A stretch of DNA of 64,000 nt from Macrotis lagotis. Lineage: Eukaryota > Chordata > Mammalia > Peramelemorphia > Peramelidae. Below the pieces are notes generated by a model. The model did no database searches. It had not been told where the DNA came from and worked only from the letters and a program-made list of their open reading frames with translations. Made by a program: the position numbers and the translations under genes. The stretch covers positions 144,203,982 to 144,267,981 of the forward strand of contig NC_133658.1 in the NCBI RefSeq assembly GCF_037893015.1, given 5' to 3'. Below are positions 1-64,000 of the stretch, piece by piece (the stretch's first letter is position 1; each line of letters begins with the position of its first letter).

Positions 1-139
1 GGCCCCTTTTTCATTTTTGGTAAGACAGAATGATCAATACAGGATGGGCAGATATGGAAGGGTTATGATTAGTCTTGCTGATCTTATTACCTCATCTTCC
101 ATCCCATCTTCCAAATTTCTCCCTTCTAAACATTACTTT

Positions 140-345
140 CTTTTTTACCTTCCCATCTCTAGGTTCTCAGCCTCTTCATTATCCTTGAATTCAACTTAAC
201 CAAGTCACTCTCTGAAGTTACCAATGATCTTTTAATTGACAGACCTGATAGTCTTTTTCTCATTTCTTCTTCCTTCTCCAGCCTTTGACACTGTTGATTA
301 CTCTTTGCTCCTTGATACCTATTCTTTCTTCTCTGGGTTGCCACA
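140..345 (+). mobile_element. L2/CR1-clade LINE fragment, reverse-transcriptase motif A region
   Basis: Translation gives VTNDLLIDR (from 217, frame 1) and then AFDTVDYSLLLD (from 281, frame 2). These match in order the conserved stretch of L2/CR1-clade reverse transcriptase around motif A, where AFDTVDH carries a catalytic aspartate. The two pieces lie in different frames, so there is a frameshift near 278, and the first methionine-initiated frame stops at 199. It is a dead remnant. Family placement comes from motif recognition only. Confidence 0.6.
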
Positions 346-787
346 AAACTCCTCATATCTGCACATTTTAAAAACTCAGAAATAGACTTAAATTTTGTTT
401 TAAAAACTTCCAAGTAAATAATTTTGGTGAGTTTTGAAATCACTCCTTTTTTTAAATTCATCTTCCAATTAGTTTCAAAAACAACTAATTGACATCAAAG
501 AAGATAGAAATTTATTAAATAAATCTCAACCAAAACCTTTGCATAATTTGTGAATAGGATTGGAAAAAAATGAGTATCATGTAAATACGTCAACAAAAGT
601 GCTTCTTCCACGTGTTCCTATGTATCTTGAAGTAATATTTCCTATATATAAGACATATTAAAACCAAGTATTGAAACAAACTAAACTTCAATTGGATCTT
701 TGAATCATTACTTTATAAGGTGTTAAGCCAAGATTTGAAAAAAATAATGAAGCTTATATAATTACATTGACCTCACTTAAAATAAGA
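346..787. other. No recognisable feature
   Basis: AT-rich sequence without a frame, RNA or repeat that I can name. Confidence 0.4.
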
Positions 788-1012
788 TCAGATAGGTGGT
801 GCAGTGTATAGAACACTGGGCTTGGAATAATTCATTTTCATGAAATCAGATCTGAGTTCACAGTAATTGTCTGACTCTGGGAAAGTCACTTAACCCTGTT
901 TGACTCAGTTTCCTCATCTTTAAAATGAACTAGAGAAGGAAATGACAAAACACTTCAGTATCTTTGACAAGATACTGAATCAGATCACAAAGAGTTTGAT
1001 ATATTTGAACAA
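788..1012 (+). mobile_element. MAR1-like SINE
   Basis: A degraded tRNA-like head (aggtggtgcagtgtatagaa) is followed by the shared SINE core (gtcacttaaccctgtttgac, tcagtttcctcatc) and then the MAR1-type body 'gagaaggaaatgacaaaacacttcagtatctttg'-like segment at 935-965. The B-box region is disturbed by an insertion around 825-845. Confidence 0.65.
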
Positions 1013-1219
1013 AAACATTTAAAATACTGATTAATGATATTTTAATGAGAACAAAGAAGGCTTTAGTATCATTAAAGAGATATTTTTAAATGATTTAATT
1101 TGCCTCAATCTTTTAAAATTATAAATACATATATTTTATAATATATATTATAATTATTAGTGTAGTAGCACATTTATATAATTTATAATAAGTAAATATA
1201 TCTGTTGGGAGTGAGTGTT

Positions 1220-1269
1220 CTCTCACTTTATTTTAACTAATATATATGTATGTATATATACATACATAT

Positions 1270-1318
<49 letters not shown>
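1220..1318. repeat. (TA)n / (TATG)n microsatellite
   Basis: Alternating TA runs mixed with tatg and cata units, ending in a pure TA run of about 35 bases. Confidence 0.95.
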
Positions 1319-1320
<2 letters not shown>

Positions 1321-1904
1321 ATCAGAAATGTTTGGAGACAACGATCTAAAAAAAGTATAGAATGAGTAAAGGTTAACCTTAAGGTCCTCTTATTAAAAGT
1401 TTTGAATGTCAGATGAAGTGGTTTGGACTTTTTTTGGGTATACAGCTGAGAGTCACTGAAGATTTTTCAGTGAGGAAGTGATAGACTCTGACATTTGTAT
1501 GCAGAATGAATGAGAGGATCATAGCATCTCAAAGTTGGAAAAAATTCAGACTCAGAGACCCTAGTCCAAGTTGTAGTCAACAGAATAAGAGTCCCTTCTA
1601 CAGAACAGTAGACAAATCATATAGCCTTTGCTTGGAGACCATCAATGATGGGAAGCTCATTACCTTGAGCCAGCTTATTACACCTTTGTATAACTAAATT
1701 TTTGGAAAATTTTTCTTGTCAAAAAAGCAAAATTTATTTTTGAGACTTTATGACCACTCTAATTATTGACTTCTGGAGCCATGCAGAACAAATCTAATCT
1801 CTTTCATGCGTAGCCCTTCAAATACTTGAAGGCAATTATTGTGACTTCTCTCAGATCAAATATCCCTAGTTGTTTCAATATTTTCTGCTGTGAATCAGTC
1901 TTCA

Positions 1905-2221
1905 ATCCTCTTCTCACTTTGGTCATTCTCTTTTGGATGAGCTATTGTCAATGACCTTCCCATAATGTGGCATCTAGAATGGAACTCAATATTTAATCTG
2001 TGGCTTGGCTTGGACAGCATAGAGCATACCCACCTCCTCCTCCTTTCTGGAATCTATATGTCTCTAATAAGAAATATTATTAATTAGTATTTATTAGTAA
2101 AATTAGTAAAAATTAGTAAATTTAGTAAATTAGTGAAATTAGTAAATTAATTAATTTAATGTAATAAAGAAAGAACAAATGTTATTATTAATTAGAATTT
2201 GTTCTTTCTTTACTACATCTT
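1905..2221 (+). repeat. Left arm of 317-bp inverted duplication
   Basis: Its reverse complement occurs at 4514-4830. Comparing all 317 positions by eye I see one difference: position 1914 is t where the other arm reads c. Outside the arms similarity ends abruptly on both sides. The arm is embedded in a continuous CR1/L3 element and contains a short hairpin at 2161-2216. Confidence 0.95.
2161..2216. repeat. 20-bp hairpin inside inverted-duplication arm
   Basis: gtaataaagaaagaacaaat at 2161-2180 pairs with atttgttctttctttactac at 2197-2216, with one mismatch and a 16-base AT-rich loop. The same hairpin exists in the other arm at 4519-4574. Confidence 0.85.
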
Positions 2222-2589
2222 AGTATTGATTCAGATGAAACTTGTGATCTATTAACACCCCAGATCTCTTTCTTGAAAATTGTTCTCTGGTTTTGAATCT
2301 TTCACTCTGAATTAGGGAGCTTGATTTTTGAGCTCAATTGCAAAACTTTGCATTTATTCCCATTATATTTAACTTCCTTAGATTCAACCCATAGTTTTAG
2401 CCAGTCATTACCTCTTTGAATCCTGATTATAATGCACTGAATTTGCTTTACTTACCTCTCTAATTTATGCCATCTGCCAATTTTACACACAGGCCTTCAC
2501 CCAAATTATTTAGAAAATGTTAAAGAGATGATGAGGGTGTGAATTATAAACCAAATGAGTAGCCATATTATTTGCTGGACCACCTCTAT

Positions 2590-2885
2590 GTTTCTTCTGC
2601 TGTTTTGAAAGCCTTCCTTTTCTTCAAGGTTTCAGGGCAACTTTAGCAAAAAAAGTCTTTCCTCCAATGTCCTCAGCTAGAAATGATGCCTCCCTCCTCA
2701 GATCTCTCCAGGTGACCTCACATTTGCTTAATCATATTCTAAGTTAAGTCATGGCTCATTCCATCTGCTAGACTGTCAACTCTTCAAGAGCAGAGACTGT
2801 CTGACTCTACTCTCTATCTCCAGAACTGAGTCAGAGCCTTGCATGTACCAGGTACTCAATAAATTTACACTCAATTGAACTGCCA
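2590..2885 (+). mobile_element. L2 3' end
   Basis: Shows the L2 3' landmarks in order: gaaagccttccttttcttca, then 'tagactgtcaactcttcaag', 'agcagagactgtctgactc' and finally 'gtaccaggtactcaataaat'. Strongly eroded. Confidence 0.75.
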
Positions 2886-3039
2886 TGAAATTACCTTTCT
2901 AATTATGATTCACTTAGTATAAAATTACAACTAGTCTGCATTTTCTGAGAACACTCCAGCTAAGCAAATAGGAGAAGTGTGTTGTAATTTAAAATCAATT
3001 TCAGATAATCCATCAAGTCTTGACTTTGGTTGAGTTTAC

Positions 3040-3480
3040 AGAATTGTAATAACACCAAAATAAGATGCTTTTCAAAACATTTCCATAGATATATTATCTT
3101 ATTTTATCTTCACAACATCCCTATAGAAATTATTCCTATTTTTACCAATAGAAAACCAAGTCCCAGAGAAGTTAAATTGTTATGCCCAAGATTATTATTT
3201 TGTCTGTGTACTAGAAAGTGATCCTGTGGTTTCCCAATTATGTATTGACTATAATTACTAATATTAATGTTCACTATTAGTATTACTAATAACTGTTATT
3301 CATACTAATAATGTTTATTAGTACTATGAATAATATATATTAGTAGTACTAATAATAGATAATATTATCATTAGTAGTAGTAATACTAAAAATGATAGCT
3401 AGCAGTTATGCAGAACTCTAAGATTTGCAAAGTGTTTAAAATATAAGATATTTCCAAAGTCAGTGCATTTTAATATTTAG
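3040..3480 (-). mobile_element. Ther1/MIR remnants flanking a TA-rich low-complexity tract
   Basis: 3040-3195 carries an antisense MIR core (atctcacaa-type tail, then ccaagtcccagagaagttaa). 3395-3450 carries another antisense 3' part (gatagctagcagttatgc, tttgcaaagtg). Between them 3240-3390 is a run of taat/tagt units with small inverted repeats, for example ttattcata near 3295 against tatgaataa near 3325. Confidence 0.5.
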
Positions 3481-3499
3481 TAGCTTAAATAATTTTACA

Positions 3500-3682
3500 A
3501 ATATCTCATTTGATTTGATTTGGAATCTAAGGACAAATTCTGGCTCAACTCCCAATCACCTGAGTGACCTTCACTTTATTTCTCTGGACCTGGGGGTCAT
3601 TAATTGTAAAATAATGGGATTAGACCAGATGATCACAAAGATCTTGCTAGTTCTGGGACTCCTCTTTTGTACTCTCTGATTT
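3500..3682 (+). mobile_element. MIR3-like SINE fragment
   Basis: Contains 'gagtgaccttcactttattt', 'gtaaaataatgggattagac' and a 'gatcttgctagttctgggac' tail like the MIR3/CR1-tailed SINE end. Confidence 0.5.
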
Positions 3683-3895
3683 CCCAGCTCTATGTCAAAG
3701 GGTACACAAGTGAAAGAGTCCACATGAATTTGGTACTGATGATAGTGACTTCTTCCTCTCCTACCAAAGCAGGGATTTCAATACAGACTGTCTTAATTCC
3801 AGAGGTGGCAGGCCACTAAACAGTTTACAGGAACTAGCAGACCATAATCACATCTTCTCCCTTAACTGGAAGAGTACAAAAATGTCTATTTTCTT

Positions 3896-4042
3896 TTTCG
3901 GTTTTTGCAAGACAAATGGAGTTAAGTGGCTTGTCTAAGGCCACAATCTAGGTAATTATTAAGTATCTGAGGCTGTAGTTGAACTCAGGTACTCCTGACT
4001 CCAGGGTTGGTGCTCTATCCACTGCATCACCTAGCAGTCCCT
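3896..4042 (-). mobile_element. tRNA-derived SINE (WSINE1-like) with 18-bp TSD
   Basis: Read on the minus strand: tRNA-like head with A box, B-box area gagttcaact, 'acttaataattacctag', 'gccacttaactcc' and a short T/A tail. Flanked by identical copies of aaaaatgtctattttctt at 3878-3895 and 4043-4060, a perfect target-site duplication. Confidence 0.92.
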
Positions 4043-4169
4043 AAAAATGTCTATTTTCTTATGAAGCCACCAAGCAAGCAGGGCAAGGACTTTACATAGC
4101 CTAAAGTAGCATCCAATTCCTAAACTGTGGGTTTGTGCACTAAAAAGGGCTATAAGTTTTAATTAGGAC

Positions 4170-4412
4170 TCTTTAAAAAAAGCTAAGTGGAACATAGGAT
4201 AGTGTTCATCTTCCTGAGTTCAAATCTGAGTTCAGACACTTATTAACTGAGGGATTGTGGGCAAGTCCCTTACCCCTGTTTGCCTCAGTTTCTTCATCTG
4301 TAAAATAAGCTGGAGAAGGAAATGGTAAATCATTCCTGTGATTTTGCCATGAAAACCCCAAATGGGGTCACAAGGAATCAGACATGACTGAATCAACTAA
4401 ACAACAATGATC
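4170..4412 (+). mobile_element. MAR1-like SINE
   Basis: Has the full MAR1-type order: degraded head, tcaaatctgagttcagacac, cctcagtttcttcatctgta, gagaaggaaatggtaaatca, 'aaaaccccaaatggggtcac', gacatgactgaatcaact, then an aacaacaa tail. Confidence 0.85.
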
Positions 4413-4513
4413 AGAAACACCCAAGATGAAGATGAGCTCCAAAGCAATGATAGATCATATCAGTTTATCTTTTTCTGAACAATTTTATACTATCACTTTT
4501 TTCTTTAGCCCAC

Positions 4514-4830
4514 AAGATGTAGTAAAGAAAGAACAAATTCTAATTAATAATAACATTTGTTCTTTCTTTATTACATTAAATTAATTAATTTACTAATTTC
4601 ACTAATTTACTAAATTTACTAATTTTTACTAATTTTACTAATAAATACTAATTAATAATATTTCTTATTAGAGACATATAGATTCCAGAAAGGAGGAGGA
4701 GGTGGGTATGCTCTATGCTGTCCAAGCCAAGCCACAGATTAAATATTGAGTTCCATTCTAGATGCCACATTATGGGAAGGTCATTGACAATAGCTCATCC
4801 AAAAGAGAATGACCAAAGTGGGAAGAGGAT
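4514..4830 (-). repeat. Right arm of 317-bp inverted duplication
   Basis: Reverse complement of 1905-2221 at 316 of 317 positions. Unlike the left arm it is not continued by CR1/L3 sequence on either side, so it looks like the copied, inserted arm. The spacer between arms is 2,292 bp. No clear target-site duplication or A-tail is visible; a weak tttttctt similarity exists at 4498-4505 and 4832-4839. Confidence 0.95.
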
Positions 4831-5690
4831 ATTTTTCTTCCTTCTTTGGACCTCACTCCTAATCTCTACCTTTAAAGAATAAAAATTTTAAATTCCAAGA
4901 TCTCAAAAGGAAGTGAATAATGAAGTGGATGTATGAAGTCTACTATTTACATTTGAGGTTCCCAAGTGTTTGGAACTCTGACATAGATAGGTCAGAGGAT
5001 TTGGAGATGGTAACATCCTTAGACATCATCATTATCATCTTCATCATAGAGCTGAGAGGAGCCTTCATCTGGTTTAACTCATTTAAATAGGAGGGAAATG
5101 AAATATCTTATCAAGGTCCTACCATTATGAGGTAGTACGTCAATATTCAAATTCAGGTTCTCTGATACCAGATCTAGGGTTCTTTTAACTAAACTATATG
5201 AAGGGTCAACCAAAGTCACATAAACACCTTTAGTCAACCACATGCCATTAATCCAACAACAGAAAATGGGACAAGATCAATAATTATGGAGATCCCCCTC
5301 TCAAAGAACAAATCAAAGAACTCAAAGAACAAATCCATACAAGCTTCTAGAACCTCCGTTTGAAAGGAAGAGAAGTACATTAGTGGCCCCAAAGATCAAT
5401 CTCCCCAAACCTCTAATACTCAAAACACATAACTCATGCCTGAGACTAGAATTCTTTGAGAATAAACCTCTGGAAGTAAAAAAAATACAAACTGAAGTCA
5501 TTTAGGCAAGAAAGGTCTGAAATGTTATCTCTTATAACAAAGCTTAGAAATTGGTGAGGCTATTAACTAATAAAGTATACCCCTCATTTTGAAAAAAAAA
5601 ACCATACATACACATTCACATGTAGGTGTAGAGCTTCACTTCTCAATTTCCAACACATGCTTCTGTTTCAGTCAAATTTGTTTTTGCAAG
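4831..5690. other. Mostly unclassified; weak MIR3-like antisense piece
   Basis: 5055-5210 has an antisense MIR-type pattern (ctcatttaaataggagg, gaaatgaaatatcttatcaa, ttcaaattcaggttctctga). The rest is unrecognised. Confidence 0.35.
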
Positions 5691-7740
5691 AAGTAGCAAT
5701 TCCCCCCCCCCTTCCAGGCTTGATCCCATCCATCTTTATATGCCCCCCCATCCACTCCCTTGCCTCTAACCTCCTCATTGCATCTCTTTTTTCCCAGACC
5801 CTCCGGACCCTTCCTTCCTTTTTTTTTTTTTTTTGATCCTTCCTTCAACCCCTGAGCAAATACTCACCCTCCAGGACCACATTGGGCCAGGCATTCCAGT
5901 TCTTAAAAGTCCAGAAAGCCTCCCTCCACTGGGGTTTCCTGCTTGAACAGTGTGGGGGTAGATGACACACTGCTACTGCCTTTCCTTAAGACATCTGAAC
6001 CCAGAAAGGGCCCCAAGCCCCTGGGTCCATTAGGTCTTATCAGAAGTAGAGAATGTTCTCTATCAGGTCTCACCGGCTGCCTAGTGGCAGAAGGAGAAAG
6101 GGGAGGTTCCTGCATGGAGGCTGCAGATTACATAAAACACTCCCTTTCTCCCACCACCCTCCTTCCATCCCAGCATTGAGGCAATTTCTTTTTGGAAATA
6201 CAACAGACCCACTCACTCACCATTTTTCTTCCAGCATAACTCCTTGCCAAAGTATTCCAAAAGAGAAATAATGGGCGAATCACTGAAAAAGAGATCTTTC
6301 CCTTAAACCTTTCCAGTAGAATCTAGCACTAAAGACTACCAATGGGAAAACTTCCCACTGAGTAGAGAATGCCATGCCACAATGGAGGTCTCCCTCTCTA
6401 TGCTCCCAAATAGCTGGGCTGAAAGTTGGGGAGTCCTTCAGAGGCAGGATGCCTGGGGGTATCCTCTGAGACAAAATCCCAAATAACATTGGCTTTTCTC
6501 TCATGGCCAAAAGACTTTCCCCCAGAGTAGCTACCGTCCTCCGTTTCACCAGCCCAAGGGCCACATGACAGGCTTATGTCTCCCTCTATTTTTAAATTGC
6601 CTTCACTGGGGGCCCGTGTGTTCCCTAATTACTGACTTGCAGTGATTCTGGGCACAATCTTAATGACACTGGGACCAAAAATAACAACATTCCTGGGAAC
6701 CAGAGGTGAGTCACCACCAAACAACAGCTCGGAGGAAAGATGGGCCAAAGCAAGAGCTACAAAACTATTCTATATGACTGCCAGAAAAGTCATTGATGCT
6801 TCAACCAATCTCCTCAAAAAAAAGAGTTTAGTTCTACAAGATTGTCACCCTAAGACTATCCTTCTGTCATGACTTGGTTTTCTGAGCCACAACTTATAGT
6901 TTTAGAAGTGGTTTCATTTACAATAGCTGAAGCCATGTGGAGTGGAATGAATTTGCACAATGATGTTTTATATAGTGAGTACACCATGCCCTGGAATGGC
7001 AGGGGCCATTGGGTAAAGAAACCTAAGAATCCTGAAATTAATGAATGTAAACTCAGATGAGAAATATTTGATAGTGTCTTGCAACAGTGATAGTTATCCT
7101 TACCCTGAGAGTTACTATTACTGTACTTATAATCTATGAAATTACAATTATTTATAAAGACATACTTTTAAACCTTTGCATTTCTGTTTGATTATGTCCT
7201 GATCTGAATTGACTTGAACAATAATAATCATGGCAGGACTGGTTCTCAATCTCCCTCACCTGACACTTTCCTTCCCCCTCTTTTCCTGCTCTTCCAGGTT
7301 CCCTGGTGTGGCTGCCATCTGTCTCTTCCACTTTTCTACAGATCCAAATTGGACCTTGCTGTGAGGTCACAGCTGCCACAGAGAAAAAAAAATGACTCTC
7401 TGTGGTCCCAGCCTATGGGCTGCCACCACTTTCCATAGCATCTGTATTGGCAGGAGTCAGCAGAGGCTGGGGATCATAGCAGAGCAGGACCAGAGCATCT
7501 GACCATAACCATGGGAAGCATGAAATAGGGAGGGCAAAGCAAATTTCAAAGCACATTTTGGGAAAAAATCATTAATAAACAGAAATTAAATCCTTAGCAG
7601 ATGTAATTTGAAGCATAGCACATAGGAAAAGAAACGACCTTTGGTGGGAGGGGGGATGTAGAGAATAAATGTAAGCAGGAATGTATTCACTTTGATTCTA
7701 AATCTTTGTATTGTGAGAAAAAAAAATATCTTTCTTAGTA
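5691..7740. other. Unclassified, slightly GC-richer block
   Basis: 5850-6640 is visibly richer in G+C than its surroundings and matches no repeat I know. Donor-like sites exist: GTGAGT on the minus strand at 5867-5862 and on the plus strand at 6706-6711. The minus-strand frame approaching the first has a stop near 5903, and the plus-strand frame near the second shows no recognisable protein. I do not call a gene. Confidence 0.35.
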
Positions 7741-7744
7741 TAAA

Positions 7745-8065
7745 ATTCAGAGAATCAAAGAACTTCAACGTTAGAAGCAACCTTAAAGGTCATTTAATTC
7801 AACCTGTAGAGAAATCTCATTTATGACACCCCAAGTGATCATTCAACTTATGTTGAAAAACCCCTCAGAGACCGAAAACTCTCATTACACCTCCATAAGC
7901 AGTCTCTACTATTTTATTTTGGGGAAACTACAATAGGAAATCATTCCTTAAAATGGCCCCAAATCTTCCAGAGTATAACCTGCCTTCCACATGATACCTT
8001 TACAAATTTGAAACCACCAGTCATGCCTATAAATGATGAATAGGCCAAGTTTTAACAGAAAGATT
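7745..8065 (-). mobile_element. CR1/L3-type LINE 3' end
   Basis: Starts on the plus strand with the CR1 3' end in reverse (agagaatcaaagaacttcaa, ccttaaaggtcatttaattc) and continues with landmarks such as 'actacaataggaaatcattc' and acctttacaaatttgaaacc. Confidence 0.7.
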
Positions 8066-8122
8066 CTGTCCTATATCCAAGAAATGGTATGAAAGTCAAG
8101 ACACACATGCTCTATAAAGTAA

Positions 8123-8404
8123 CAGTGAGAGTAGTGGCATACACCTAAAATCTCTAATACTGAGGGAGCTTTGGGCTGGTGAATTGCTCGATCTTGGCAC
8201 TTCTGGGTTGCCATAAAGCTAAAAGTGATAGGTTATCCTCACCAAGTCTGGCACCATTAGTGTAAATCACTAGGAATAAGGGATTCCCAGGCTATCTAAG
8301 TAGAGGTGAACTGGCTCAGTTTGAAATCAAAGTTAGTCAAAAACCCAAGAAATGGGATTGAATCATAAGAAGTCACTGCACTTCCAGCATGAATGAGAGA
8401 GATG
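8123..8404 (+). pseudogene. RN7SL: 7SL (SRP) RNA retropseudogene
   Basis: Aligns end to end with mammalian 7SL RNA as I remember it. gtggcatacacctaaaatct corresponds to the Alu-domain start gtggcgcgtgcctgtagtc. accaagtctggcaccatta corresponds to actaagttcggcatcaatat. aggtgaactggctcagtttg corresponds to the S-domain gggtgaaccggcccaggtcg. gtcactgcacttccagcat corresponds to the 3' gccactgcactccagcctg. Divergence is substantial and the promoter context is absent, so it is a retroposed dead copy. Its A-rich end runs directly into the purine tract downstream. Confidence 0.75.
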
Positions 8405-8690
8405 TAGAAGAAAACAAAGGAAAAAAGATAGAAGAAAAAGATGTTGAAAAAGAAGGGGGGGTGAGGAGGAGAAAAGAAGCAGGAAAAGGAGGAGAAAATT
8501 AAGAGGGAGGAAGAAGAAAGAAGGAAAAAGAAGAGGAAGAAGAAGGAGGAGGAGAAGGAAGAAGAGAAAAGAAGAAAGAGAAGAAAAGGAGGGGAAGAAG
8601 AAGATAAAGAAGATGAAGAAGGAAGAAGAAGAAGAAGAAGAAGAAGAAGAAGAAGAAGAAGAAGAAGAAGAAGAAGAAGAAAGAACCTTC
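8405..8690 (+). repeat. Polypurine tract ending in (GAA)n
   Basis: Almost pure A and G on the plus strand for about 285 bases, with a pure (GAA)n run at 8622-8684. It begins where the 7SL-like sequence ends, so it is plausibly the expanded A-tail of that retropseudogene. The Glu-run and Ser-run open frames here are artefacts. Confidence 0.9.
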
Positions 8691-8694
8691 GATA

Positions 8695-8835
8695 GGGGGC
8701 AGTTAGGCAGCACAGTGATTAGAGCATGGGTCCTGGAATCAGGAGGAGCTGAGTTCAAATGTGATCTCAGATACTTAATAATTGGGCAAGTCACTTAGCC
8801 CCATTGCCTTGCAAAAAAAACCCTAAACAGACAAA
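8695..8835 (+). mobile_element. tRNA-derived SINE (WSINE1-like)
   Basis: Sense copy: ggcagttaggcagcacagtg head, gagttcaaatgtgatct B box, acttaataattgggcaagtc, cccattgccttgcaaaaa end and an A-rich tail. Confidence 0.88.
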
Positions 8836-8892
8836 CAAAAAGAAATCACAGTGGGTAAAGAAAACTGTTAACAATGTAGAGGTGAACATCTT

Positions 8893-9047
8893 TTTTTTTT
8901 TTTAGGTTTTTGCAAGACAAATGGGGTTAAGTGGCTTGCCCAAGGCCACACAGCTAGGTAATTATTAAGTGTCTGAGACCAGATTTGAACCCAGGTACTC
9001 CTGATTCCAAGGCTGGTGCTCTATCCACTACGCCACCTAGCCGCCCC
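8893..9047 (-). mobile_element. tRNA-derived SINE (WSINE1-like) with TSD
   Basis: Antisense copy with poly-T (its A-tail), ggtttttgcaagacaaatgg, the ccaaggccacacagctaggt core, a gatttgaaccc B box and a cgccacctagccgcccc head. Flanked by tgaacatctt at 8883-8892 and tgaatatctt at 9048-9057. Confidence 0.92.
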
Positions 9048-9084
9048 TGAATATCTTGATATTCAAAAAAATCATTGAATTTGA

Positions 9085-9290
9085 ATCAAGTCAGAAGATA
9101 AGATTTAGTTTTTGGCTCTACTAGAACTTTTTAACTTTGTGACAATGACTAAAACTTTCAGTTTCCTCACTAAAAACTGGGGATAATAATATTTTTTTAT
9201 AATCAGGTTTATGGGATTGTTGTGGAAAAAACCATTTTGCAAACGTTCAAGTGCTTTATAAATGTGAACTACTCTTATGTTACCATTTCA
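9085..9290 (+). mobile_element. Ther1/MIR SINE
   Basis: Sense MIR landmarks: tttcagtttcctcactaaaa, ctggggataataatat, gggattgttgtgg and an L2-like tail, gtgctttataaatgtgaact. Confidence 0.75.
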
Positions 9291-9344
9291 GTTGCAAGAA
9301 ATCCAATTCATCCCTACCCCACAGTTTTCCCCAGGTGAGGAACA

Positions 9345-9480
9345 TGGTACCCTAAGAAGAGTCTTCTACTTGGAGTCCAAGGATCTGAATTCAGATCCCA
9401 TCTCTGATACTTACTGATTTTGTGACCATGGAGGAGTCACCTCCTCCCTCTTGGCTTCAGTGGCTTCCTCTGTATGTAGT
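9345..9480 (+). mobile_element. MIR-type SINE head
   Basis: Contains gagtccaaggatctgaattc, 'gatacttactgattttgtga' and 'gtggcttcctctgt', a degraded MIR 5' half. Confidence 0.45.
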
Positions 9481-10474
9481 AGTCTAAAGGAGCACATGCA
9501 GCTCTGCCATGTATCGTTTCCTACATAGAGGTTGAAGCCTAGCTTGCCCCTGTATGAACATGAGGATATGGAGTGGAGAGACCAGCTATTTCACTTCAAA
9601 GCAAGGGGGAATAAAATAAGTGAGGCTGCTTATTGAACTACTAAGAGCAACTTTTTGATTGCTGGGTTGGATGCACATACAAAAGGAAGCAACCAGACCA
9701 ATTATTCTCTCTTACTGGCTGCATTTGAAGCTTGGGCTTTCACTTAGCCCATTCTTCAACCCCACCCCCCTCCTCTCCCTTTCCCCTACAGTTAAAATGA
9801 GGAAATTGGAACTGAGGCTAAGGTCTCTTCCAGCTCCAACATGCTGTGATTCTATGAGCAAACACAATGTTTTGTTGTTCATGGTTCCCTGCACAGACAG
9901 AGTCCACATGAGGAGACCATCCAACATAAATGAGCCCTTGAAATAATTTCTGTTACTAACAACAGCAGTCTGGAGTAGTCAGCAGAGGGATCTAATCCAT
10001 GATGGAAAAGTTAAAGCTAATAAATCCATTAAAGAACAGGCCTCAGGCCTACCAACTCTCTCCTTGTGTGACATCCAGAGGCTAGCTTATCGGACATTCC
10101 CAGGCAGCGGTAAGCAGCTCTCGGGTCAGCTACCTTGAAAGGCAAGAGTGACCTCCAAAACTTAACCTTCTCTCTAGTCCATGTGGACCTGCCCTGATTT
10201 CAGATACAGATTCCAGTCAAGACCTTTCATCTGTTTTTATGGGCTGAGGAGAACTGCAGGGATATTAAACCCACTCCTAAATCTGGCCTGATCAAATTAT
10301 AGGATGGGGTGCAGGGAAGAGAGGGAAGCTCTAACTACCAAGATTTAAGGATCTTTTTTAATACTTCAAAAGATTTGTAGTCTATTGCTGCACACACACA
10401 TGTCTCCTTTCACAGTTAACATACTGAGAGAAGAACTTAGAAGGGTTATAAAGCATTTTCCTTGCAGCTAAAGG
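9481..10474. other. Mostly unclassified
   Basis: 9793-9858 resembles a MIR3-type tail (aaatgaggaaattggaactg, tcttccagctccaacatg, tgattctatgagc). The remainder shows no gene or repeat I can name. Confidence 0.35.
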
Positions 10475-10905
10475 TAGTAATCAATCAATCAATCAGCATT
10501 TATTAAGCATCCACTGTGGGCTGGCACTGTGTTAAGTATGGAGGATATAAAAAGAGGCAGAAGAAAGTCTCTACCCTCAAGGAGCTTACCTTCTAATGGA
10601 GAAGCAACATATACATTTGCATATATGTACATATAAGATGGAAGGAAAACTTAAGAAGGGAAGGCACTAGCAGCTATGGAGTCTCATGCAGAAAGAAGAA
10701 TTTGAACTGAGTTTTAAAGAAAGTTAAGTGTTTGAATAAATGAAACAGGAGAGAAAACAATTCAGTGTAGGGGGTCAAGCCAAGGAAATGAAACAAAGAT
10801 GGGAAGTATGCATCTGGACCATAGAATGCAGGAAGGAGAATGATGTGTAAGAAGTCTAGAAGGGTAGGAAGAGGTAAGGTTGTAAAGGGAATTTATATGG
10901 ATAGG
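10475..10905 (-). mobile_element. L2 LINE fragment
   Basis: Reverse orientation: agcatttattaagcatccac, ggcactgtgttaagtatgga, ctaccctcaaggagcttacc, then the further L2 body (gaagggaaggcactagcagc, gaatttgaactgagttttaa, 'gtctagaagggtaggaagag'). Confidence 0.8.
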
Positions 10906-11404
10906 TAGGTAAACTGAGGCTCAGGGATCTTTGTCATACCCTCTCCCAACTGTAGGGGACAATTGTGTATCCTGCTCCTTCCCTCTTAAGTTACTAAGGA
11001 TGAGCCCCCTCCAATAGGCTTGACCTCTGAAGACAGACACCCACAGCTCATCTCTGGCACCTTGCTTATAGCAGCATCTCCATCTTGGTAATTCCTGCCA
11101 GAGCTGCCCCCACCCAAAGGAAAAGCCTTCATAAACTGAAAAGCTCTAGAGAAATGGGAGTTGCTATATTTATCTGTGTTGGTGTTTTCTGTCTTAAACA
11201 CTAAGCTTCTAGTGGGTGTAAGCATTTTTAGTCCAACTTAATTTAACGCAACTCAACTCACCTGAACCCTAAGGACCATCTCACTTTCAGGAGAAAGAAA
11301 ACAAATGACAAGTACAGAAGCTGACAGAAGGGAGGGATGTATTCTAAAAGGACTCCTAGAGTATTTCTGGAGGGCAAGACATATTCATACTCATTTTCAG
11401 TTTC
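10906..11404. other. No recognisable feature
   Basis: Unclassified sequence with moderate GC; no open frame of note. Confidence 0.35.
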
Positions 11405-11575
11405 TCAGGTTTCATTTTCAGTACACTTATTATAGCTGAAATTTATAGAGATATTTACCAAATTCTGTGCAATTGGCAGTGTATGTGTTCTTTTCTCCCA
11501 ACTTATTGAAAAGGAAACTGAGGCTCAGAATGGTCACATTGCTATTACCAAGTCAGGTTTGGTAAGAGGTTTAGA
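11405..11575 (-). mobile_element. MIR-type SINE, antisense
   Basis: ttatagctgaaatttataga followed by aaaaggaaactgaggctcag and a degraded 'gtcacattgctattacca' core. Confidence 0.55.
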
Positions 11576-11664
11576 ACTGAAAAGGATCGCAAATCTTATG
11601 TTGCAAATGAGAAAACAGAGATGGGTCCAGAGAGATTGAGCTAAAGGAAGCTAGAAGGAACCAT

Positions 11665-11842
11665 ACAGTGTTAAGAATTCTGAGTCTTGAGTGAGGACGA
11701 CCTAAGTTCAAATTCTTCCTCACACACTTATTAGCTGAATCTAAGTCACTTAACCTTTTGACTGCCTCAATTTCCTCATTTGTAAAATGGTACCTACCTC
11801 CTAAAGTTGTTTTAAGGATCAAGTAATATAACATTTGGAGAA
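11665..11842 (+). mobile_element. Ther1/MIR SINE
   Basis: Sense MIR: aagttcaaattcttcctcac B box, 'taagtcacttaaccttttga', tcaatttcctcatttgtaaa, 'cctaaagttgttttaaggat'. Confidence 0.8.
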
Positions 11843-11849
11843 TTGTCAT

Positions 11850-12240
11850 TTTTATTATATTGGATCAGCCTACCAATGAGCAACTGATATTTTTCTCCAA
11901 TTGTTTAGATCTGACTTTATTTGTGTGAAAAGTATTCTGTAGTTGTGTTCATATAGTTCTTGAGTTTGTCTTACCAAGTCAACTCTCAAGTATTTCATAT
12001 TGACTACTGTTATTTTAAATGGAATTTCTCTATCTCTTGCTGCTGGGATTTGTTGGTCATATATAAAAATGCAATGATTTATGTGGGTTAATTTTATGTC
12101 TGGCAACTTTGCCAAAGTTTAGATGATTCTCTAGGATTCTCTAAATATCCCATCATATCATCTTCACAAAGCGATAGTTTTGTTTTTTCATTGCCTAATC
12201 TAGGTATCACAAAAGAGTTTGACAGGACCAAAATAACTCA
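11850..12240 (-). mobile_element. L1 ORF2 fragment, end of reverse-transcriptase domain
   Basis: A minus-strand frame of 81 codons (12115 to 11870) aligns with L1 ORF2p just after the RT catalytic box: KITVVNMKYLRVDL corresponds to the IKYLGIQL block and NNWRKI to the KWKNIP block. Immediately upstream, in another frame, the reverse complement of about 12134-12180 reads KLSLCEDDMMGYLENP. This is the FADD catalytic box (motif C) with F and A lost but both aspartates kept. A frameshift separates the pieces. 5' and 3' truncated remnant. Confidence 0.85.
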
Positions 12241-12277
12241 ATAGCATTCAAAGAAACATTTGACTTAGAACACTATA

Positions 12278-12443
12278 TTTTGTATTGTTTTGGTTTTTGG
12301 TTTTGCACTTTATTTTTTCCAGTTAAATGCAAAGATAGTTTTCAACATTCATCCATTTACAAGTTTATGAGTTCTACATTTTTCTACCATCCTCTTCTCC
12401 CTCCCCAATCCCCATGGTGGTAAATAATCTGGTACAGGTACAA
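12278..12443 (-). mobile_element. 5'-truncated L1 3' end with 12-bp TSD
   Basis: Antisense marsupial L1 3' end: ccagttaaatgcaaagatag, ttttcaacattcatccattt, gtttatgagttctacatttt, ctccctccccaatcccc. Flanked by perfect copies of tagaacactata at 12266-12277 and 12444-12455. Only 166 bp were copied. Confidence 0.9.
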
Positions 12444-12616
12444 TAGAACACTATACTGTCTAGGAAGGGAAAGGACAAATATAACTTAGAAAAACTTAAG
12501 ATATGAAGGGTGGAAACAATCTCAATTAACTAAAAATTCAAGTATTCAGATTAATTAAGTTTTTATTGTGTCTGACACTTAGCTCAACCTGGCACCCAAA
12601 TGATATTGATGTTCTT

Positions 12617-12783
12617 TTTTTTCTTTTTTTTGTTTGTTTAGGTTTTTGCAAGGCAAATAGGGTTAAGTGGCTTGGCCAAAGCCACACAGCTAGGTAATTA
12701 TTAAGTGTCTGAGGTCGGATTTGAACTCAGGGATTCCTGACTCCAGGGCAGGTGCTCTATCCACTGCCCCACCTAGCTGCCCC
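12617..12783 (-). mobile_element. tRNA-derived SINE (WSINE1-like) with TSD
   Basis: Antisense copy with ggtttttgcaaggcaaatag, gctaggtaattattaagtgt, a gatttgaactc B box and a ccacctagctgcccc head. Flanked by gatattgatgttctt (12602-12616) and gatgttgctgttctt (12784-12798), 13 of 15 identical. Its T-rich tail is about 38 bases and interrupted. Confidence 0.92.
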
Positions 12784-13139
12784 GATGTTGCTGTTCTTAA
12801 TGATAATAAGAGATGAAAGAGGAAAGGGAGGAAAGGAAATAGGAGAGGGAAGAAGAAAAAAACAGAAGAAAGAAATGAAGATAGGTGAATAAGGAGATGT
12901 ATGAGAAGAAAGAGAAAAAGAGAAGAAAAATGGTGAAGTACTTAGTGGTGACTCAAAGAACCAGCTGATACTTTGGGAGAAAAATGTTCACTTCGTGAGC
13001 AATTGAGGATTCTAACATCTACAGAAGTTCTTCTATACTTTAGCATTTGGGGAAATTTAATGAAAATCAAGCCAGAGATTCCTTCTTGTCAGCATATCTT
13101 GCAAAAGATTTGGTGAAAAAGGAACCTAAAACTGCTGAC

Positions 13140-13201
13140 AGTCAGTCAATAAAAATTTATTAAGTTCTCACTATGAACCAATCATCTGGGTTAAGCTCTG
13201 A

Positions 13202-13259
<58 letters not shown>

Positions 13260-13345
13260 CAGTCCCTGTGCTCGAGAACACCCAAAAGGAAGTTGGAAAG
13301 ATGGGGAGAGGAGGAGGTACCTAGAGCAGGGGCATGATGGAGTGG
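13140..13345 (-). mobile_element. L2 fragment interrupted by (AT)n
   Basis: Antisense L2 3' end: 'cagtcaataaaaatttattaag', 'gggttaagctctgaggata', then the microsatellite, then 'acagtccctgtgctcgaga' where L2 has 'cagtccctgccctcaagga'. Confidence 0.75.
13204..13258. repeat. (AT)n microsatellite
   Basis: Uninterrupted alternating AT of about 55 bases, grown inside an L2 copy at its ggatacaaa position. Confidence 0.97.
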
Positions 13346-13679
13346 AGAAGTTTTCTGAAATCCAAAAAATGGTAGAGTTAGAAGAAAACAAATACTCTGG
13401 GCTACCTTGGGATTTCCTTTATCTGTGCTTTGCCACTTTTCTTCCCTCTCTCCTCCCTTTACCTAACATAGAAAATCCTACAGTGGTAGAGTCATCATTG
13501 CCAGGAGTTCTTTACCCTTACATCCCTGCCTTCCACCAGGCCCAAACTCAACAGATGCTGACCCACCCATGATAGCCTCATCACCAGTTGCCCCAGCCCT
13601 ATTGCTACCACAACTAAACAGGAAGCTGAAATCTGAATAGATAGACATTAGACAGATTGATGATAATTAATAATTTATT

Positions 13680-13860
13680 AAATGTTTAAATCTTATCTCA
13701 GATATATATTACCTATGTGACTCTGGGTAAATCATTTATCCTTATTCTGCCTCAGTTTCCTCAACTGTAAAATGGGGATAATATAATGCTTATGTCCCAA
13801 GATTGTTGTGAGGATCAAATGAGATAATATTTATATTTATAGCAGAAACCTGACATATGA
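13680..13860 (+). mobile_element. Ther1/MIR SINE
   Basis: Well preserved sense core: tgcctcagtttcctcaactg, taaaatggggataatataat, gattgttgtgaggatcaaat, gagataatatttatat. Confidence 0.85.
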
Positions 13861-14165
13861 TAGGCATTTATTAAATATTTGTTTTCTTCCTATTATGTAT
13901 CATACACTAAGCTTAGCTCTAGAGACATAAATACAAATAACACAAAGTTCCAAGAACTTATATTTTAATGGGGGAAGAAGAGGTACCCAAGCAGGAGCCA
14001 AGTGGCTGATGAAGAGAGCTCTGGAAAGTGAATCAAGTTTAAAATAAAGCAAATGGGTCCAGGATACCTCTCAAAATGATGGTAGAAGATAGAGAAGGAA
14101 TTCAGCTCAGAGGGGTAAGAAGACAGAGAGTGAGAGGTCCAGAAATAAATCAGCTAGTAATGTCC
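13861..14165 (-). mobile_element. L2 fragment
   Basis: aggcatttattaaatatttg, cactaagcttagctctagag, 'ttccaagaacttatattttaa' as in antisense L2, then a degraded L2 body. Confidence 0.6.
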
Positions 14166-14427
14166 CTCAGAAGTATATTTCTTTATACCAGATCTCATAC
14201 TAAAGTGTGGCAAATGGATAAGTTCAGAAAACCTCTTGTATACTCCTAAAGAAACCTGGGATCCTTAGCTATGAATATCGGTTCTATAGCTTTAATTCAG
14301 CAGCACTAGGACAGCTATAATTAATAATAAAAATATCATTACTATAGTGATTTTAAAACATCATCTCTTTTGATCTTGGGAATACCACTTGACTAATGGA
14401 AAAAATGCTGAATTAGGAGTCAGAGAT

Positions 14428-14640
14428 TGTTGTTGTTTGGTCGTGTCTGACTCTTCATGACCTCATTTGGGGTTATCTTGGCAAAAACACTGGAGTGGTT
14501 TGTCATTTCCTTCTCCAGATCATTTTACAAAGGAAATTGAGGCAATTGGGGGTTAAATGACGCCCTATGTCTCACAGCTAGTAAGTGAACCTGAATTCAA
14601 ATCCTGATTCTTCTATTCTATTCATTTACCTCCCCAGCCC
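14428..14640 (-). mobile_element. MAR1-like SINE
   Basis: ttgttgttgtttggtcgtgt, tgacctcatttggggttatc, ggagtggtttgtcatttcct, then a tctcacagctagtaagtgaa core. The tRNA head is lost. Confidence 0.88.
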
Positions 14641-14719
14641 TCAGTTAACAACATCTAAGGAATAAATAAAGGATTTAGACTACATTTAGCCATTTAATAT
14701 TTAAAGCCCTAGCTTTAAA

Positions 14720-14935
14720 TCTACAATTATTTGAAAAATGTTTAAGTTGTTTGATTCTTATCTTCATTTAACAGTTGAAATAATTAAAGCTCAGAAAGAT
14801 TAAAATTATCACACAGCTGGCTAGCTAAGTAGAAGAGCAGAGATGAGATACAGAGATTCTAATTCCAAACCCAGTGCTACTTCTATTTTACTATGTTACT
14901 CCTCTCTTCCCTTAATATTTCTGAATAAAGTTATT
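14720..14935 (-). mobile_element. MIR-type SINE, antisense
   Basis: 'ttatcttcatttaacagttg', 'agctcagaaagattaaaatt', atcacacagctggctagc, agagattctaattccaaacc. Confidence 0.55.
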
Positions 14936-15029
14936 TTTATAAATATATATACATATATTTATTATATGTGTGTTTCCTTTGTACTGTGCTCTATGAAGAA
15001 GAAAAAGGAGGAGAAAAAAAGAAAGAGTT

Positions 15030-15744
15030 AAAATTGAAAAAGAAGTTGTATAAAGGAAGAAGAGGAGGATGACAAAAAATGGAGAAATATCTTGCTTGTC
15101 ATGGTCCCATGTAAATAATTCTCTTTGTCCTGAGAGTGTTTTGTGTTTTGTTTTTATTTATTTTTGCTCAAGATGATGAATGGGGTTTGGGCACGTTCAA
15201 TCCTCTCCAAGAGCACAGATCCACATTGTGGACTCTACTATCTTGTGCTGCATTATCTCTGAAAAAGTGGTTTTACTTTAATGTCTTAAGACCCTCAATA
15301 GAATTTTGGTCTTCAACCCAACACCATGGGGAATGAACCCTTGTGCCAAAATCTAGACCAATTTTCTTTCCCTGAAAGTGCCTTTGTCAAAAAAAAAACT
15401 TCCTTACCTCATAAGAGCTCTCCCATATTTTATTCAATATAGGAACTTCCAGGAATTCTATCCTTTGGTCTTGTAAAATGAGCTGTGAGAAAATACATTT
15501 CTCCATCCTTGGCAAATAGACTAGAAAACTTTAGAATGTAAGAAACTTCTAGTACCCAGTCACCCCCATGGGTATCCAAAACTTTTTACTAGTTATTTTC
15601 CCCATATTTTCTAATTAGAAAAGAGCAATCATAGGAGCAGACAAATCCCATTTCAACTCAACTAATAGGTGAATGAATATTGGGGCACTCTACATTTTGG
15701 ATTTGCCAATAGTCTTCTGCAATCAGCCAGGGCAATGAGAATAA
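15030..15744. other. No recognisable feature
   Basis: Unclassified. A 66-codon frame around 15136-15336 shows nothing recognisable. Confidence 0.35.
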
Positions 15745-16265
15745 TTTTGTCATAGAGGCATTTCTGTTAGAAGGGATTTTAGAGTCTATCTTGTCCAATT
15801 TATTTCCCCTCAAAGAATTTAATAGGCATAATGTCTCTGTCTTTATCAAAGTTATTATATAAAATGGTAAATCAAACAATCAGTGGTCCCTGTGCACTCA
15901 GCTAGAGATCTCCTTCCAAGATTCCCTCAAATCATTAATGACTACTTCTTAGTTCAGCCATTCAAACTCTTCAAAATCCATCTCATCATATAATCACTTA
16001 ATCTCTATCTCATCAACTTTTTCATATGATTAGTATATAAGACAAATGTTCATTCAGGCTTTGCTTGAAGATTTGCAGTTATAATAATTCAAAGGAAGCT
16101 CATTTCACCTTTGGACAGATCTTTGGAAGGTCTTATTCAGAACGGACATCTGCTTCCCTATCATGTTCCTAAATCCTATGGTAAGGACTTGGGAACAAGT
16201 ATTATAGGTCTAATCTTTCTTCAAATATCTGAAAATCAATGCCTCCTCTGCCCATCCACCCACCA
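15745..16265 (-). mobile_element. CR1/L3-type LINE 3' region
   Basis: Antisense CR1 order: gttagaagggattttagagt, 'caggctttgcttgaagattt', 'aaaggaagctcatttcacct', then a 'tctgaaaatcaatgcctcc' stretch. Middle part eroded. Confidence 0.6.
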
Positions 16266-16429
16266 ACATATACAACCCAGACACTGAATCATAGAATACA
16301 AAATGGGAGCAACCTAAGAGGCCATTTAGTCTAAGCTGTACTTGAACAAGTATATTCTACTACTAATCTGACAAATGGCCATGTAGCCCTTGATTAAAGA
16401 TTATCAGCTGGGGACAACTCCTATCAGTG

Positions 16430-16610
16430 GCAGGATGCACAGTACAATGTAAAGAGTAATGACTCGGGAGTCAGAGGACCTGTTTACTACTTGTGTGACT
16501 ATGGGCAAGTCATAACATCCCTGAAACTCAGTTTCCTCAATTTAAAATGAGAAAGTGGACCTGATGACTTCCAAAGATGATTCTAACTTTATGATCTTAA
16601 TGCCATTTTA
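16430..16610 (+). mobile_element. MIR3-like SINE
   Basis: atgactcgggagtcagagga, 'gactatgggcaagtcataac', aactcagtttcctcaattta, ending in a gatgattctaactttatgat tail. Confidence 0.7.
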
Positions 16611-16737
16611 ACTACTTTGGGATAGCTCAAATTTTAGGAAATTTCCTTCTATCATATCTAAATCTTTCTATATCTTATTCCTAGCACTATCTCTGGAGCC
16701 AAGAAGAATAAATATAATTACTCTTCAAAAAGGTTTT

Positions 16738-16958
16738 TATTATTGTTCAGTTGTATTCAAATCTTCGTGAGCCCAGTTGGGGGATTCACCATTTTCTTCT
16801 CCAGCTAATTTTATAGAGGAGGAAACTGAGGCAAACAAAGTTAAATGATTTGCCCAGGATCACACAGATAGCATGTGTCTGAGGTCATATTTGAACTCAG
16901 ATCTTCCTGACTCTAGGCCCGGTGCACCATCTGCTGCACCATCTGACAGCCCTTCAAA
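16738..16958 (-). mobile_element. MAR1-like SINE
   Basis: 'attattgttcagttgtattc', 'ccattttcttctccagctaa', gaggaaactgaggcaaacaa, gatcacacagatagcatgtg, tttgaactcagatcttcctg and a degraded head. Confidence 0.88.
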
Positions 16959-17071
16959 TAGTAAGCATGTTTCCTTGTCCCCCTGTTGCAAATTTTTTTT
17001 TCCCCTTAAAACTTCCAGGTCTTTTTCAGACATACTGTTATCTAATCATGCCTCACCTAGAGGTAGCTAGG

Positions 17072-17285
17072 TAGTGTAATAGATAAAACCATAGAGTCTG
17101 GCCTTAGAGTCAATAAGATTTGAGTACAAATCTAGTCTTAAGCACTTCCTAGCTCTGTGACCTGGGTAAATTTCTTAACCTCTATCTGCTTCATTATCCC
17201 CAACTGTAAAATGGGGATAATAAGTGTTTACTCACTACTTAACCCAATGTACCTAGTAGGTACTTAATCAATGATTATTCCCTTC
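17072..17285 (+). mobile_element. Ther1/MIR SINE
   Basis: ggtagctaggtagtgtaata head, 'gagtacaaatctagtcttaa', 'cccaactgtaaaatggggat', and 'gtaggtacttaatcaatga' at the 3' end. Confidence 0.75.
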
Positions 17286-17579
17286 CTTTCCCTCTATCTT
17301 TTATTTGCAAAGTATCTCAGATTTCTTTTGATTCCGAATAGAGGCTTTCCATCTATCCTTATTACATTTATTCTTATTGGATTTGACACAGCGTTCTAGC
17401 TTGTCAAATTATTTTTGAATTTTTACTATTACATATTTTGTTAGCTAATCCTCCCAGCTTCAAATCATATCTAAATTTATATTTGATGGCTGCTTCCTGT
17501 CTTTATCCAAGCTCTTGACAGCCTCCAGTCCTTTCTCTAGATTTTCTGTCCCTTAAGTCCAGGTCAGCCACAGAGGGTG

Positions 17580-17750
17580 ATGGAATTACAGATCATATAT
17601 AGTTGGAAGGTTCCTGAACAGGAACTAAGGTCCATAGAGGTTAAGTGACTTTTTCAGAGTCAGCTGGCTAAGTGACTGAGATGGACTTTGAACCCTCATC
17701 TTTCTAAATCTAACTCTAGAATGCAATCCACTAAATCAAATTGCCTCATA
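17580..17750 (-). mobile_element. MIR3-like SINE, antisense
   Basis: ggaattacagatcatatata, 'gtccatagaggttaagtgac', 'gactttgaaccctcatcttt', aatccactaaatcaaattgc. Confidence 0.5.
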
Positions 17751-18684
17751 TGTACACATGTAGTAGGTAGTCACCTATGCAATTCTGAGGGGGGGGTCAT
17801 AACAGTTGAACATATTCATCTGATATCCTGCCTAAATGTTACCTAAACACAGAATATCCCAAACATCCAGTGCAGTTCCAAACAAAGTTTAATTTTGGCA
17901 TAAGGATCTGATTCAGGGTTTTTGAAGGCTCCCCCTAATGTACCACTAATTCTAACATGTCCTACTGAACTGTGAAGACCAGTCCATTTCTAGATTGAGG
18001 AGACTCTTCACCATAGGTTAATATATGTTTTTTGCCCAAAGCAAATCTCTATGAAGTTGTAGAATGTTGTAACTGATCTGTGATCAATAGAGCACTAATA
18101 CAAAATCTAAGCTCTTTGAATTAGTCAAAGCCAGCCTATTAAGAGTCTTCTTTTTACATTTTAAATAACCAGATTACAATGCTGTCACCTGGGACAATAA
18201 GTTCATCCTCTAACTAGTAAAGCATAAGGAAGGGATTCTTCCCTGATCAAATTTCCTGTTTCTCTAAGATGCCATAAAACACTAATTTTACATATAATAC
18301 TCACTTTCAAAAAGATACCCAGTTGTTGTAGATCAGTTAATAAATTTATTGAGAATGAATTCTTCATAGGTAGCTGAAGTCTGCATTAGGAAAGTATGAA
18401 AGGCAATTGGAAGGAAGCTAGAGTCAGAACAATTTCCTGCAAGCTTCCTGGATTTTCTCTCTCCACGAGACCATATACCCTCCTGGAGCTCTCAAATGAA
18501 TTTTCCCCCAGAGGAGAGCAGAAAAGCTGTTCTGTTTCCTACCAACTGAAAGTAAGATGGAGGAATCAGGTATGTATATTGGTAGCTCTTAAAAACTGTT
18601 CCTGGAATATCCCATTTCTCATTTTCTTAAAATGTTCCCTGTGACACAAAAGTTTAAAACATTAAATAATTGTTCTTAAAATCA
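17751..18684. other. No recognisable feature
   Basis: AT-rich, unclassified. The 82-codon frame at 18396-18644 has no recognisable domain and no supporting signals. Confidence 0.35.
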
Positions 18685-18922
18685 GTTAAGTAGCATAATG
18701 GCTAGAGTACTGGATAAAGAGTAAGGAGTGAATTTGAATTTGAATACTGCCCTAGATACTTGCTTTAATCACTCTCAGCCTCAATTTCCAGAACTGTAAA
18801 ATGGAGGTGCTTAATAATATTATCTATCTCCCAGTATTTTGGGGAGGATCAAATGAGATAATGTAGGCCAAGTAATTTATAAACTTTAGAGCATTTTATA
18901 AATGTTAACTGTTATTATACAA
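18685..18922 (+). mobile_element. Ther1/MIR SINE, near full length
   Basis: agttaagtagcataatggct head, 'gaatttgaatactgccctag', 'ctcaatttccagaactgtaa', 'gaggatcaaatgagataatg', and L2-type tail 'gcattttataaatgttaact'. Confidence 0.82.
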
Positions 18923-19544
18923 CAAGTTTCATTTAAATTCCCAACATCTTCATCAACAACCTACAAATATGGGAAAGTCCATCTCATCCTTAAACATCTG
19001 TTATTTCTGAAAAGCTAGAAAAAATAGTACCCAGGAAGGAAAATAAAGCATGGTGAGAATCAGATTAAAATGAATAAAGACTCAAGGCTCTTCACCATCC
19101 CAAGTAATACTAGAATCTTCAGTTAAAAAAGCTTCAGTTCAACAAACTTGCCATTTTTTCTCTCCATCAGTTTCCAAATCTTAATGTGGAATGACCACTT
19201 AGTGAAGAAAATTTAATTTCTGCTGCTCATCTGCCTGTGGCTTCTGCAACAGAAACTGCCCCCAAAGGAAATTTCATGCCACTTATAACTGTTGACAGTG
19301 ATATACTGTCTGCAGGCAGTGAACCAGAGCTCTGATAATTGGCCTAGAAGCTCAGCACTAGGAGAGACGGTGAGGGCCAGCTAGTTTATCCCCTCAACCC
19401 AGTGCTGGAATTCTCTCTCCACTTTGCTTGTTAGTGTTATCTGGTTTCTTTCTGAGATCTTTCAGAGATGGGGATTTGACTGCTTTATAGTGTAAACTGG
19501 ACAAGTCTAATGATGAGGATGGTGTTAAATTAAAAGCCAACACC
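18923..19544. other. No recognisable feature
   Basis: Unclassified sequence, no long frame. Confidence 0.35.
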
Positions 19545-19675
19545 TATATAACCTATATTCGATTTCTTATCATCTCAGGGAGAGGGGAGCGGAGGGAGAG
19601 AAGAAGGGATAGGATTTGGAATTCAAAACTTTAATGTCAAACTTTAACAAAATCTTAAAAGATAAAAAATTATTA
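19545..19675 (+). mobile_element. L1 3' end fragment
   Basis: Sense marsupial L1 3' end: tataacctatattcgatttc, 'gggagaggggagcggaggga' G-rich block, ggaattcaaaactttaatgt. Confidence 0.7.
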
Positions 19676-19754
19676 GTATCTTAGATTTATATAGAACTTT
19701 ATGGCTACAAAGTGCTTTCATGAAGATAGTTAAAACAAAAAAACTCAAAGTTCA

Positions 19755-20075
19755 ATTAAAAACCATTTATTAAATGCTTGCTATGGGTCAGGCCCAATTT
19801 ATGTGCTGGAACTCACAATCTAATGCAGGGGAAATGGAAATAACTAACTCCATATAAGATATATACAGAGTAGATGGAAGACAATCTCCAAGGGGAAGGT
19901 TCCATCAGGAAACGTCTTCCTTAGAAGGTAGAATTTGAGGTGAGACTTTGGGGGTACCAGGGAAAGTCTCTTATAGAAAGTGAGATTTGAGCTGAAATTG
20001 GAAGGAAACTGAAAAAAACAAGGGGCAGAGTTGAGAAGAGTGTTTCCCAGCAATGTAATAGAAGATAATTGCACA
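19755..20075 (-). mobile_element. L2 fragment
   Basis: 'aaccatttattaaatgcttg', 'gtgctggaactcacaatcta', then two imperfect passes of gaaggtagaatttgaggtga / gaaagtgagatttgagctga, followed by ggggcagagttgagaagagt. Confidence 0.65.
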
Positions 20076-20079
20076 ATGA

Positions 20080-20488
20080 GAAATGATCAAAGAGTCAGAT
20101 TCAAGTAGGAATTGTATGAACTGATGCAGAATGAAGAGAGCAGAATCAGGAGAACTCCTTCTGCAATCACTCCAACAGTGGAAAGGAAAACATCTGGGGT
20201 AGATGTAAACAAGCTCTTTAGAACAATTAATCACACTTCAAAAGACTGATGAGGAAGCAAACTTCCGATTTCCTGCAAACAGATAATGGACTAGAAGGAC
20301 AGACTAAGACAAACATTTTTCACACACAAGTTATGTATGAATTTGTTTTTCATGGCTATAGTTATTTGTTACAAGGGAGAGTTTTTTCCTCGAGGTGGAA
20401 GAAGCACAATTGGAGAGGAGGAACTGAAAGAGGTGATAGCAATAATAAAATAAGAAGTAAAGAAAGAAAAGGATGTCAATAAATCATT
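20080..20488 (+). mobile_element. L1-type 3' UTR fragment
   Basis: tatgaactgatgcagaatga, 'agagcagaatcaggagaact', then 'acttccgatttcctgcaaac' and a degraded end. It was already in place when HAL1 inserted next to it. Confidence 0.6.
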
Positions 20489-20503
20489 AAATATGAACAA
20501 GGA
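20489..20503 (+). repeat. HAL1 target-site duplication, left copy
   Basis: aaatatgaacaagga, identical to 23546-23560. The junction ttaaat (nick as 5'-ATTT/AA on the bottom strand) fits L1 endonuclease preference. Confidence 0.9.
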
Positions 20504-22805
20504 GAGGGCACAGCCAAGATGGCAGCAGGAAAAGAGCCTCTCCTAGGTGCTCTCTTCAAAATGTTTCAAAAATCTTAAAATTATGACTCTAACTAAATTT
20601 TTAAGAGACAGAACCCACAGAAAGATCCAGTGAGGCAATTCTCCAGCCCAAGGTAACATGGAAAATAGTGGAAAACCTCCATTCCATAGCATTATAGGGG
20701 CGACCCACCAGAGTGAAGAAACTTCAGCCTCCTGGGAACAGCCCCAGAGTACCTGGGAGCCGCTGTTCTCAGCAGCAGAAGCAGTTTCCTGACCTGCACC
20801 CAGGGAGCACTGGGCACAGCTTGGAGGATCAGCAGAGAGACCTCTGCCAGGGCGAACCCAAAGCCCAGGCCTTCAGGGCAGTTGAAGCAGTCAGCATGCC
20901 CAGATCCAGGAAACAGAAGCAGGAGCCAGCAAGCAGGATCATCCAGGCAATTATGCCCTGAGTGCTCAGCCCCACCAAAGGTAGAGGAGTGGAGAGAGAC
21001 TTCTGAGGTTTGTCCTCTGTCCCTGGAACAGGACTCTGGGGCCCTAACCACATTCAGATCCTGGTCACAGTCTAGCCCCCCTCCCCATAGAACGGGGACC
21101 CTCCCCCAGCCACTTGGCAGAGGGGTGCACTTGTGGTCATTCAAAGACCAGGAGGGCAGTCAGAGCCTCACACACTGAGGTCTTTGTGGGGGTGTCCCAA
21201 TTAAAACTCAAAAGCTCAGGAAGCACCTCAAAACCAGGCACAGGTTGGGGAAATGAGTAAAGAGAGAAAAAAAGAGGAATACCATTGAGAAATTCTTTGT
21301 CTATAATCCCAAGGAGGATCAAAATACTCAATCTGAATATAAGGAAGTACAAACTTCTGCATCTAAAGACTCCAAGAAAAATGGAAATTGGGCTGAGACT
21401 ATGATAGAGCTCAAAAAAGATTTTGAAAATCAAGTAAGGGAGATAGAAGAAAAATTGGGAAAAGAAATGAAAGAGATGCAAGAAAAACATGAAAATGAAG
21501 TCAGCAGCTTAGTCAAGGAGTTCAAAAAATGCTGAAGAAAATAACATGTTAAAAACCAGCTTAGGTCAAGTGGATAAAACAGTTCAAAAAGTTATTGAGG
21601 AGAAGAATGCTTTAAAAAGCAGAATTGGCCAGATGGAAAAGAGATAAAGAAAGCTCTCTGAGGAAAACAAATCCTTCAGATGTCGAATGGAGCTAAAGGA
21701 AGCTGATGACTTTACAAGAAATCAAGACACAATACTTCAAAAGCAAAAGAATGAAAAATTAGAAGAAAATGTCAAACATCTCATTGAAAAAAACAACTGA
21801 TCTGGAAAGCAGATTGAGGAAAGATAATTTAAAAATTATTGGGATACCTGAAAGTCATGATCAGGAAAAGATCCTTGACCTCATTTTTAAAGAATTCCTA
21901 CAGGAAAATTGCCCTTATATCCCAGAAGCAGAGGGCAAAATAGAAATTGAGAGAATCCACTGATCTCCCCTGGAAAGAAATCCCCCCCAAAGAAAAACAA
22001 CTCCCAGGAATATTATAGCCAAATTCCAGAACTCCCAAGTCAAAGAGCAAATACTACAAGCAGCCAGAAGGACACAATTCAAATATTGTGGAGCTGCAGT
22101 CAGGCTCACATAATATTTAGCAGAAACTACATTAAGGACTTGTAGGGCTTGGAATATAATATTCCAGAAGGAAAAGGAGCTTGGAATGTAACTGAGAATC
22201 AACAACCCAACAAAACTGAACATCCTCTTCCAGGGGAAAAGATGGACTTTCAATGAGACAGGGGAATTTCAAATATTCCTGTCAAAATGACAAGAGCTAA
22301 ACAGGACTTAGGTGGAGCATGGAGAGGGACTTAATGATGATGAACTGTATGTATTCCTGCATAGAAAAATGATGCTTATAATGCTCATATGAGCCTCTTC
22401 ATTTGATAGAGCAGGTAAAAGGAGCTTTTACAGATGAAGCACAGGAGAGAGCTGAATTTGAAGATATAAGATATTGTAAAGATGGAGTCAATGGCTAAAA
22501 GGGAAATGTACTGGGAGTAAGAGAAAGGAGATGTAGAATAGGCTAAGATATTTCATATAAAAGACATTTTTTTTGCAATGAACTTTTTTCAATGCTATGG
22601 AAGGGGGGAAGGCAAGGGGGAATGAGGGAACCTTCACTCTTATCAGAAATGTCTCAGAGAAGAAACAGCATGCACACTCAATAGGGTATAGACATCTGGA
22701 GTAAGGAGAAGAGAAGGGGAAAGGAGAGACAGGGGAAAGAGGGGGGATGTGGGTGATGGAGGAGAGGGTAGAACATGGGAAAGAATAGTCAAATATAACA
22801 CATTA

Positions 22806-22957
22806 TCTTTTTTTTACTTTTTTTAAGGAGCTGGGATTGGGTGGCTTGTCCAGGACCATGGGGCTGGGCGCTTGCTGGGTCTCTGGGGTGGTATGTGGTC
22901 TTAGGGGCCTCTTGGGCCCAGGGCCAGTCTTTTGTCCACTGCACCACTCAGCTGCCC
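22806..22957 (-). mobile_element. GC-rich variant tRNA-derived SINE inside HAL1 3' UTR
   Basis: The antisense head gtccactgcaccactcagct and T-rich tail (22806-22827) mark a SINE. The body (ggggctgggcgcttgctggg, ggtcttaggggcctcttggg) is GC-rich and lacks the usual gatttgaac B box. Flanks share only cacatt (about 22800 and 22963), a weak target-site duplication. It splits the HAL1 3' UTR. Confidence 0.75.
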
Positions 22958-23430
22958 TACAGCACATTTTGGAAGAGGGATTGGGTGAAGGGAGAGAGAG
23001 AATATAGCATATGGTAATGGGGAGAAATGGATGGAGGGAGTTACAGTCAGTGGCGGCAACTATGGAAAAGTATGGAGGTGGCTTCTGTGATGGACTTAGG
23101 ATGAAGAATGTGATCCATCCGAGACAGAGCTGATGGTATCACAACACAGAATGAAACATATTTTTTCTGTTTCTTTTACTTTATTTCTCATGAGGTTCTA
23201 TATTTTTGTGGGGGAGGTGTATTATGTTTGCTCTTAAACAAGAATATTTTAGCAATGTTTAAAGAAATGTGGAGTTTGAACAGAGACCAAAGCCATTACC
23301 TTTAGGATATGATTTCCCTCTCATCATATTCAACTTGGATCAATGTATACTGTGGAAACAATGTAAAGACTAGGAACTGCCTTCTATGGGGGGGTGGGGG
23401 AGCAAGATTGGGGGAAAGGTTGTGGAATTC

Positions 23431-23493
23431 TAAATAAATGAATGAACAAATGAATGAATGAATGAATGAATGAATAAATAAATAAATAAATAA
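23431..23493 (+). repeat. (AATG)n / (AAATA)n tail of HAL1
   Basis: Tandem aatg units followed by aaat units at the HAL1 3' end; the 3' repeat expected for this family. Confidence 0.9.
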
Positions 23494-23545
23494 GGGAGAA
23501 AAAACAATAGGATTAGACCTAAAGAGTCCAAAAAGATTTTCAAAA

Positions 23546-23560
23546 AAATATGAACAAGGA
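23546..23560 (+). repeat. HAL1 target-site duplication, right copy
   Basis: aaatatgaacaagga, a perfect match to 20489-20503. It lies 52 bp beyond the tandem tail. Confidence 0.9.
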
Positions 23561-23689
23561 ATAGACAAGCAAGACAGTGTTGGAACTATGAGAGTGTTTG
23601 TAAACAACAAAAATGACAGTTTCATATTTAGTCTTCTTTTTCTAATCTTCTTGCACAGGCAAATATTGGTATTAGTTGATGTTTGTCAA

Positions 23690-23915
23690 GTTCATAAAAA
23701 TAAAAAAGGATTTTTAGTCTACTGCTTTTATATACATTTACCTCATCTGAATACTCACAATTTGGTGAGGCAAATTATAAAGAGTTCAAGTTTTATCCTT
23801 CCCATTTTATAGGTGGGAAAACTGAGACTTCTTTCAGTCAAATGACTCCCCCAAGATCACATAGCCAGTGTCATCTTCAAATCCAAATCTTTTTGACTTT
23901 TGGTTTTGTGCTCTT
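23690..23915 (-). mobile_element. MIR-type SINE, antisense
   Basis: tttacctcatctgaatactc, ttcccattttataggtggga, 'ccaagatcacatagccagtg', tcaaatccaaatctttttga. Confidence 0.6.
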
Positions 23916-23959
23916 TCTTCAATATCTGATTTCCTTATAATGAGATGAATTTTACCTTG

Positions 23960-24490
23960 CTGAAAAATATTTTGAGGTAGCTACTGTGTCCCTCCTAAAT
24001 CTTTTCTTCTCCAAGCTATACATATCCCATTCCCTCAACCCTTTATCACGTAACAAGGTTTCCATGCCCTTCAATATTCCATTGGACAAATTCTGGACAA
24101 TTTAATTTGTCCATGTCCTTCTTAAAGCATGATACCCCCCACCAGAATTGGTCACAATTCTCCAGATGTTGTCTGACATGATCAGTTTGTATTTTTTACC
24201 TCTTTAAGTTAAACATGCTTCTATTAATTTAATCTAAGGCAGTTTTAATTTTGTTAGCAGTCATATCACACTTGGAGTTCAATTGAACCTTGTGGTCAAC
24301 TAAAACTGAAAACATTTTCTCATTCAACTGTTGTCAAGGAATTTTGTATTTGCATATTGATCATTTAAACCCATAAATCATTAAACCCATTAAAAATAGG
24401 ACTCACTACTTGTCCTCATTCCATTATATTGGTTTGGGCTTTGTGTTCTAACCTATTGAAATATTTTGGGATCTTTAATTTGTCAAGCCA
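23960..24490 (-). mobile_element. CR1/L3-type LINE fragment
   Basis: tgtccctcctaaatcttttc, 'ccatgcccttcaatattcca', 'gtccatgtccttcttaaagc', 'cagatgttgtctgacatgat', 'ttgtggtcaactaaaactga', then 'gtgttctaacctattgaaat'. Confidence 0.75.
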
Positions 24491-24829
24491 ATGAAGCAAC
24501 TATCCCTCTCATTTTTGTGCTTTTTATGTGGTTTTATGTACATATTTTATTATATATACTAAAATTTATTATTATGTAACATACATAAGTGTTGAGATCT
24601 ACATAAGTGTTCCTAGAGCATGGGCCTTGTGGTTCATGAAAGAAGGGTCAGTGGAATGCTCACCCCTGTGAATACCAGCATACCCTCACTCAATACATCT
24701 ACTGTGTTGAGACCTCCTTTCTAATTGATATCTATCCATTAATTAATAGTTAAATTTCCACCTAGTTATAATTTCATACAGAACACATGTTTTTTCCCTT
24801 TTCCCCATTTTTCTCAAATATCAAGTAAT
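24491..24829. other. No recognisable feature
   Basis: AT-rich, unclassified. Confidence 0.35.
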
Positions 24830-25245
24830 TCTATTTTGATAGATATTCTCTCTCTTCCAGACTACCAGAGGACTTTCTTATCATACTTATCACATCACAT
24901 TTTATTATAACTATTTGCATGTATGCCTTATGAATCCCACTAAATTTTTAAGCCTCTTTAATGGAAAGATAGTATGTAACAATGGAAAGAAAAGCTGGCA
25001 TCAAACCTGGATTTATTCTATATTTTAGTCATGTAACTTTGGCTAAGTCACTTAACTCAGTTCTAAGATATCTAACATTCTCTAAGATTTGCCAAACTAT
25101 AAATTTCACAGAAGATGACAATCTGCATATGTAGTGGGAATTCCATTAATCTTGAGGGAAAATACAAAAATTTATTCATTTTTGCATCCTGTTCAGTACT
25201 TATTTAGCACAAAGTAAGCAATCAGTACTTATTTACTGAATAAAT
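24830..25245 (+). mobile_element. L2 3' region split by a MIR
   Basis: ccagaggactttcttatcat, 'tatttgcatgtatgccttat' and later 'gttcagtacttatttagcac' plus tactgaataaattc are L2 sense. 24975-25125 between them is MIR-like (ctggcatcaaacctggattt, 'taagtcacttaactcag'). Confidence 0.6.
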
Positions 25246-25949
25246 TCCCCAATCTGCCTTCTACTATAGTCTAGGTATGACTTATTTTTAATGAACCCAT
25301 GCTAGCTTCTAGAGATTACTATCTTCTCCCTCCCTTCCAATTACCCAAAACCATTTGGTTTGATGATCAATTTATTCACAAAGTCTATATGCTGCATCAC
25401 ATTAGTCAGAATTGGGAAATGTGACTAACTCTATGCTAATTAATTTAAAAGAATGAGTGAGGTACCCTCTAGGTTTTGAGAAAAATAATTATCTCCTTGG
25501 CTCCTTAAGCTTGTTTTTAAACCTGGATTAATTTATCTTCTTAATATTGACCTGTTTTCTTCCCTGCTCTCATCTCTACCCTTTAGGACATTATTTTCTT
25601 AACTGCCTTTTAAATAAAAACTCTGAATTTGTATAATGGCCAGTTCTATGGACATGATTCCTAGTCTGTTGCTCTGGCTTATGAACTGCCTTTGCTTTTG
25701 TCCTGAAGTCATCATTGCCTAACTGCAATTTGTTGCATCAATATATTGATAGGCCTCTACCAAGGCTCCAGAATACTTGTTTACTTGGTCTGAACCATGG
25801 ACTACATGAAACATTCCTATGGTCCAACACCACTATGCTGAAGGACAAATGGCTGCCCAGATGCAAACATGGCTATATGAAATAGGATGCCATTCTAAAA
25901 TTTTGCAGGGAAAATTCATTAATGCCAAATGATTAGAACATAATACTTA
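25246..25949. other. No recognisable feature
   Basis: Unclassified AT-rich sequence. Confidence 0.35.
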
Positions 25950-25954
25950 CTGAG

Positions 25955-26200
25955 TCATTTCAGTTGTGTCTGATTCGGTGACCCTTTTAGGAGTTTCTTG
26001 GCAAAGATACTGGAGTAGTTTGCCATTTCCTTCTCCAGCTCATTTTATAGATGAGGAACTGAGGCAAAAAAGGTTAAATGATCTGCCTAAGGTCACACAG
26101 CTAATAAATGCCTGAGACTAGATTTGAACTCACAAAGATGAGTCTTTATTCCAGATCTGGCACTTTATTAACTGTACCATCCAACTGCCCACAGCATAAT
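25955..26200 (-). mobile_element. MAR1-like SINE, near full length
   Basis: tcatttcagttgtgtctgat, 'ttcttggcaaagatactgga', ttgccatttccttctccagc, aggtcacacagctaataaat, gatttgaactca B box, and 'gtaccatccaactgccc' head. Confidence 0.92.
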
Positions 26201-26464
26201 ACTAATGAAGTCAATATCACATGCCTGATCAACAAAAAAAATCAATAGGTCTCATTGTCTCCTTTGGCCATGGACTATATAATCTCTAAGTTATGTTTTA
26301 GCATTAAAATTCAATAAATTAATGATTCCATATGATCCCCATCTCACAAATTTGTGACATTAATTATAAGGGGAGATGGGAGAAAGAGCACAAATTCATC
26401 TCTATGAATAGGATAAAAGCAATTCAAAATATAGATCTTACTTCTGCTGGCTGGGCCAATAAGT

Positions 26465-26600
26465 TTTCAAATCATAGAATCTCTGAGTTAGAAAAGGCTT
26501 TCAGGATCATCTAGTACAATCCACACCTGAGCAGTATCCCATTCTACTATGTCTCCAATAAATGGTCATCCAGCTTACAATAAGAAGGTGGTACAAGAAT
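26465..26600 (-). mobile_element. CR1/L3-type 3' end
   Basis: aaatcatagaatctctgagt, 'ttcaggatcatctagtacaat', 'tctccaataaatggtcatcc'. Confidence 0.75.
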
Positions 26601-27469
26601 ACCAAAGGATGCCCCTATATAAAGGATGTGTCAGAATTACTAGCAGTCAAACCATTTAGAATGCATCAACATAGTTTTCTTTTAGCTGGTAAATGAAGAT
26701 ATAGTTACTTAAAAACATACTAAAAGAGACAAGGAAGACAAATGTTTGGTGTAGATAAGAAAGGGGGTGGGAGGAGCTCATATTCAATATAAGAAAAAGC
26801 GCCAAATAAGAAATATTTACTCTCCATTTTCTTCCTTCCACTTTTGGCACAGTTGAATACCATTATAATTAATACCTATTATATCAACATGCCATATTAT
26901 AATATTTTATCATTAAAAGTGGTAGTAATGACCAAAAAAAGAAAAAAAGAAAATCTCTTCTACCTTCCTGGTCCTAGGATGATGTCCAAGCAATGTAAGG
27001 GAGAAATGCCCTCTACATTTCAAACTTTGCAAGTTTTTCACTGTTTTTCTATTTCACAGCTCTTGCAGAGAAAGGCCATTTCCTGACCAAAATTACCAGT
27101 GCTGAGCAAGGCAGCAAGTAATATAGGAAATTCAGAATACGCTGCATTTTTTCTGCATACGTGCATGCCCTGAATGTTGATCAAAGCTCTTCTCCCCAAA
27201 AAGGGAAAACTGGGGCGTCTCTGCTAGAGGGATATTTTCTGAAAGCTCACTCAAGTAATGCTATTATTTGCAGGGGATCAAGGTGGAGAAGAAAGTGGGT
27301 CTGTCTCTGACTCCTAAGTTATTTAGTTCTTGAGGCATCTATAATATATTGTCAAGAACTTAGAAGTTTGTGCTGAAGATGTCAAAATTTCAAAAAGGAC
27401 CTCTGTGCAAAGCCTAGAAATTTCACTCCACTCCTAGGTTATAGGACTCCTAACCCCTCACAGCTGTCT
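26601..27469. other. No recognisable feature
   Basis: Unclassified; AT-rich with short frames only. Confidence 0.35.
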
Positions 27470-27804
27470 TGCAATAACAATAATATCTTGCATGCATAAA
27501 GTACTTTTTGGTCTACATCCAATCCTTCACTGTGGAGGGGTGCAAGTATTGTCATTGGACCATAACTATGATTTTATCAGTCCAGATAGCTCCCAATGTG
27601 AAAATAGCCCTTATTGATGGAGGTCTAGAACTATAGGTAATTTATCATCTTGGAGAGATACCTTGTCTCATAGCAAAAATGTCCCATTAGAAACATTTAA
27701 CTCTCAGGTCAACTCTCTATCCATTATACTATACTGCCTCTTGTATAAATATTATCATCCTCATTTTGGAGCTCAGGAAACTGAGTCTCAGAGAGATAGA
27801 GTCA
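27470..27804 (-). mobile_element. MIR-type fragments, antisense
   Basis: aacaataatatcttgcatgc and 'aagtactttttggtctacat' at 27475; 'atcctcattttggagctcag', gaaactgagtctcagagaga at 27750-27800. Confidence 0.45.
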
Positions 27805-28055
27805 AATCAACAAGGCACCTACCATTTATCAGTCACTTGGCTAAGCCCTAAGGATATAAAGAGAATCAAAAAACAATCCCTTCTCACAGAAAGTTCACAA
27901 TCTAATGGAGCAGACAAAACAAAAACAGCTATAAACAAATATGATGATACCAGGATAATTTGGAGATAATCTCAGAGGGAAGGCATTAGTATTTAAAGAA
28001 ATTGGGAAAAGCTTCTTTCAGGGAAGGAGGGATTTTCCTGGGAAGCTGTCAGTTG
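27805..28055 (-). mobile_element. L2 fragment
   Basis: 'cctaccatttatcagtcact', aagccctaaggatataaaga, 'tctcacagaaagttcacaat', then 'ttgggaaaagcttctttcag'. Confidence 0.75.
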
Positions 28056-28289
28056 TGAGTTGTATGTGAACACATCACTTGGATTGTGCTTGACTCTACC
28101 ACTGACAAATTTAAAAATAAACAAACATTCCTCCTATGGGTCTCTGTGCTTTAACCATCTATTACTATTTTTCTGTAGATTCTTTTGTGAGCAGCAGATT
28201 ACAAATTCATTTTAAAATACTACTGATTTCACAGTAGCTTGTTGTTGTGAGGTTCCCCCCCCCCCACTAAGGATATAATGACTGTAATG

Positions 28290-28440
28290 GTTCACATTGA
28301 TATAGTGCTTTAGGGTTTGAAAAGTATTCTTTATGGATTATCTCATCTGATCCAACAATAATGTGAAGTTGGCACTACTGGAACCCATTTTACAAGAGAG
28401 GAATTTGAACCCAAGTCCATAGCATCTTGGTGCCTTTCCT
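28290..28440 (-). mobile_element. MIR-type SINE, antisense
   Basis: 'gatatagtgctttagggttt', 'tctcatctgatccaacaat', cattttacaagagaggaatt, tgaacccaagtccatag. Confidence 0.65.
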
Positions 28441-29159
28441 ACTATCATAAGAGTGTCAGGAGAGGGGAGAATCTGCAAAATATTTTGACGTTGTCAAGAG
28501 GTACTCATACTAAAAATGGTTGCTTTGCTTCCTCTTATTCCCCAGGGAAAATGGGCAAGAGAATATGTAAAGCCTACAGAAACTTAACTTCATTACTGGA
28601 AAAATACACATACTACTCCTACCCAGATATGGTAGGTTTGCATTTGATATTACACAGGCACATTTGTAGACTCAGAGACTCCAGGCTAAAAGACTTTCCT
28701 TCCCATTAGCTTCTCCTTCTGTTTATCAGCTAAACAAAAATATTTCTATGAATATTGGTAATCGATCAATTCATCTGTTTGTTAATTGCAAGAAATGTTA
28801 TAGCTTCCACTCTCTGTGGAATTAGCATTCTTAATAACATTTTCATTTTAATCACATTTGTGCCAATGATGTTTATTGATTATACCCTTTCATCTTCCCC
28901 AGGAGATAACCCCTTAGCATCTATAGACCAGAAATTGAAATGCAAGAGCTGATGACATTTCAGTAATCTCCTGAGACTTTAGAAAGACTTGGAAATACAA
29001 CATTAATGTTTTATTCCCTAATGGATGAAGGCAGTGCTATAACTACAAATATTAAGCCTTCAAACAAAATTTTGGAGAGGCTACCTCCATTTTTTCAATA
29101 ATCCTGTACTTTCAAAAACAGTAGCTCTGGTTAGGCTCTGGCAACAAAGAGAAAAGACC
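28441..29159. other. No recognisable feature
   Basis: Unclassified sequence. Confidence 0.35.
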
Positions 29160-29345
29160 TTTAAAGGATGAAAAGATACAACAGTTTCCCTCAGACAGTT
29201 TACAGTCTAGAATTGGACATTAGCTATGCAAATAGAGAACTACAGTACAGAGTATAAAAGAGAGTCATTGAAGCTCTATGAGAATTAAGGAACAAATGAG
29301 ACTATTTCCAGTTTAGGGAGGGAAAAGGAAAGGGAGGAAACAATC
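29160..29345 (-). mobile_element. L2 fragment
   Basis: 'ttccctcagacagtttacagt' corresponds to the L2 'gccctcaaggagcttacagt' block in antisense; the rest is eroded. Confidence 0.5.
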
Positions 29346-29364
29346 AGGGACAATTAAATATGAT

Positions 29365-29790
29365 TATAATAGAGTCTCAGGATAAGATGTCATCTTAGAA
29401 ATCATCTAATCCAGAAGTTATTAAACATGAACAAATTTCAGGAGGTCTGTGAATAGAAATATGAAAAAATATATATTTATTTCAGTGTAACTGCTTTCCT
29501 TGATGACCTTATATATTTTATTTTATACATTTAAAAATATTATTTGGAGGAATCCATAGACTCCACTAGATTGCCAAAAATGACACAAAAATTGTTAAAA
29601 ACTATTGATCTAAGCCAACTCAAACTGAAAAATTATTCCTCCTTTAATAACCCAAAGCAGTCATCATCCTATCATGCTCAAGTTGAACTCATTACTTCTT
29701 AGGCAGGCCATTCCATGTTTAAACAACAAAAATATTGGAAAAAATTTTCCTTAATTTTGTTGAATTTGATTGGTCCTAGTTCTGTCCCAG
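29365..29790 (-). mobile_element. CR1/L3-type 3' end, split by another repeat
   Basis: agaaatcatctaatccagaa at 29397 starts it. 'ttaggcaggccattccatgt' and gattggtcctagttctgtcc at 29700-29790 continue it. The gap 29410-29625 is the CR1-unrelated repeat listed next. Confidence 0.65.
29410..29625 (-). mobile_element. Interspersed repeat of unnamed family (copy 1 of 3)
   Basis: Shares ctttccttgatgacc, 'tattttattttatacattta', 'aaaaatattatttggagga', 'ccatagactccactagattgcc' and 'tgacacaaaaattgttaaaa' with 58010-58215 and, in reverse, 38860-38960. The 'gttcttaacctttggcagtctgg'-type end is typical of an old DNA-transposon-like mammalian repeat; I cannot name it. Confidence 0.6.
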
Positions 29791-30177
29791 TCAAGGAGGT
29801 GATAGTTGGGCAAGGGTCAGAGATAAGATTTCCATGGGTAGGGATGGCAGGAGAGGATTTTACCAAAGTAGAGGGAAAATATAGAGATGGGAAATAGAGA
29901 AAAGATAATTGAGAGTCAAATTGTAGATAGCCTTGAATGTGAAATTAAAAACCTTAAACTTTATGTAATGGGGAAGTTCCTTGAGGGCAGGGATTATCTT
30001 TTGTCGTTCTTGGTATTCCCAGTTCTTACCAAAGTAACTTCATAAATATTTATTGAATTGATTGGGAAGATTAATCTAGAATGAATTGGAAAGTGAAATA
30101 AGGAACTAGGATGAAGGTGAAGAGGGACTACACTTGAGTTAGAAACATGGAGATGAATGTGAGAGCCATTGTATGGT

Positions 30178-30179
<2 letters not shown>

Positions 30180-30237
<58 letters not shown>
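30180..30237. repeat. (AT)n microsatellite
   Basis: Uninterrupted AT of 58 bases inside L2 sequence. Confidence 0.97.
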
Positions 30238-30240
<3 letters not shown>

Positions 30241-30394
30241 TGGAAGAGAAAAATGATGAGTCAAGTTTTGGATGTGTTAAGATAGAAGGTCTAAAAAGAC
30301 ATCTTGATGGGCTTGTCCAGTTGGAGGAGCAACTGAAACTCAGAAGAGTGGTTGGAGCTAGAGATATGGTGATCTGAGTGTTATCTGCTTAAAG

Positions 30395-30547
30395 GTGGCT
30401 ATTGTGGCACTGGTCAAGACATTTAACCTCTGTCTGCCTCAGCTTCCTCATCTGTAAAATGGGATAAGAATAGCACCTGACTACCAGGGTGGTTATGAAG
30501 ATAAAATATTTGGAAATCTTAAAGTGCTTTATTGTTGCTGTTTTTAT
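30395..30547 (+). mobile_element. Ther1/MIR SINE
   Basis: 'cactggtcaagacatttaac', gcctcagcttcctcatctgt, aaaatgggataagaatagca, 'cttaaagtgctttattgttg'. Inserted in L2. Confidence 0.8.
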
Positions 30548-30799
30548 TGATGGTATGAGAGCAGATGAAGTCACCAAGGAGAGGATAAGGAGAGAAGAAT
30601 GTAAGGAAGAAGAGAAGAGACCGAGAACAGGTAGGTCTTCAGAGACACTGTTGATGACAAAGAGGGGCAGTGGTTGGACCCTGATTTTATCTTGTGCCTT
30701 TCTTCAAGCTTTGTCCCCTGGTCATAGTCTATTGTGCAATCCTAGAGATCCCATCTCCAAGCTTCTGCCCAATATCCTAGTATCAAGAGTACTTTATTA

Positions 30800-30990
30800 G
30801 GGTAACTTTTCTAATGCATCATTCTGATCACCATCAATCCTTTGATTCAATACTACTAATGTTTCCCTATTAGTCACAAAATAGAAACTCCAATCCTTAG
30901 CCTGGCATTCATCCCCCTCTACCATCTGCCTCTCACATTTGGTAATTCTACCCAATTGTACCTCTTGCTGTTGTTGCCCAAATGTTGAGC
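30800..30990 (+). mobile_element. L2 3' region
   Basis: 'ttctgatcaccatcaatcct', aaactccaatccttagcctg, gcattcatccccctctacca, 'ctgcctctcacatttggta'. Confidence 0.7.
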
Positions 30991-31002
30991 ACAATTTAAA
31001 AT

Positions 31003-31026
31003 TTTGTTTTGTTTTGTTTTGTTTTG
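31003..31026 (-). repeat. (AAAAC)n tail of 7SL retropseudogene
   Basis: Plus strand shows ttttg units; read on the minus strand this is an A-rich tail directly after the 7SL 3' end. Confidence 0.85.
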
Positions 31027-31314
31027 GACAAGGATTATCTGTTTTATTCAGGCTGAAAATGCAAGAGCTACTCACAAGCTGGTTCATGATCAGCATAGAA
31101 ATCTTGTCCTATTCCATTTCTGACCTGGGCTGGTTCTCCCTTCTTTAGGTGATCCACTCTGTTCCCAGAGGCTTACATATTGATGTAAAACTTAGGGTGG
31201 CCATGGTCCATTATGCATATCCCACTGCAGCTCACAATTGCTGAGTTTAAGACATCCACCATCCCCAGCCTCCCTAGTAGCATGGATTATAGGTCAAGTG
31301 CCACCATGCCTGGC
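31027..31314 (-). pseudogene. RN7SL: 7SL (SRP) RNA retropseudogene, near full length
   Basis: The reverse complement follows 7SL RNA from end to end. Start: gccaggcatggtggcacttg. Then ctactagggaggctggggat (7SL ctactcgggaggctgaggct) and ctaagttttacatcaatatg (ctaagttcggcatcaatatg). S domain: gagaaccagcccaggtcaga (gtgaaccggcccaggtcgga). End: gagtagctcttgcattttca (gaatagccactgcactccag). Length about 288 versus about 300 nt. Many substitutions, loss of CpGs and an A-rich tail show a processed pseudogene. It sits in or next to L2 sequence. Confidence 0.9.
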
Positions 31315-31319
31315 TACCA

Positions 31320-31649
31320 CTTTTTTGGCTTTTTTTCCCTGGCTACATCTCTTTGCTGAGAGAAATGATTTTTTTCTCTCATATTAATAATTCATTATTG
31401 GGGAGATCCAGGATTTTTTTCTGTTTGTTTCCTCATTCAGAAATCGACCCCTTTTAGGTTATTCAGCTGGCATCTCAAGGACATCGCTGATAAGGAAATT
31501 GGATTAATTTTCTCTTCAATTTTGTTCAGAACCTACCGGAGTGGGGAATACTATTATGTTCTACTCAGACCTCCTGACTCTGGAGCTGATGCTCTATATG
31601 CTGTACTACCTACCTGTCATTCTTACTTTTCTCCACGCAGACCAGCCCC
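31320..31649. other. No recognisable feature
   Basis: Unclassified, T-rich at its start. Confidence 0.35.
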
Positions 31650-31955
31650 AGTCTTAGACAATCTAGACAAAAGTTCCTGGGAGTCAGGAGGCTAGAATCC
31701 AAATCTGACCTCAGACACTTGCCATTTACTAGCTCTATGACCTTGGGCAAGTCACTTAACCCTGATTGCCTAAATCCAGGGCCATCTCCAGTTGTCCTGA
31801 TCCACATCTAGCTCCAGAGGAAAAAGTGAGACTGGTGACTTAGCACAGCAACCCCTCACTCAAATCCATTTCACATGCTTGTCATGGCATCACCTCCCTG
31901 AAGTCATGGTCTTCTTCGAGAAAGAAAGACAACCGTCATCATCATCATCAAGTAA
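31650..31955 (+). mobile_element. tRNA-derived SINE with long non-MAR1 body
   Basis: 'gaggctagaatccaaatctg', gacctcagacacttgccatt, 'cttgggcaagtcacttaacc', then body 'gctccagaggaaaaagtgag', 'tcatggcatcacctccctga', ending in (ATC)n. Same family as 34787-35094. Possibly an RTE-mobilised SINE; the name is uncertain. Confidence 0.8.
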
Positions 31956-32284
31956 AAGTGATATAATAAGTCAGTTCTCCACTTTCTCATTCCCCTCCTG
32001 GCCCTTTCTCAAATCTGGTTCTGTATTAGAATAGACCCACCTCTCATTATAACACTCCTTCTTCTTATTGTGTGTTAACCAATCAGAATTAATTGTCATC
32101 TGTCAAGGACACTCATTCTTCCAAGGGCATATGAGTATCAAAAAGTCAGCATAATCTGTCTTTGGTTCATGAAAAGCAGCCAAATGACCAATTCTTTTAT
32201 TAATTATTCACTAGTCATAATTAATAAAATGATTAATTACCCAGAAATGATCTCTTGAACTTTGCATAAGTCACATAGTATTTG

Positions 32285-32625
32285 CACAAGAATTTTTATA
32301 GACCTAGAATGAATCTACTTCCCTTGATCTCTACCTGTTGGAATTCTGCCCATCCATCAAGATCCAGCTCATATTTCTCCCTTCCCATCTTTCTGATCTG
32401 CCACCTTCCAATAGCACTTTCTCTGTACAACTCTCCTACATACAATATCATCATATTCTATTGTATTATATTTATTTATACATAACTCGCTACTTCTACT
32501 AAACTGTGAGCGCCTCATAGTCAGAAACTATAACTTATTCATCATTAAACTCTCCCTAGTCAAGCACAGTGCCTTGAACATAATAGCCACTTATAAATAT
32601 TGTAAACTGAGAAATATTTGGTGAA
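32285..32625 (+). mobile_element. L2 3' end
   Basis: 'catccatcaagatccagctc', 'actaaactgtgagcgcctca', 'tagtcaagcacagtgccttg', 'aacataatagccacttataa'. Confidence 0.75.
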
Positions 32626-32869
32626 TGGAATTCAATAGGTTGCAGGTAAATTAAATTATATTTAAGACACACTAGGGGACCTCATTGTAAAGAGAATCCT
32701 GTGGTGAATCTTTTTGCGAGGTGAAGAATTCTTTAGCAAACAGATAATCAAACCCTAATTGATCTGTTTTTAAAATTTAGATTATCATATGTTATATTTT
32801 CTTCATGATGGTAGTTCAGATTTAAGCCCTACAAAACCCAATTCTTATAACCACATAATAAAACAATCA

Positions 32870-33240
32870 CACAAGACAGATAATTTGACTTGACTGCAAC
32901 CATCTTACAAATGGGAAAAATGAGGACACGGGAGATGAAGTGACTTTCCCAGGGCCACAGAACTAATGGGGGTAGTTGTAGTACCATGGGAAATGCACTG
33001 AATTTTGTTTCAGAAACCCTTGGTTTGAATCCTGACTGCCACCCAATACCTGTATGATCTTGGGTAAGGCACTTCTCTCTGGACTTGATTTTCCTCATAT
33101 CTAAAATGAGATAATAAACTTGAAAGTCCCTTTACACTCTAAATCCTCTGATTCTAAGGGTAATAACCAAGACTCAAATCCATTTCTTTTGACCCCAAGT
33201 CCAATGTTCTTTCCACTACATCATGTTGCCTTGACATTGC
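32870..33240 (-). mobile_element. MIR-type SINE antisense, split by a sense MIR3
   Basis: Outer antisense MIR: gaccatctt-like start at 32900, 'ggagatgaagtgactttccc', resumed at 33165-33240 (gactcaaatccatttctttt, ccactacatcatgttgcc). Inner sense MIR3 at 32968-33160: 'ggtttgaatcctgactgcca', 'gatcttgggtaaggcacttc', 'ctctaaatcctctgattcta'. Confidence 0.65.
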
Positions 33241-33319
33241 CATAGTAGAAGTGAGATTTGACTGATTTTGACTGACTCCAAAGGAGTCAATAAAAAGCAA
33301 TAAAAAGTAGAAGCCACAG

Positions 33320-33485
33320 GGAATTAAACTGCAGTTCAGTCTAAGAAAAAACTTCCTAACAATTAAATAAAACTATCCAAAAATGTAATGAGCTATTGTT
33401 TTTGGAAGTAGTGAGCTCCCTATATCTTAAGGATTTCAAGGGGAAACTGAATGAGCACTTACTTGTCAGGCAGGTCAGGATTTTT
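33320..33485 (+). mobile_element. CR1/L3-type fragment
   Basis: agaaaaaacttcctaacaat, 'gaagtagtgagctccctata', 'aaactgaatgagcacttact', tgtcaggcaggtcagg as in sense CR1 3' regions. Confidence 0.65.
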
Positions 33486-33817
33486 AGATTTCCTTTTTAA
33501 TTGTGAGCTTAACAAACTTCAACAAATGTTAATATACAAAGAACAAAAAAAAAATAGAAAGGTATAGAATCCAGGACCTTCTGTTATGTATATTTTAAAG
33601 AGTACACTAAATTTAACACGATAGTAACAAAACTGTCCTTGCTGTATGTGAATCAGGTCATTGTTGAGATTCCTGTTTTGTTTAGAAGTCCTCCAGACTC
33701 TGAGGTTTTGTAGCAATCTGCTGGTAGCTGTTCTTGACTCTTCTAAAGGGGAGGGGTATTACAGCCTTCTGAATAAAAGGTGCAGGTCAGTACAAGACAT
33801 CTGTCTCTAAGTAAAGT

Positions 33818-34026
33818 TGTTGTTCAGTTGTTTCAGTTTTGTCTGACTCTTTGTGACACCAATTGGGGTTTTCTTGACAAAGATATTAGAATGATTTGCC
33901 ATTTTTTTCTCCAGCTCCTTTTACAAATGAGGCAAACAGGGTTGAGTGACTTGCCCAGGGGCACATAGCCAGTTTTGAAGTCAGATCTTCCTGACTCCAA
34001 GCCTGGCACTCTATCCACTGCATCAC
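33818..34026 (-). mobile_element. MAR1-like SINE with 13-bp TSD
   Basis: tgttgttcagttgtttcagt, 'ggggttttcttgacaaagat', tgacttgcccaggggcacat, ctctatccactgcatcac head. Flanked by ctctaagtaaagt at 33805-33817 and 34027-34039, perfect. Confidence 0.93.
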
Positions 34027-34575
34027 CTCTAAGTAAAGTGATGACAGGCAAAAAGCATGCTGCCCAATCAGGTAGAACATCAAAGTAAAATTGACCAATG
34101 TCCATCATTCATTCTTCATCTCTTAAAGTACCAAAAGTGCCATTACATTACCCCTCATAGTATAAGAGAAATGCTTAGTTCCCCCTCTGGCTCTGCTATG
34201 AGCTTATTAAAATAGAAAACACTATTTTTAAATTTGCAATCAATCAAAAGCATTCTCTATTCTGGTATAACTGCTTTCCATGGATCATAAAAGTCCAAAG
34301 TGGAAGCTTGCTCCAAAAAGAAGTGACCTACATCATAAAGAAGTACAAATTGTAATTAATCTCACATTGTGAAGGTTCAAAGCAGGAACTGGGGAAAATC
34401 AGAATTCACTGTGAACATGGAAGGGACCTCCTACCATCTTGATTTAAATTAGAAGCCAGAGAATGAGAGGATATAAGTGGCTGGTCTCCTGGAGTACAGG
34501 ATCAGAATCCTAAATCTTAAGATAAGTGGTCCAATTCCCTTATTTTACAGATGAAGAAATTGAAGTCTAATAGGA

Positions 34576-34680
34576 GTGTCAGTGATAACAAATTTAAGCA
34601 AAAACATCTTTATGGGCCTCATGTTGAACCAGAAAACCACAAATTGACATTATCTGAATTGTGTTGTACTTTTATTTATG
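34576..34680. other. Fragment of unnamed interspersed repeat
   Basis: 'gggcctcatgttgaaccagaaa', accacaaattgacattatct looks like an old DNA-transposon-type repeat end common in marsupials; family not identified. Confidence 0.35.
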
Positions 34681-35520
34681 TGTGAACTGATCTGATCCAG
34701 CCATTCTGGGGACACAATTTGGAACTATGTGCAAAGGACTGTAAAATTATTCAAACCTTTAACCCAGTAATTATTAACTATTATTAGGAGGACAGCTAAG
34801 TGACATTGTGAATAGAGTACCAAGAGACTCTGAGTTCAAATCCAGCCTCAGACACTTAACACTTACTACATATGGACACTTAAGTTACTTGACCCTGATT
34901 GCCTCATATCCGGGGCCATCTCTAGGTGTCCTGATCGATATCTGTCCACTGGACAGATTGGCTCCAGAGGAAAAAGTAAGACTGGTGGCTTAGCATAGCA
35001 CCCCCCCAACTCAAATCCAATTCATGTGTTTGTCATGGCATCACCTCCCTGATGTTGTAGTTTGCTTTGAGAACAAAGAACAAACAGCAACAACAACCAT
35101 TACTAGATCTGTATCTCAAGGAAGTCAAAGAAAAATGAAAAGGACCTATTTAAACAAAAATATTTATAGCAGTTCTTTTTGAAATGACTAAGAACTGGAA
35201 ATTGAAGAAATGCCCATCAACTGGAGAATGGTTGAACAAATTATAGTAGATGTGATGGAATAAGTAATTGTGTTATAAGTAATGCTGAGTAGGACAGTTT
35301 CAGAACAAGCTTAAAAGTTTTGTTTGAGTTGATGCAAAATTAAATGATCAGAACCAAGAAAATGATGTATATTATTAACGGCAATATTATAAAAGTGAAA
35401 GAGTACTGATCAATAAGTGATCTACCACAACTCCAAAGGACTCATGATGAAAAATTTTATCTATTTCAAGTTAGAAAACTGATGAACCCAGAGGGCAGAG
35501 GGCAGATTCAAACATACATA
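34681..35520 (+). mobile_element. L1 ORF2 3' end and 3' UTR, 5' truncated
   Basis: ctgatccagccattctgggg encodes the LIQPFW block of the ORF2 C-terminal region. After a SINE it continues with 'tagatctgtatctcaaggaag', 'aaaatatttatagcagttct', 'tgcccatcaactggagaatg', 'tgagttgatgcaaaattaaa', 'ccaaaggactcatgatgaaa'. Ends in CA/TA microsatellite near 35520. Confidence 0.85.
34787..35094 (+). mobile_element. tRNA-derived SINE with long body, nested in L1
   Basis: 'gaggacagctaagtgacatt' head, 'gagttcaaatccagcctcag', 'tgattgcctcatatccgggg', 'ggctccagaggaaaaagtaa', 'gtcatggcatcacctccctg', and a caacaacaac tail. Flanked by aactattatta (34776-34786) and aaccattacta (35095-35105), 9 of 11. Confidence 0.88.
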
Positions 35521-35589
35521 CACACAGATACATATACATATTTCATATACAATGCATCTCTCTCTACATATATATATATATTTTTTTCT

Positions 35590-35629
<40 letters not shown>

Positions 35630-35630
35630 T
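35510..35630. repeat. Compound (CATA)n / (TA)n / (CA)n microsatellite
   Basis: acatacat and atatatat units, then a CA run at about 35597-35622 and another TA run. Confidence 0.9.
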
Positions 35631-35757
35631 TCAAAAAGAAAAAAAGACAAGTATATATCTGGGAGAAAACACGCTAAAACTGTTTTGTGTAAATCAGTCT
35701 AAAAATGAAGAATTTTGTAGGAATATGACAGCTCCCTTTAAGAATTTTGAAAGTTAG

Positions 35758-35895
35758 GGGCGGCTAGGTGGTGTAGTGGATAAAGCGCTGGTCTTGGAGT
35801 CAGGAGTCCAGTCTCAGACACTTAATAATTACCTAGCTGTGTGGCCTTGGGCAAACCACTTAACCCCATTTGCCTTGCAAAAACCTAAAAAAAAA
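35758..35895 (+). mobile_element. tRNA-derived SINE (WSINE1-like), B box deleted
   Basis: 'cggctaggtggtgtagtgga' head and 'agcgctggtcttggagtcag' are intact. The usual acctgggttcaaatccga is missing between 35804 and 35813. Then cacttaataattacctagct and 'cccatttgccttgcaaaaac' follow. Short TSD ttgaaagt (35747-35754 and 35896-35903). Confidence 0.9.
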
Positions 35896-35984
35896 TTGAA
35901 AGTAAGCATTTGAAAGAGGGAATAAACTCATTTGGAGTCACCTCAGAAAAAAGAGGAAGGAACAGAACCAGGAGTTTCAGAGGG

Positions 35985-36160
35985 ATAAGTGCATACTTGA
36001 TGTAAAGAAACTTCATAAAAATTAGAGTAGCCCCTATGTAGAATGGGCTACCTCCATCACTGGAGATCTGACAGTGGAAGCCGGATGACTACTTGTCAGG
36101 AATATCATCATGGGGATTCCTAATTAGATATAGGTTAACCCTAAAAGGAGGTATGAGGTC
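35985..36160 (+). mobile_element. CR1/L3-type 3' fragment
   Basis: 'gtagaatgggctacctccat', cactggagatctgacagtgg, 'actacttgtcaggaatatc', 'ggggattcctaattagatat'. Confidence 0.65.
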
Positions 36161-36899
36161 ATCAGGTATCACACATTGCACATATCTTCAGATACGTATC
36201 AATCAAGTGTGCTGATCTATTTTTTTCCTCTCCAAAAAATACTATTTGATGAAAGGGATGGGAAGGAGTAGATCTCTTGGGATACTTGGTGATGTTAGAA
36301 ACAGAAAATATCAATAAAAACTTACTTAAAAATAAAAAAGCTTCTGAGGACCCTTCCTCCGCTAGGATGTTATGAACCACTTTGTTCCCTATAATTAAAC
36401 CCTTGTGTTCTTTGAGGAGGTTTAGGCCCTTCTTGCCATCAGATCCATCACAGTGTCAATGGTCAACTTAGTGACTTGACAGCAATCTTAGGCAGTGGAA
36501 AGAGCAATTCATTTCACATCAGGAGATCTGAGTTCTAATGTGATGTATCACTGTGGACTGAATGGAAGTTCTGTTCTAGAATGCACAAAGGTGTTTAGAA
36601 ATCTGACTTTTTCTCTTAGAATATCTGAAATCAAACCAAATAAAGGGGCAAGAAAGGCCAAAGATGTGGTATTCTTCTTCCTTAGTCCTCTCTATTCTTC
36701 CAGATTACCCTACAGGTTAGTTTTAATCCAACTCAAACTTCAGGACAGAGATCCCACTCCCATGCAATCAGGCCAGGGTGCTGGGGGAGGTCTTAGAGTA
36801 TAGCTCCACTGGAGAATCTGGGAGACAACTCTTTACTGACACCTTCCTAGCCCTTAGATTAGTTCTGGAATTGACCCAGCTTCCTAAGTGATTCAGCAT
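36161..36899. other. Mostly unclassified
   Basis: A short MIR-type head lies at 36490-36560 (gcagtggaaagagcaattca, 'gagatctgagttctaatgtg'). Otherwise nothing recognised. Confidence 0.35.
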
Positions 36900-37115
36900 C
36901 ATTCCAAGAGACTGAAAAATCTGTCAAATTTTCTCTGTATTTTTTTCTTTCTCTCTCTCTCCCTTTCTATCTTACATCATTTAATATAAAGACTTGTCAC
37001 ATCCTACCTCCTGCACCCCCATTAGACAGTATGCTTCTAGACATCAGAACTGTGTATCCCTCTCACCTAGCATAGGGACCAATATAATAAACATTTGTTG
37101 CATTGAAAAGAATAT
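36900..37115 (+). mobile_element. L2 3' end
   Basis: 'ttagacagtatgcttctaga', 'atccctctcacctagcatag', 'ataataaacatttgttgcat' give the L2 3' order. Confidence 0.65.
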
Positions 37116-37194
37116 GAAGCATTATGGTATTGCAGCAAATTTACAGGGCAGATACCCTCCCAAACTGTTCCTGCACTGCAGGGGAGCCCTAGAA

Positions 37195-37196
<2 letters not shown>

Positions 37197-37232
<36 letters not shown>
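37197..37232. repeat. (GT)n microsatellite
   Basis: 18 GT units without interruption. Confidence 0.97.
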
Positions 37233-37233
<1 letters not shown>

Positions 37234-37458
37234 TGCAAAGTGGGAGCAGTCCTTCTTTGCTGTGGCTCTGCTGACTGTGCAATTAAGGAAAAGAAATCTT
37301 GCCCAGAATGTAACTGCATTCCCTCACCATCTTTTTGCTAAGCAGGTCTTCTCCACCTGTACCCAAGATGATGCATGGCTAAACTGCAGCCTAATGGATT
37401 CAGGTCAGATTAGAGCTATGACTAGGATAGGATAGCATGAGCTCTTCCTCAGGTACCA

Positions 37459-37525
37459 GATATATACATACATACATATATATGTATATATATAAGTATA
37501 TATATGTGTGTGTATGTATGTATAC
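37459..37525. repeat. (TATATG)/(TATG) microsatellite
   Basis: tata, cata and tgta units in an imperfect array. Confidence 0.9.
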
Positions 37526-37534
37526 TATGCCACC

Positions 37535-37795
37535 TGAATCAATTAGGTGGCATGGTGGTTAGAGCTCTGGTCTTGGAGTCAGGAAAATGAGTGTAAATCC
37601 TGCTTTGGACACTTACTAGCTGGGTAACCCTGAGCATGTCACTTAACTTCTGTACACCTCAGTTTCCTCATCTGTAAAGTGGAACCAGCAGTATTTATTA
37701 CATGAGATTGTTGTGAGGGCAAAATAAAATAACATATAAAATGCTTTTCAAACTTTGCAGTGCTATATAAATTCTAGTTATTATTGTTATCAGGA
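37535..37795 (+). mobile_element. Ther1/MIR SINE, full length
   Basis: 'aattaggtggcatggtggtt' head, 'gtgtaaatcctgctttggac', 'cctcagtttcctcatctgta', 'gattgttgtgagggcaaaat', 'gctatataaattctagttat' tail. Confidence 0.9.
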
Positions 37796-38215
37796 GGGAG
37801 TAAAGTTTCCTTCCTACTGCCTTGTACCTCATGGTACTTAAATGTCTCATGTCCCTGAGGGTGTTGGGGGAAAAGGCGATCCTGGGAGAGGGAATGGTCA
37901 CTCAATACCAAAGTTAATGGGGATAGGCCACCCTTCCTCTCCCAAGATTAAGTGGGAAGAGAGGAAATGTTTCTTCCAAGTTCATGTGTTTTTGTTCTGT
38001 CTCCTAAACTCTTTTCTCCAGTTATCTGTCCCCATACTTTCATTCCTGTTTAGTTCACCACAATTCATCCTAAGTCCCCTTCTTCCTTCATAATCTCTTT
38101 CAACAGAGCCTGCTCTCTTAGGAACAAACTCCTCTTCAATTTTCCCCCATATATTCCTTCCCTTTTCTGATGCTCATTGAAATTCATTTCATACAAAAGA
38201 AAGATACCATGTCCT

Positions 38216-38219
<4 letters not shown>
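37796..38219. other. No recognisable feature
   Basis: Unclassified sequence, C/T-rich towards its end. Confidence 0.35.

Positions 38220-38266
<47 letters not shown>
38220..38266. repeat. (CA)n microsatellite
   Basis: 23 CA units without interruption. Confidence 0.97.
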
Positions 38267-38267
<1 letters not shown>

Positions 38268-38334
38268 CCAGCAGGAGGATGGCATTATACTCCCTTCTCC
38301 CCTTCTCCCCATTACCATTACCATTCAAAGAATA

Positions 38335-38439
38335 AAATATTGATTTTTTCCCAAAAAAGAGAGAATTCTGTAATGAAAGAGATGCAAGGTCATAAGTGCA
38401 TACAGATAGATGGCTTTTTACTTGGAAGCAGATCTAACA
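38335..38439 (+). repeat. Direct repeat, copy A
   Basis: About 105 bp that recurs at 40048-40154 with few differences. Shared blocks include gagagaattctg, gatgcaaggtcataagtgca and 'acttggaagcagatctaaca'. Family unknown. Confidence 0.85.
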
Positions 38440-38859
38440 GAGCTATCCCTCCAAGTTCAAATTTTTGATGGTTCATCTATGGATCTCCCTCCTCAATAAG
38501 TTCATTATCTGGCTCATTGTCTTCTGTCCCTCAGAATACCTTGATTTTCCATTTCTTCAGACTCCATGGCCTGTCTCCATGGCCTGTCTCCAGTCTATTT
38601 CCATCATTTCCTAGAGTGATCATCTCATAACCTCAATTCCTTCTTCAATTGAATTTGCCTCATGTGCCATAATTCCTATTTGTGGTTCTGCTTATGAGAA
38701 ATATTTTTCTGACAAGGAAAATCTTTGAATACTGAAGAAGAATAAATAATCTTCCCAGGATGTATCTACCTGACTGAAATGTTCAAAGGCATGCTCCTTC
38801 ATGTCATGAGAGGAGTAGAATGAGAGGAATAGAACTGGAGAAGGGGTTCTTAACCTTTG
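38440..38859. other. Mostly unclassified
   Basis: Contains a small tandem duplication at 38567-38595 (ctccatggcctgt twice). Nothing else recognised. Confidence 0.4.
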
Positions 38860-38960
38860 GCAGTCTGGTGAAGCTTATGAATTCCTTTCTCAGAATATTG
38901 TTTTAAAATGAAATACATAAGTTTGCCAAACATAGTTACAAAGCATATTTTAAAAAAATA
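38860..38960 (+). mobile_element. Interspersed repeat of unnamed family (copy 2 of 3)
   Basis: ggttcttaacctttggcagt, 'ctggtgaagcttatgaattc', 'ctttctcagaatattgtttt': the reverse of the 29410 and 58010 copies. Confidence 0.65.
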
Positions 38961-38969
38961 AATTTAAAG

Positions 38970-39098
38970 AGCTAGCTAGGTGGCACAGTAGAGAGAATAC
39001 TGGCCTTGAAGTGAGAAGGACCTGAGCTCAAATCAGATTTCAGACACTTACTAGTTGTGTGACTCAATTCATTTAACACCAATTGCCTCACCCTAAAT
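38970..39098 (+). mobile_element. tRNA-derived SINE head (MAR1/WSINE-related)
   Basis: 'agctagctaggtggcacagt', 'gagctcaaatcagatttcag', acacttactagttgtgtgac, 'caccaattgcctcaccctaa'. Confidence 0.8.
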
Positions 39099-40047
39099 TT
39101 ATAGGCTCCTATGAAAGCTATTCACATGTTAAGAACCCCCAAATTAGATGATGCCGCCTGTTCCCATCTACAGTGCCAATATCCTAGATCAGAACAATAT
39201 CAATACTGGCAACATGCCAATAACCAGGTTATGACATCAGAAAGCTTCATTTTAAATCTATCAAACATTCTTCTGACAACCAACCCAGTCCTGAGATCCT
39301 GGGCCTTGGGGTTTTCTGAAGCAGATCATAGGCTAGCCTGCTTTGTGAGTCTGATGACTGGCTTAGCCTCTCCTTCATCATCCCAGACTTCTTTCATCCT
39401 GTCCAGTCTGGGCTTGGGACACATCATAGAAGGACACTAACAGGTCGATCTTGACCTACAGCCTGTCATGATGAAGGTGGCCGAAAGACCAGAGCTTAGG
39501 GAGATGACTAAACTGCCCCTTCAGCCGACACTGAGTTGAGAGTCAAAAGATTTAGGTCTTTGTGTTGCCTCTGAAGAACTAGCTGTGTGGTATCAGACAA
39601 GATCTTCCTCTCTTTTTGACCTCAGTTTCTTCAGATGAAAGACATTGAATTAGTCAATAGTCAATCCAACTCTAATAGTTTATGAATCTTAGCTTAAACT
39701 CAAAGCCAAGGGCTGATGGAAAATCTGCAGGTTGACAGCTCCCTGCTGCCCCCTGCTGTTCATCAATTCCTCCATCTTTTTAATACCACCCCCATCCAAC
39801 TCATAGCTCACAAAGCACCTCAGTCTTAGAGAGTTCGTCCTAAGATTTCAGAAAAAGAGAACGGGATGTTGAGAGCAAGTGGAGATTCACTATGATCTAA
39901 AAATGGTGGAGAAATGACCAGATGGTTTGAGTATACTGGCTCTGTCAATTCTCAGAGGCTGCATAAAGAGGAGGGAGCTATCCCTGGGAAAATAGAGTAG
40001 TTGATCCCCAGCAGGGAAACTATTGACATTCCTGGTCACAGTGATCA
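39099..40047. other. Mostly unclassified; one MIR3-like piece
   Basis: 39535-39690 resembles sense MIR3 (gagagtcaaaagatttaggt, 'tttgacctcagtttcttcag'). The 109-codon frame at 39111-39440 shows no known domain. Confidence 0.35.
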
Positions 40048-40154
40048 AAATTTTTATTTTTTCCCCCAAATAAGAGAGAATTCTGAAATGAAAAAGATGC
40101 AAGGTCATAAGTGCATGCAGATAGATGGTTTTTCACTTGGAAGCAGATCTAACA
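40048..40154 (+). repeat. Direct repeat, copy B
   Basis: Second copy of the 38335-38439 sequence, about 1.7 kb downstream in the same orientation. Both copies end at gatctaaca, after which sequences diverge completely. Confidence 0.85.
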
Positions 40155-40639
40155 TCCATCGTGAGCCCTCAAAGGAAGTCAGATGAACTGTGGGATAGCA
40201 AACAGCAGCTACAAGCAACAGCCTCGAGAAGGATGCTGACTACTCTCCTGTTTTGAGGCCTCCTGAACATCAAATAAAGAAAAGAAGAAGACCTCTCCTG
40301 TTGGCTATGAAATCTGATTCATAGAAGGAAAGGGGTGGGGGGGGAGGTGAAGAAAAAAAAGAAACAGATGGGATCTCATCAGAGGAAACCAGTGGAATTC
40401 AGGGCTCTGTTGTTTAAAGATGTCTCTCTATATGTCTCTCTCTGGCCCCTTGTCTTGTGTATATATGTGAGGAAGTCTTATGTCTACAGTCTGTTAGGAG
40501 ATGGTTCCTAAAATCTCAGTCTTAGAGTCGATAACTATGTATTGAAGAATCACTGACAGTTGTGATCCTCACTATTATGACAGGCCAGCTCAAACTAGTT
40601 TTCAAGAGACATTACTAATTTTTCAATGTGAACTTCAGA
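40155..40639. other. No recognisable feature
   Basis: Unclassified, moderate GC. Could be part of an unknown older element bounded by the direct repeats, but I see no LTR hallmarks. Confidence 0.35.
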
Positions 40640-40985
40640 AATTTTTTTTATTTTCATTTTAAATAAACATGTTTACAGGTTAGTCATTTTCAGTATGAGG
40701 AATTGGGATTAAGGGAGAGATAATTTTTATGAAGTGTTCATCAGATTCTGAAGGGTTGCTTTTGTTTTTGTTTTGTTTTGTTTTTCTTCCTCTGGATGGA
40801 GATAACATTGTCCATGGCCAGTCTAATATGGTTGTCCTAGCTCTCGGAACTGCTGAGAGATGCTGTTTCCATCAAGGCTAATCATCTCACAGTGTTGTTG
40901 TTAATATATACTTCCTTCTCTTGCTTGTGCTCCCTTTGCTCAGTATCAGATCCTGTAACTCATTCTATGTTTAGTACTCCCTATA
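40640..40985 (-). mobile_element. L1 3' UTR fragment
   Basis: Antisense marsupial L1: 'tttcttcctctggatggaga', 'ctctcggaactgctgagaga', 'tcaaggctaatcatctcaca', 'tgttgttaatatatacttcc', tgctccctttgctcagtatc. Confidence 0.75.
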
Positions 40986-41504
40986 GATCAGGACTTAACT
41001 TATTGATTTGTTAATTGTCTAGACTTAAAGTTATGAATAAAATGGTAAAAATGCAGATTAAACTTAAAAATATGTTGCATGTTTTAGAAAGCTGGTTTCT
41101 AAGCTTTCTTGGAATGGTGTTCACTGACTGAGGACACCACTGCCTTGACAGCTTTTAAACTCTTCTCCAGGCTCCCAGGAATACCTCATTATTTCTATGA
41201 CATCTTGTCAGAACCATAGCTATATAGGTCCCCAAAAAGAATGGAAGCTGCAGGGGCTTTTTATTAGAGTCAGTGTTACAAGTGATTGATTTATTGTGAT
41301 CACTTCAATAGGGGTGACTTAGACAGACCTCCTCATACACACAATCTCCCTTCCCCCCAACTATTTTACTATCACTGATTTCAATCATCAGACCTTTGTT
41401 CATTTGGGTCTTAAAGCATTTTTAGTCTTTACAAATTCTCCAATTAAATCCAACTATAATGGGGCATTATCACAGCATCATGATGGCCAGGAGCAACGTG
41501 AAAC
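40986..41504. other. No recognisable feature
   Basis: Unclassified AT-rich sequence. Confidence 0.35.
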
Positions 41505-41700
41505 AGAAGATTTGAAAATGGGAAGGATACAAATGTTACCACCACAATTTTACAGATGAGGAAACATTCCAAGGCTAAATGACTTCTTAAGAAAAATCAT
41601 AGTTCTAGAATTAGAAGGGATGTCAAAGGCTATCTAGTCCAACCCTGGTAGAATTCAAACCCAGATCCTCTGACTCAAGAGCCACTTTTTCTTTTTCCAA
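41505..41700 (-). mobile_element. MIR3-like SINE, antisense
   Basis: 'attttacagatgaggaaaca', 'agttctagaattagaaggga', 'tctagtccaaccctggtaga', ttcaaacccagatcctctga. Confidence 0.6.
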
Positions 41701-41963
41701 TGTAAATACTGATGTAGCAACTCATAATCTATAAACACAATTGTCCTATGAAACAGGGGATATAGATACTTGCTATCTCCATCATATGGAAAGGTTGTTT
41801 GGCTGAATTCTAATTTTTAATCCTGAAAGTCAAAATAAATCTATAAGATGGTCATAAACTTGTGAAAACCGGGGAGAGATGCAATCTCTCTCTGCACATT
41901 TAAGGATGTCAAATGATGGTGGTCCATTTTCAGAGGACAGATGACATCACAGCATGATGTCTT

Positions 41964-42114
41964 TTTTTTTAGGTTTTTGCAAGGCAAATGGGGTTAAGTG
42001 GCTTGCCCAAGACCACACAGCTAAGTAATTATTAAGTGTCTGAGGCTGGACCTGAACTCAAGTACTCCTGACTCCAGGGCCGGTGCTCCATCCACTGTGC
42101 CATCTAGCAGCCCC
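41964..42114 (-). mobile_element. tRNA-derived SINE (WSINE1-like) with perfect 16-bp TSD
   Basis: Antisense copy with ggtttttgcaaggcaaatgg, aattattaagtgtctgaggc, gacctgaactc B box, ccatctagcagcccc head. Flanked by cacagcatgatgtctt at 41948-41963 and 42115-42130. Confidence 0.95.
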
Positions 42115-42130
42115 CACAGCATGATGTCTT

Positions 42131-42666
42131 AACTCTATCGTGAACTGGATTTAAGTGAGGTAGAGTTGCACAAAATCATCAGCTTCATCAGACTCTTCCA
42201 GAGTTATCAAGGCAAGTGGAAAGACTAATGTCAACATGGTGATGGCTGGAGATGCAATGAATGACCTGGTATCTTTAATGTTTAACCAAGCTTTCATCTC
42301 TCCATAGCATCTGCTTCATCTGTTTTCATGGCACCTGGGAAAAAAATTATTCTTATCTACCCATTCAGAAGGGAGAAGTCTTCACATCTTGAAGTAGATG
42401 GTCCCCTAACCCACCAATGAGACCTGTCATCTACCTTCAGTCTTCTGCTGAGATAGTTTATTGAGATGTAACTGCTTTGTATGCTACAATTTCTTGGAGT
42501 CCCACATAAAAGTTGGGTTAGAGATAGACTACAAAGATAGATGAGCAACCCTGCAAAGGGCATAGCAAGCCCTCATACTAGATATGCTAATCCTCCCTGA
42601 ATATTCCATACATCCCAAGGATGTCAGTAGGGGTGCAATGAAAAGTGTCTTGTTTCTAGAGTATGA
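42131..42666. other. No recognisable feature
   Basis: Unclassified sequence. Confidence 0.35.
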
Positions 42667-42890
42667 AATTGTTATTGTTCAATTGTTTCAGTCATTGCTG
42701 ATTCTTTGTGACTCCTTATGGAAATTTCTTGGCAAAGATACTAGAGTGGTTTCCCATTTCTTTCTCCATCTCATTTTATAGATGAGGAAACTGAGGCAAA
42801 CAGGGTTAAGTGATTTGCTCAGGGTCACACAGCTAGTAAGGTTCTGAGGAGAGATTTGATGTTCTATCCACTGTGCCACCTACCTTCCCA
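42667..42890 (-). mobile_element. MAR1-like SINE
   Basis: 'ttattgttcaattgtttcag', 'ttcttggcaaagatactaga', gatgaggaaactgaggcaaa, agggtcacacagctagtaag, 'tctatccactgtgccaccta'. A deletion removes part of the B-box side. Confidence 0.93.
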
Positions 42891-42899
42891 GACTGACAT

Positions 42900-43075
42900 G
42901 CCCAGAGAATGAGGAACTAGATTCAAATTCCACTCCTACTCTTACTACCTGTATGATCTTTGGCAAGTCACATAAATTACTTAGCCTCAGTTTACTCATC
43001 TGTAAAATTAAAGGGTTGAATTAAGAAACATCTGCTGCCTCTTCTAGTTCTATATCTATTATTTTATAAGATTAA
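42900..43075 (+). mobile_element. MIR3-like SINE
   Basis: 'gattcaaattccactcctac', 'gatctttggcaagtcacata', ctcagtttactcatctgtaa, 'cttctagttctatatctatt'. Confidence 0.75.
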
Positions 43076-43345
43076 AGTCCCAGGTTCCAAGTAAGAAATA
43101 CAAAAAATAAATACAAAACTTCATGAAAGATTTCCTTTGTCAAATACAAATTAAATATCCCCCTTCCATTCTGGAACTTCCATGCAATAGAACTCTAAGA
43201 AAAGGATGGGGAGAGATTGTTTTTTTCTTTAATTCACATATAATAGGTTTATGTGGTCTATGAAAAGAGAATCAGTGTTCAAATCCTGGCTCTGACACTG
43301 CTATCTATTTGATTTTGAGAAAGTCAGTTACCCTCCTTTCTTCTT

Positions 43346-43551
43346 CTTCTTCTTCTTCTTCTTCTTCTTCTTCTTCTTCTTCTTCTTCTTCTTCTTCTTC
43401 TTCTTTCTAGGTTTTTACAAGGCAATGGGGTTAAATGGCTTGTCCAAGGCCACACAGCTAGGTGATTATTAAGTATCTGAGGTCGGATTTGAATTTAGGT
43501 GCTCCTGACTCCAGGGCAATTGTTCTATCCACTGCGCCACCTAGCTGCCCC
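43346..43551 (-). mobile_element. tRNA-derived SINE (WSINE1-like) with (GAA)n tail and TSD
   Basis: Antisense copy (ggtttttacaaggcaatggg, tggcttgtccaaggccacac, gatttgaattt B box, gccacctagctgcccc). Its 3' tail, read on the plus strand, is an almost pure (TTC)n run at 43346-43404. The whole unit including the run lies between cctttcttctt at 43335-43345 and 43552-43562. Confidence 0.92.
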
Positions 43552-43649
43552 CCTTTCTTCTTTATATCTGTGATTCTATGGCCTCTATTCCTCAGCAGAA
43601 CTTGAAAAGTTCTCAATATTTTTCCAATCAAAAACTTTTTACAATTCCC

Positions 43650-43852
43650 TCCCTTTTGTTGTTCAGTTATTTAGTCATGTCCAATTTTTTGTGACTCCCA
43701 AAGAGTCCAACTGACCAAGGGGTTTTCTTGAAAAAGATACTGGAGCAATTTTCCATTTGCATTTCCACTTTTATGATGGCTTGGGTTAAGTGGGTTAACA
43801 ACTATCTGATTCTAGGCAGATACTCCAGCACTGTACCACTTCTCTGTACCAC
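43650..43852 (-). mobile_element. MAR1-like SINE, degraded
   Basis: 'tttgttgttcagttatttag', ttgtgactcccaaagagtcc, 'ggttttcttgaaaaagatac', 'gggttaagtgggttaacaac'. Confidence 0.75.
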
Positions 43853-44587
43853 TTTTCTTCCTCTATACTGAGTCAAAAACAAACATTATTTTTAGTAATC
43901 CAAAACATTTTTAATCATCTCTATGGAATGAAATGTGAACTATTCTCCCAGGAGAGGAAGAATGATCACCTGCCAGGGAAGCTGTGGAGGGGAATTTCTA
44001 TAGCAGTTGGGAAGTTGGATGACCTTAAAGATCCTCTCCCCACTCTAAAATGATGATTCCACGAGTAAAGAAATTATACATGTTCCCCATATTTCAACCT
44101 GTTTTTCCCTGAGGGATAAACTGTGAAATACATTCCAAATAAAATTACAACTGGCATACTTTGGAATCTCCAGCTTGAAACCATCTCTCCAAAAGGAGCA
44201 GCCGCCTCTGTAGTGTGGGCCCTGAGAGAGCCAACATGTCCCAATCAACTTCTGTCCTGCTTTAATTAGGGCTTAAGTCTCAAAAGATCCTTTTTTTTGG
44301 TTCCCCATCCCTCTGTGAGCCAGCCGAGTTCTGTCCCGTTGTTTGTTCAGACCCAGTGATCTTCCTGATCTTTAATGTGGGGGACTAGAGCAATGAGATT
44401 TCAACAAGTGCAAAGCAAGCCTTCAGGCCCATGGTCTTAGGTAATTCAGTTTCAGGGAAACAAACAAAGAAGAACATTGGATCTTGAAAAACTATGGGGA
44501 AAAGCAAAGATATGGGCTCAAAGAAGGAATTGATAAGATTTTGTAGGATTCTTATGTGGTAAGAATCAGAGAACTGGGGCATTCCAT
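43853..44587. other. No recognisable feature
   Basis: Unclassified sequence. Confidence 0.35.
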
Positions 44588-44900
44588 TCAATAAGAATTT
44601 ATTGAACTCCTACTGTGAGTCAAGTACTGTTATACAACTGGGGAAATAAAAAACAAAAAAAAAGGAAAAGAAAAAAGAAACAGTTACTGGACTCAACAAG
44701 TTTATATTTTTTTTTTAGTTTTTTGCAAGGCAAACGGGGTTAAGTGGCTTGCCCAAGGCCACACAGCTAGGTAATTATTAAGTGTCTGAGACTGGATTTG
44801 AACCCAGGTACTCCTGACTCCAGGGCCAGTGCTTTATCCACTGTGCCACCTAGCCATCCCAACAAGTTTATATTTTTAAGAATATAGAGATCCCTCTTTC
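44588..44900 (-). mobile_element. L2 fragment split by a SINE
   Basis: 'attcaataagaatttattga', 'actcctactgtgagtcaagt', 'gttactggactcaacaagtt' match antisense L2. Interrupted by the SINE at 44712. Confidence 0.7.
44712..44860 (-). mobile_element. tRNA-derived SINE (WSINE1-like) with perfect 17-bp TSD
   Basis: Antisense copy (agttttttgcaaggcaaacg, gctaggtaattattaagtgt, gatttgaaccc, gccacctagccatccc). Flanked by aacaagtttatattttt at 44695-44711 and 44861-44877. Confidence 0.95.
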
Positions 44901-44904
44901 TACA

Positions 44905-45095
44905 TTCAAATTCCACCTCAGATACTTACTAGTTGTGTGACCCTGGACAAATCACTTAACTCTGCTTGCTTTAGCTTCCTTATCTATCAAAAGAACTGGA
45001 GAAGGAAATGACAAACTGCTCCAGTATCTCTGCCAAGAAAACTCCAAATGGACTCATGGTGAATCAGGCATAGCTAAAGAATGACTTAAGTGCTT
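44905..45095 (+). mobile_element. MAR1-like SINE, head missing
   Basis: 'attcaaattccacctcagat', acttactagttgtgtgaccc, 'gagaaggaaatgacaaactg', ctccagtatctctgccaaga, 'aaatggactcatggtgaatc'. Confidence 0.88.
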
Positions 45096-45229
45096 AATAA
45101 AAATTTCTTCATTCAATAAGTATAACTACCTTTTTTCCTAGTAATTTGTCAGAGAAAGGGAGAAAAGATTTCAAATGATAGCTTGAGGGACTAGAACAGT
45201 CAAGTGAAAGCTTTAGATAGCTTTCTTTT

Positions 45230-45930
45230 TAAAGAATGGAGAAGATCTAAGAATGTTTGAAGGGTTGGGCAAGGGGCCAGCCGATAAGGAGAGATTAAAG
45301 ATTATAAAGAGAAATATTTTATAGGAGGAAAACATTCCAGGCCTGGTGGACAGACAGATTATGAAAAGGAAAGATGAAAGGCAAAATTAGTATGAATGGA
45401 ACACAGATTATAAAAGGAGCAAATTCCTGGAGGAGTCTGGAAGTGATGGGATCAGGGTAAGGTCAATCAAAAAGCATTTATTTGTGTTAAATGCTAGAAA
45501 GACAAAGAAAATCAGAAGTCAATTCCTTCCTTTCAAGGAGTTCACATTCTAATGGGGGAGACAATATGAAAACATCTATGTAAGTACCAGATAAATATAG
45601 TGTGAAGAGAGAAGTCACTCACAGTGAGAGGGACCAGAAAAGGATTCTTATAAGTGGGGGGATAGAAAGGAGGCAAAGATGAGTTAGGAAAGCACTGAGG
45701 GATAGTCAATGAAAAGGCAGGCCAGTGTTGCAGGATCAAAGCCTGCAGAGAGAGGAATAAATTGTAAGACAGGAGAAGTATCATCCCTCTGACTAGAAAT
45801 TATGATGGGCTTTAAATAATGGGAAAATGTTCTATTTGATCCTGGAGGTAAAGGGGAGGCACTGAAGTTTACTGAGTAGGGGAGGGACCTAGACTTGCAC
45901 TTTAGGAAAGTCAATATAGTAGATCATCTT
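45230..45930 (-). mobile_element. L2 LINE, two adjoining parts
   Basis: 45230-45460 matches the deeper L2 body ('tgtttgaagggttgggcaag', 'gccagccgataaggagagat', 'ttcctggaggagtctggaag'). 45465-45930 is a long antisense 3' part: aaaaagcatttatttgtgtt, tttcaaggagttcacattct, 'ttgatcctggaggtaaaggg', actgaagtttactgagtagg, 'acttgcactttaggaaagtc'. Part order suggests two insertions or a rearrangement. Confidence 0.8.
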
Positions 45931-45994
45931 TGAAAGTGACTGAAGCTGAAAAATTCATCAATCAGTGACCCATTTATTAATTCACTTTCTCTTC

Positions 45995-46155
45995 TTCACA
46001 GGGAGAGGTTTGGATTTTAGCACTGCCACTTCCTACTTATGGAAAATGGGACAAGTCACTCTGGACTCTATTTCCCTACCAGTAAAATGAGGGGGCTTAA
46101 TTAGCTGACTTTAAGGTGACTCCCAGCTCTAAATCTATGACTTTGTATATGATCT
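45995..46155 (+). mobile_element. MIR3-like SINE
   Basis: 'ttggattttagcactgccac', 'gggacaagtcactctggact', agtaaaatgagggggcttaa, ctcccagctctaaatctatg. Confidence 0.75.
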
Positions 46156-46234
46156 TTCTAGCTTGAGAGCAGCTGTAAGAGGTTTTGTTTTCTGTTCCCC
46201 TTCCCTGGCCCCTAATCCAAAGTCTTTTTCTCCA

Positions 46235-46452
46235 TTCCTTCTTGTGTAATTTTTCAGTCATGTCCACCTCTTCATGACCCCATTTGGGGGCTTCTTGACA
46301 AAATGACTAGAATAGTTTGCCATTTCCTTCTCCAGCTCATTTTACAGGTAGGGAAAAGACAAACAGGGTTATACAGCTACTAAGTTTCTTAGGCTAGAGT
46401 TCTACGCATGAAGATGAGTCTCTCTAATTCCACTTTTCCAACTAGCTGACCA
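46235..46452 (-). mobile_element. MAR1-like SINE
   Basis: 'gtaatttttcagtcatgtcc', tcatgaccccatttgggggc, ttgccatttccttctccagc, 'ggctagagttctacgcatga'. Confidence 0.85.
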
Positions 46453-47457
46453 TGCCTTGGTCAAGTATCAAAAAAAAGGTATAACTTCCCCTAAGTTATA
46501 GGGGAAGAATTCAGAGGCAGTAGGCCTTTCAGAAGGAAAATAGGAGGGTTGATTCAGGTAAAAATTAAAGTCAATATACAATAATAATAGGCAATGACAG
46601 GATAAACACAGATTTACTCACCCAGAAACAGAATCTAGCATCAGTGAGCCTACCTTCCCCTTGAAAGTTAAAAGAAGTAGTTTTAGGATAACAAAAATGA
46701 AGTGATATGTTACCCAATAGGTTATAAACTTATGGTAATCATTACCCAATTATAAGATGAAAATATAAATAGCTATAAGGAGGATTTAGATAATATCAAT
46801 AGAATATTATTAAAGGAAACTAAGCTATTTGGAACAAATCCCTAATCTTTTGAGCTTAACATTAGGGAAGATAGTCCTGCCCAACCACAAAACCTTCCTA
46901 ATGAAGTCTTCAGAGACAAAACACTGAGATGAAGAGATTGTGACTAGACCTCACTCCTCAAAATACTTCTTAGGCACTTAGCATGAGGAGACTAGCAAAC
47001 TCTCCTGACATGGCTAAAATGTCTGAGATATCAACAGTGAAATGCCATCAGAGAAATGGATCATAAATTTCTTTGTACCCCCCAACTTAGCATAAACTGA
47101 AAATGGAGGGGATGCATCATTCATTACTTTAAAAATGGATCTCTGCTTTGGCAGGGTCTCACCACCACTCAGCATAAAGGTTGTGTTTCATCAACAGCCC
47201 TGCATTCCTGCCAGTGGTAGCAGGCTCAAACTAAACAGAAGGTTGAGAGGAAAGGGGGAAGGAAGTGGAGAAAGAAAAGGGAAAGCAGGAACCCCCAGGA
47301 CAAGATTTCTAGGCCAGTGACTAAATTTTCACCAGCCATAGGTCTGTAATGAAAACATCAAGTTCCCTTTTCACACTGCTAAGTGACTGAGTTAGATTTC
47401 TATTAATTGTGCACAGGAAATTAAGAACTGATGACTTCCTACTCTCCAATTCATCTG

Positions 47458-47463
<6 letters not shown>
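46453..47463. other. No recognisable feature
   Basis: About 1 kb of unclassified sequence. The 61-codon frame at 47135-47320 has no recognisable domain. Confidence 0.35.

Positions 47464-47504
<41 letters not shown>
47464..47504. repeat. (CA)n microsatellite
   Basis: About 20 CA units, uninterrupted. Confidence 0.97.
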
Positions 47505-47508
<4 letters not shown>

Positions 47509-47584
47509 ATTACTTTGTCTTTCAACCAAATTAAACTATTGAAGAATTCAAATTCTCCAGTTTCTGCTTTTATGGATTGTTGAA

Positions 47585-48030
47585 GTTGTTATATGCCCTC
47601 TGCATCCTCACCTATGGACTTCTTTTCTCCCTTCAAGACTCAGTTCAGGAGGCAACCAGTGAATAGAATACAGCCCTGGAATTAGGAGGTACTGAATTCA
47701 AATTTGACTTCAGATACTTAGCTGTTTGACCCTGGGCAAGTCACCTAAACCTGAATACCTCAAAAACAGACCAAAAAAAAAAAAAGACCTAGTTCAGGAA
47801 CCATCTTCTCTGTGAAGCCTTCCTTGATCTCCCTAGCTAAAACAATAACTAGCATTTAAATAGAATTTAAGGTTTGCAAAGCACCTTACAAAAATTACCT
47901 CATTTGATCTTCATAAATGGAAATGACTTCTCTGTCTGGACCTTCCCTTCTCTTTCCCACACCCCTCATCACACGTCCATTGTATTTTATTTGTCTCCCT
48001 GACAATTTCCTCTACTGGACAGTTAGAAGA
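47585..48030 (+). mobile_element. L2 3' region split by a SINE and a MIR
   Basis: 'cctatggacttcttttctcc', cttcaagactcagttcagg, then after the SINE 'ccatcttctctgtgaagcct', tccttgatctccctagct. A short antisense MIR (47838-47912, aacaataactagcatttaaa, gcaaagcaccttacaaaaat) interrupts it before 'catcacacgtccattgtatt'. Confidence 0.8.
47650..47784 (+). mobile_element. tRNA-derived SINE nested in L2, with TSD
   Basis: 'aggcaaccagtgaatagaat' head, 'tgaattcaaatttgacttca', 'accctgggcaagtcacctaa', A-rich tail. Flanked by agactcagttcagg (47636-47649) and agacctagttcagg (47785-47798). Removing it restores a continuous L2. Confidence 0.9.
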
Positions 48031-48044
48031 CAAGCATTTATTGA

Positions 48045-48541
48045 ATATGCCAGAAACCAGTTTAAATACTTTACAATATTATCTCATCTAATCATCACAA
48101 TGTCACTGAGAGTTTGAGGGAATATGAGCCACTATTACTTTCATTTTACAGATACCGAGGTCAAAGGAGGTTAAGTGAATTGTCTAGGATCACATAGCTA
48201 GGAAATGTCTCAGACTTGATTTGAATTCAGATATTTCTGATTTGGAAGCAACTAGATGGCTCAGGGGATAGAGCACTGGGCTTAAAATCAGGAATACCTA
48301 CGTTCAAATACAGCTTCAGAAATATATGAGTTTTATGACTTTGGGCAAATCACATAACCTCTGTTTGCCTTTATTCAGTGGAGAGGAAAATGGAAAACCA
48401 CTCCAGAATCTTTGCCAAGAAAACCCCAAGAACAATATAGAACTACCATTCACACAGGTCAGAAGAGTTGGAAACAATTGAAGCTGTAACAATCTCCTCA
48501 CTCCAGACTCAATATTCTAGTCATTATACCACCTAGCTCCC
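48045..48541 (-). mobile_element. MIR-type SINE antisense, split by MAR1
   Basis: 'tatctcatctaatcatcaca', attttacagataccgaggtc, 'ggatcacatagctaggaaat', ttgaattcagatatttctga; resumed at 48495-48541 (actccagactcaatattcta, ccacctagctcccc). Confidence 0.75.
48245..48492 (+). mobile_element. MAR1-like SINE nested in MIR
   Basis: 'agcaactagatggctcaggg' head, 'acgttcaaatacagcttcag', gactttgggcaaatcacata, 'gaaaaccactccagaatctt', 'gccaagaaaaccccaagaac', ending near 'ttggaaacaattgaagctg'. Confidence 0.9.
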
Positions 48542-48665
48542 CATTAGACTATAAACTCCCTGAGGGTAGTTGCTTAGAAGGTTGATTCTTATTTTGGGGA
48601 ACTCAATACTCAGTAGAGCCCCTTGCACAAAGCAAGGGCATGCTTAAGAAATACTGAATTGAATT
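48542..48665 (+). mobile_element. L2 3' end
   Basis: ttagactataaactccctga, gggtagttgcttagaag, agagccccttgcacaaagca, ending in gaattgaattgaa. Confidence 0.7.
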
Positions 48666-49133
48666 GAAACTTATAAAGAAGATAGATATTTTTACCCGAT
48701 GTGAACACGTGGAATCTTTCTTTGTCCCTTCCTTCATTTATTCATTCAGTTCTGTGTGTTCTCAGTAGGTTCCTCTCTGAGGGTGCCTGGCTATTAATAC
48801 ATTCTACCTTCTGCCAGGTCCAGTGGTGGTAGATCTCTCTCAAGCCTAGAGGAACCTCCTAACAGAGTTATGTGAGCCTTGAGGCAAAGACAGCCTTTGG
48901 ATTTATGGGAGTTTTGACAGTGACTCACCCCCATGCTGCTGTTGTTTCACCCTCAGTGTGTGGAGAAGGGGGAAATGATCTAGTATGAAAAAATCTCAAT
49001 GTTACATAATTTGCATTTCATTTGCATAGGTAAGTTATGCATGCCTAGGAAATTTCTCTCACTTTAAGTAAAAAACACAGAAAAATCTGTCTCTGTTCCT
49101 GTTTGCTGTCTCTCCCCCCTCTTTCTCCCTCAG
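48666..49133. other. No recognisable feature
   Basis: Unclassified sequence. Confidence 0.35.
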
Positions 49134-49139
49134 TCTCTC

Positions 49140-49182
<43 letters not shown>
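49134..49182. repeat. (CT)n microsatellite
   Basis: CT run with one gt interruption. Confidence 0.97.
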
Positions 49183-49183
<1 letters not shown>

Positions 49184-49297
49184 GTTCCTAAACTATATTA
49201 CTTTTTAGTGTGGACCTAGGCTTACATTAGTGGGAGTTTCCAGTGTGGAAACTTCCTCTTTGGACACAGGTTAATCATGCCTCTTTAATTTAGTCTT

Positions 49298-49458
49298 TTT
49301 TTAATTTTTATTTTGGGGTTTTGCAAGGCAATGGGGTTAAATGACTTGCCCAAGGCCACACAGCTAGGTAATTATTAGTGTCTGAGGTCGGATTTGAACT
49401 TGGGTACTCCTGACTCCAGGGCCTGTGCTGTATCCACTGCACCACCTAGATGCCCCTA
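49298..49458 (-). mobile_element. tRNA-derived SINE (WSINE1-like) with 12-bp TSD
   Basis: Antisense copy (ggggttttgcaaggcaatgg, gctaggtaattattagtgtc, gatttgaactt, ccacctagatgcccc). Flanked by taatttagtctt at 49286-49297 and 49459-49470. Confidence 0.95.
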
Positions 49459-49470
49459 TAATTTAGTCTT

Positions 49471-49728
49471 AAAAAGCTGACTGGGGCAGTAAGAATTTAA
49501 TGACTCACTTAGCCATGGTCACACAGCTAGTATATATCAGGCTAGACTTGAATCTAGATCTTCTTGACTTGAAAGTCAGACCTCTATCTTCTAACCTTTC
49601 CATTTTCTTTATTTTTTCCTGGAGGCAATTGGGGTTAAGTGACTTGCCCAGGGTCACATGGCTAGTTTGTAAGTGTCTGAGATTAATTTGAATTCAGATC
49701 CTAATTATTATACTATCTAGCTGTCCCT
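49471..49728 (-). mobile_element. MIR-type piece followed by a SINE piece, both antisense
   Basis: 49495-49590: tcacacagctagtatatatc, 'gacttgaatctagatcttct'. 49613-49728: ggaggcaattggggttaagt, gacttgcccagggtcacatg, 'actatctagctgtccc'. Confidence 0.7.
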
Positions 49729-49794
49729 GCCTCTGTTTTCTTATAAGATACCAGAATAATTCCCTGGAGAGCCTGAAGTTTCTGAAAGGGGAAG

Positions 49795-49990
49795 AAGAGA
49801 AAGCATTAAGTACTCACCCTGTGTCAGATGCAGTATTATAATTGAGGATATAAATACAAAAGTAAACCAAGACTGACCTCAAGAAGCTTGTATTCTAATG
49901 GAAGGAGATAACACATATAAGGTAGCGATGGCAAGAGAATCATTTTTTATTTTGGAAGGACAATGAATGAAGTCATCAGGGAGTCCATTA
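49795..49990 (-). mobile_element. L2 fragment
   Basis: 'gcattaagtactcaccctgt', attgaggatataaatacaaa, 'gacctcaagaagcttgtatt'. Confidence 0.75.
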
Positions 49991-50344
49991 ACACCCCTTT
50001 TTATAAAAGAAGGAGATAGAAGAGAGAATGATTATGGCCCCAGGGAAATGGTACTATAGTTAAGTGTGCTAAATCACTGATGCCATATTGACTGGTTGCA
50101 AAAGGTCCTAAGATCTATTCTAGAGGGAGCAGCAGCAGGGTAGATAGCAAGAAAACTGACTGTTGGATGAGATTCAAAGCATACTGGCTCATAATTATGG
50201 CAATCTGTGCATATTTTTCCATATAATGGAGGTACCAAGAAGTCTTATTTTCTTTCCCCATACTTTCCTCCCTGCCTGATTTCATTTCCAATATTTTCTC
50301 TGAATAAAATCTATTTTCACTTAAATTTTCAAAGAATCTTAGTG

Positions 50345-50445
50345 TGTGTGTGTGTGGGGGGGCTTTAAAGATCATTTATTCCACCTCCTCATTTTACAAA
50401 TGAAGAAACCAGAGCCTAGAGAGAGGAAGGTCAGGGAAATAAGTG
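50345..50445 (-). mobile_element. Short GT run and MIR3-like fragment
   Basis: tgtgtgtgtg at 50344-50355, then 'ttaaagatcatttattccac', ctcattttacaaatgaagaa, 'accagagcctagagag'. Confidence 0.55.
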
Positions 50446-51034
50446 GTGATAGCAGTGCTTGCTACAGAATGCTGATTTGTTATAGTTTTTAAAAGAGTCA
50501 AACTCAGTAGAAATTCTTTAATGAAACCTTACTTTCAAACTCAAATCCTTTGTTGTTTCCCCTAGCTAGTTTGTGATGGCATTCATGCTCTCAAAGGGGG
50601 CTTGTGATTTTTGGCAGGGTTATTGCTAAGACTGAGGTCAACTGAGGCCCTGGGCAAGTTGAAAGCAAGACTATGTCATCTGCGTCAGTCTGAGCTGCTC
50701 TTCTGAAGGATACCAGCTCCGAGGACTTGCAGAGTCTGGCATCCATCCCAGTTACATGGGCCAAGGGCAAATCACTTCTTAATTACTGCTTACAGTGCAA
50801 ATTTTTGCTTTTGTCTGAGCAAAGGCCAAACTACCAAAAACATATTAAGCTTCTCATCAGACTGCAGTTAATTGATCCCGAGAATCAATTTTTGATTCAT
50901 GGGTTCTATATAATCTGGGCTGCAATTTCCAGTAGTAATAAGGGAGCTCCTAAACCTTAGCTCAGGAAGGTGGGATGATGTCTCATTGACTTCATTGATG
51001 AATTGGTCATTGGATTGAGAATGATGAGACCTTA
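50446..51034. other. No recognisable feature
   Basis: Unclassified sequence. The 77-codon frame at 50727-50960 has no recognisable domain. Confidence 0.35.
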
Positions 51035-51285
51035 GAGATGGGATAGGTGGTGCAATTGTAAGAGCACTTCCAGAATCAGGAAGACAAAATCAGACATCCA
51101 CCTGATGATTTTTATTCTTAACAACAACCTAGCTTTACAACTCTGGGAGAGTCACTTAACCTGTCTACCTCACTTTACCCAACTGTAAAATGGTGGGTAA
51201 TAAGAATATTTTTCTCCCAGAGTTCTTGTGAGAAACAAATGCTGATATTTCTAGAGAACCTGGCACCTTAGTAGGCATTTAATAA
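51035..51285 (+). mobile_element. Ther1/MIR SINE
   Basis: 'gataggtggtgcaattgtaa' head, 'caactctgggagagtcactt', 'cccaactgtaaaatggtggg', 'agttcttgtgagaaacaaat', 'ggcaccttagtaggcattta'. Confidence 0.8.
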
Positions 51286-51325
51286 AATCCTTCCTTCCTT
51301 ACTTCCTTCCTTCCTTCCTTCTTTC
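51286..51325. repeat. (TTCC)n microsatellite
   Basis: ccttccttacttccttcctt-type array at the 3' end of the MIR. Confidence 0.9.
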
Positions 51326-51334
51326 TATCTAGTA

Positions 51335-51710
51335 ATAATAATGATGGTAAACATTTCTATAGAGTTTTAAGGTTTGCAAAGAAATTGTAATTCCTGGGAG
51401 GTAATTGCTTTTATTATTCACATTTCACATATGAGGAAACTGAGATAGACAGAGGGTCGAGTGACTGGCCCAGGTCACACAACTAGTAAGTGGCTGAGGC
51501 TGGATATAACCTAAAGTCTTCTTGACTCCAGGTCTGGTTCACTGTGTATTATGATACTTTTATAAATGAGAAAATTGAGGGACAGAGAATTAAAGAGACC
51601 TGTTTAAGAATATACAGATTGTAAGTATCATAGTCAGAATTCAAACTCAGATTCCCCAGCTGCAAATCCAATGATCCTTACATCTTCTCACATTGTCTCT
51701 ACTCTAGAAC
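51335..51710 (-). mobile_element. Two antisense MIR-type SINEs in a row
   Basis: First: tataga-gttttaaggtttgcaaag, gaggaaactgagatagacag, 'aggtcacacaactagtaagt'. Second from 51550: 'ataaatgagaaaattgaggg', ttcaaactcagattccccag. Confidence 0.75.
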
Positions 51711-51824
51711 AAAATTGGCCAATCTGACCCAAAAGACTTTCCCAAGAAACCAATCCCTAGGGTCTGAGGTTTCCCTTATTAAAGTCCCCCACCCCACCCC
51801 ATAGACTTATGGCATCCTTAGATT

Positions 51825-51990
51825 GTTATGACATGAGAGATCATGAATTTGGAGTCAGAAGACCTGGATTTCACCCCAGATCTGCCAGTTTTTAGCTGTG
51901 TGACCATGGGGAAGTTATTTTAGTCATCCAAGTTCCAGTATTCTCATCTGAAAAAGAGGCATAATAATACCACTACTTTCTAATAAGAGA
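51825..51990 (+). mobile_element. Ther1/MIR SINE 5' half
   Basis: 'gaatttggagtcagaagacc', tggatttcaccccagatctg, 'gctgtgtgaccatggggaag', then a degraded core. Confidence 0.75.
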
Positions 51991-52039
51991 ATAAATAGAA
52001 GGATCAGTCCTGCAGAGAGTCTGTTACAAACAAAATATA

Positions 52040-52480
52040 GAATTGGAAGGATTAAGTAAGGGTCAAGGATGTGTTGGTAAACGTTTAACATCCAACTCTC
52101 TGAAAAGCATTCAATCTGATTTGTCCAAAAGGCAGTTAGCAATGCAAGACTGAAAGTCAAGAGAGAAGTTACAGCTAGGTAAATAAATCTGTGAATTATC
52201 TACAAAGATGAAAAATTGAATCCCTGGGAGTTGATAAGATTCCCAAGGAAAGTAATCTAGAAGGAAAAGAAAAGAGGGGCCAGAACCTTGAGAGACACCC
52301 ACAATCAGAAGATGTAACCTGGATGAAGAACCAGCAAAGGAGTAGTTACACTGGTGGGAGATGAACCATGAGAGGGTACTGTAACAATATGCCTAAAGAG
52401 TATCAAGGAGAAAAGGATAACAGTGTCAAAGATTGCAAAAAGAACCTATTAGATATGATGACCAAGATAGCAATGGCAAC
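52040..52480 (-). mobile_element. L2 body fragment
   Basis: 'aggcagttagcaatgcaaga', 'tgaatccctgggagttgat', tggatgaagaaccagcaaag, 'tgggagatgaaccatgagag', 'gataacagtgtcaaagattg' are in the order of the L2 interior in antisense. Confidence 0.8.
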
Positions 52481-52780
52481 TCTGATAACCGCTTTTGTGT
52501 CATAGATCCTCTTGACAGGTGAATCATATGGATGCTTTCTTAGAATCATCTTTTTAAATACATAAAGCTAAGTTCATAGAGTTACAATAAAAACGAATTA
52601 GATTGAAACACAGCTGATCAAAATATTTTTTAAAAGGCCATAGATCTCAGGACAAGAACGCTTGGACTATATTGACTAAGGTTCCTTTTAGCCTAAATTT
52701 AATAATCCTGTGAAATGGAATGATTTATGTAATATGATTTCTAGCCCCAACACCTATAGAAATTATTATAAACAAGGGCA

Positions 52781-52925
52781 GTCAGATGGTACAATGGATA
52801 GAGAAGTAGCCTTGGAGTCAGGAGAACCTGAACTCAAATCCAGCCTCAGCTACTTGACACTTACCATTTGTATGACCCTGGACAAGTCACTTAACCCTGA
52901 CTGCCTCACAAAACAAAACAAAATA
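52781..52925 (+). mobile_element. tRNA-derived SINE
   Basis: 'gggcagtcagatggtacaat' head, 'gaactcaaatccagcctcag', ctacttgacacttaccattt, 'acaagtcacttaaccctgac', and an (AAAAC)n tail. Confidence 0.9.
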
Positions 52926-53434
52926 AATTACTCTAAATAGTCCCTGGCTAAAATACAAAAATTTTACATGGGGGGAGGGGGGACCCATCAGTTCATTAAC
53001 ATTCCATACTATTATCTCCCATTTCAATTCCATTTATCAAAGGAATATGGATTATTTATAGATCAATGTTAAAGTTATAATATTAATCATATTTTTAGGC
53101 ATTTTTGAGTTTCTAAACTTGTTCTGCGTTGTCTGCTAACCTTTGCATGTTATTTGTAGCTTCCTCTAAACTGCCCCAAAACCCCCACTTTATTTCTTCT
53201 GCTGACATGTGATATATCAAAATTGTGGTGGGAAAATTTATGGTGTGGAAAGGATAAGTGTAATAGTTTATTTTTATTAGCTTTAATGACCTTACTATGT
53301 ACTCTACCTTACTGCTGCTCATAGAGAGCACCAGAGTTTGGGGAATAATTATGAAAAGCAAACCTTGATGTGGGGAACAGACACAGGGATGATTCTGGGC
53401 AATCAGAAGAATGCCCATAGTAATAAAAACTCAG
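52926..53434. other. No recognisable feature
   Basis: Unclassified. The 101-codon minus-strand frame at 53113-53418 shows no known domain. Confidence 0.35.
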
Positions 53435-53680
53435 ACTTAATTGCTTTGAGTGTCTTCAAGGTGTTTTGTTTATATCATCTCTTGTGGACCTCATAACGAC
53501 TCATGAGACAGATAATACAAGCACTGCCACTGCCATTTTACCAATAAGAAAGCAGGGCTGGCAAGTATTTGCCCATGGTCATACAGCTAAGTTTCAGAGA
53601 GAGAACCTGAACTAGATCTTGGTGAAACCAAATCCAGCTACTCTAACCATTATGCTAATCTGTGGAAGAAGATGCTGAAA
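53435..53680 (-). mobile_element. MIR-type SINE, antisense
   Basis: 'atcatctcttgtggacctca', 'cattttaccaataagaaagc', 'gcccatggtcatacagctaa', 'ctctaaccattatgctaatc'. Confidence 0.65.
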
Positions 53681-53929
53681 CTAGGGAAGGCAAACAGACA
53701 GAAGTAGGAGGTAGCAGGTCTGTGAAGTCTTAAATCAGAAAATAAGACTGACATTCATTCAATTTGCTGAACTCCAAACCAAGTCTATTTATTACATTTT
53801 TTAAAACTGAGTCATAAATCACTCCCATAGTGAGAACACTATGTTTCTCTTTGAAAACCCTATGTTGTAGATTGTTTTGTTTTGGGTTGTTTTGTTTCAT
53901 TTTTACAATTAAAGGCTTTTAAAATGACA

Positions 53930-54570
53930 GTAAAGATCATGATGCCAAAGACCAGATGACCCCTGAAGTCTCTTCCAGTTCTGAACTTCCATAATTCTAT
54001 TATTCTGAAGCAAGGGGATATGGCTCAGAGTCCTGAAGTATCAACAGGAATCAAGGGTGATGGAGCAGCTAAAAGAGTTATGGAGGTCTTATTTAATATC
54101 AGCAGAAGCCATGAGGATGACAAGAGAGATGAGAGTCCCTCTGTATGTACCCTGCCCTGATCAAATCACATCTGAATTACTGTCTTCAGTTCTGGACACA
54201 TCTTATTGAGGCTACTGACACACTGGAGCATATCCAGGGGAGGATAATCAGAATGGCAAACCAGACCATAGGAGGAAATGATTGAAAGAACCTAAGTGGT
54301 TTGCCTGGAGAAAAAAATATTTGATTTCAGGGCTGGATCAGGGAAGGAGAAGAGTATCAAAAATCAATAATAAAATGAAAATAAACAATAAAAGTAGATA
54401 AAAGTATCTATAAATTAGAACTGACCAACAATGGACCAACAATGCCTCATTAGGTTGTGAGGTTACCATCAATGGTGGTATTCATACAGAAGCTAGGATC
54501 ATTTGGGATGTTACAGAGAGGAATTCCATCATCCCTTTCAGACTTTATCTCATTTGACCTTCATTTCTTG
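53930..54570 (+). mobile_element. CR1/L3-type LINE 3' region
   Basis: 53940-54008 is a CR1 3' end (agtctcttccagttctgaac, ttccataattctattattct). 54100-54570 is a second, longer sense piece: 'taccctgccctgatcaaatc', acatctgaattactgtcttc, 'cagttctggacacatcttat', 'ggagcatatccaggggagga', 'gtggtttgcctggagaaaaa', and a degraded 3' end. Confidence 0.8.
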
Positions 54571-55058
54571 TGACCCAGGTATTGTACTAAGAGTTAGAAG
54601 AGCAAGATATCTTTACTTTGCAAGTCTTCAAAAACAAAAGGTTGACCTAGATGACATACACATACACAGTTCCTTCCCTCTCCTGGGGGAGAGTTTCAGT
54701 TTTTAAAATTTTGCTTCTCAAATACAAAAATGTGGATATTCCCTCCACAAAGACAGATCAGAAATTATTTGTGTCTTCCCAACCTGTGCAGCTTTTGTCT
54801 ATATGATTCCATGAACTTTACACTTAAGATTTACACAGTCTGGAGCCTTTTCTTGTTTTCTCTTGAAGTTTTGGGGAAACCAAAAGAATTCATGGGAGAT
54901 CTATCAGATAACCCTTACTCTCACCCTTTGACCAGTACCTCTTCTTTTTAACTTATGCATTCTAACATAATGCTCTACATCATTTCTTCTTCCATAGTTT
55001 CATGTTTATCATATGTTGTATCCTATGTGCCCCTCCTTTGCCCTTCAGGTAATTCCCA
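54571..55058. other. No recognisable feature
   Basis: Unclassified sequence. The 73-codon frame at 54730-54951 shows no known domain. Confidence 0.35.
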
Positions 55059-55213
55059 CTTTTTTTTGTTGTTTTTTTGTAAGGCAATGGGGTTAAGTGA
55101 CTTGTCCAAGTTCACACAAGTAGGTACTTATTAAGTGTCTGAGGCCATATTTGAACTTAGATTCTCCTGACTCCAGAGCTGGTGCTCTATCCACTGTGCC
55201 ACCTCACTGCTCT
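55059..55213 (-). mobile_element. tRNA-derived SINE with TSD
   Basis: Antisense copy (gtaaggcaatggggttaagt, 'ggtacttattaagtgtctga', 'atttgaacttagattctcc', ccactgtgccacct). Flanked by gtaattccca (55049-55058) and gtaatcccca (55214-55223). Confidence 0.92.
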
Positions 55214-55464
55214 GTAATCCCCATATTATTTTTTTTTAACAATTTCAAGTCTGTAGTGTGTTCCATGATCCATAGTCATGCAACAACATTGGGAGAATGT
55301 TGGCATTTTTAAAAAATGGGTCTTGTTCCAGAAGAAAGCCTGAAGTTATTAAATGCTCTTTACAATGATCTTGACATAATTAATTTTGCTCCATTAAAAA
55401 AAAACTATTGAGTCAATCTGAACTGGAACCAAAACATTCCCTTTTTAACATCAATGTGGAGCAA

Positions 55465-55975
55465 AGGATAAGATCAGGAAGAGCTGATTCCAAATCCTAT
55501 CTCAGAAAATTACAATTATGCTTAGGCTCTGCCTGCCTCAGCTTCCTCATCTGTAAAAAAGGAATAAAATTTGCTCCCCAGTGTTGCTGAGAAGGGAGAA
55601 AACACATATTTATCAAAGGACCCACTATCTGCCTGTACTATATGAATATTGTTTTATGTGATCTTCACAACAATCCTAGGAAATAGGTTTTCTTATTGTT
55701 CTCATTTTATAATTAAAGAAACTAAGGAGGACAGAGGCTAAGTGACTTGCCCAGGGTCACCAAGTAAGTGTTAGAGGCTAGTTTTGAACTTGGTCCTTCC
55801 TTTCACCAGCCTCAGTGCCCCATCTGCTGCAACAACTAGTTGCCCCTAAGCTGGATCAAAATGAGGAGCAAATGAATTGATAAAGGTAAAGTACTTTGCA
55901 AATATTAAACCACTATATAAATGCTAGTTTTTATTATTATTATTATTTATTATTATTATTATTATTATTACTTAA
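55465..55975 (+). mobile_element. Ther1/MIR SINE split by an antisense MIR
   Basis: Sense 5' part 55465-55600 (ctgcctgcctcagcttcctc, atctgtaaaaaaggaataaa) and 3' part 55855-55975 ('gtaaagtactttgcaaatat', 'ctatataaatgctagttttt'). The insert 55635-55850 is antisense (atgtgatcttcacaacaatc, 'agtgacttgcccagggtcac'). Confidence 0.75.
55931..55972. repeat. (TTA)n microsatellite
   Basis: tta/att array grown from the MIR ttattattatt tail. Confidence 0.9.
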
Positions 55976-56075
55976 CCTGAAAAAACTTCAAAAACTGTAA
56001 AATATTCTCAAAACTTAGGACTAAGTGTTTGATTCTAGTCTCCATTTAAAAAATACTAACACAATGACTCTCTCT

Positions 56076-56240
56076 CTCCTCCTTTTTTTGTTTTTTAAGT
56101 TTTTGTGAGGCAGTGGGGTTAAGTGGCTTGCCCAAGGCCACACAGCTAGTTAATTATCAAGTGTCTGAAGCTGGATTTGAACTCACGTACTCCTGACTCC
56201 AGGGCTGGTACTCTATCCACTGCATCACCTAGCCACCCCT
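56076..56240 (-). mobile_element. tRNA-derived SINE (WSINE1-like) with TSD
   Basis: Antisense copy (agtttttgtgaggcagtggg, 'agctagttaattatcaagtg', gatttgaactc, 'catcacctagccacccc'). Flanked by acaatgactctctct (56061-56075) and acagtgactctctct (56241-56255). Confidence 0.95.
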
Positions 56241-56261
56241 ACAGTGACTCTCTCTTAAAAT

Positions 56262-56560
56262 AAGATAGCATGGTTCAGAGGGAAGAGTACTGGATTCAAA
56301 ATTATGCTCTTCCAGACCCATGCCAACCTGTCAATGTCATTCCTAAAACAAGGCATCCTAAAGATGATTGACCAGATGTTGTATGACAAGGGAATCCTGA
56401 TTCAGATCCCAATTCTGTTACTATCTGTATAAAAGTGGGCAAGTAATTTCATTTCTCTGGGCTTCGGTTTCCATTTCTATAAGATGAAAGGGTTGTACTC
56501 AATGTCTCTTGAAATCTCTTTCGGCGATACCATCTATAACTCTGTCATCGTATGGTGTCC
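56262..56560 (+). mobile_element. MIR3-like SINE split by a CR1/L3 fragment
   Basis: agcatggttcagagggaaga head; 56305-56385 is CR1-like ('ccatgccaacctgtcaatgt', 'cagatgttgtatgacaaggg'); then 'cagatcccaattctgttact', 'gggcttcggtttccatttct', 'atctataactctgtcatcg'. Confidence 0.55.
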
Positions 56561-56574
56561 AAGGCAGAGGACAA

Positions 56575-56870
56575 CTGCATTTGGTTATAAACACTCTTCA
56601 CAACCTGGCTTCAACTAACATCTTTTAGTCATCTGTCCAACATGTCATTTTCCAGAACTCTGGTCTCCTCCATGTTCCCAAAATACCCTATACTTGCTTG
56701 TCTTCTCACTTTTATTCAATTTCATTTTCCTGAATATAATGTAGATATTTCCCTGCTCCAAGGTCATCCTTAATGGTTCAACTTAAATGCCACCTCCTCT
56801 ACAAAACCTTCCCTGACCAACCCAGGCTGAAGTGATTTCTCTATAGCATTTACCCTTGGTGCAATTCATT
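56575..56870 (+). mobile_element. L2 3' region
   Basis: 'cttcacaacctggcttcaac', 'ctgctccaaggtcatcctta', ctacaaaaccttccctgacc. Confidence 0.75.
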
Positions 56871-56984
56871 GATGTTGTACATTAGAAAGTCAGGAGACAG
56901 GAGTCTGAAGGTTCTAGTCTCAGTTCTGCCATTAATTTGTCATTTGATCTCAACAATCCTTTATTAAGTGCTTAACATATAAAA

Positions 56985-57230
56985 AGTGAAAGATAATATA
57001 TGGATAGAGAGCTGACCTTGGAGTTAATAAGGGAGATCTGAGTTCAAGTCTTACCTCTGATCCATAATGGCTCTGAGACTTGGGTTAAGTCACTCGGTGT
57101 CTCTAGGTAACTATTATGAGCAGTTGAACAGTGACTGCTCTATAATGGTAAAAGAGTTTCCTCCCCATTAGAGTCCTACCCCATCTAAATCCCATAACAA
57201 TATACAGACTACCAGGCCTGATCTTGGAGT
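56985..57230 (+). mobile_element. tRNA-derived SINE, degraded variant
   Basis: 'tatggatagagagctgacct', 'gatctgagttcaagtcttac', 'ttgggttaagtcactcggtg', then 'gtttcctccccattagagtc' and a non-standard tail. Confidence 0.65.
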
Positions 57231-57344
57231 GAGGAAGGCAAAGTTTGGATATAGTCTCTTCTCTTGTGAAACTTCCAGTTTAATAAGGGGACATACATAT
57301 ACAGATAACTGTAACAACCAATGTTACATGATGAGACTAAAATA

Positions 57345-57625
57345 GCCCTTATTCCCTTGGTTTAGAGTTTCTTTACCAGGTTAATCACCCTGCTTTGGAC
57401 CCATGCCAACTCACCAATGTCATTTCTAAAGCATGGCACCCGGAACTAAACTCAACTCATCACATGTTACTAACCAGGGAAACACAAAAGGTTAGTTACT
57501 CCTCTCACTTTTATTCAAAGGTTCAATAGATTTTTTTAGCTTCTGCATCATACTGATGGTTGATACCAAACCTACAGTTCACAAAAACCCTCAGGTCCTC
57601 TTAGACTGGTAGTTCTTAACCCAGG
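57345..57625 (-). mobile_element. CR1/L3-type fragment
   Basis: tgctttggacccatgccaac, 'caatgtcatttctaaagcat', ggcacccggaactaaactca, 'atactgatggttgataccaa', 'caaaaaccctcaggtcctct'. Confidence 0.75.
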
Positions 57626-57639
57626 GTCAGGAAAATTAT

Positions 57640-57995
57640 TTTTTTTTAAAAAATTATTTGGTCTTTTATTTTTCCTCATTTACATGGAAACATTTTTTTT
57701 AACATTTATTTTTAAAACTTTTAATTCCAAATTCTCTCCTTTTCTCCCCACCCTCCCTCACTGAGAAGGCAAGCAATTTGACATAGATTATAACATGTAT
57801 AGCCATGTAAAACATTTCTATTTTAGTCATGCAGTGAAAGAAAACATACACTGAAAAACCTCAAGAAAAACAAAGAAAAACTAGCATGTTTCAATCTGTA
57901 TTCAGACACTATCAGTTCTTCTGGGAATAGATAGCATTTTTTTTTATCATAAGTCCTTCAGATTTCTCATTGTATTGCTGAGAATAGCTAGAGAC
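57640..57995 (-). mobile_element. L1 3' end
   Basis: Antisense: 'aattccaaattctctccttt', 'accctccctcactgagaagg', 'caagcaatttgacatagatt', 'tgcagtgaaagaaaacatac', 'attgtattgctgagaatagc'. Confidence 0.8.
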
Positions 57996-58009
57996 TTAAT
58001 TTTTTAAAA

Positions 58010-58215
58010 AAAATATTTTGATAACTATCTTAATATAATGTATTTCCTTTGTAATTCTATGCATTTTATTTTATGCATTCAAAAACTCTAAACTCTAACT
58101 GAATTTTAGCATTACTATCAATTATTTAAAAACATTATTCTGAATAAGGTCTGATGCTTCACCAGGCTGCCAAATGGGTACAGAAAAGTTTAAGAACCTC
58201 CATTCTAAATAAACT
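58010..58215 (-). mobile_element. Interspersed repeat of unnamed family (copy 3 of 3)
   Basis: 'gtatttcctttgtaattcta', 'attttattttatgcattcaa', 'ttaaaaacattattctgaat', gcttcaccaggctgccaaat, 'aaagtttaagaacctcc'. Related to 29410-29625 and 38860-38960. Confidence 0.65.
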
Positions 58216-58729
58216 GTTGTCTAGCCATATCTTTCCCTTCCCTCTTTAGGCATAAAAGGCTTAATCTATGGGGAGCTGTTTGTTGTCCAAGGTTTTAGTA
58301 GAATAGCACTGACTTGTGGGGAAAATCCTAACTAATCTATAATGACCATTTCTTGGAGCGAATCAGAATGCTCCTTCAGAAAAAGATATGCTGTTAACTA
58401 ATTTTTTAATCTTAAGAATTGTATTCTTTTCTCTTTTATGTATGGTTTGTATCCTAGTAGAATCATTTTCAAAATTTGCATCTTATGGGTCAGAGATGTC
58501 TTGTGACATTCTAACTCCTAATGTCATTGGTCCTCTTCAAGAATGAAGGACATGTAAACTAAATCACTGGACTAGCCTGTCCTAGACTTGGTCCAGGAAG
58601 TCTCCTTATTTACTTATTTTAGTCATATTGTTTTTAAACTTGTGGTTAGTGAAAAGAGCCTCATACTTGAGGACTATATTGGAATTTTGGTTTTTCAATT
58701 TATTCTCTTGGTTCCTGTTCTAGAAAATG
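58216..58729. other. No recognisable feature
   Basis: Unclassified; one SINE-body-like phrase at 58505-58555 (cctcttcaagaatgaaggac). Confidence 0.35.
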
Positions 58730-60060
58730 ACATTGGCCAAAACAGGTCTCCCAGGGTTGTCCTTGATCTCTAAACTGCTGAGAGGAGCTGCATCCATTGG
58801 AGCTGATCAACTCACAATATTGTTGTTAATATGTGCAATGTTCTCTTGGTTCTGCTCCCTTCACTCAGCATCAATTCATGTAATACTTTCCATGCATCTC
58901 TTAAAATACAACATTTTTTGGCTTCTTATAGAACAATAGTACTCTATAACATTTATATGCCATAACTTGCCCAGCCATTCCCAATTGATGGGCATCCCTT
59001 TGATTTCCAATTCTTTGCCACTACAGAAAGAGCTACTGTGAATATTGTAGAATATATGGAACTTTTCTCATTTTTATAATTTCTTTTGGATATAAGGCTA
59101 GTATTGTTAATGCTGGATCAAAATGTATGATCGGTTTTATTGCTCTTTGGGCATAGGTCCAGATTTCTCTCCAGAATGGTTGGATCAGTTCACAACTCCA
59201 CCAAAAGCACATTGATATCCCAATTTTCCCCCACACTGATCATTTTCCTTTTTTTGCATTTCTCAAATCAATGATAATTTGAAGCATTTTATAGCTTTAA
59301 TTTCTTTATCTGAAAATTGTCTTTTCATATCCTTTGACAATTTGCTAATTGGGGAATGACTTGTAATCTTATCAATTTGATTTAATTATTCAATTCTCTA
59401 TATATTTTAGGAATAAGACCTTTATAAGAAACTACAATTAATTATGAAAATTATGCACCAGCTTTCCGTTTTACTTCTAATTTTAGCTGCACTGGTTTTA
59501 TTAGTGCAAAAATTTTTAGATTTAATATAGTTAAAATCATCCATTTTGCAATTTATAATGTTCTCTATTTCATATTTGGTCACAAATTTTTCCCCTTTCC
59601 ATAAATCAGACAGATAGAATATTTCTGGATCTCTTAATTGGTCTATGGTTTTGCCCTTTGTGTACCTATTTTGACCTTATTTTGATAAGGGTATGAGATG
59701 TGGGTCTATGCCTAGTTTTGCCATACTATTTTCCACTTTTCCCTTCAGTTTTTATTGAATAGTGAGTTTTTATCCCAGAAGCTAAAGTTTTTGGATTTGT
59801 CAAACAGTACATTATTATTGTCACTTCCACTTTCCTTTTGTACCTATTCTAATCCTCTGGTCCATTCCTCTATTTTTTAACCAGCACCAACAGTTTTGAT
59901 AGCTGCTCCTTTATAATATAGTTTTAGATCTGGTACAGCTGGGTCACCTTCCTTTGCATTTTTTTTCATCAATTTCCTTGATATTCTTGACCTTTTGTTG
60001 CTCCAGATAAATATTGTCATTGTTTTCCGTAGCTCAGTAAAATAGGTTTTTGGTAGTTAG
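58730..60060 (-). mobile_element. L1 ORF2 C-terminal region and 3' end, 5' truncated
   Basis: Minus-strand L1, 3' end at left. The frame ending at 59033 reads WGKIGISMCFWWSCELIQPFW and FDPALTILALYPKEI, matching the ORF2p cysteine-rich C-terminal domain and the FDPAIPLLGIYPKD block that follows it. Further upstream (to the right), the antisense of 'gctcctttataatatagttt' and 'ccagataaatattgtcattg' follows the middle of the ORF2 C-terminal half. Downstream (left) the ORF2 end/3' UTR landmarks 'gatgggcatccctttgattt' and 'tcagcatcaattcatgtaat' appear. Many stops and frameshifts. Confidence 0.88.
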
Positions 60061-60084
60061 TGGATAAAAAAGAAAGATGTACTT

Positions 60085-60565
60085 TCTGATACACACTACT
60101 TCCTCACCTTAGCCTTTCAGTCATCTCTAATTTTATTCAAAGCACAACTCAGGGGTCATCTGGCTCCTATCCTATGTTGAGCACCTATGATTCTTTCTCC
60201 CTCCTAAAGTTAGATAGTTTTAGGATCTAGGTCCAGACTGAATAGATCTCAGAGACCATCTGGTCTGCCTCCTCATTTTATAGAGGAAGAAGTTAAGTAA
60301 CTCAAGTAGTGACTCAAATATCAAAAGCAGGATTAACACCTAGACCTCTGACTCTAGAACCAGGATTCTTTGTTCACTTTTACACGGTACATATATTTTA
60401 TTTTCTTACTTCTGTACCTATTATATCCTCCCCATTCCCCCAGTGAAACACAAGCTTCTTAAGAGTATAGATTATCTTATTACTGTCTCTGTTTCCTAGC
60501 ACCCTGCATAGTGTCATGATTCATAGTATTTCACTGTGTTATGTTGTGCTGTATTGTGCTGCCTT
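60085..60565 (+). mobile_element. L2 3' region split by an antisense MIR3
   Basis: L2: 'ttcaaagcacaactcagggg' and, after the insert, 'cttcttaagagtatagatta', 'ctgtttcctagcaccctgca'. Insert 60225-60375: 'agatctcagagaccatctgg', cctcattttatagaggaaga, 'gacctctgactctagaacca'. Confidence 0.65.
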
Positions 60566-60961
60566 GAGTTGAATTGAACTGAATATCATGCTGAGGTTTC
60601 TTTATTCCCAATAAAAACCTGAGATCCTCCTCAGAAGTCTTTTCTCAGTTGGGAAGGACATTGCCTTGTTCAAAATTCACTCCAGGATGCAGGCAGGACT
60701 ATGCTGCCTGAACTCTGACACTTAAGTGTCTTCATGTTTGATTTTAGTACTTAGAGATCAATACCAGGGCTACAAAGTTCACAGTGAGAAATCAATGAAG
60801 TTCTAATCGATATTAATAGCGCAGCATGGACATCTGCTTATTCAGCTCCCTGATGCTTTTTAAAAAAATATTAACAATTGCACCAAGCCTCAGAAACTGC
60901 ACTGTCCAGGAAGAATTGGAACCCAATGGAGTGGGGAATCAAAGGAGTGGGAAAAAAGGTC
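60566..60961. other. No recognisable feature
   Basis: Unclassified sequence. Confidence 0.35.
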
Positions 60962-61090
60962 AGTCAATTAGTCAGTCAATAAGCATATCTTTAACATCTA
61001 CTATGTACAAGACACTATAATAAGCACTGGGATACAAAGAAAGACAAAAGACATTCCCTACCCTCAAAGAGTTCACAGTCTCAAGGAACC
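60962..61090 (-). mobile_element. L2 3' end
   Basis: 'agtcagtcaataagcatatc', ctactatgtacaagacacta, gcactgggatacaaagaaag, 'ccctcaaagagttcacagtc'. Among the better preserved L2 pieces here. Confidence 0.85.
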
Positions 61091-61594
61091 AGTCTTACCT
61101 ACAGATAAGAACCAATCTTACCCACAAGCAGAGTGAGTGATTCCTCAAAAGTATGATTTAGGGAGGAGCTACAGAAAGGCCCCTGCCCCAAACACTCCTC
61201 TGGTTTTGTCACACTGTTGGGACTTCCTATATTAGAGCTATTCCTTTAATTCCACCCTTTGAAGAACCCTTTAAAAAATATAGGTATGTTCTCTGGGAGG
61301 GGCCATTTTGGCCTTTCAGTGCAATTGATATCTTAGTACAGATTGATGCATTGGAGAAACTGGACTTGGTATCAGGATTTTAAGGAGCTGGGTGAGCAAG
61401 TCAATTAACTCCTAGTCTCCTTTCCATTTCAACTGAAAAATGGGGATCACAGTGTTTGCACTTCCTACCCCAAAAGCTTGTTGTTGGGGAAGCACTAATT
61501 GCATAATTTTGAACTCTAAACCTCAATTTACTTATCTAAAAAATAAAGAAAACTTTTATCTTGCCCTAAAGGGTTGTTCTAAAGCTTAAATAGG
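61091..61594. other. Unclassified, with a MIR-type piece
   Basis: 61350-61580 resembles a sense MIR ('gacttggtatcaggatttta', 'gtcaattaactcctagtctc', 'aactgaaaaatggggatcac', 'gcttgttgttggggaagc'). Confidence 0.45.
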
Positions 61595-61838
61595 GCAGCT
61601 AGGTAGGACAGTAGATAGAGAAACAGGTCTAGAGTCAGGAAGACTTGAGTTCAAACCCAGCTTCAGACACTTGCTAACTATGTGACCCTAGGAAAGTCAC
61701 TTCATTCTCTTTGCTGAGCTCAGTTCATCATCTAAAAAAATGAGCTGGAAAAGGAAATGGCAAACCACTCCAATATCTTTTCCAAGAAAAGTCCAAGTGG
61801 GATCACAAAGACTGAAATGACAAAAAAAAAAAAATCAA
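61595..61838 (+). mobile_element. MAR1-like SINE, full length
   Basis: 'gggcagctaggtaggacagt' head, 'gagttcaaacccagcttcag', gacacttgctaactatgtga, 'ggaaatggcaaaccactcca', 'gatcacaaagactgaaatga', A-tail. Confidence 0.93.
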
Positions 61839-61929
61839 ATAATAAAGTGTTTTGAAAGCCACAAAACAAAGTTTGATGGATGTGAAGGATTGCTACAGTT
61901 ACTACTTTACCTCAAAGGCTAGGTATATT

Positions 61930-62050
61930 TGATTTCATTTAATATTTATTAAGCTTTTATTATGTATGTGCCTATGAGTGTGCTGTACACTATATCTGTC
62001 CTCAGAGAGCTTGTATTCTATCCACATAGAGCATAGTATAGACTAAAGTT
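61930..62050 (-). mobile_element. L2 3' end
   Basis: ttcatttaatatttattaag, 'gagtgtgctgtacactatat', 'cctcagagagcttgtattct'. Confidence 0.7.
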
Positions 62051-62335
62051 TGAGTTCCTGACTTGCTCCTAACTCATCTCTCTGACTTTTAGTTTCCTCC
62101 TTTGTAAAATAAGGAAATAGGGCTAAATGGATAAAGGTCCCTTTAATCCCCAATATTGTAAAATTAATAGAAAAAGTTCTAACCTTGGGCCAAAGATATT
62201 TGGGTTCTTGTTTCATTTATATCAGTCATTATCTATGTGACCTTGGATGAGTCATGTCTCTATGATCAGCTATATAAAGTGAGGGGGCAGGAGAAGATCA
62301 TCTTTCAGGTTCCTTTCAGTCCTAAGAGTCTTTGA
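62051..62335 (+). mobile_element. Two MIR-type SINE pieces
   Basis: 62090-62160 (agtttcctcctttgtaaaat, aaggtccctttaatccccaa) and 62170-62335 ('atctatgtgaccttggatga', 'ggttcctttcagtcctaaga'). Confidence 0.6.
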
Positions 62336-63124
62336 GCACCAGTTGACAGATCAGTTAAACACTGGACCATTTAGGACCATTATGATACCAGAAGCTGAAT
62401 GAAGGGCCCTTTGGTATCTAGTCATAGATTATAGACAATTCTAGATGCTAACTAGATGACTTGATCTGAAAACACAAGAATTTCTAGAAGGTCAGAAGCC
62501 AGAGTCAGGACAGGATGTGCTTCAGGAAGAGAAAGGTCAGTTCAAGTCTGCATAAATCATGGGCCACAATGTTATTGGGCAGATTAGGAATCAGTGAACT
62601 TAATGGTAATGTGGTAATATGGAACTTGAGGTCCAGATGAACTGTCAGAAATCAGGACACCAAGAGACAGGAAGAAAGGGGGGAAGAAATGGAGAAGTAC
62701 AAACATATCAAGATCAAGATGAGTTTGATACCTGAGGCAATCCTGTGTCTCAACCCTAGAGACTTTTATATTGTCTTTCTTAAGTGGGGAACCAGTCACT
62801 GAACAGAAACAGCCAGAATAAAGTAAATGCACCAGTCTGGCTGATACAAAGAACTAAAAATAATGAATATAAGAGACTTCCCACAGGATTCCTAAACCAG
62901 GCCCTTACTTCACCATTTTACCTAGGTCTAGCCCTGATTGAAATAGGTACTGTCTTTAGTATGGTGATAAATTCCCTTGGCAGAAGGTGGAAACAGGGGA
63001 CAACACATCTTTCTCTTTTGTTCTCCTTTTTATTCATTCTCAGACTCTGTTGGTTAAAAATGGAAAGATCAGCAAAGAAAAAGCATGGCTTCTCATAGTA
63101 AACTCATTATAATATCATCTAAGA
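62336..63124. other. No recognisable feature
   Basis: Unclassified. The 104-codon frame at 62784-63098 shows no known domain and no splice or start context that would support it. Confidence 0.35.
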
Positions 63125-63335
63125 GAACTGGACCTGGAGGCTGCTGACCCAGAGATTTTAACAGTTAGTGGCTATATGACTTGATCTCTTTCTGATCTTC
63201 ATGGTTCCATCTGTAAAATGTGGATAATAATATTTGGATTCCCTATTTCACAGTTCTAGGTTGAAGAAAGTGTTTTGTAAATCAGAAAGCAGTCATGGAA
63301 ATGGGAGCTATGGTTATTCTACTGAGTTGCTTAGG
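63125..63335 (+). mobile_element. Ther1/MIR SINE
   Basis: 'acctggaggctgctgaccca', 'cttgatctctttctgatctt', ccatctgtaaaatgtggata, 'aagaaagtgttttgtaaatc', and an L2-type end 'gaaatgggagctatggttat'. Confidence 0.7.
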
Positions 63336-64000
63336 GAAATACTTCCCTACTCAGCAAGACCAACAGGCTTCCTGCTGTTTGAAATCCTGGATGATGCTCA
63401 GCAGTTCATGGATGGTCAATACCTGTTTGGGGAATGGTGATTGAAGAAAATTTCTAAAAATGTTCAAGGAAGTCATCTCCTGACTTGATCAATAAGGAAG
63501 ATATTAAAGGTTTTGTTCTGATGCTTTTTCTTCTGCCAAAAATTCTATTGTTTCTTACTGTATACCTTTATTTGTTATTATTTACCTTCCCAGCCTGAAA
63601 ATTTGGGAGAAATTTTTTGAAGCCCAGTGACTCATTTCAAGGAACCACTTTCTTAAGAGACTACTAGAAGTAGCAAAAGAAAGGAAGAAGAATAATAAAT
63701 ATGGACATGAGAGATGCCTCAGTATCATTTTGGACAATGTCCAGTAGACTTTTCATTTTTTGACCTACTTGACCTGATTCAACTAATGTGCTGATGACAT
63801 CTCCCAGCATTGTCTCATAGGCAAATAAGAAAAGTCTGTGAACTAGGCCTTTTTTCTAAGTCACTGACAAAAATGTTAAATAACTCAAAACATAGGAGCA
63901 TACCTGGGGAACTGAAGGAACTTTAAAGATCAAATCCAATTCCAGTGCCTCAAATCAGTCTCATTGGATGAGGTTATCTATTCTTTACAAATGCCAATGG
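63336..64000. other. Mostly unclassified; MIR3-like start at right edge
   Basis: 63905-63965 resembles the start of an antisense MIR3/CR1-tailed SINE (gaaggaactttaaagatcaa, atccaattccagtgcc). The rest is unrecognised. Confidence 0.35.

Follow-up and report, generated by a model that had tools for sequence, protein, structure and literature searches.

How does a 317-nt sequence come to lie twice, in opposite orientation and almost without differences, within a few kilobases of the Macrotis lagotis genome, and is such a pair real? The window analysed here is a stretch of 64,000 nucleotides (C1:144203982-144267981), and searches beyond it covered the assembly of 3.66 Gb in 607 contigs. Self-comparison of the window returned the two arms as reverse complements identical at 316 of 317 positions and separated by 2292 nt. 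The single difference is T1914 against G4821, which reads C in left-arm orientation. A sequence-only reading had described a 317-bp inverted duplication with a 2.3-kb spacer, and its coordinates, mismatch count and spacer were all reproduced. The window's longest exact inverted match (307 nt) lies within the arm pair, and the runners-up measure ≤62 nt and are located in simple repeats. Ranked by identity among the 60 pairs listed (>60 nt), the next pairs are 85–90 nt long and 95.6–97.6% identical. Scanning of a 209-kb stretch (E 1e-20, length ≥100 bp, identity ≥95%) yielded just one further inverted pair, of 144 bp with 95–96% identity, besides the arm pair, the second assembled version of it and the matches between these two. 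The inverted pair is real. The features discussed below are compiled in Table 1.

Table 1. Features of the inverted pair and its surroundings (window coordinates)
Feature	Position	Strand	Remarks
Window part inside duplicated 79-kb block	1..46321	.	Other copy C1:144091560-144170921, 99.3%
L3/CR1-like element around the donor arm	1515..2539	-	Outermost ends of matches to related loci; bounds approximate
Left arm, donor	1905..2221	+	Old L3/CR1-like fragment plus AT-rich insert; element antisense to + strand
Sole arm mismatch	1914..1914	+	T in window left arm, C in three other arms
Older insertion (~125 nt) inside donor element	2066..2190	.	ATTAGTAAA-type repeats; bounds inferred
Quasi-palindrome/hairpin	2159..2218	.	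Outer edge 3 nt inside the arm's inner end
Spacer, 2292 nt	2222..4513	.	First the remainder of the L3-like element, further on unlike sequence with dispersed repeats
Acceptor left flank	4497..4513	+	T6 tract 4497-4502; TTTTTCTT 4498-4505; TAGCCCAC 4506-4513 adjoining arm
Right arm, inverted inserted copy of left arm	4514..4830	-	From self-comparison; flanks without L3-like match
Acceptor right flank	4831..4839	+	Second TTTTTCTT at 4832-4839

A genome search with the left arm listed at least 15 matches. Four of these are full-length and all four lie in a duplicated block: besides the window arms, a second arm pair is found at C1:144126429-144126745 (+) and 144129038-144129354 (-), both arms 79,457 bp upstream of those in the window. 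The remaining 11 listed matches comprise four hairpin self-matches inside the arms and seven partial matches elsewhere (77–90%). The earlier reading had named a young dispersed family, with many near-identical copies in the genome, as the source that would speak against its view of the arms; a full-length arm was found at four places only among the at least 15 matches listed, the counts of this genome search being lower bounds. The four arm breakpoints are the same in both assembled copies, and within 60 nt of any junction the copies differ at positions 1908 and 1914 only.

The second arm pair belongs to a long repeated block, C1:144091560-144170921 against 144171024-144250302, of which 79.5 kb were aligned at 99.3% identity with 194 mismatches and 237 gap events. 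The lone N run of the 209-kb stretch (144170922-144171021, exactly 100 N) directly follows the first copy, and the second copy starts 2 bases past the gap. As the block ends at a scaffold gap and restarts behind it, the two copies are most likely unmerged overlapping contig ends, representing alleles, and not a true tandem duplication. The mismatch density between them is strongly uneven (variance/mean 3.4 in 40 bins of 2 kb); heterozygosity is usually uneven along a sequence. A gap between a duplicated pair on one scaffold, as present here, is a listed mark of false duplication in the available text of PMC9516828. The copies of a tandem segmental duplication would be joined by continuous sequence, but 100 N stand at this joint, and a real tandem duplication of the 79-kb block with a gap at its joint is unlikely. 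Copy-to-copy indels cluster at window positions 21000-39000, with 45 gap events in one 2-kb bin and no rise in mismatches, which suggests a poor consensus in one of the copies. If the block is an assembly duplicate, gene or repeat counts over window positions 1-46321 are probably inflated. Furthermore, the apparent unmerged overlap can serve as a second allele against which the reality of an inverted pair is tested.

The origin of the arm sequence was traced with a putative CR1-type ORF2 tail as query. It matched the minus strand in three collinear pieces that span 2421 to 1813 and lie inside the left arm as well as to either side of it. The E-values were 1e-6 to 5e-5 when the 1.3-kb region was searched alone; in a search of the whole window, the weakest piece reached 0.009. 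Around the right arm, the query matched within the arm alone, and the flanks gave no match. Further ORF2-tail pieces were observed at window positions 23964-24321 (E 4.6e-10, better than the donor element) and 54139-54255 (E 0.001).

A genome search with 1640-2064 gave at least 39 matches, 4 in the duplicated block and 35 elsewhere, the latter mostly short and 70–91% identical. Sixteen of the 35 listed elsewhere (L032-L047) were examined as related loci. The outer arm edge at 1905 is crossed in single gapped alignments (58–62%) by 6 of the 16 (L035, L039, L043, L044, L046, and L047), and L040 and L044 also align past the inner edge, in order (2317-2400 and 2279-2539). Continuity of the donor past the inner edge rests on these two loci together with the ORF2 piece. 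Because the left arm lies inside L3-like sequence and no such match occurs in the right-arm flanks, the left arm is the source, which gives the event its polarity. This agrees with the earlier proposal of a donor embedded in CR1/L3 and a right arm without CR1 flanks, on which ORF2-tail and related-locus matches concur. The designation L3/CR1 is a putative one, derived from the ORF2 tail and the dispersed old copies and not from a repeat library.

The insert length was measurable in 2 of the 16 related loci: relative to the window, the distance between the flanking blocks is reduced by 127 nt in L040 and by 125 nt in L044. This spacing was determined by pairwise collinearity, a multiple alignment of five loci over the insert being too noisy. 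The AT-rich tract of ~125 nt, with tandem units at 2093-2149, is an older insertion in the L3-like copy that was carried along in copying, and probably includes the left hairpin stem. The hairpin itself is significant (z -6.5, 0/200 shuffles as good; z -4.5 in a separate fold test). Four other stretches folded around the junctions revealed no significant hairpin (z -1.35, 0.14, 0.12, and -0.45). A candidate across the outer acceptor junction (~4814-4850) was rejected: it pairs the right-arm end imperfectly with the acceptor flank (CCAAAG..GGAAG / CTTCC..CTTTGG) and folds with -21.9 kcal/mol using RNA parameters without a control, but with DNA parameters (z -1.35) 15/200 shuffles were as good, which is not significant. 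A second cluster of TTAGTA/TACTAA units, resembling those of the AT-rich insert of the arms, occurs in the spacer at window positions 3240-3384; both clusters may stem from local copying, or from chance in AT-rich DNA. That the hairpin inside the L3 copy is the trace of an earlier inverted copying step, and the locus a repeat offender, seems improbable. If true, the inverted repeat of each event would seed the next, first a short stem and then the 317-bp arms, and the 317-bp pair would now favor more rearrangement or, if transcribed, long dsRNA.

At the acceptor site, an 8-nt direct repeat, TTTTTCTT, is found 8 nt before the right arm and 1 nt after it. When 20,000 sites were drawn at random from the window, 0.63% of them shared ≥8 nt in the same 20-nt flanks. 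On the left, repeat and arm are separated by 8 nt, TAGCCCAC, which have no second copy within the window and may be filler, or possibly original acceptor sequence. Past either arm end the sequences of donor and acceptor differ immediately and no homology remains, so that junction microhomology for a template switch cannot be shown. Neither junction carries poly-A, and the T6 tract ends 11 nt before the acceptor junction. The absence of an A-tail had been noted before. The accompanying statement that there is no clear target duplication has to be qualified in view of the offset TTTTTCTT copies flanking the right arm. In the genome search, the acceptor flanks 4420-4513 and 4831-5060 matched only here and in the second copy, a result that is not proof of rarity, the flank search skipping very common words. 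None of the 16 related loci matches the flank 4831-5300, and the sole match to the flank 4150-4513 is a dispersed element inside 4175-4475, present in 10 of the 16 loci and in some of them several times.

In our best reading, the locus carries a templated insertion of local origin and young age, in which an L3-like fragment was inverted; such insertions are a known kind of mutation. We somewhat favor a single recent local copying event as its origin, namely a template switch of the FoSTeS/MMBIR type with return to the acceptor. Synthesis at the acceptor (now 4513/4831) would have quit its template, switched to the + strand of the L3-like fragment, followed it from ~2221 down to 1905, and returned to the acceptor at 4831. 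The result would be a 317-bp copy in flipped orientation, 2.3 kb away from the donor. The four switch points would run in the order 3-2-1-4 from left to right (4513 -> 2221 -> 1905 -> 4831), or in the mirror order 1-4-3-2 if written from the other strand. An inverted copy of a nearby intact donor, forming one inverted repeat, is what the locus displays. According to the available text of PMC7954356, the orders 1-4-3-2 and 3-2-1-4 are the majority patterns and yield single inverted repeats, and poly(dA:dT) tracts are enriched ≤150 nt from switch point 1 in great apes. The T6 tract of the acceptor agrees weakly with this enrichment, although such tracts are frequent at the G+C content of the window (32–41%). 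The hairpin and the T tract could have been sites that favored switching, and template switching at a replication fork would be the presumed route. Only one of the five folded junction stretches contains a significant hairpin, which counts against a template switch.

The nearest rival, which we regard as a tentative and clearly less probable alternative, is a class 2 templated sequence insertion. Here a double-strand break at the acceptor would have been patched by end joining with a nearby L3-like copy, the template being either DNA or a reverse-transcribed RNA copy. As far as the available text of PMC5110952 describes them, class 2 insertions bear non-templated nucleotides, lack target-site duplication and poly-A, and measure 73–414 bp when obtained experimentally. 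The insert of 317 bp falls within these sizes, and the missing poly-A, the possible 8-nt filler TAGCCCAC and the offset direct repeat at the acceptor are in keeping with such a patch. Given the offset 8-nt TTTTTCTT and the 8-nt filler, repair of a staggered break fits at least as well as a template switch. However, class 2 is defined by distant donors in the same text (PMC5110952), and the donor here is 2.3 kb off. Moreover, the patch departs from the template switch only in the steps of synthesis and joining.

Comparison of all four arms bears on the age of the event. Position 1914 is T in the window left arm and C in the three other arms; position 1908 is T in the left arm of the upstream copy and C in the three others. 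The right arms of both copies are identical. Among the related loci aligned at 1908 and at 1914 (n = 6), C was found in 4, T in 1, and A in 1 at each position. Most simply, the two changes would be private C>T substitutions, or consensus errors, in the left arms. As both variable positions are private to one left arm, four-arm parsimony indicates most simply that the arms were 317/317 identical when the copy was made. The idea that the arm mismatch, which lies 10 nt in from the end, marks a 9-nt priming microhomology was dropped, because the left arm of the other copy also has C at 1914.

The divergence between arms is 1/317 in each copy (0.3%, 95% CI 0.008–1.8%), similar to the 0.245% between the 79-kb copies (15 in 8000, or 0.19%, across window positions 1-8000). 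The event is thus recent, one of the options named before, and most simply the age of the arms is close to that implied by how far the 79-kb copies have diverged. Two changes on a four-arm tree place it at ~1.6× allelic depth with an upper limit of ~8×, both figures assuming that the 79-kb copies are alleles and the lower limit being uninformative. With the koala mutation rate of 6.12e-9 per generation as reported in the available text of PMC13247528, a rate of our choice, the age would be of the order of 3e5 generations and at most ~1.7e6. Presence of the insert in both assembled copies fits an age at or before their split.

An old inverted pair held alike by gene conversion, which had been raised as a possibility, is very improbable. 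High identity alone does not exclude it, but each of the two variable positions is changed in a single arm, the divergence of 1/317 is as expected of young age, and identity stops abruptly at both arm ends next to unrelated flanks. A variant common to both arms of one copy, the pattern left by conversion, was found at none of the 317 positions, a weak test given that only two positions vary; gene conversion is not needed to account for the arms.

Class 1 LINE-mediated retroposition of an L3-containing transcript with target-site duplication is barely credible: the available text of PMC5110952 calls for a direct repeat of ≥5 bp, which the 8-nt TTTTTCTT repeat exceeds, and for a poly-A tract of 10–40 residues, but class 1 fails since poly-A is missing at both ends, and in addition one of the repeat copies stands 8 nt away from the arm and the cut would read TTCTT/CC (junction reading) instead of TTTT/A. 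The earlier preference for template switching or break repair over retroposition was borne out. An assembly artefact, or artificial homogenization of the arms through consensus polishing, is scarcely plausible: polishing with short reads could increase the apparent likeness of arms that are already nearly identical, and the region does hold an apparent assembly fault in the 79-kb block present twice across the 100-N gap, but the junctions of the right arm agree between the two assembled copies, whose left arms each retain a different private base. Because the same pair with the same four junctions was assembled twice, an artefact of a single contig, as formerly considered, is very unlikely.

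The arms could physically form a 317-pair RNA duplex if transcribed. No function is indicated for the inverted pair, and the analysis revealed nothing at it that would speak for a function or for gene conversion. The window holds no Rfam match at gathering score, no tRNA gene and, in the 10 ORFs scanned out of 41 ORFs of ≥90 aa, no Pfam family at E 0.01; thus, no gene context was found. A dispersed repeat of ~160 bp, presumably SINE-like, occurs in many copies, in the spacer (3888-4042) and at 8890-9048, 12612-12783, 41957-42119, 43380-43552, 44701-44882, 49294-49457, and 56080-56244, which are ~82–92% alike among the 60 pairs listed. An inverted piece of 85–90 bp at 35806-35901 is up to 97.6% identical to one of them.

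Among known systems, template-switch inverted insertions (four-point; FoSTeS/MMBIR) share with the locus the inverted copy of a nearby template, the return to the original site and the single inverted repeat, as well as the AT/poly-T context and a hairpin nearby. The locus differs in scale: its copy measures 317 nt and lies 2.3 kb from the donor, whereas the template-switch events of the great-ape study reportedly involve shorter copies over a shorter range. Class 2 TSIP, as far as described in the available text of PMC5110952, are alike in insert size, intact donor, lack of poly-A and possible filler bases, whereas the local donor, the inverted copy and the presence of the insert in both assembled copies set the locus apart. 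The 79-kb block resembles false duplication on one scaffold, as characterized in the available text of PMC9516828, in its near-identical blocks, the gap between them and their heterozygosity-like divergence. What the locus offers beside these systems is a clean, datable local inverted templated insertion whose donor and copy can be read together with the junctions and with a second assembled version.
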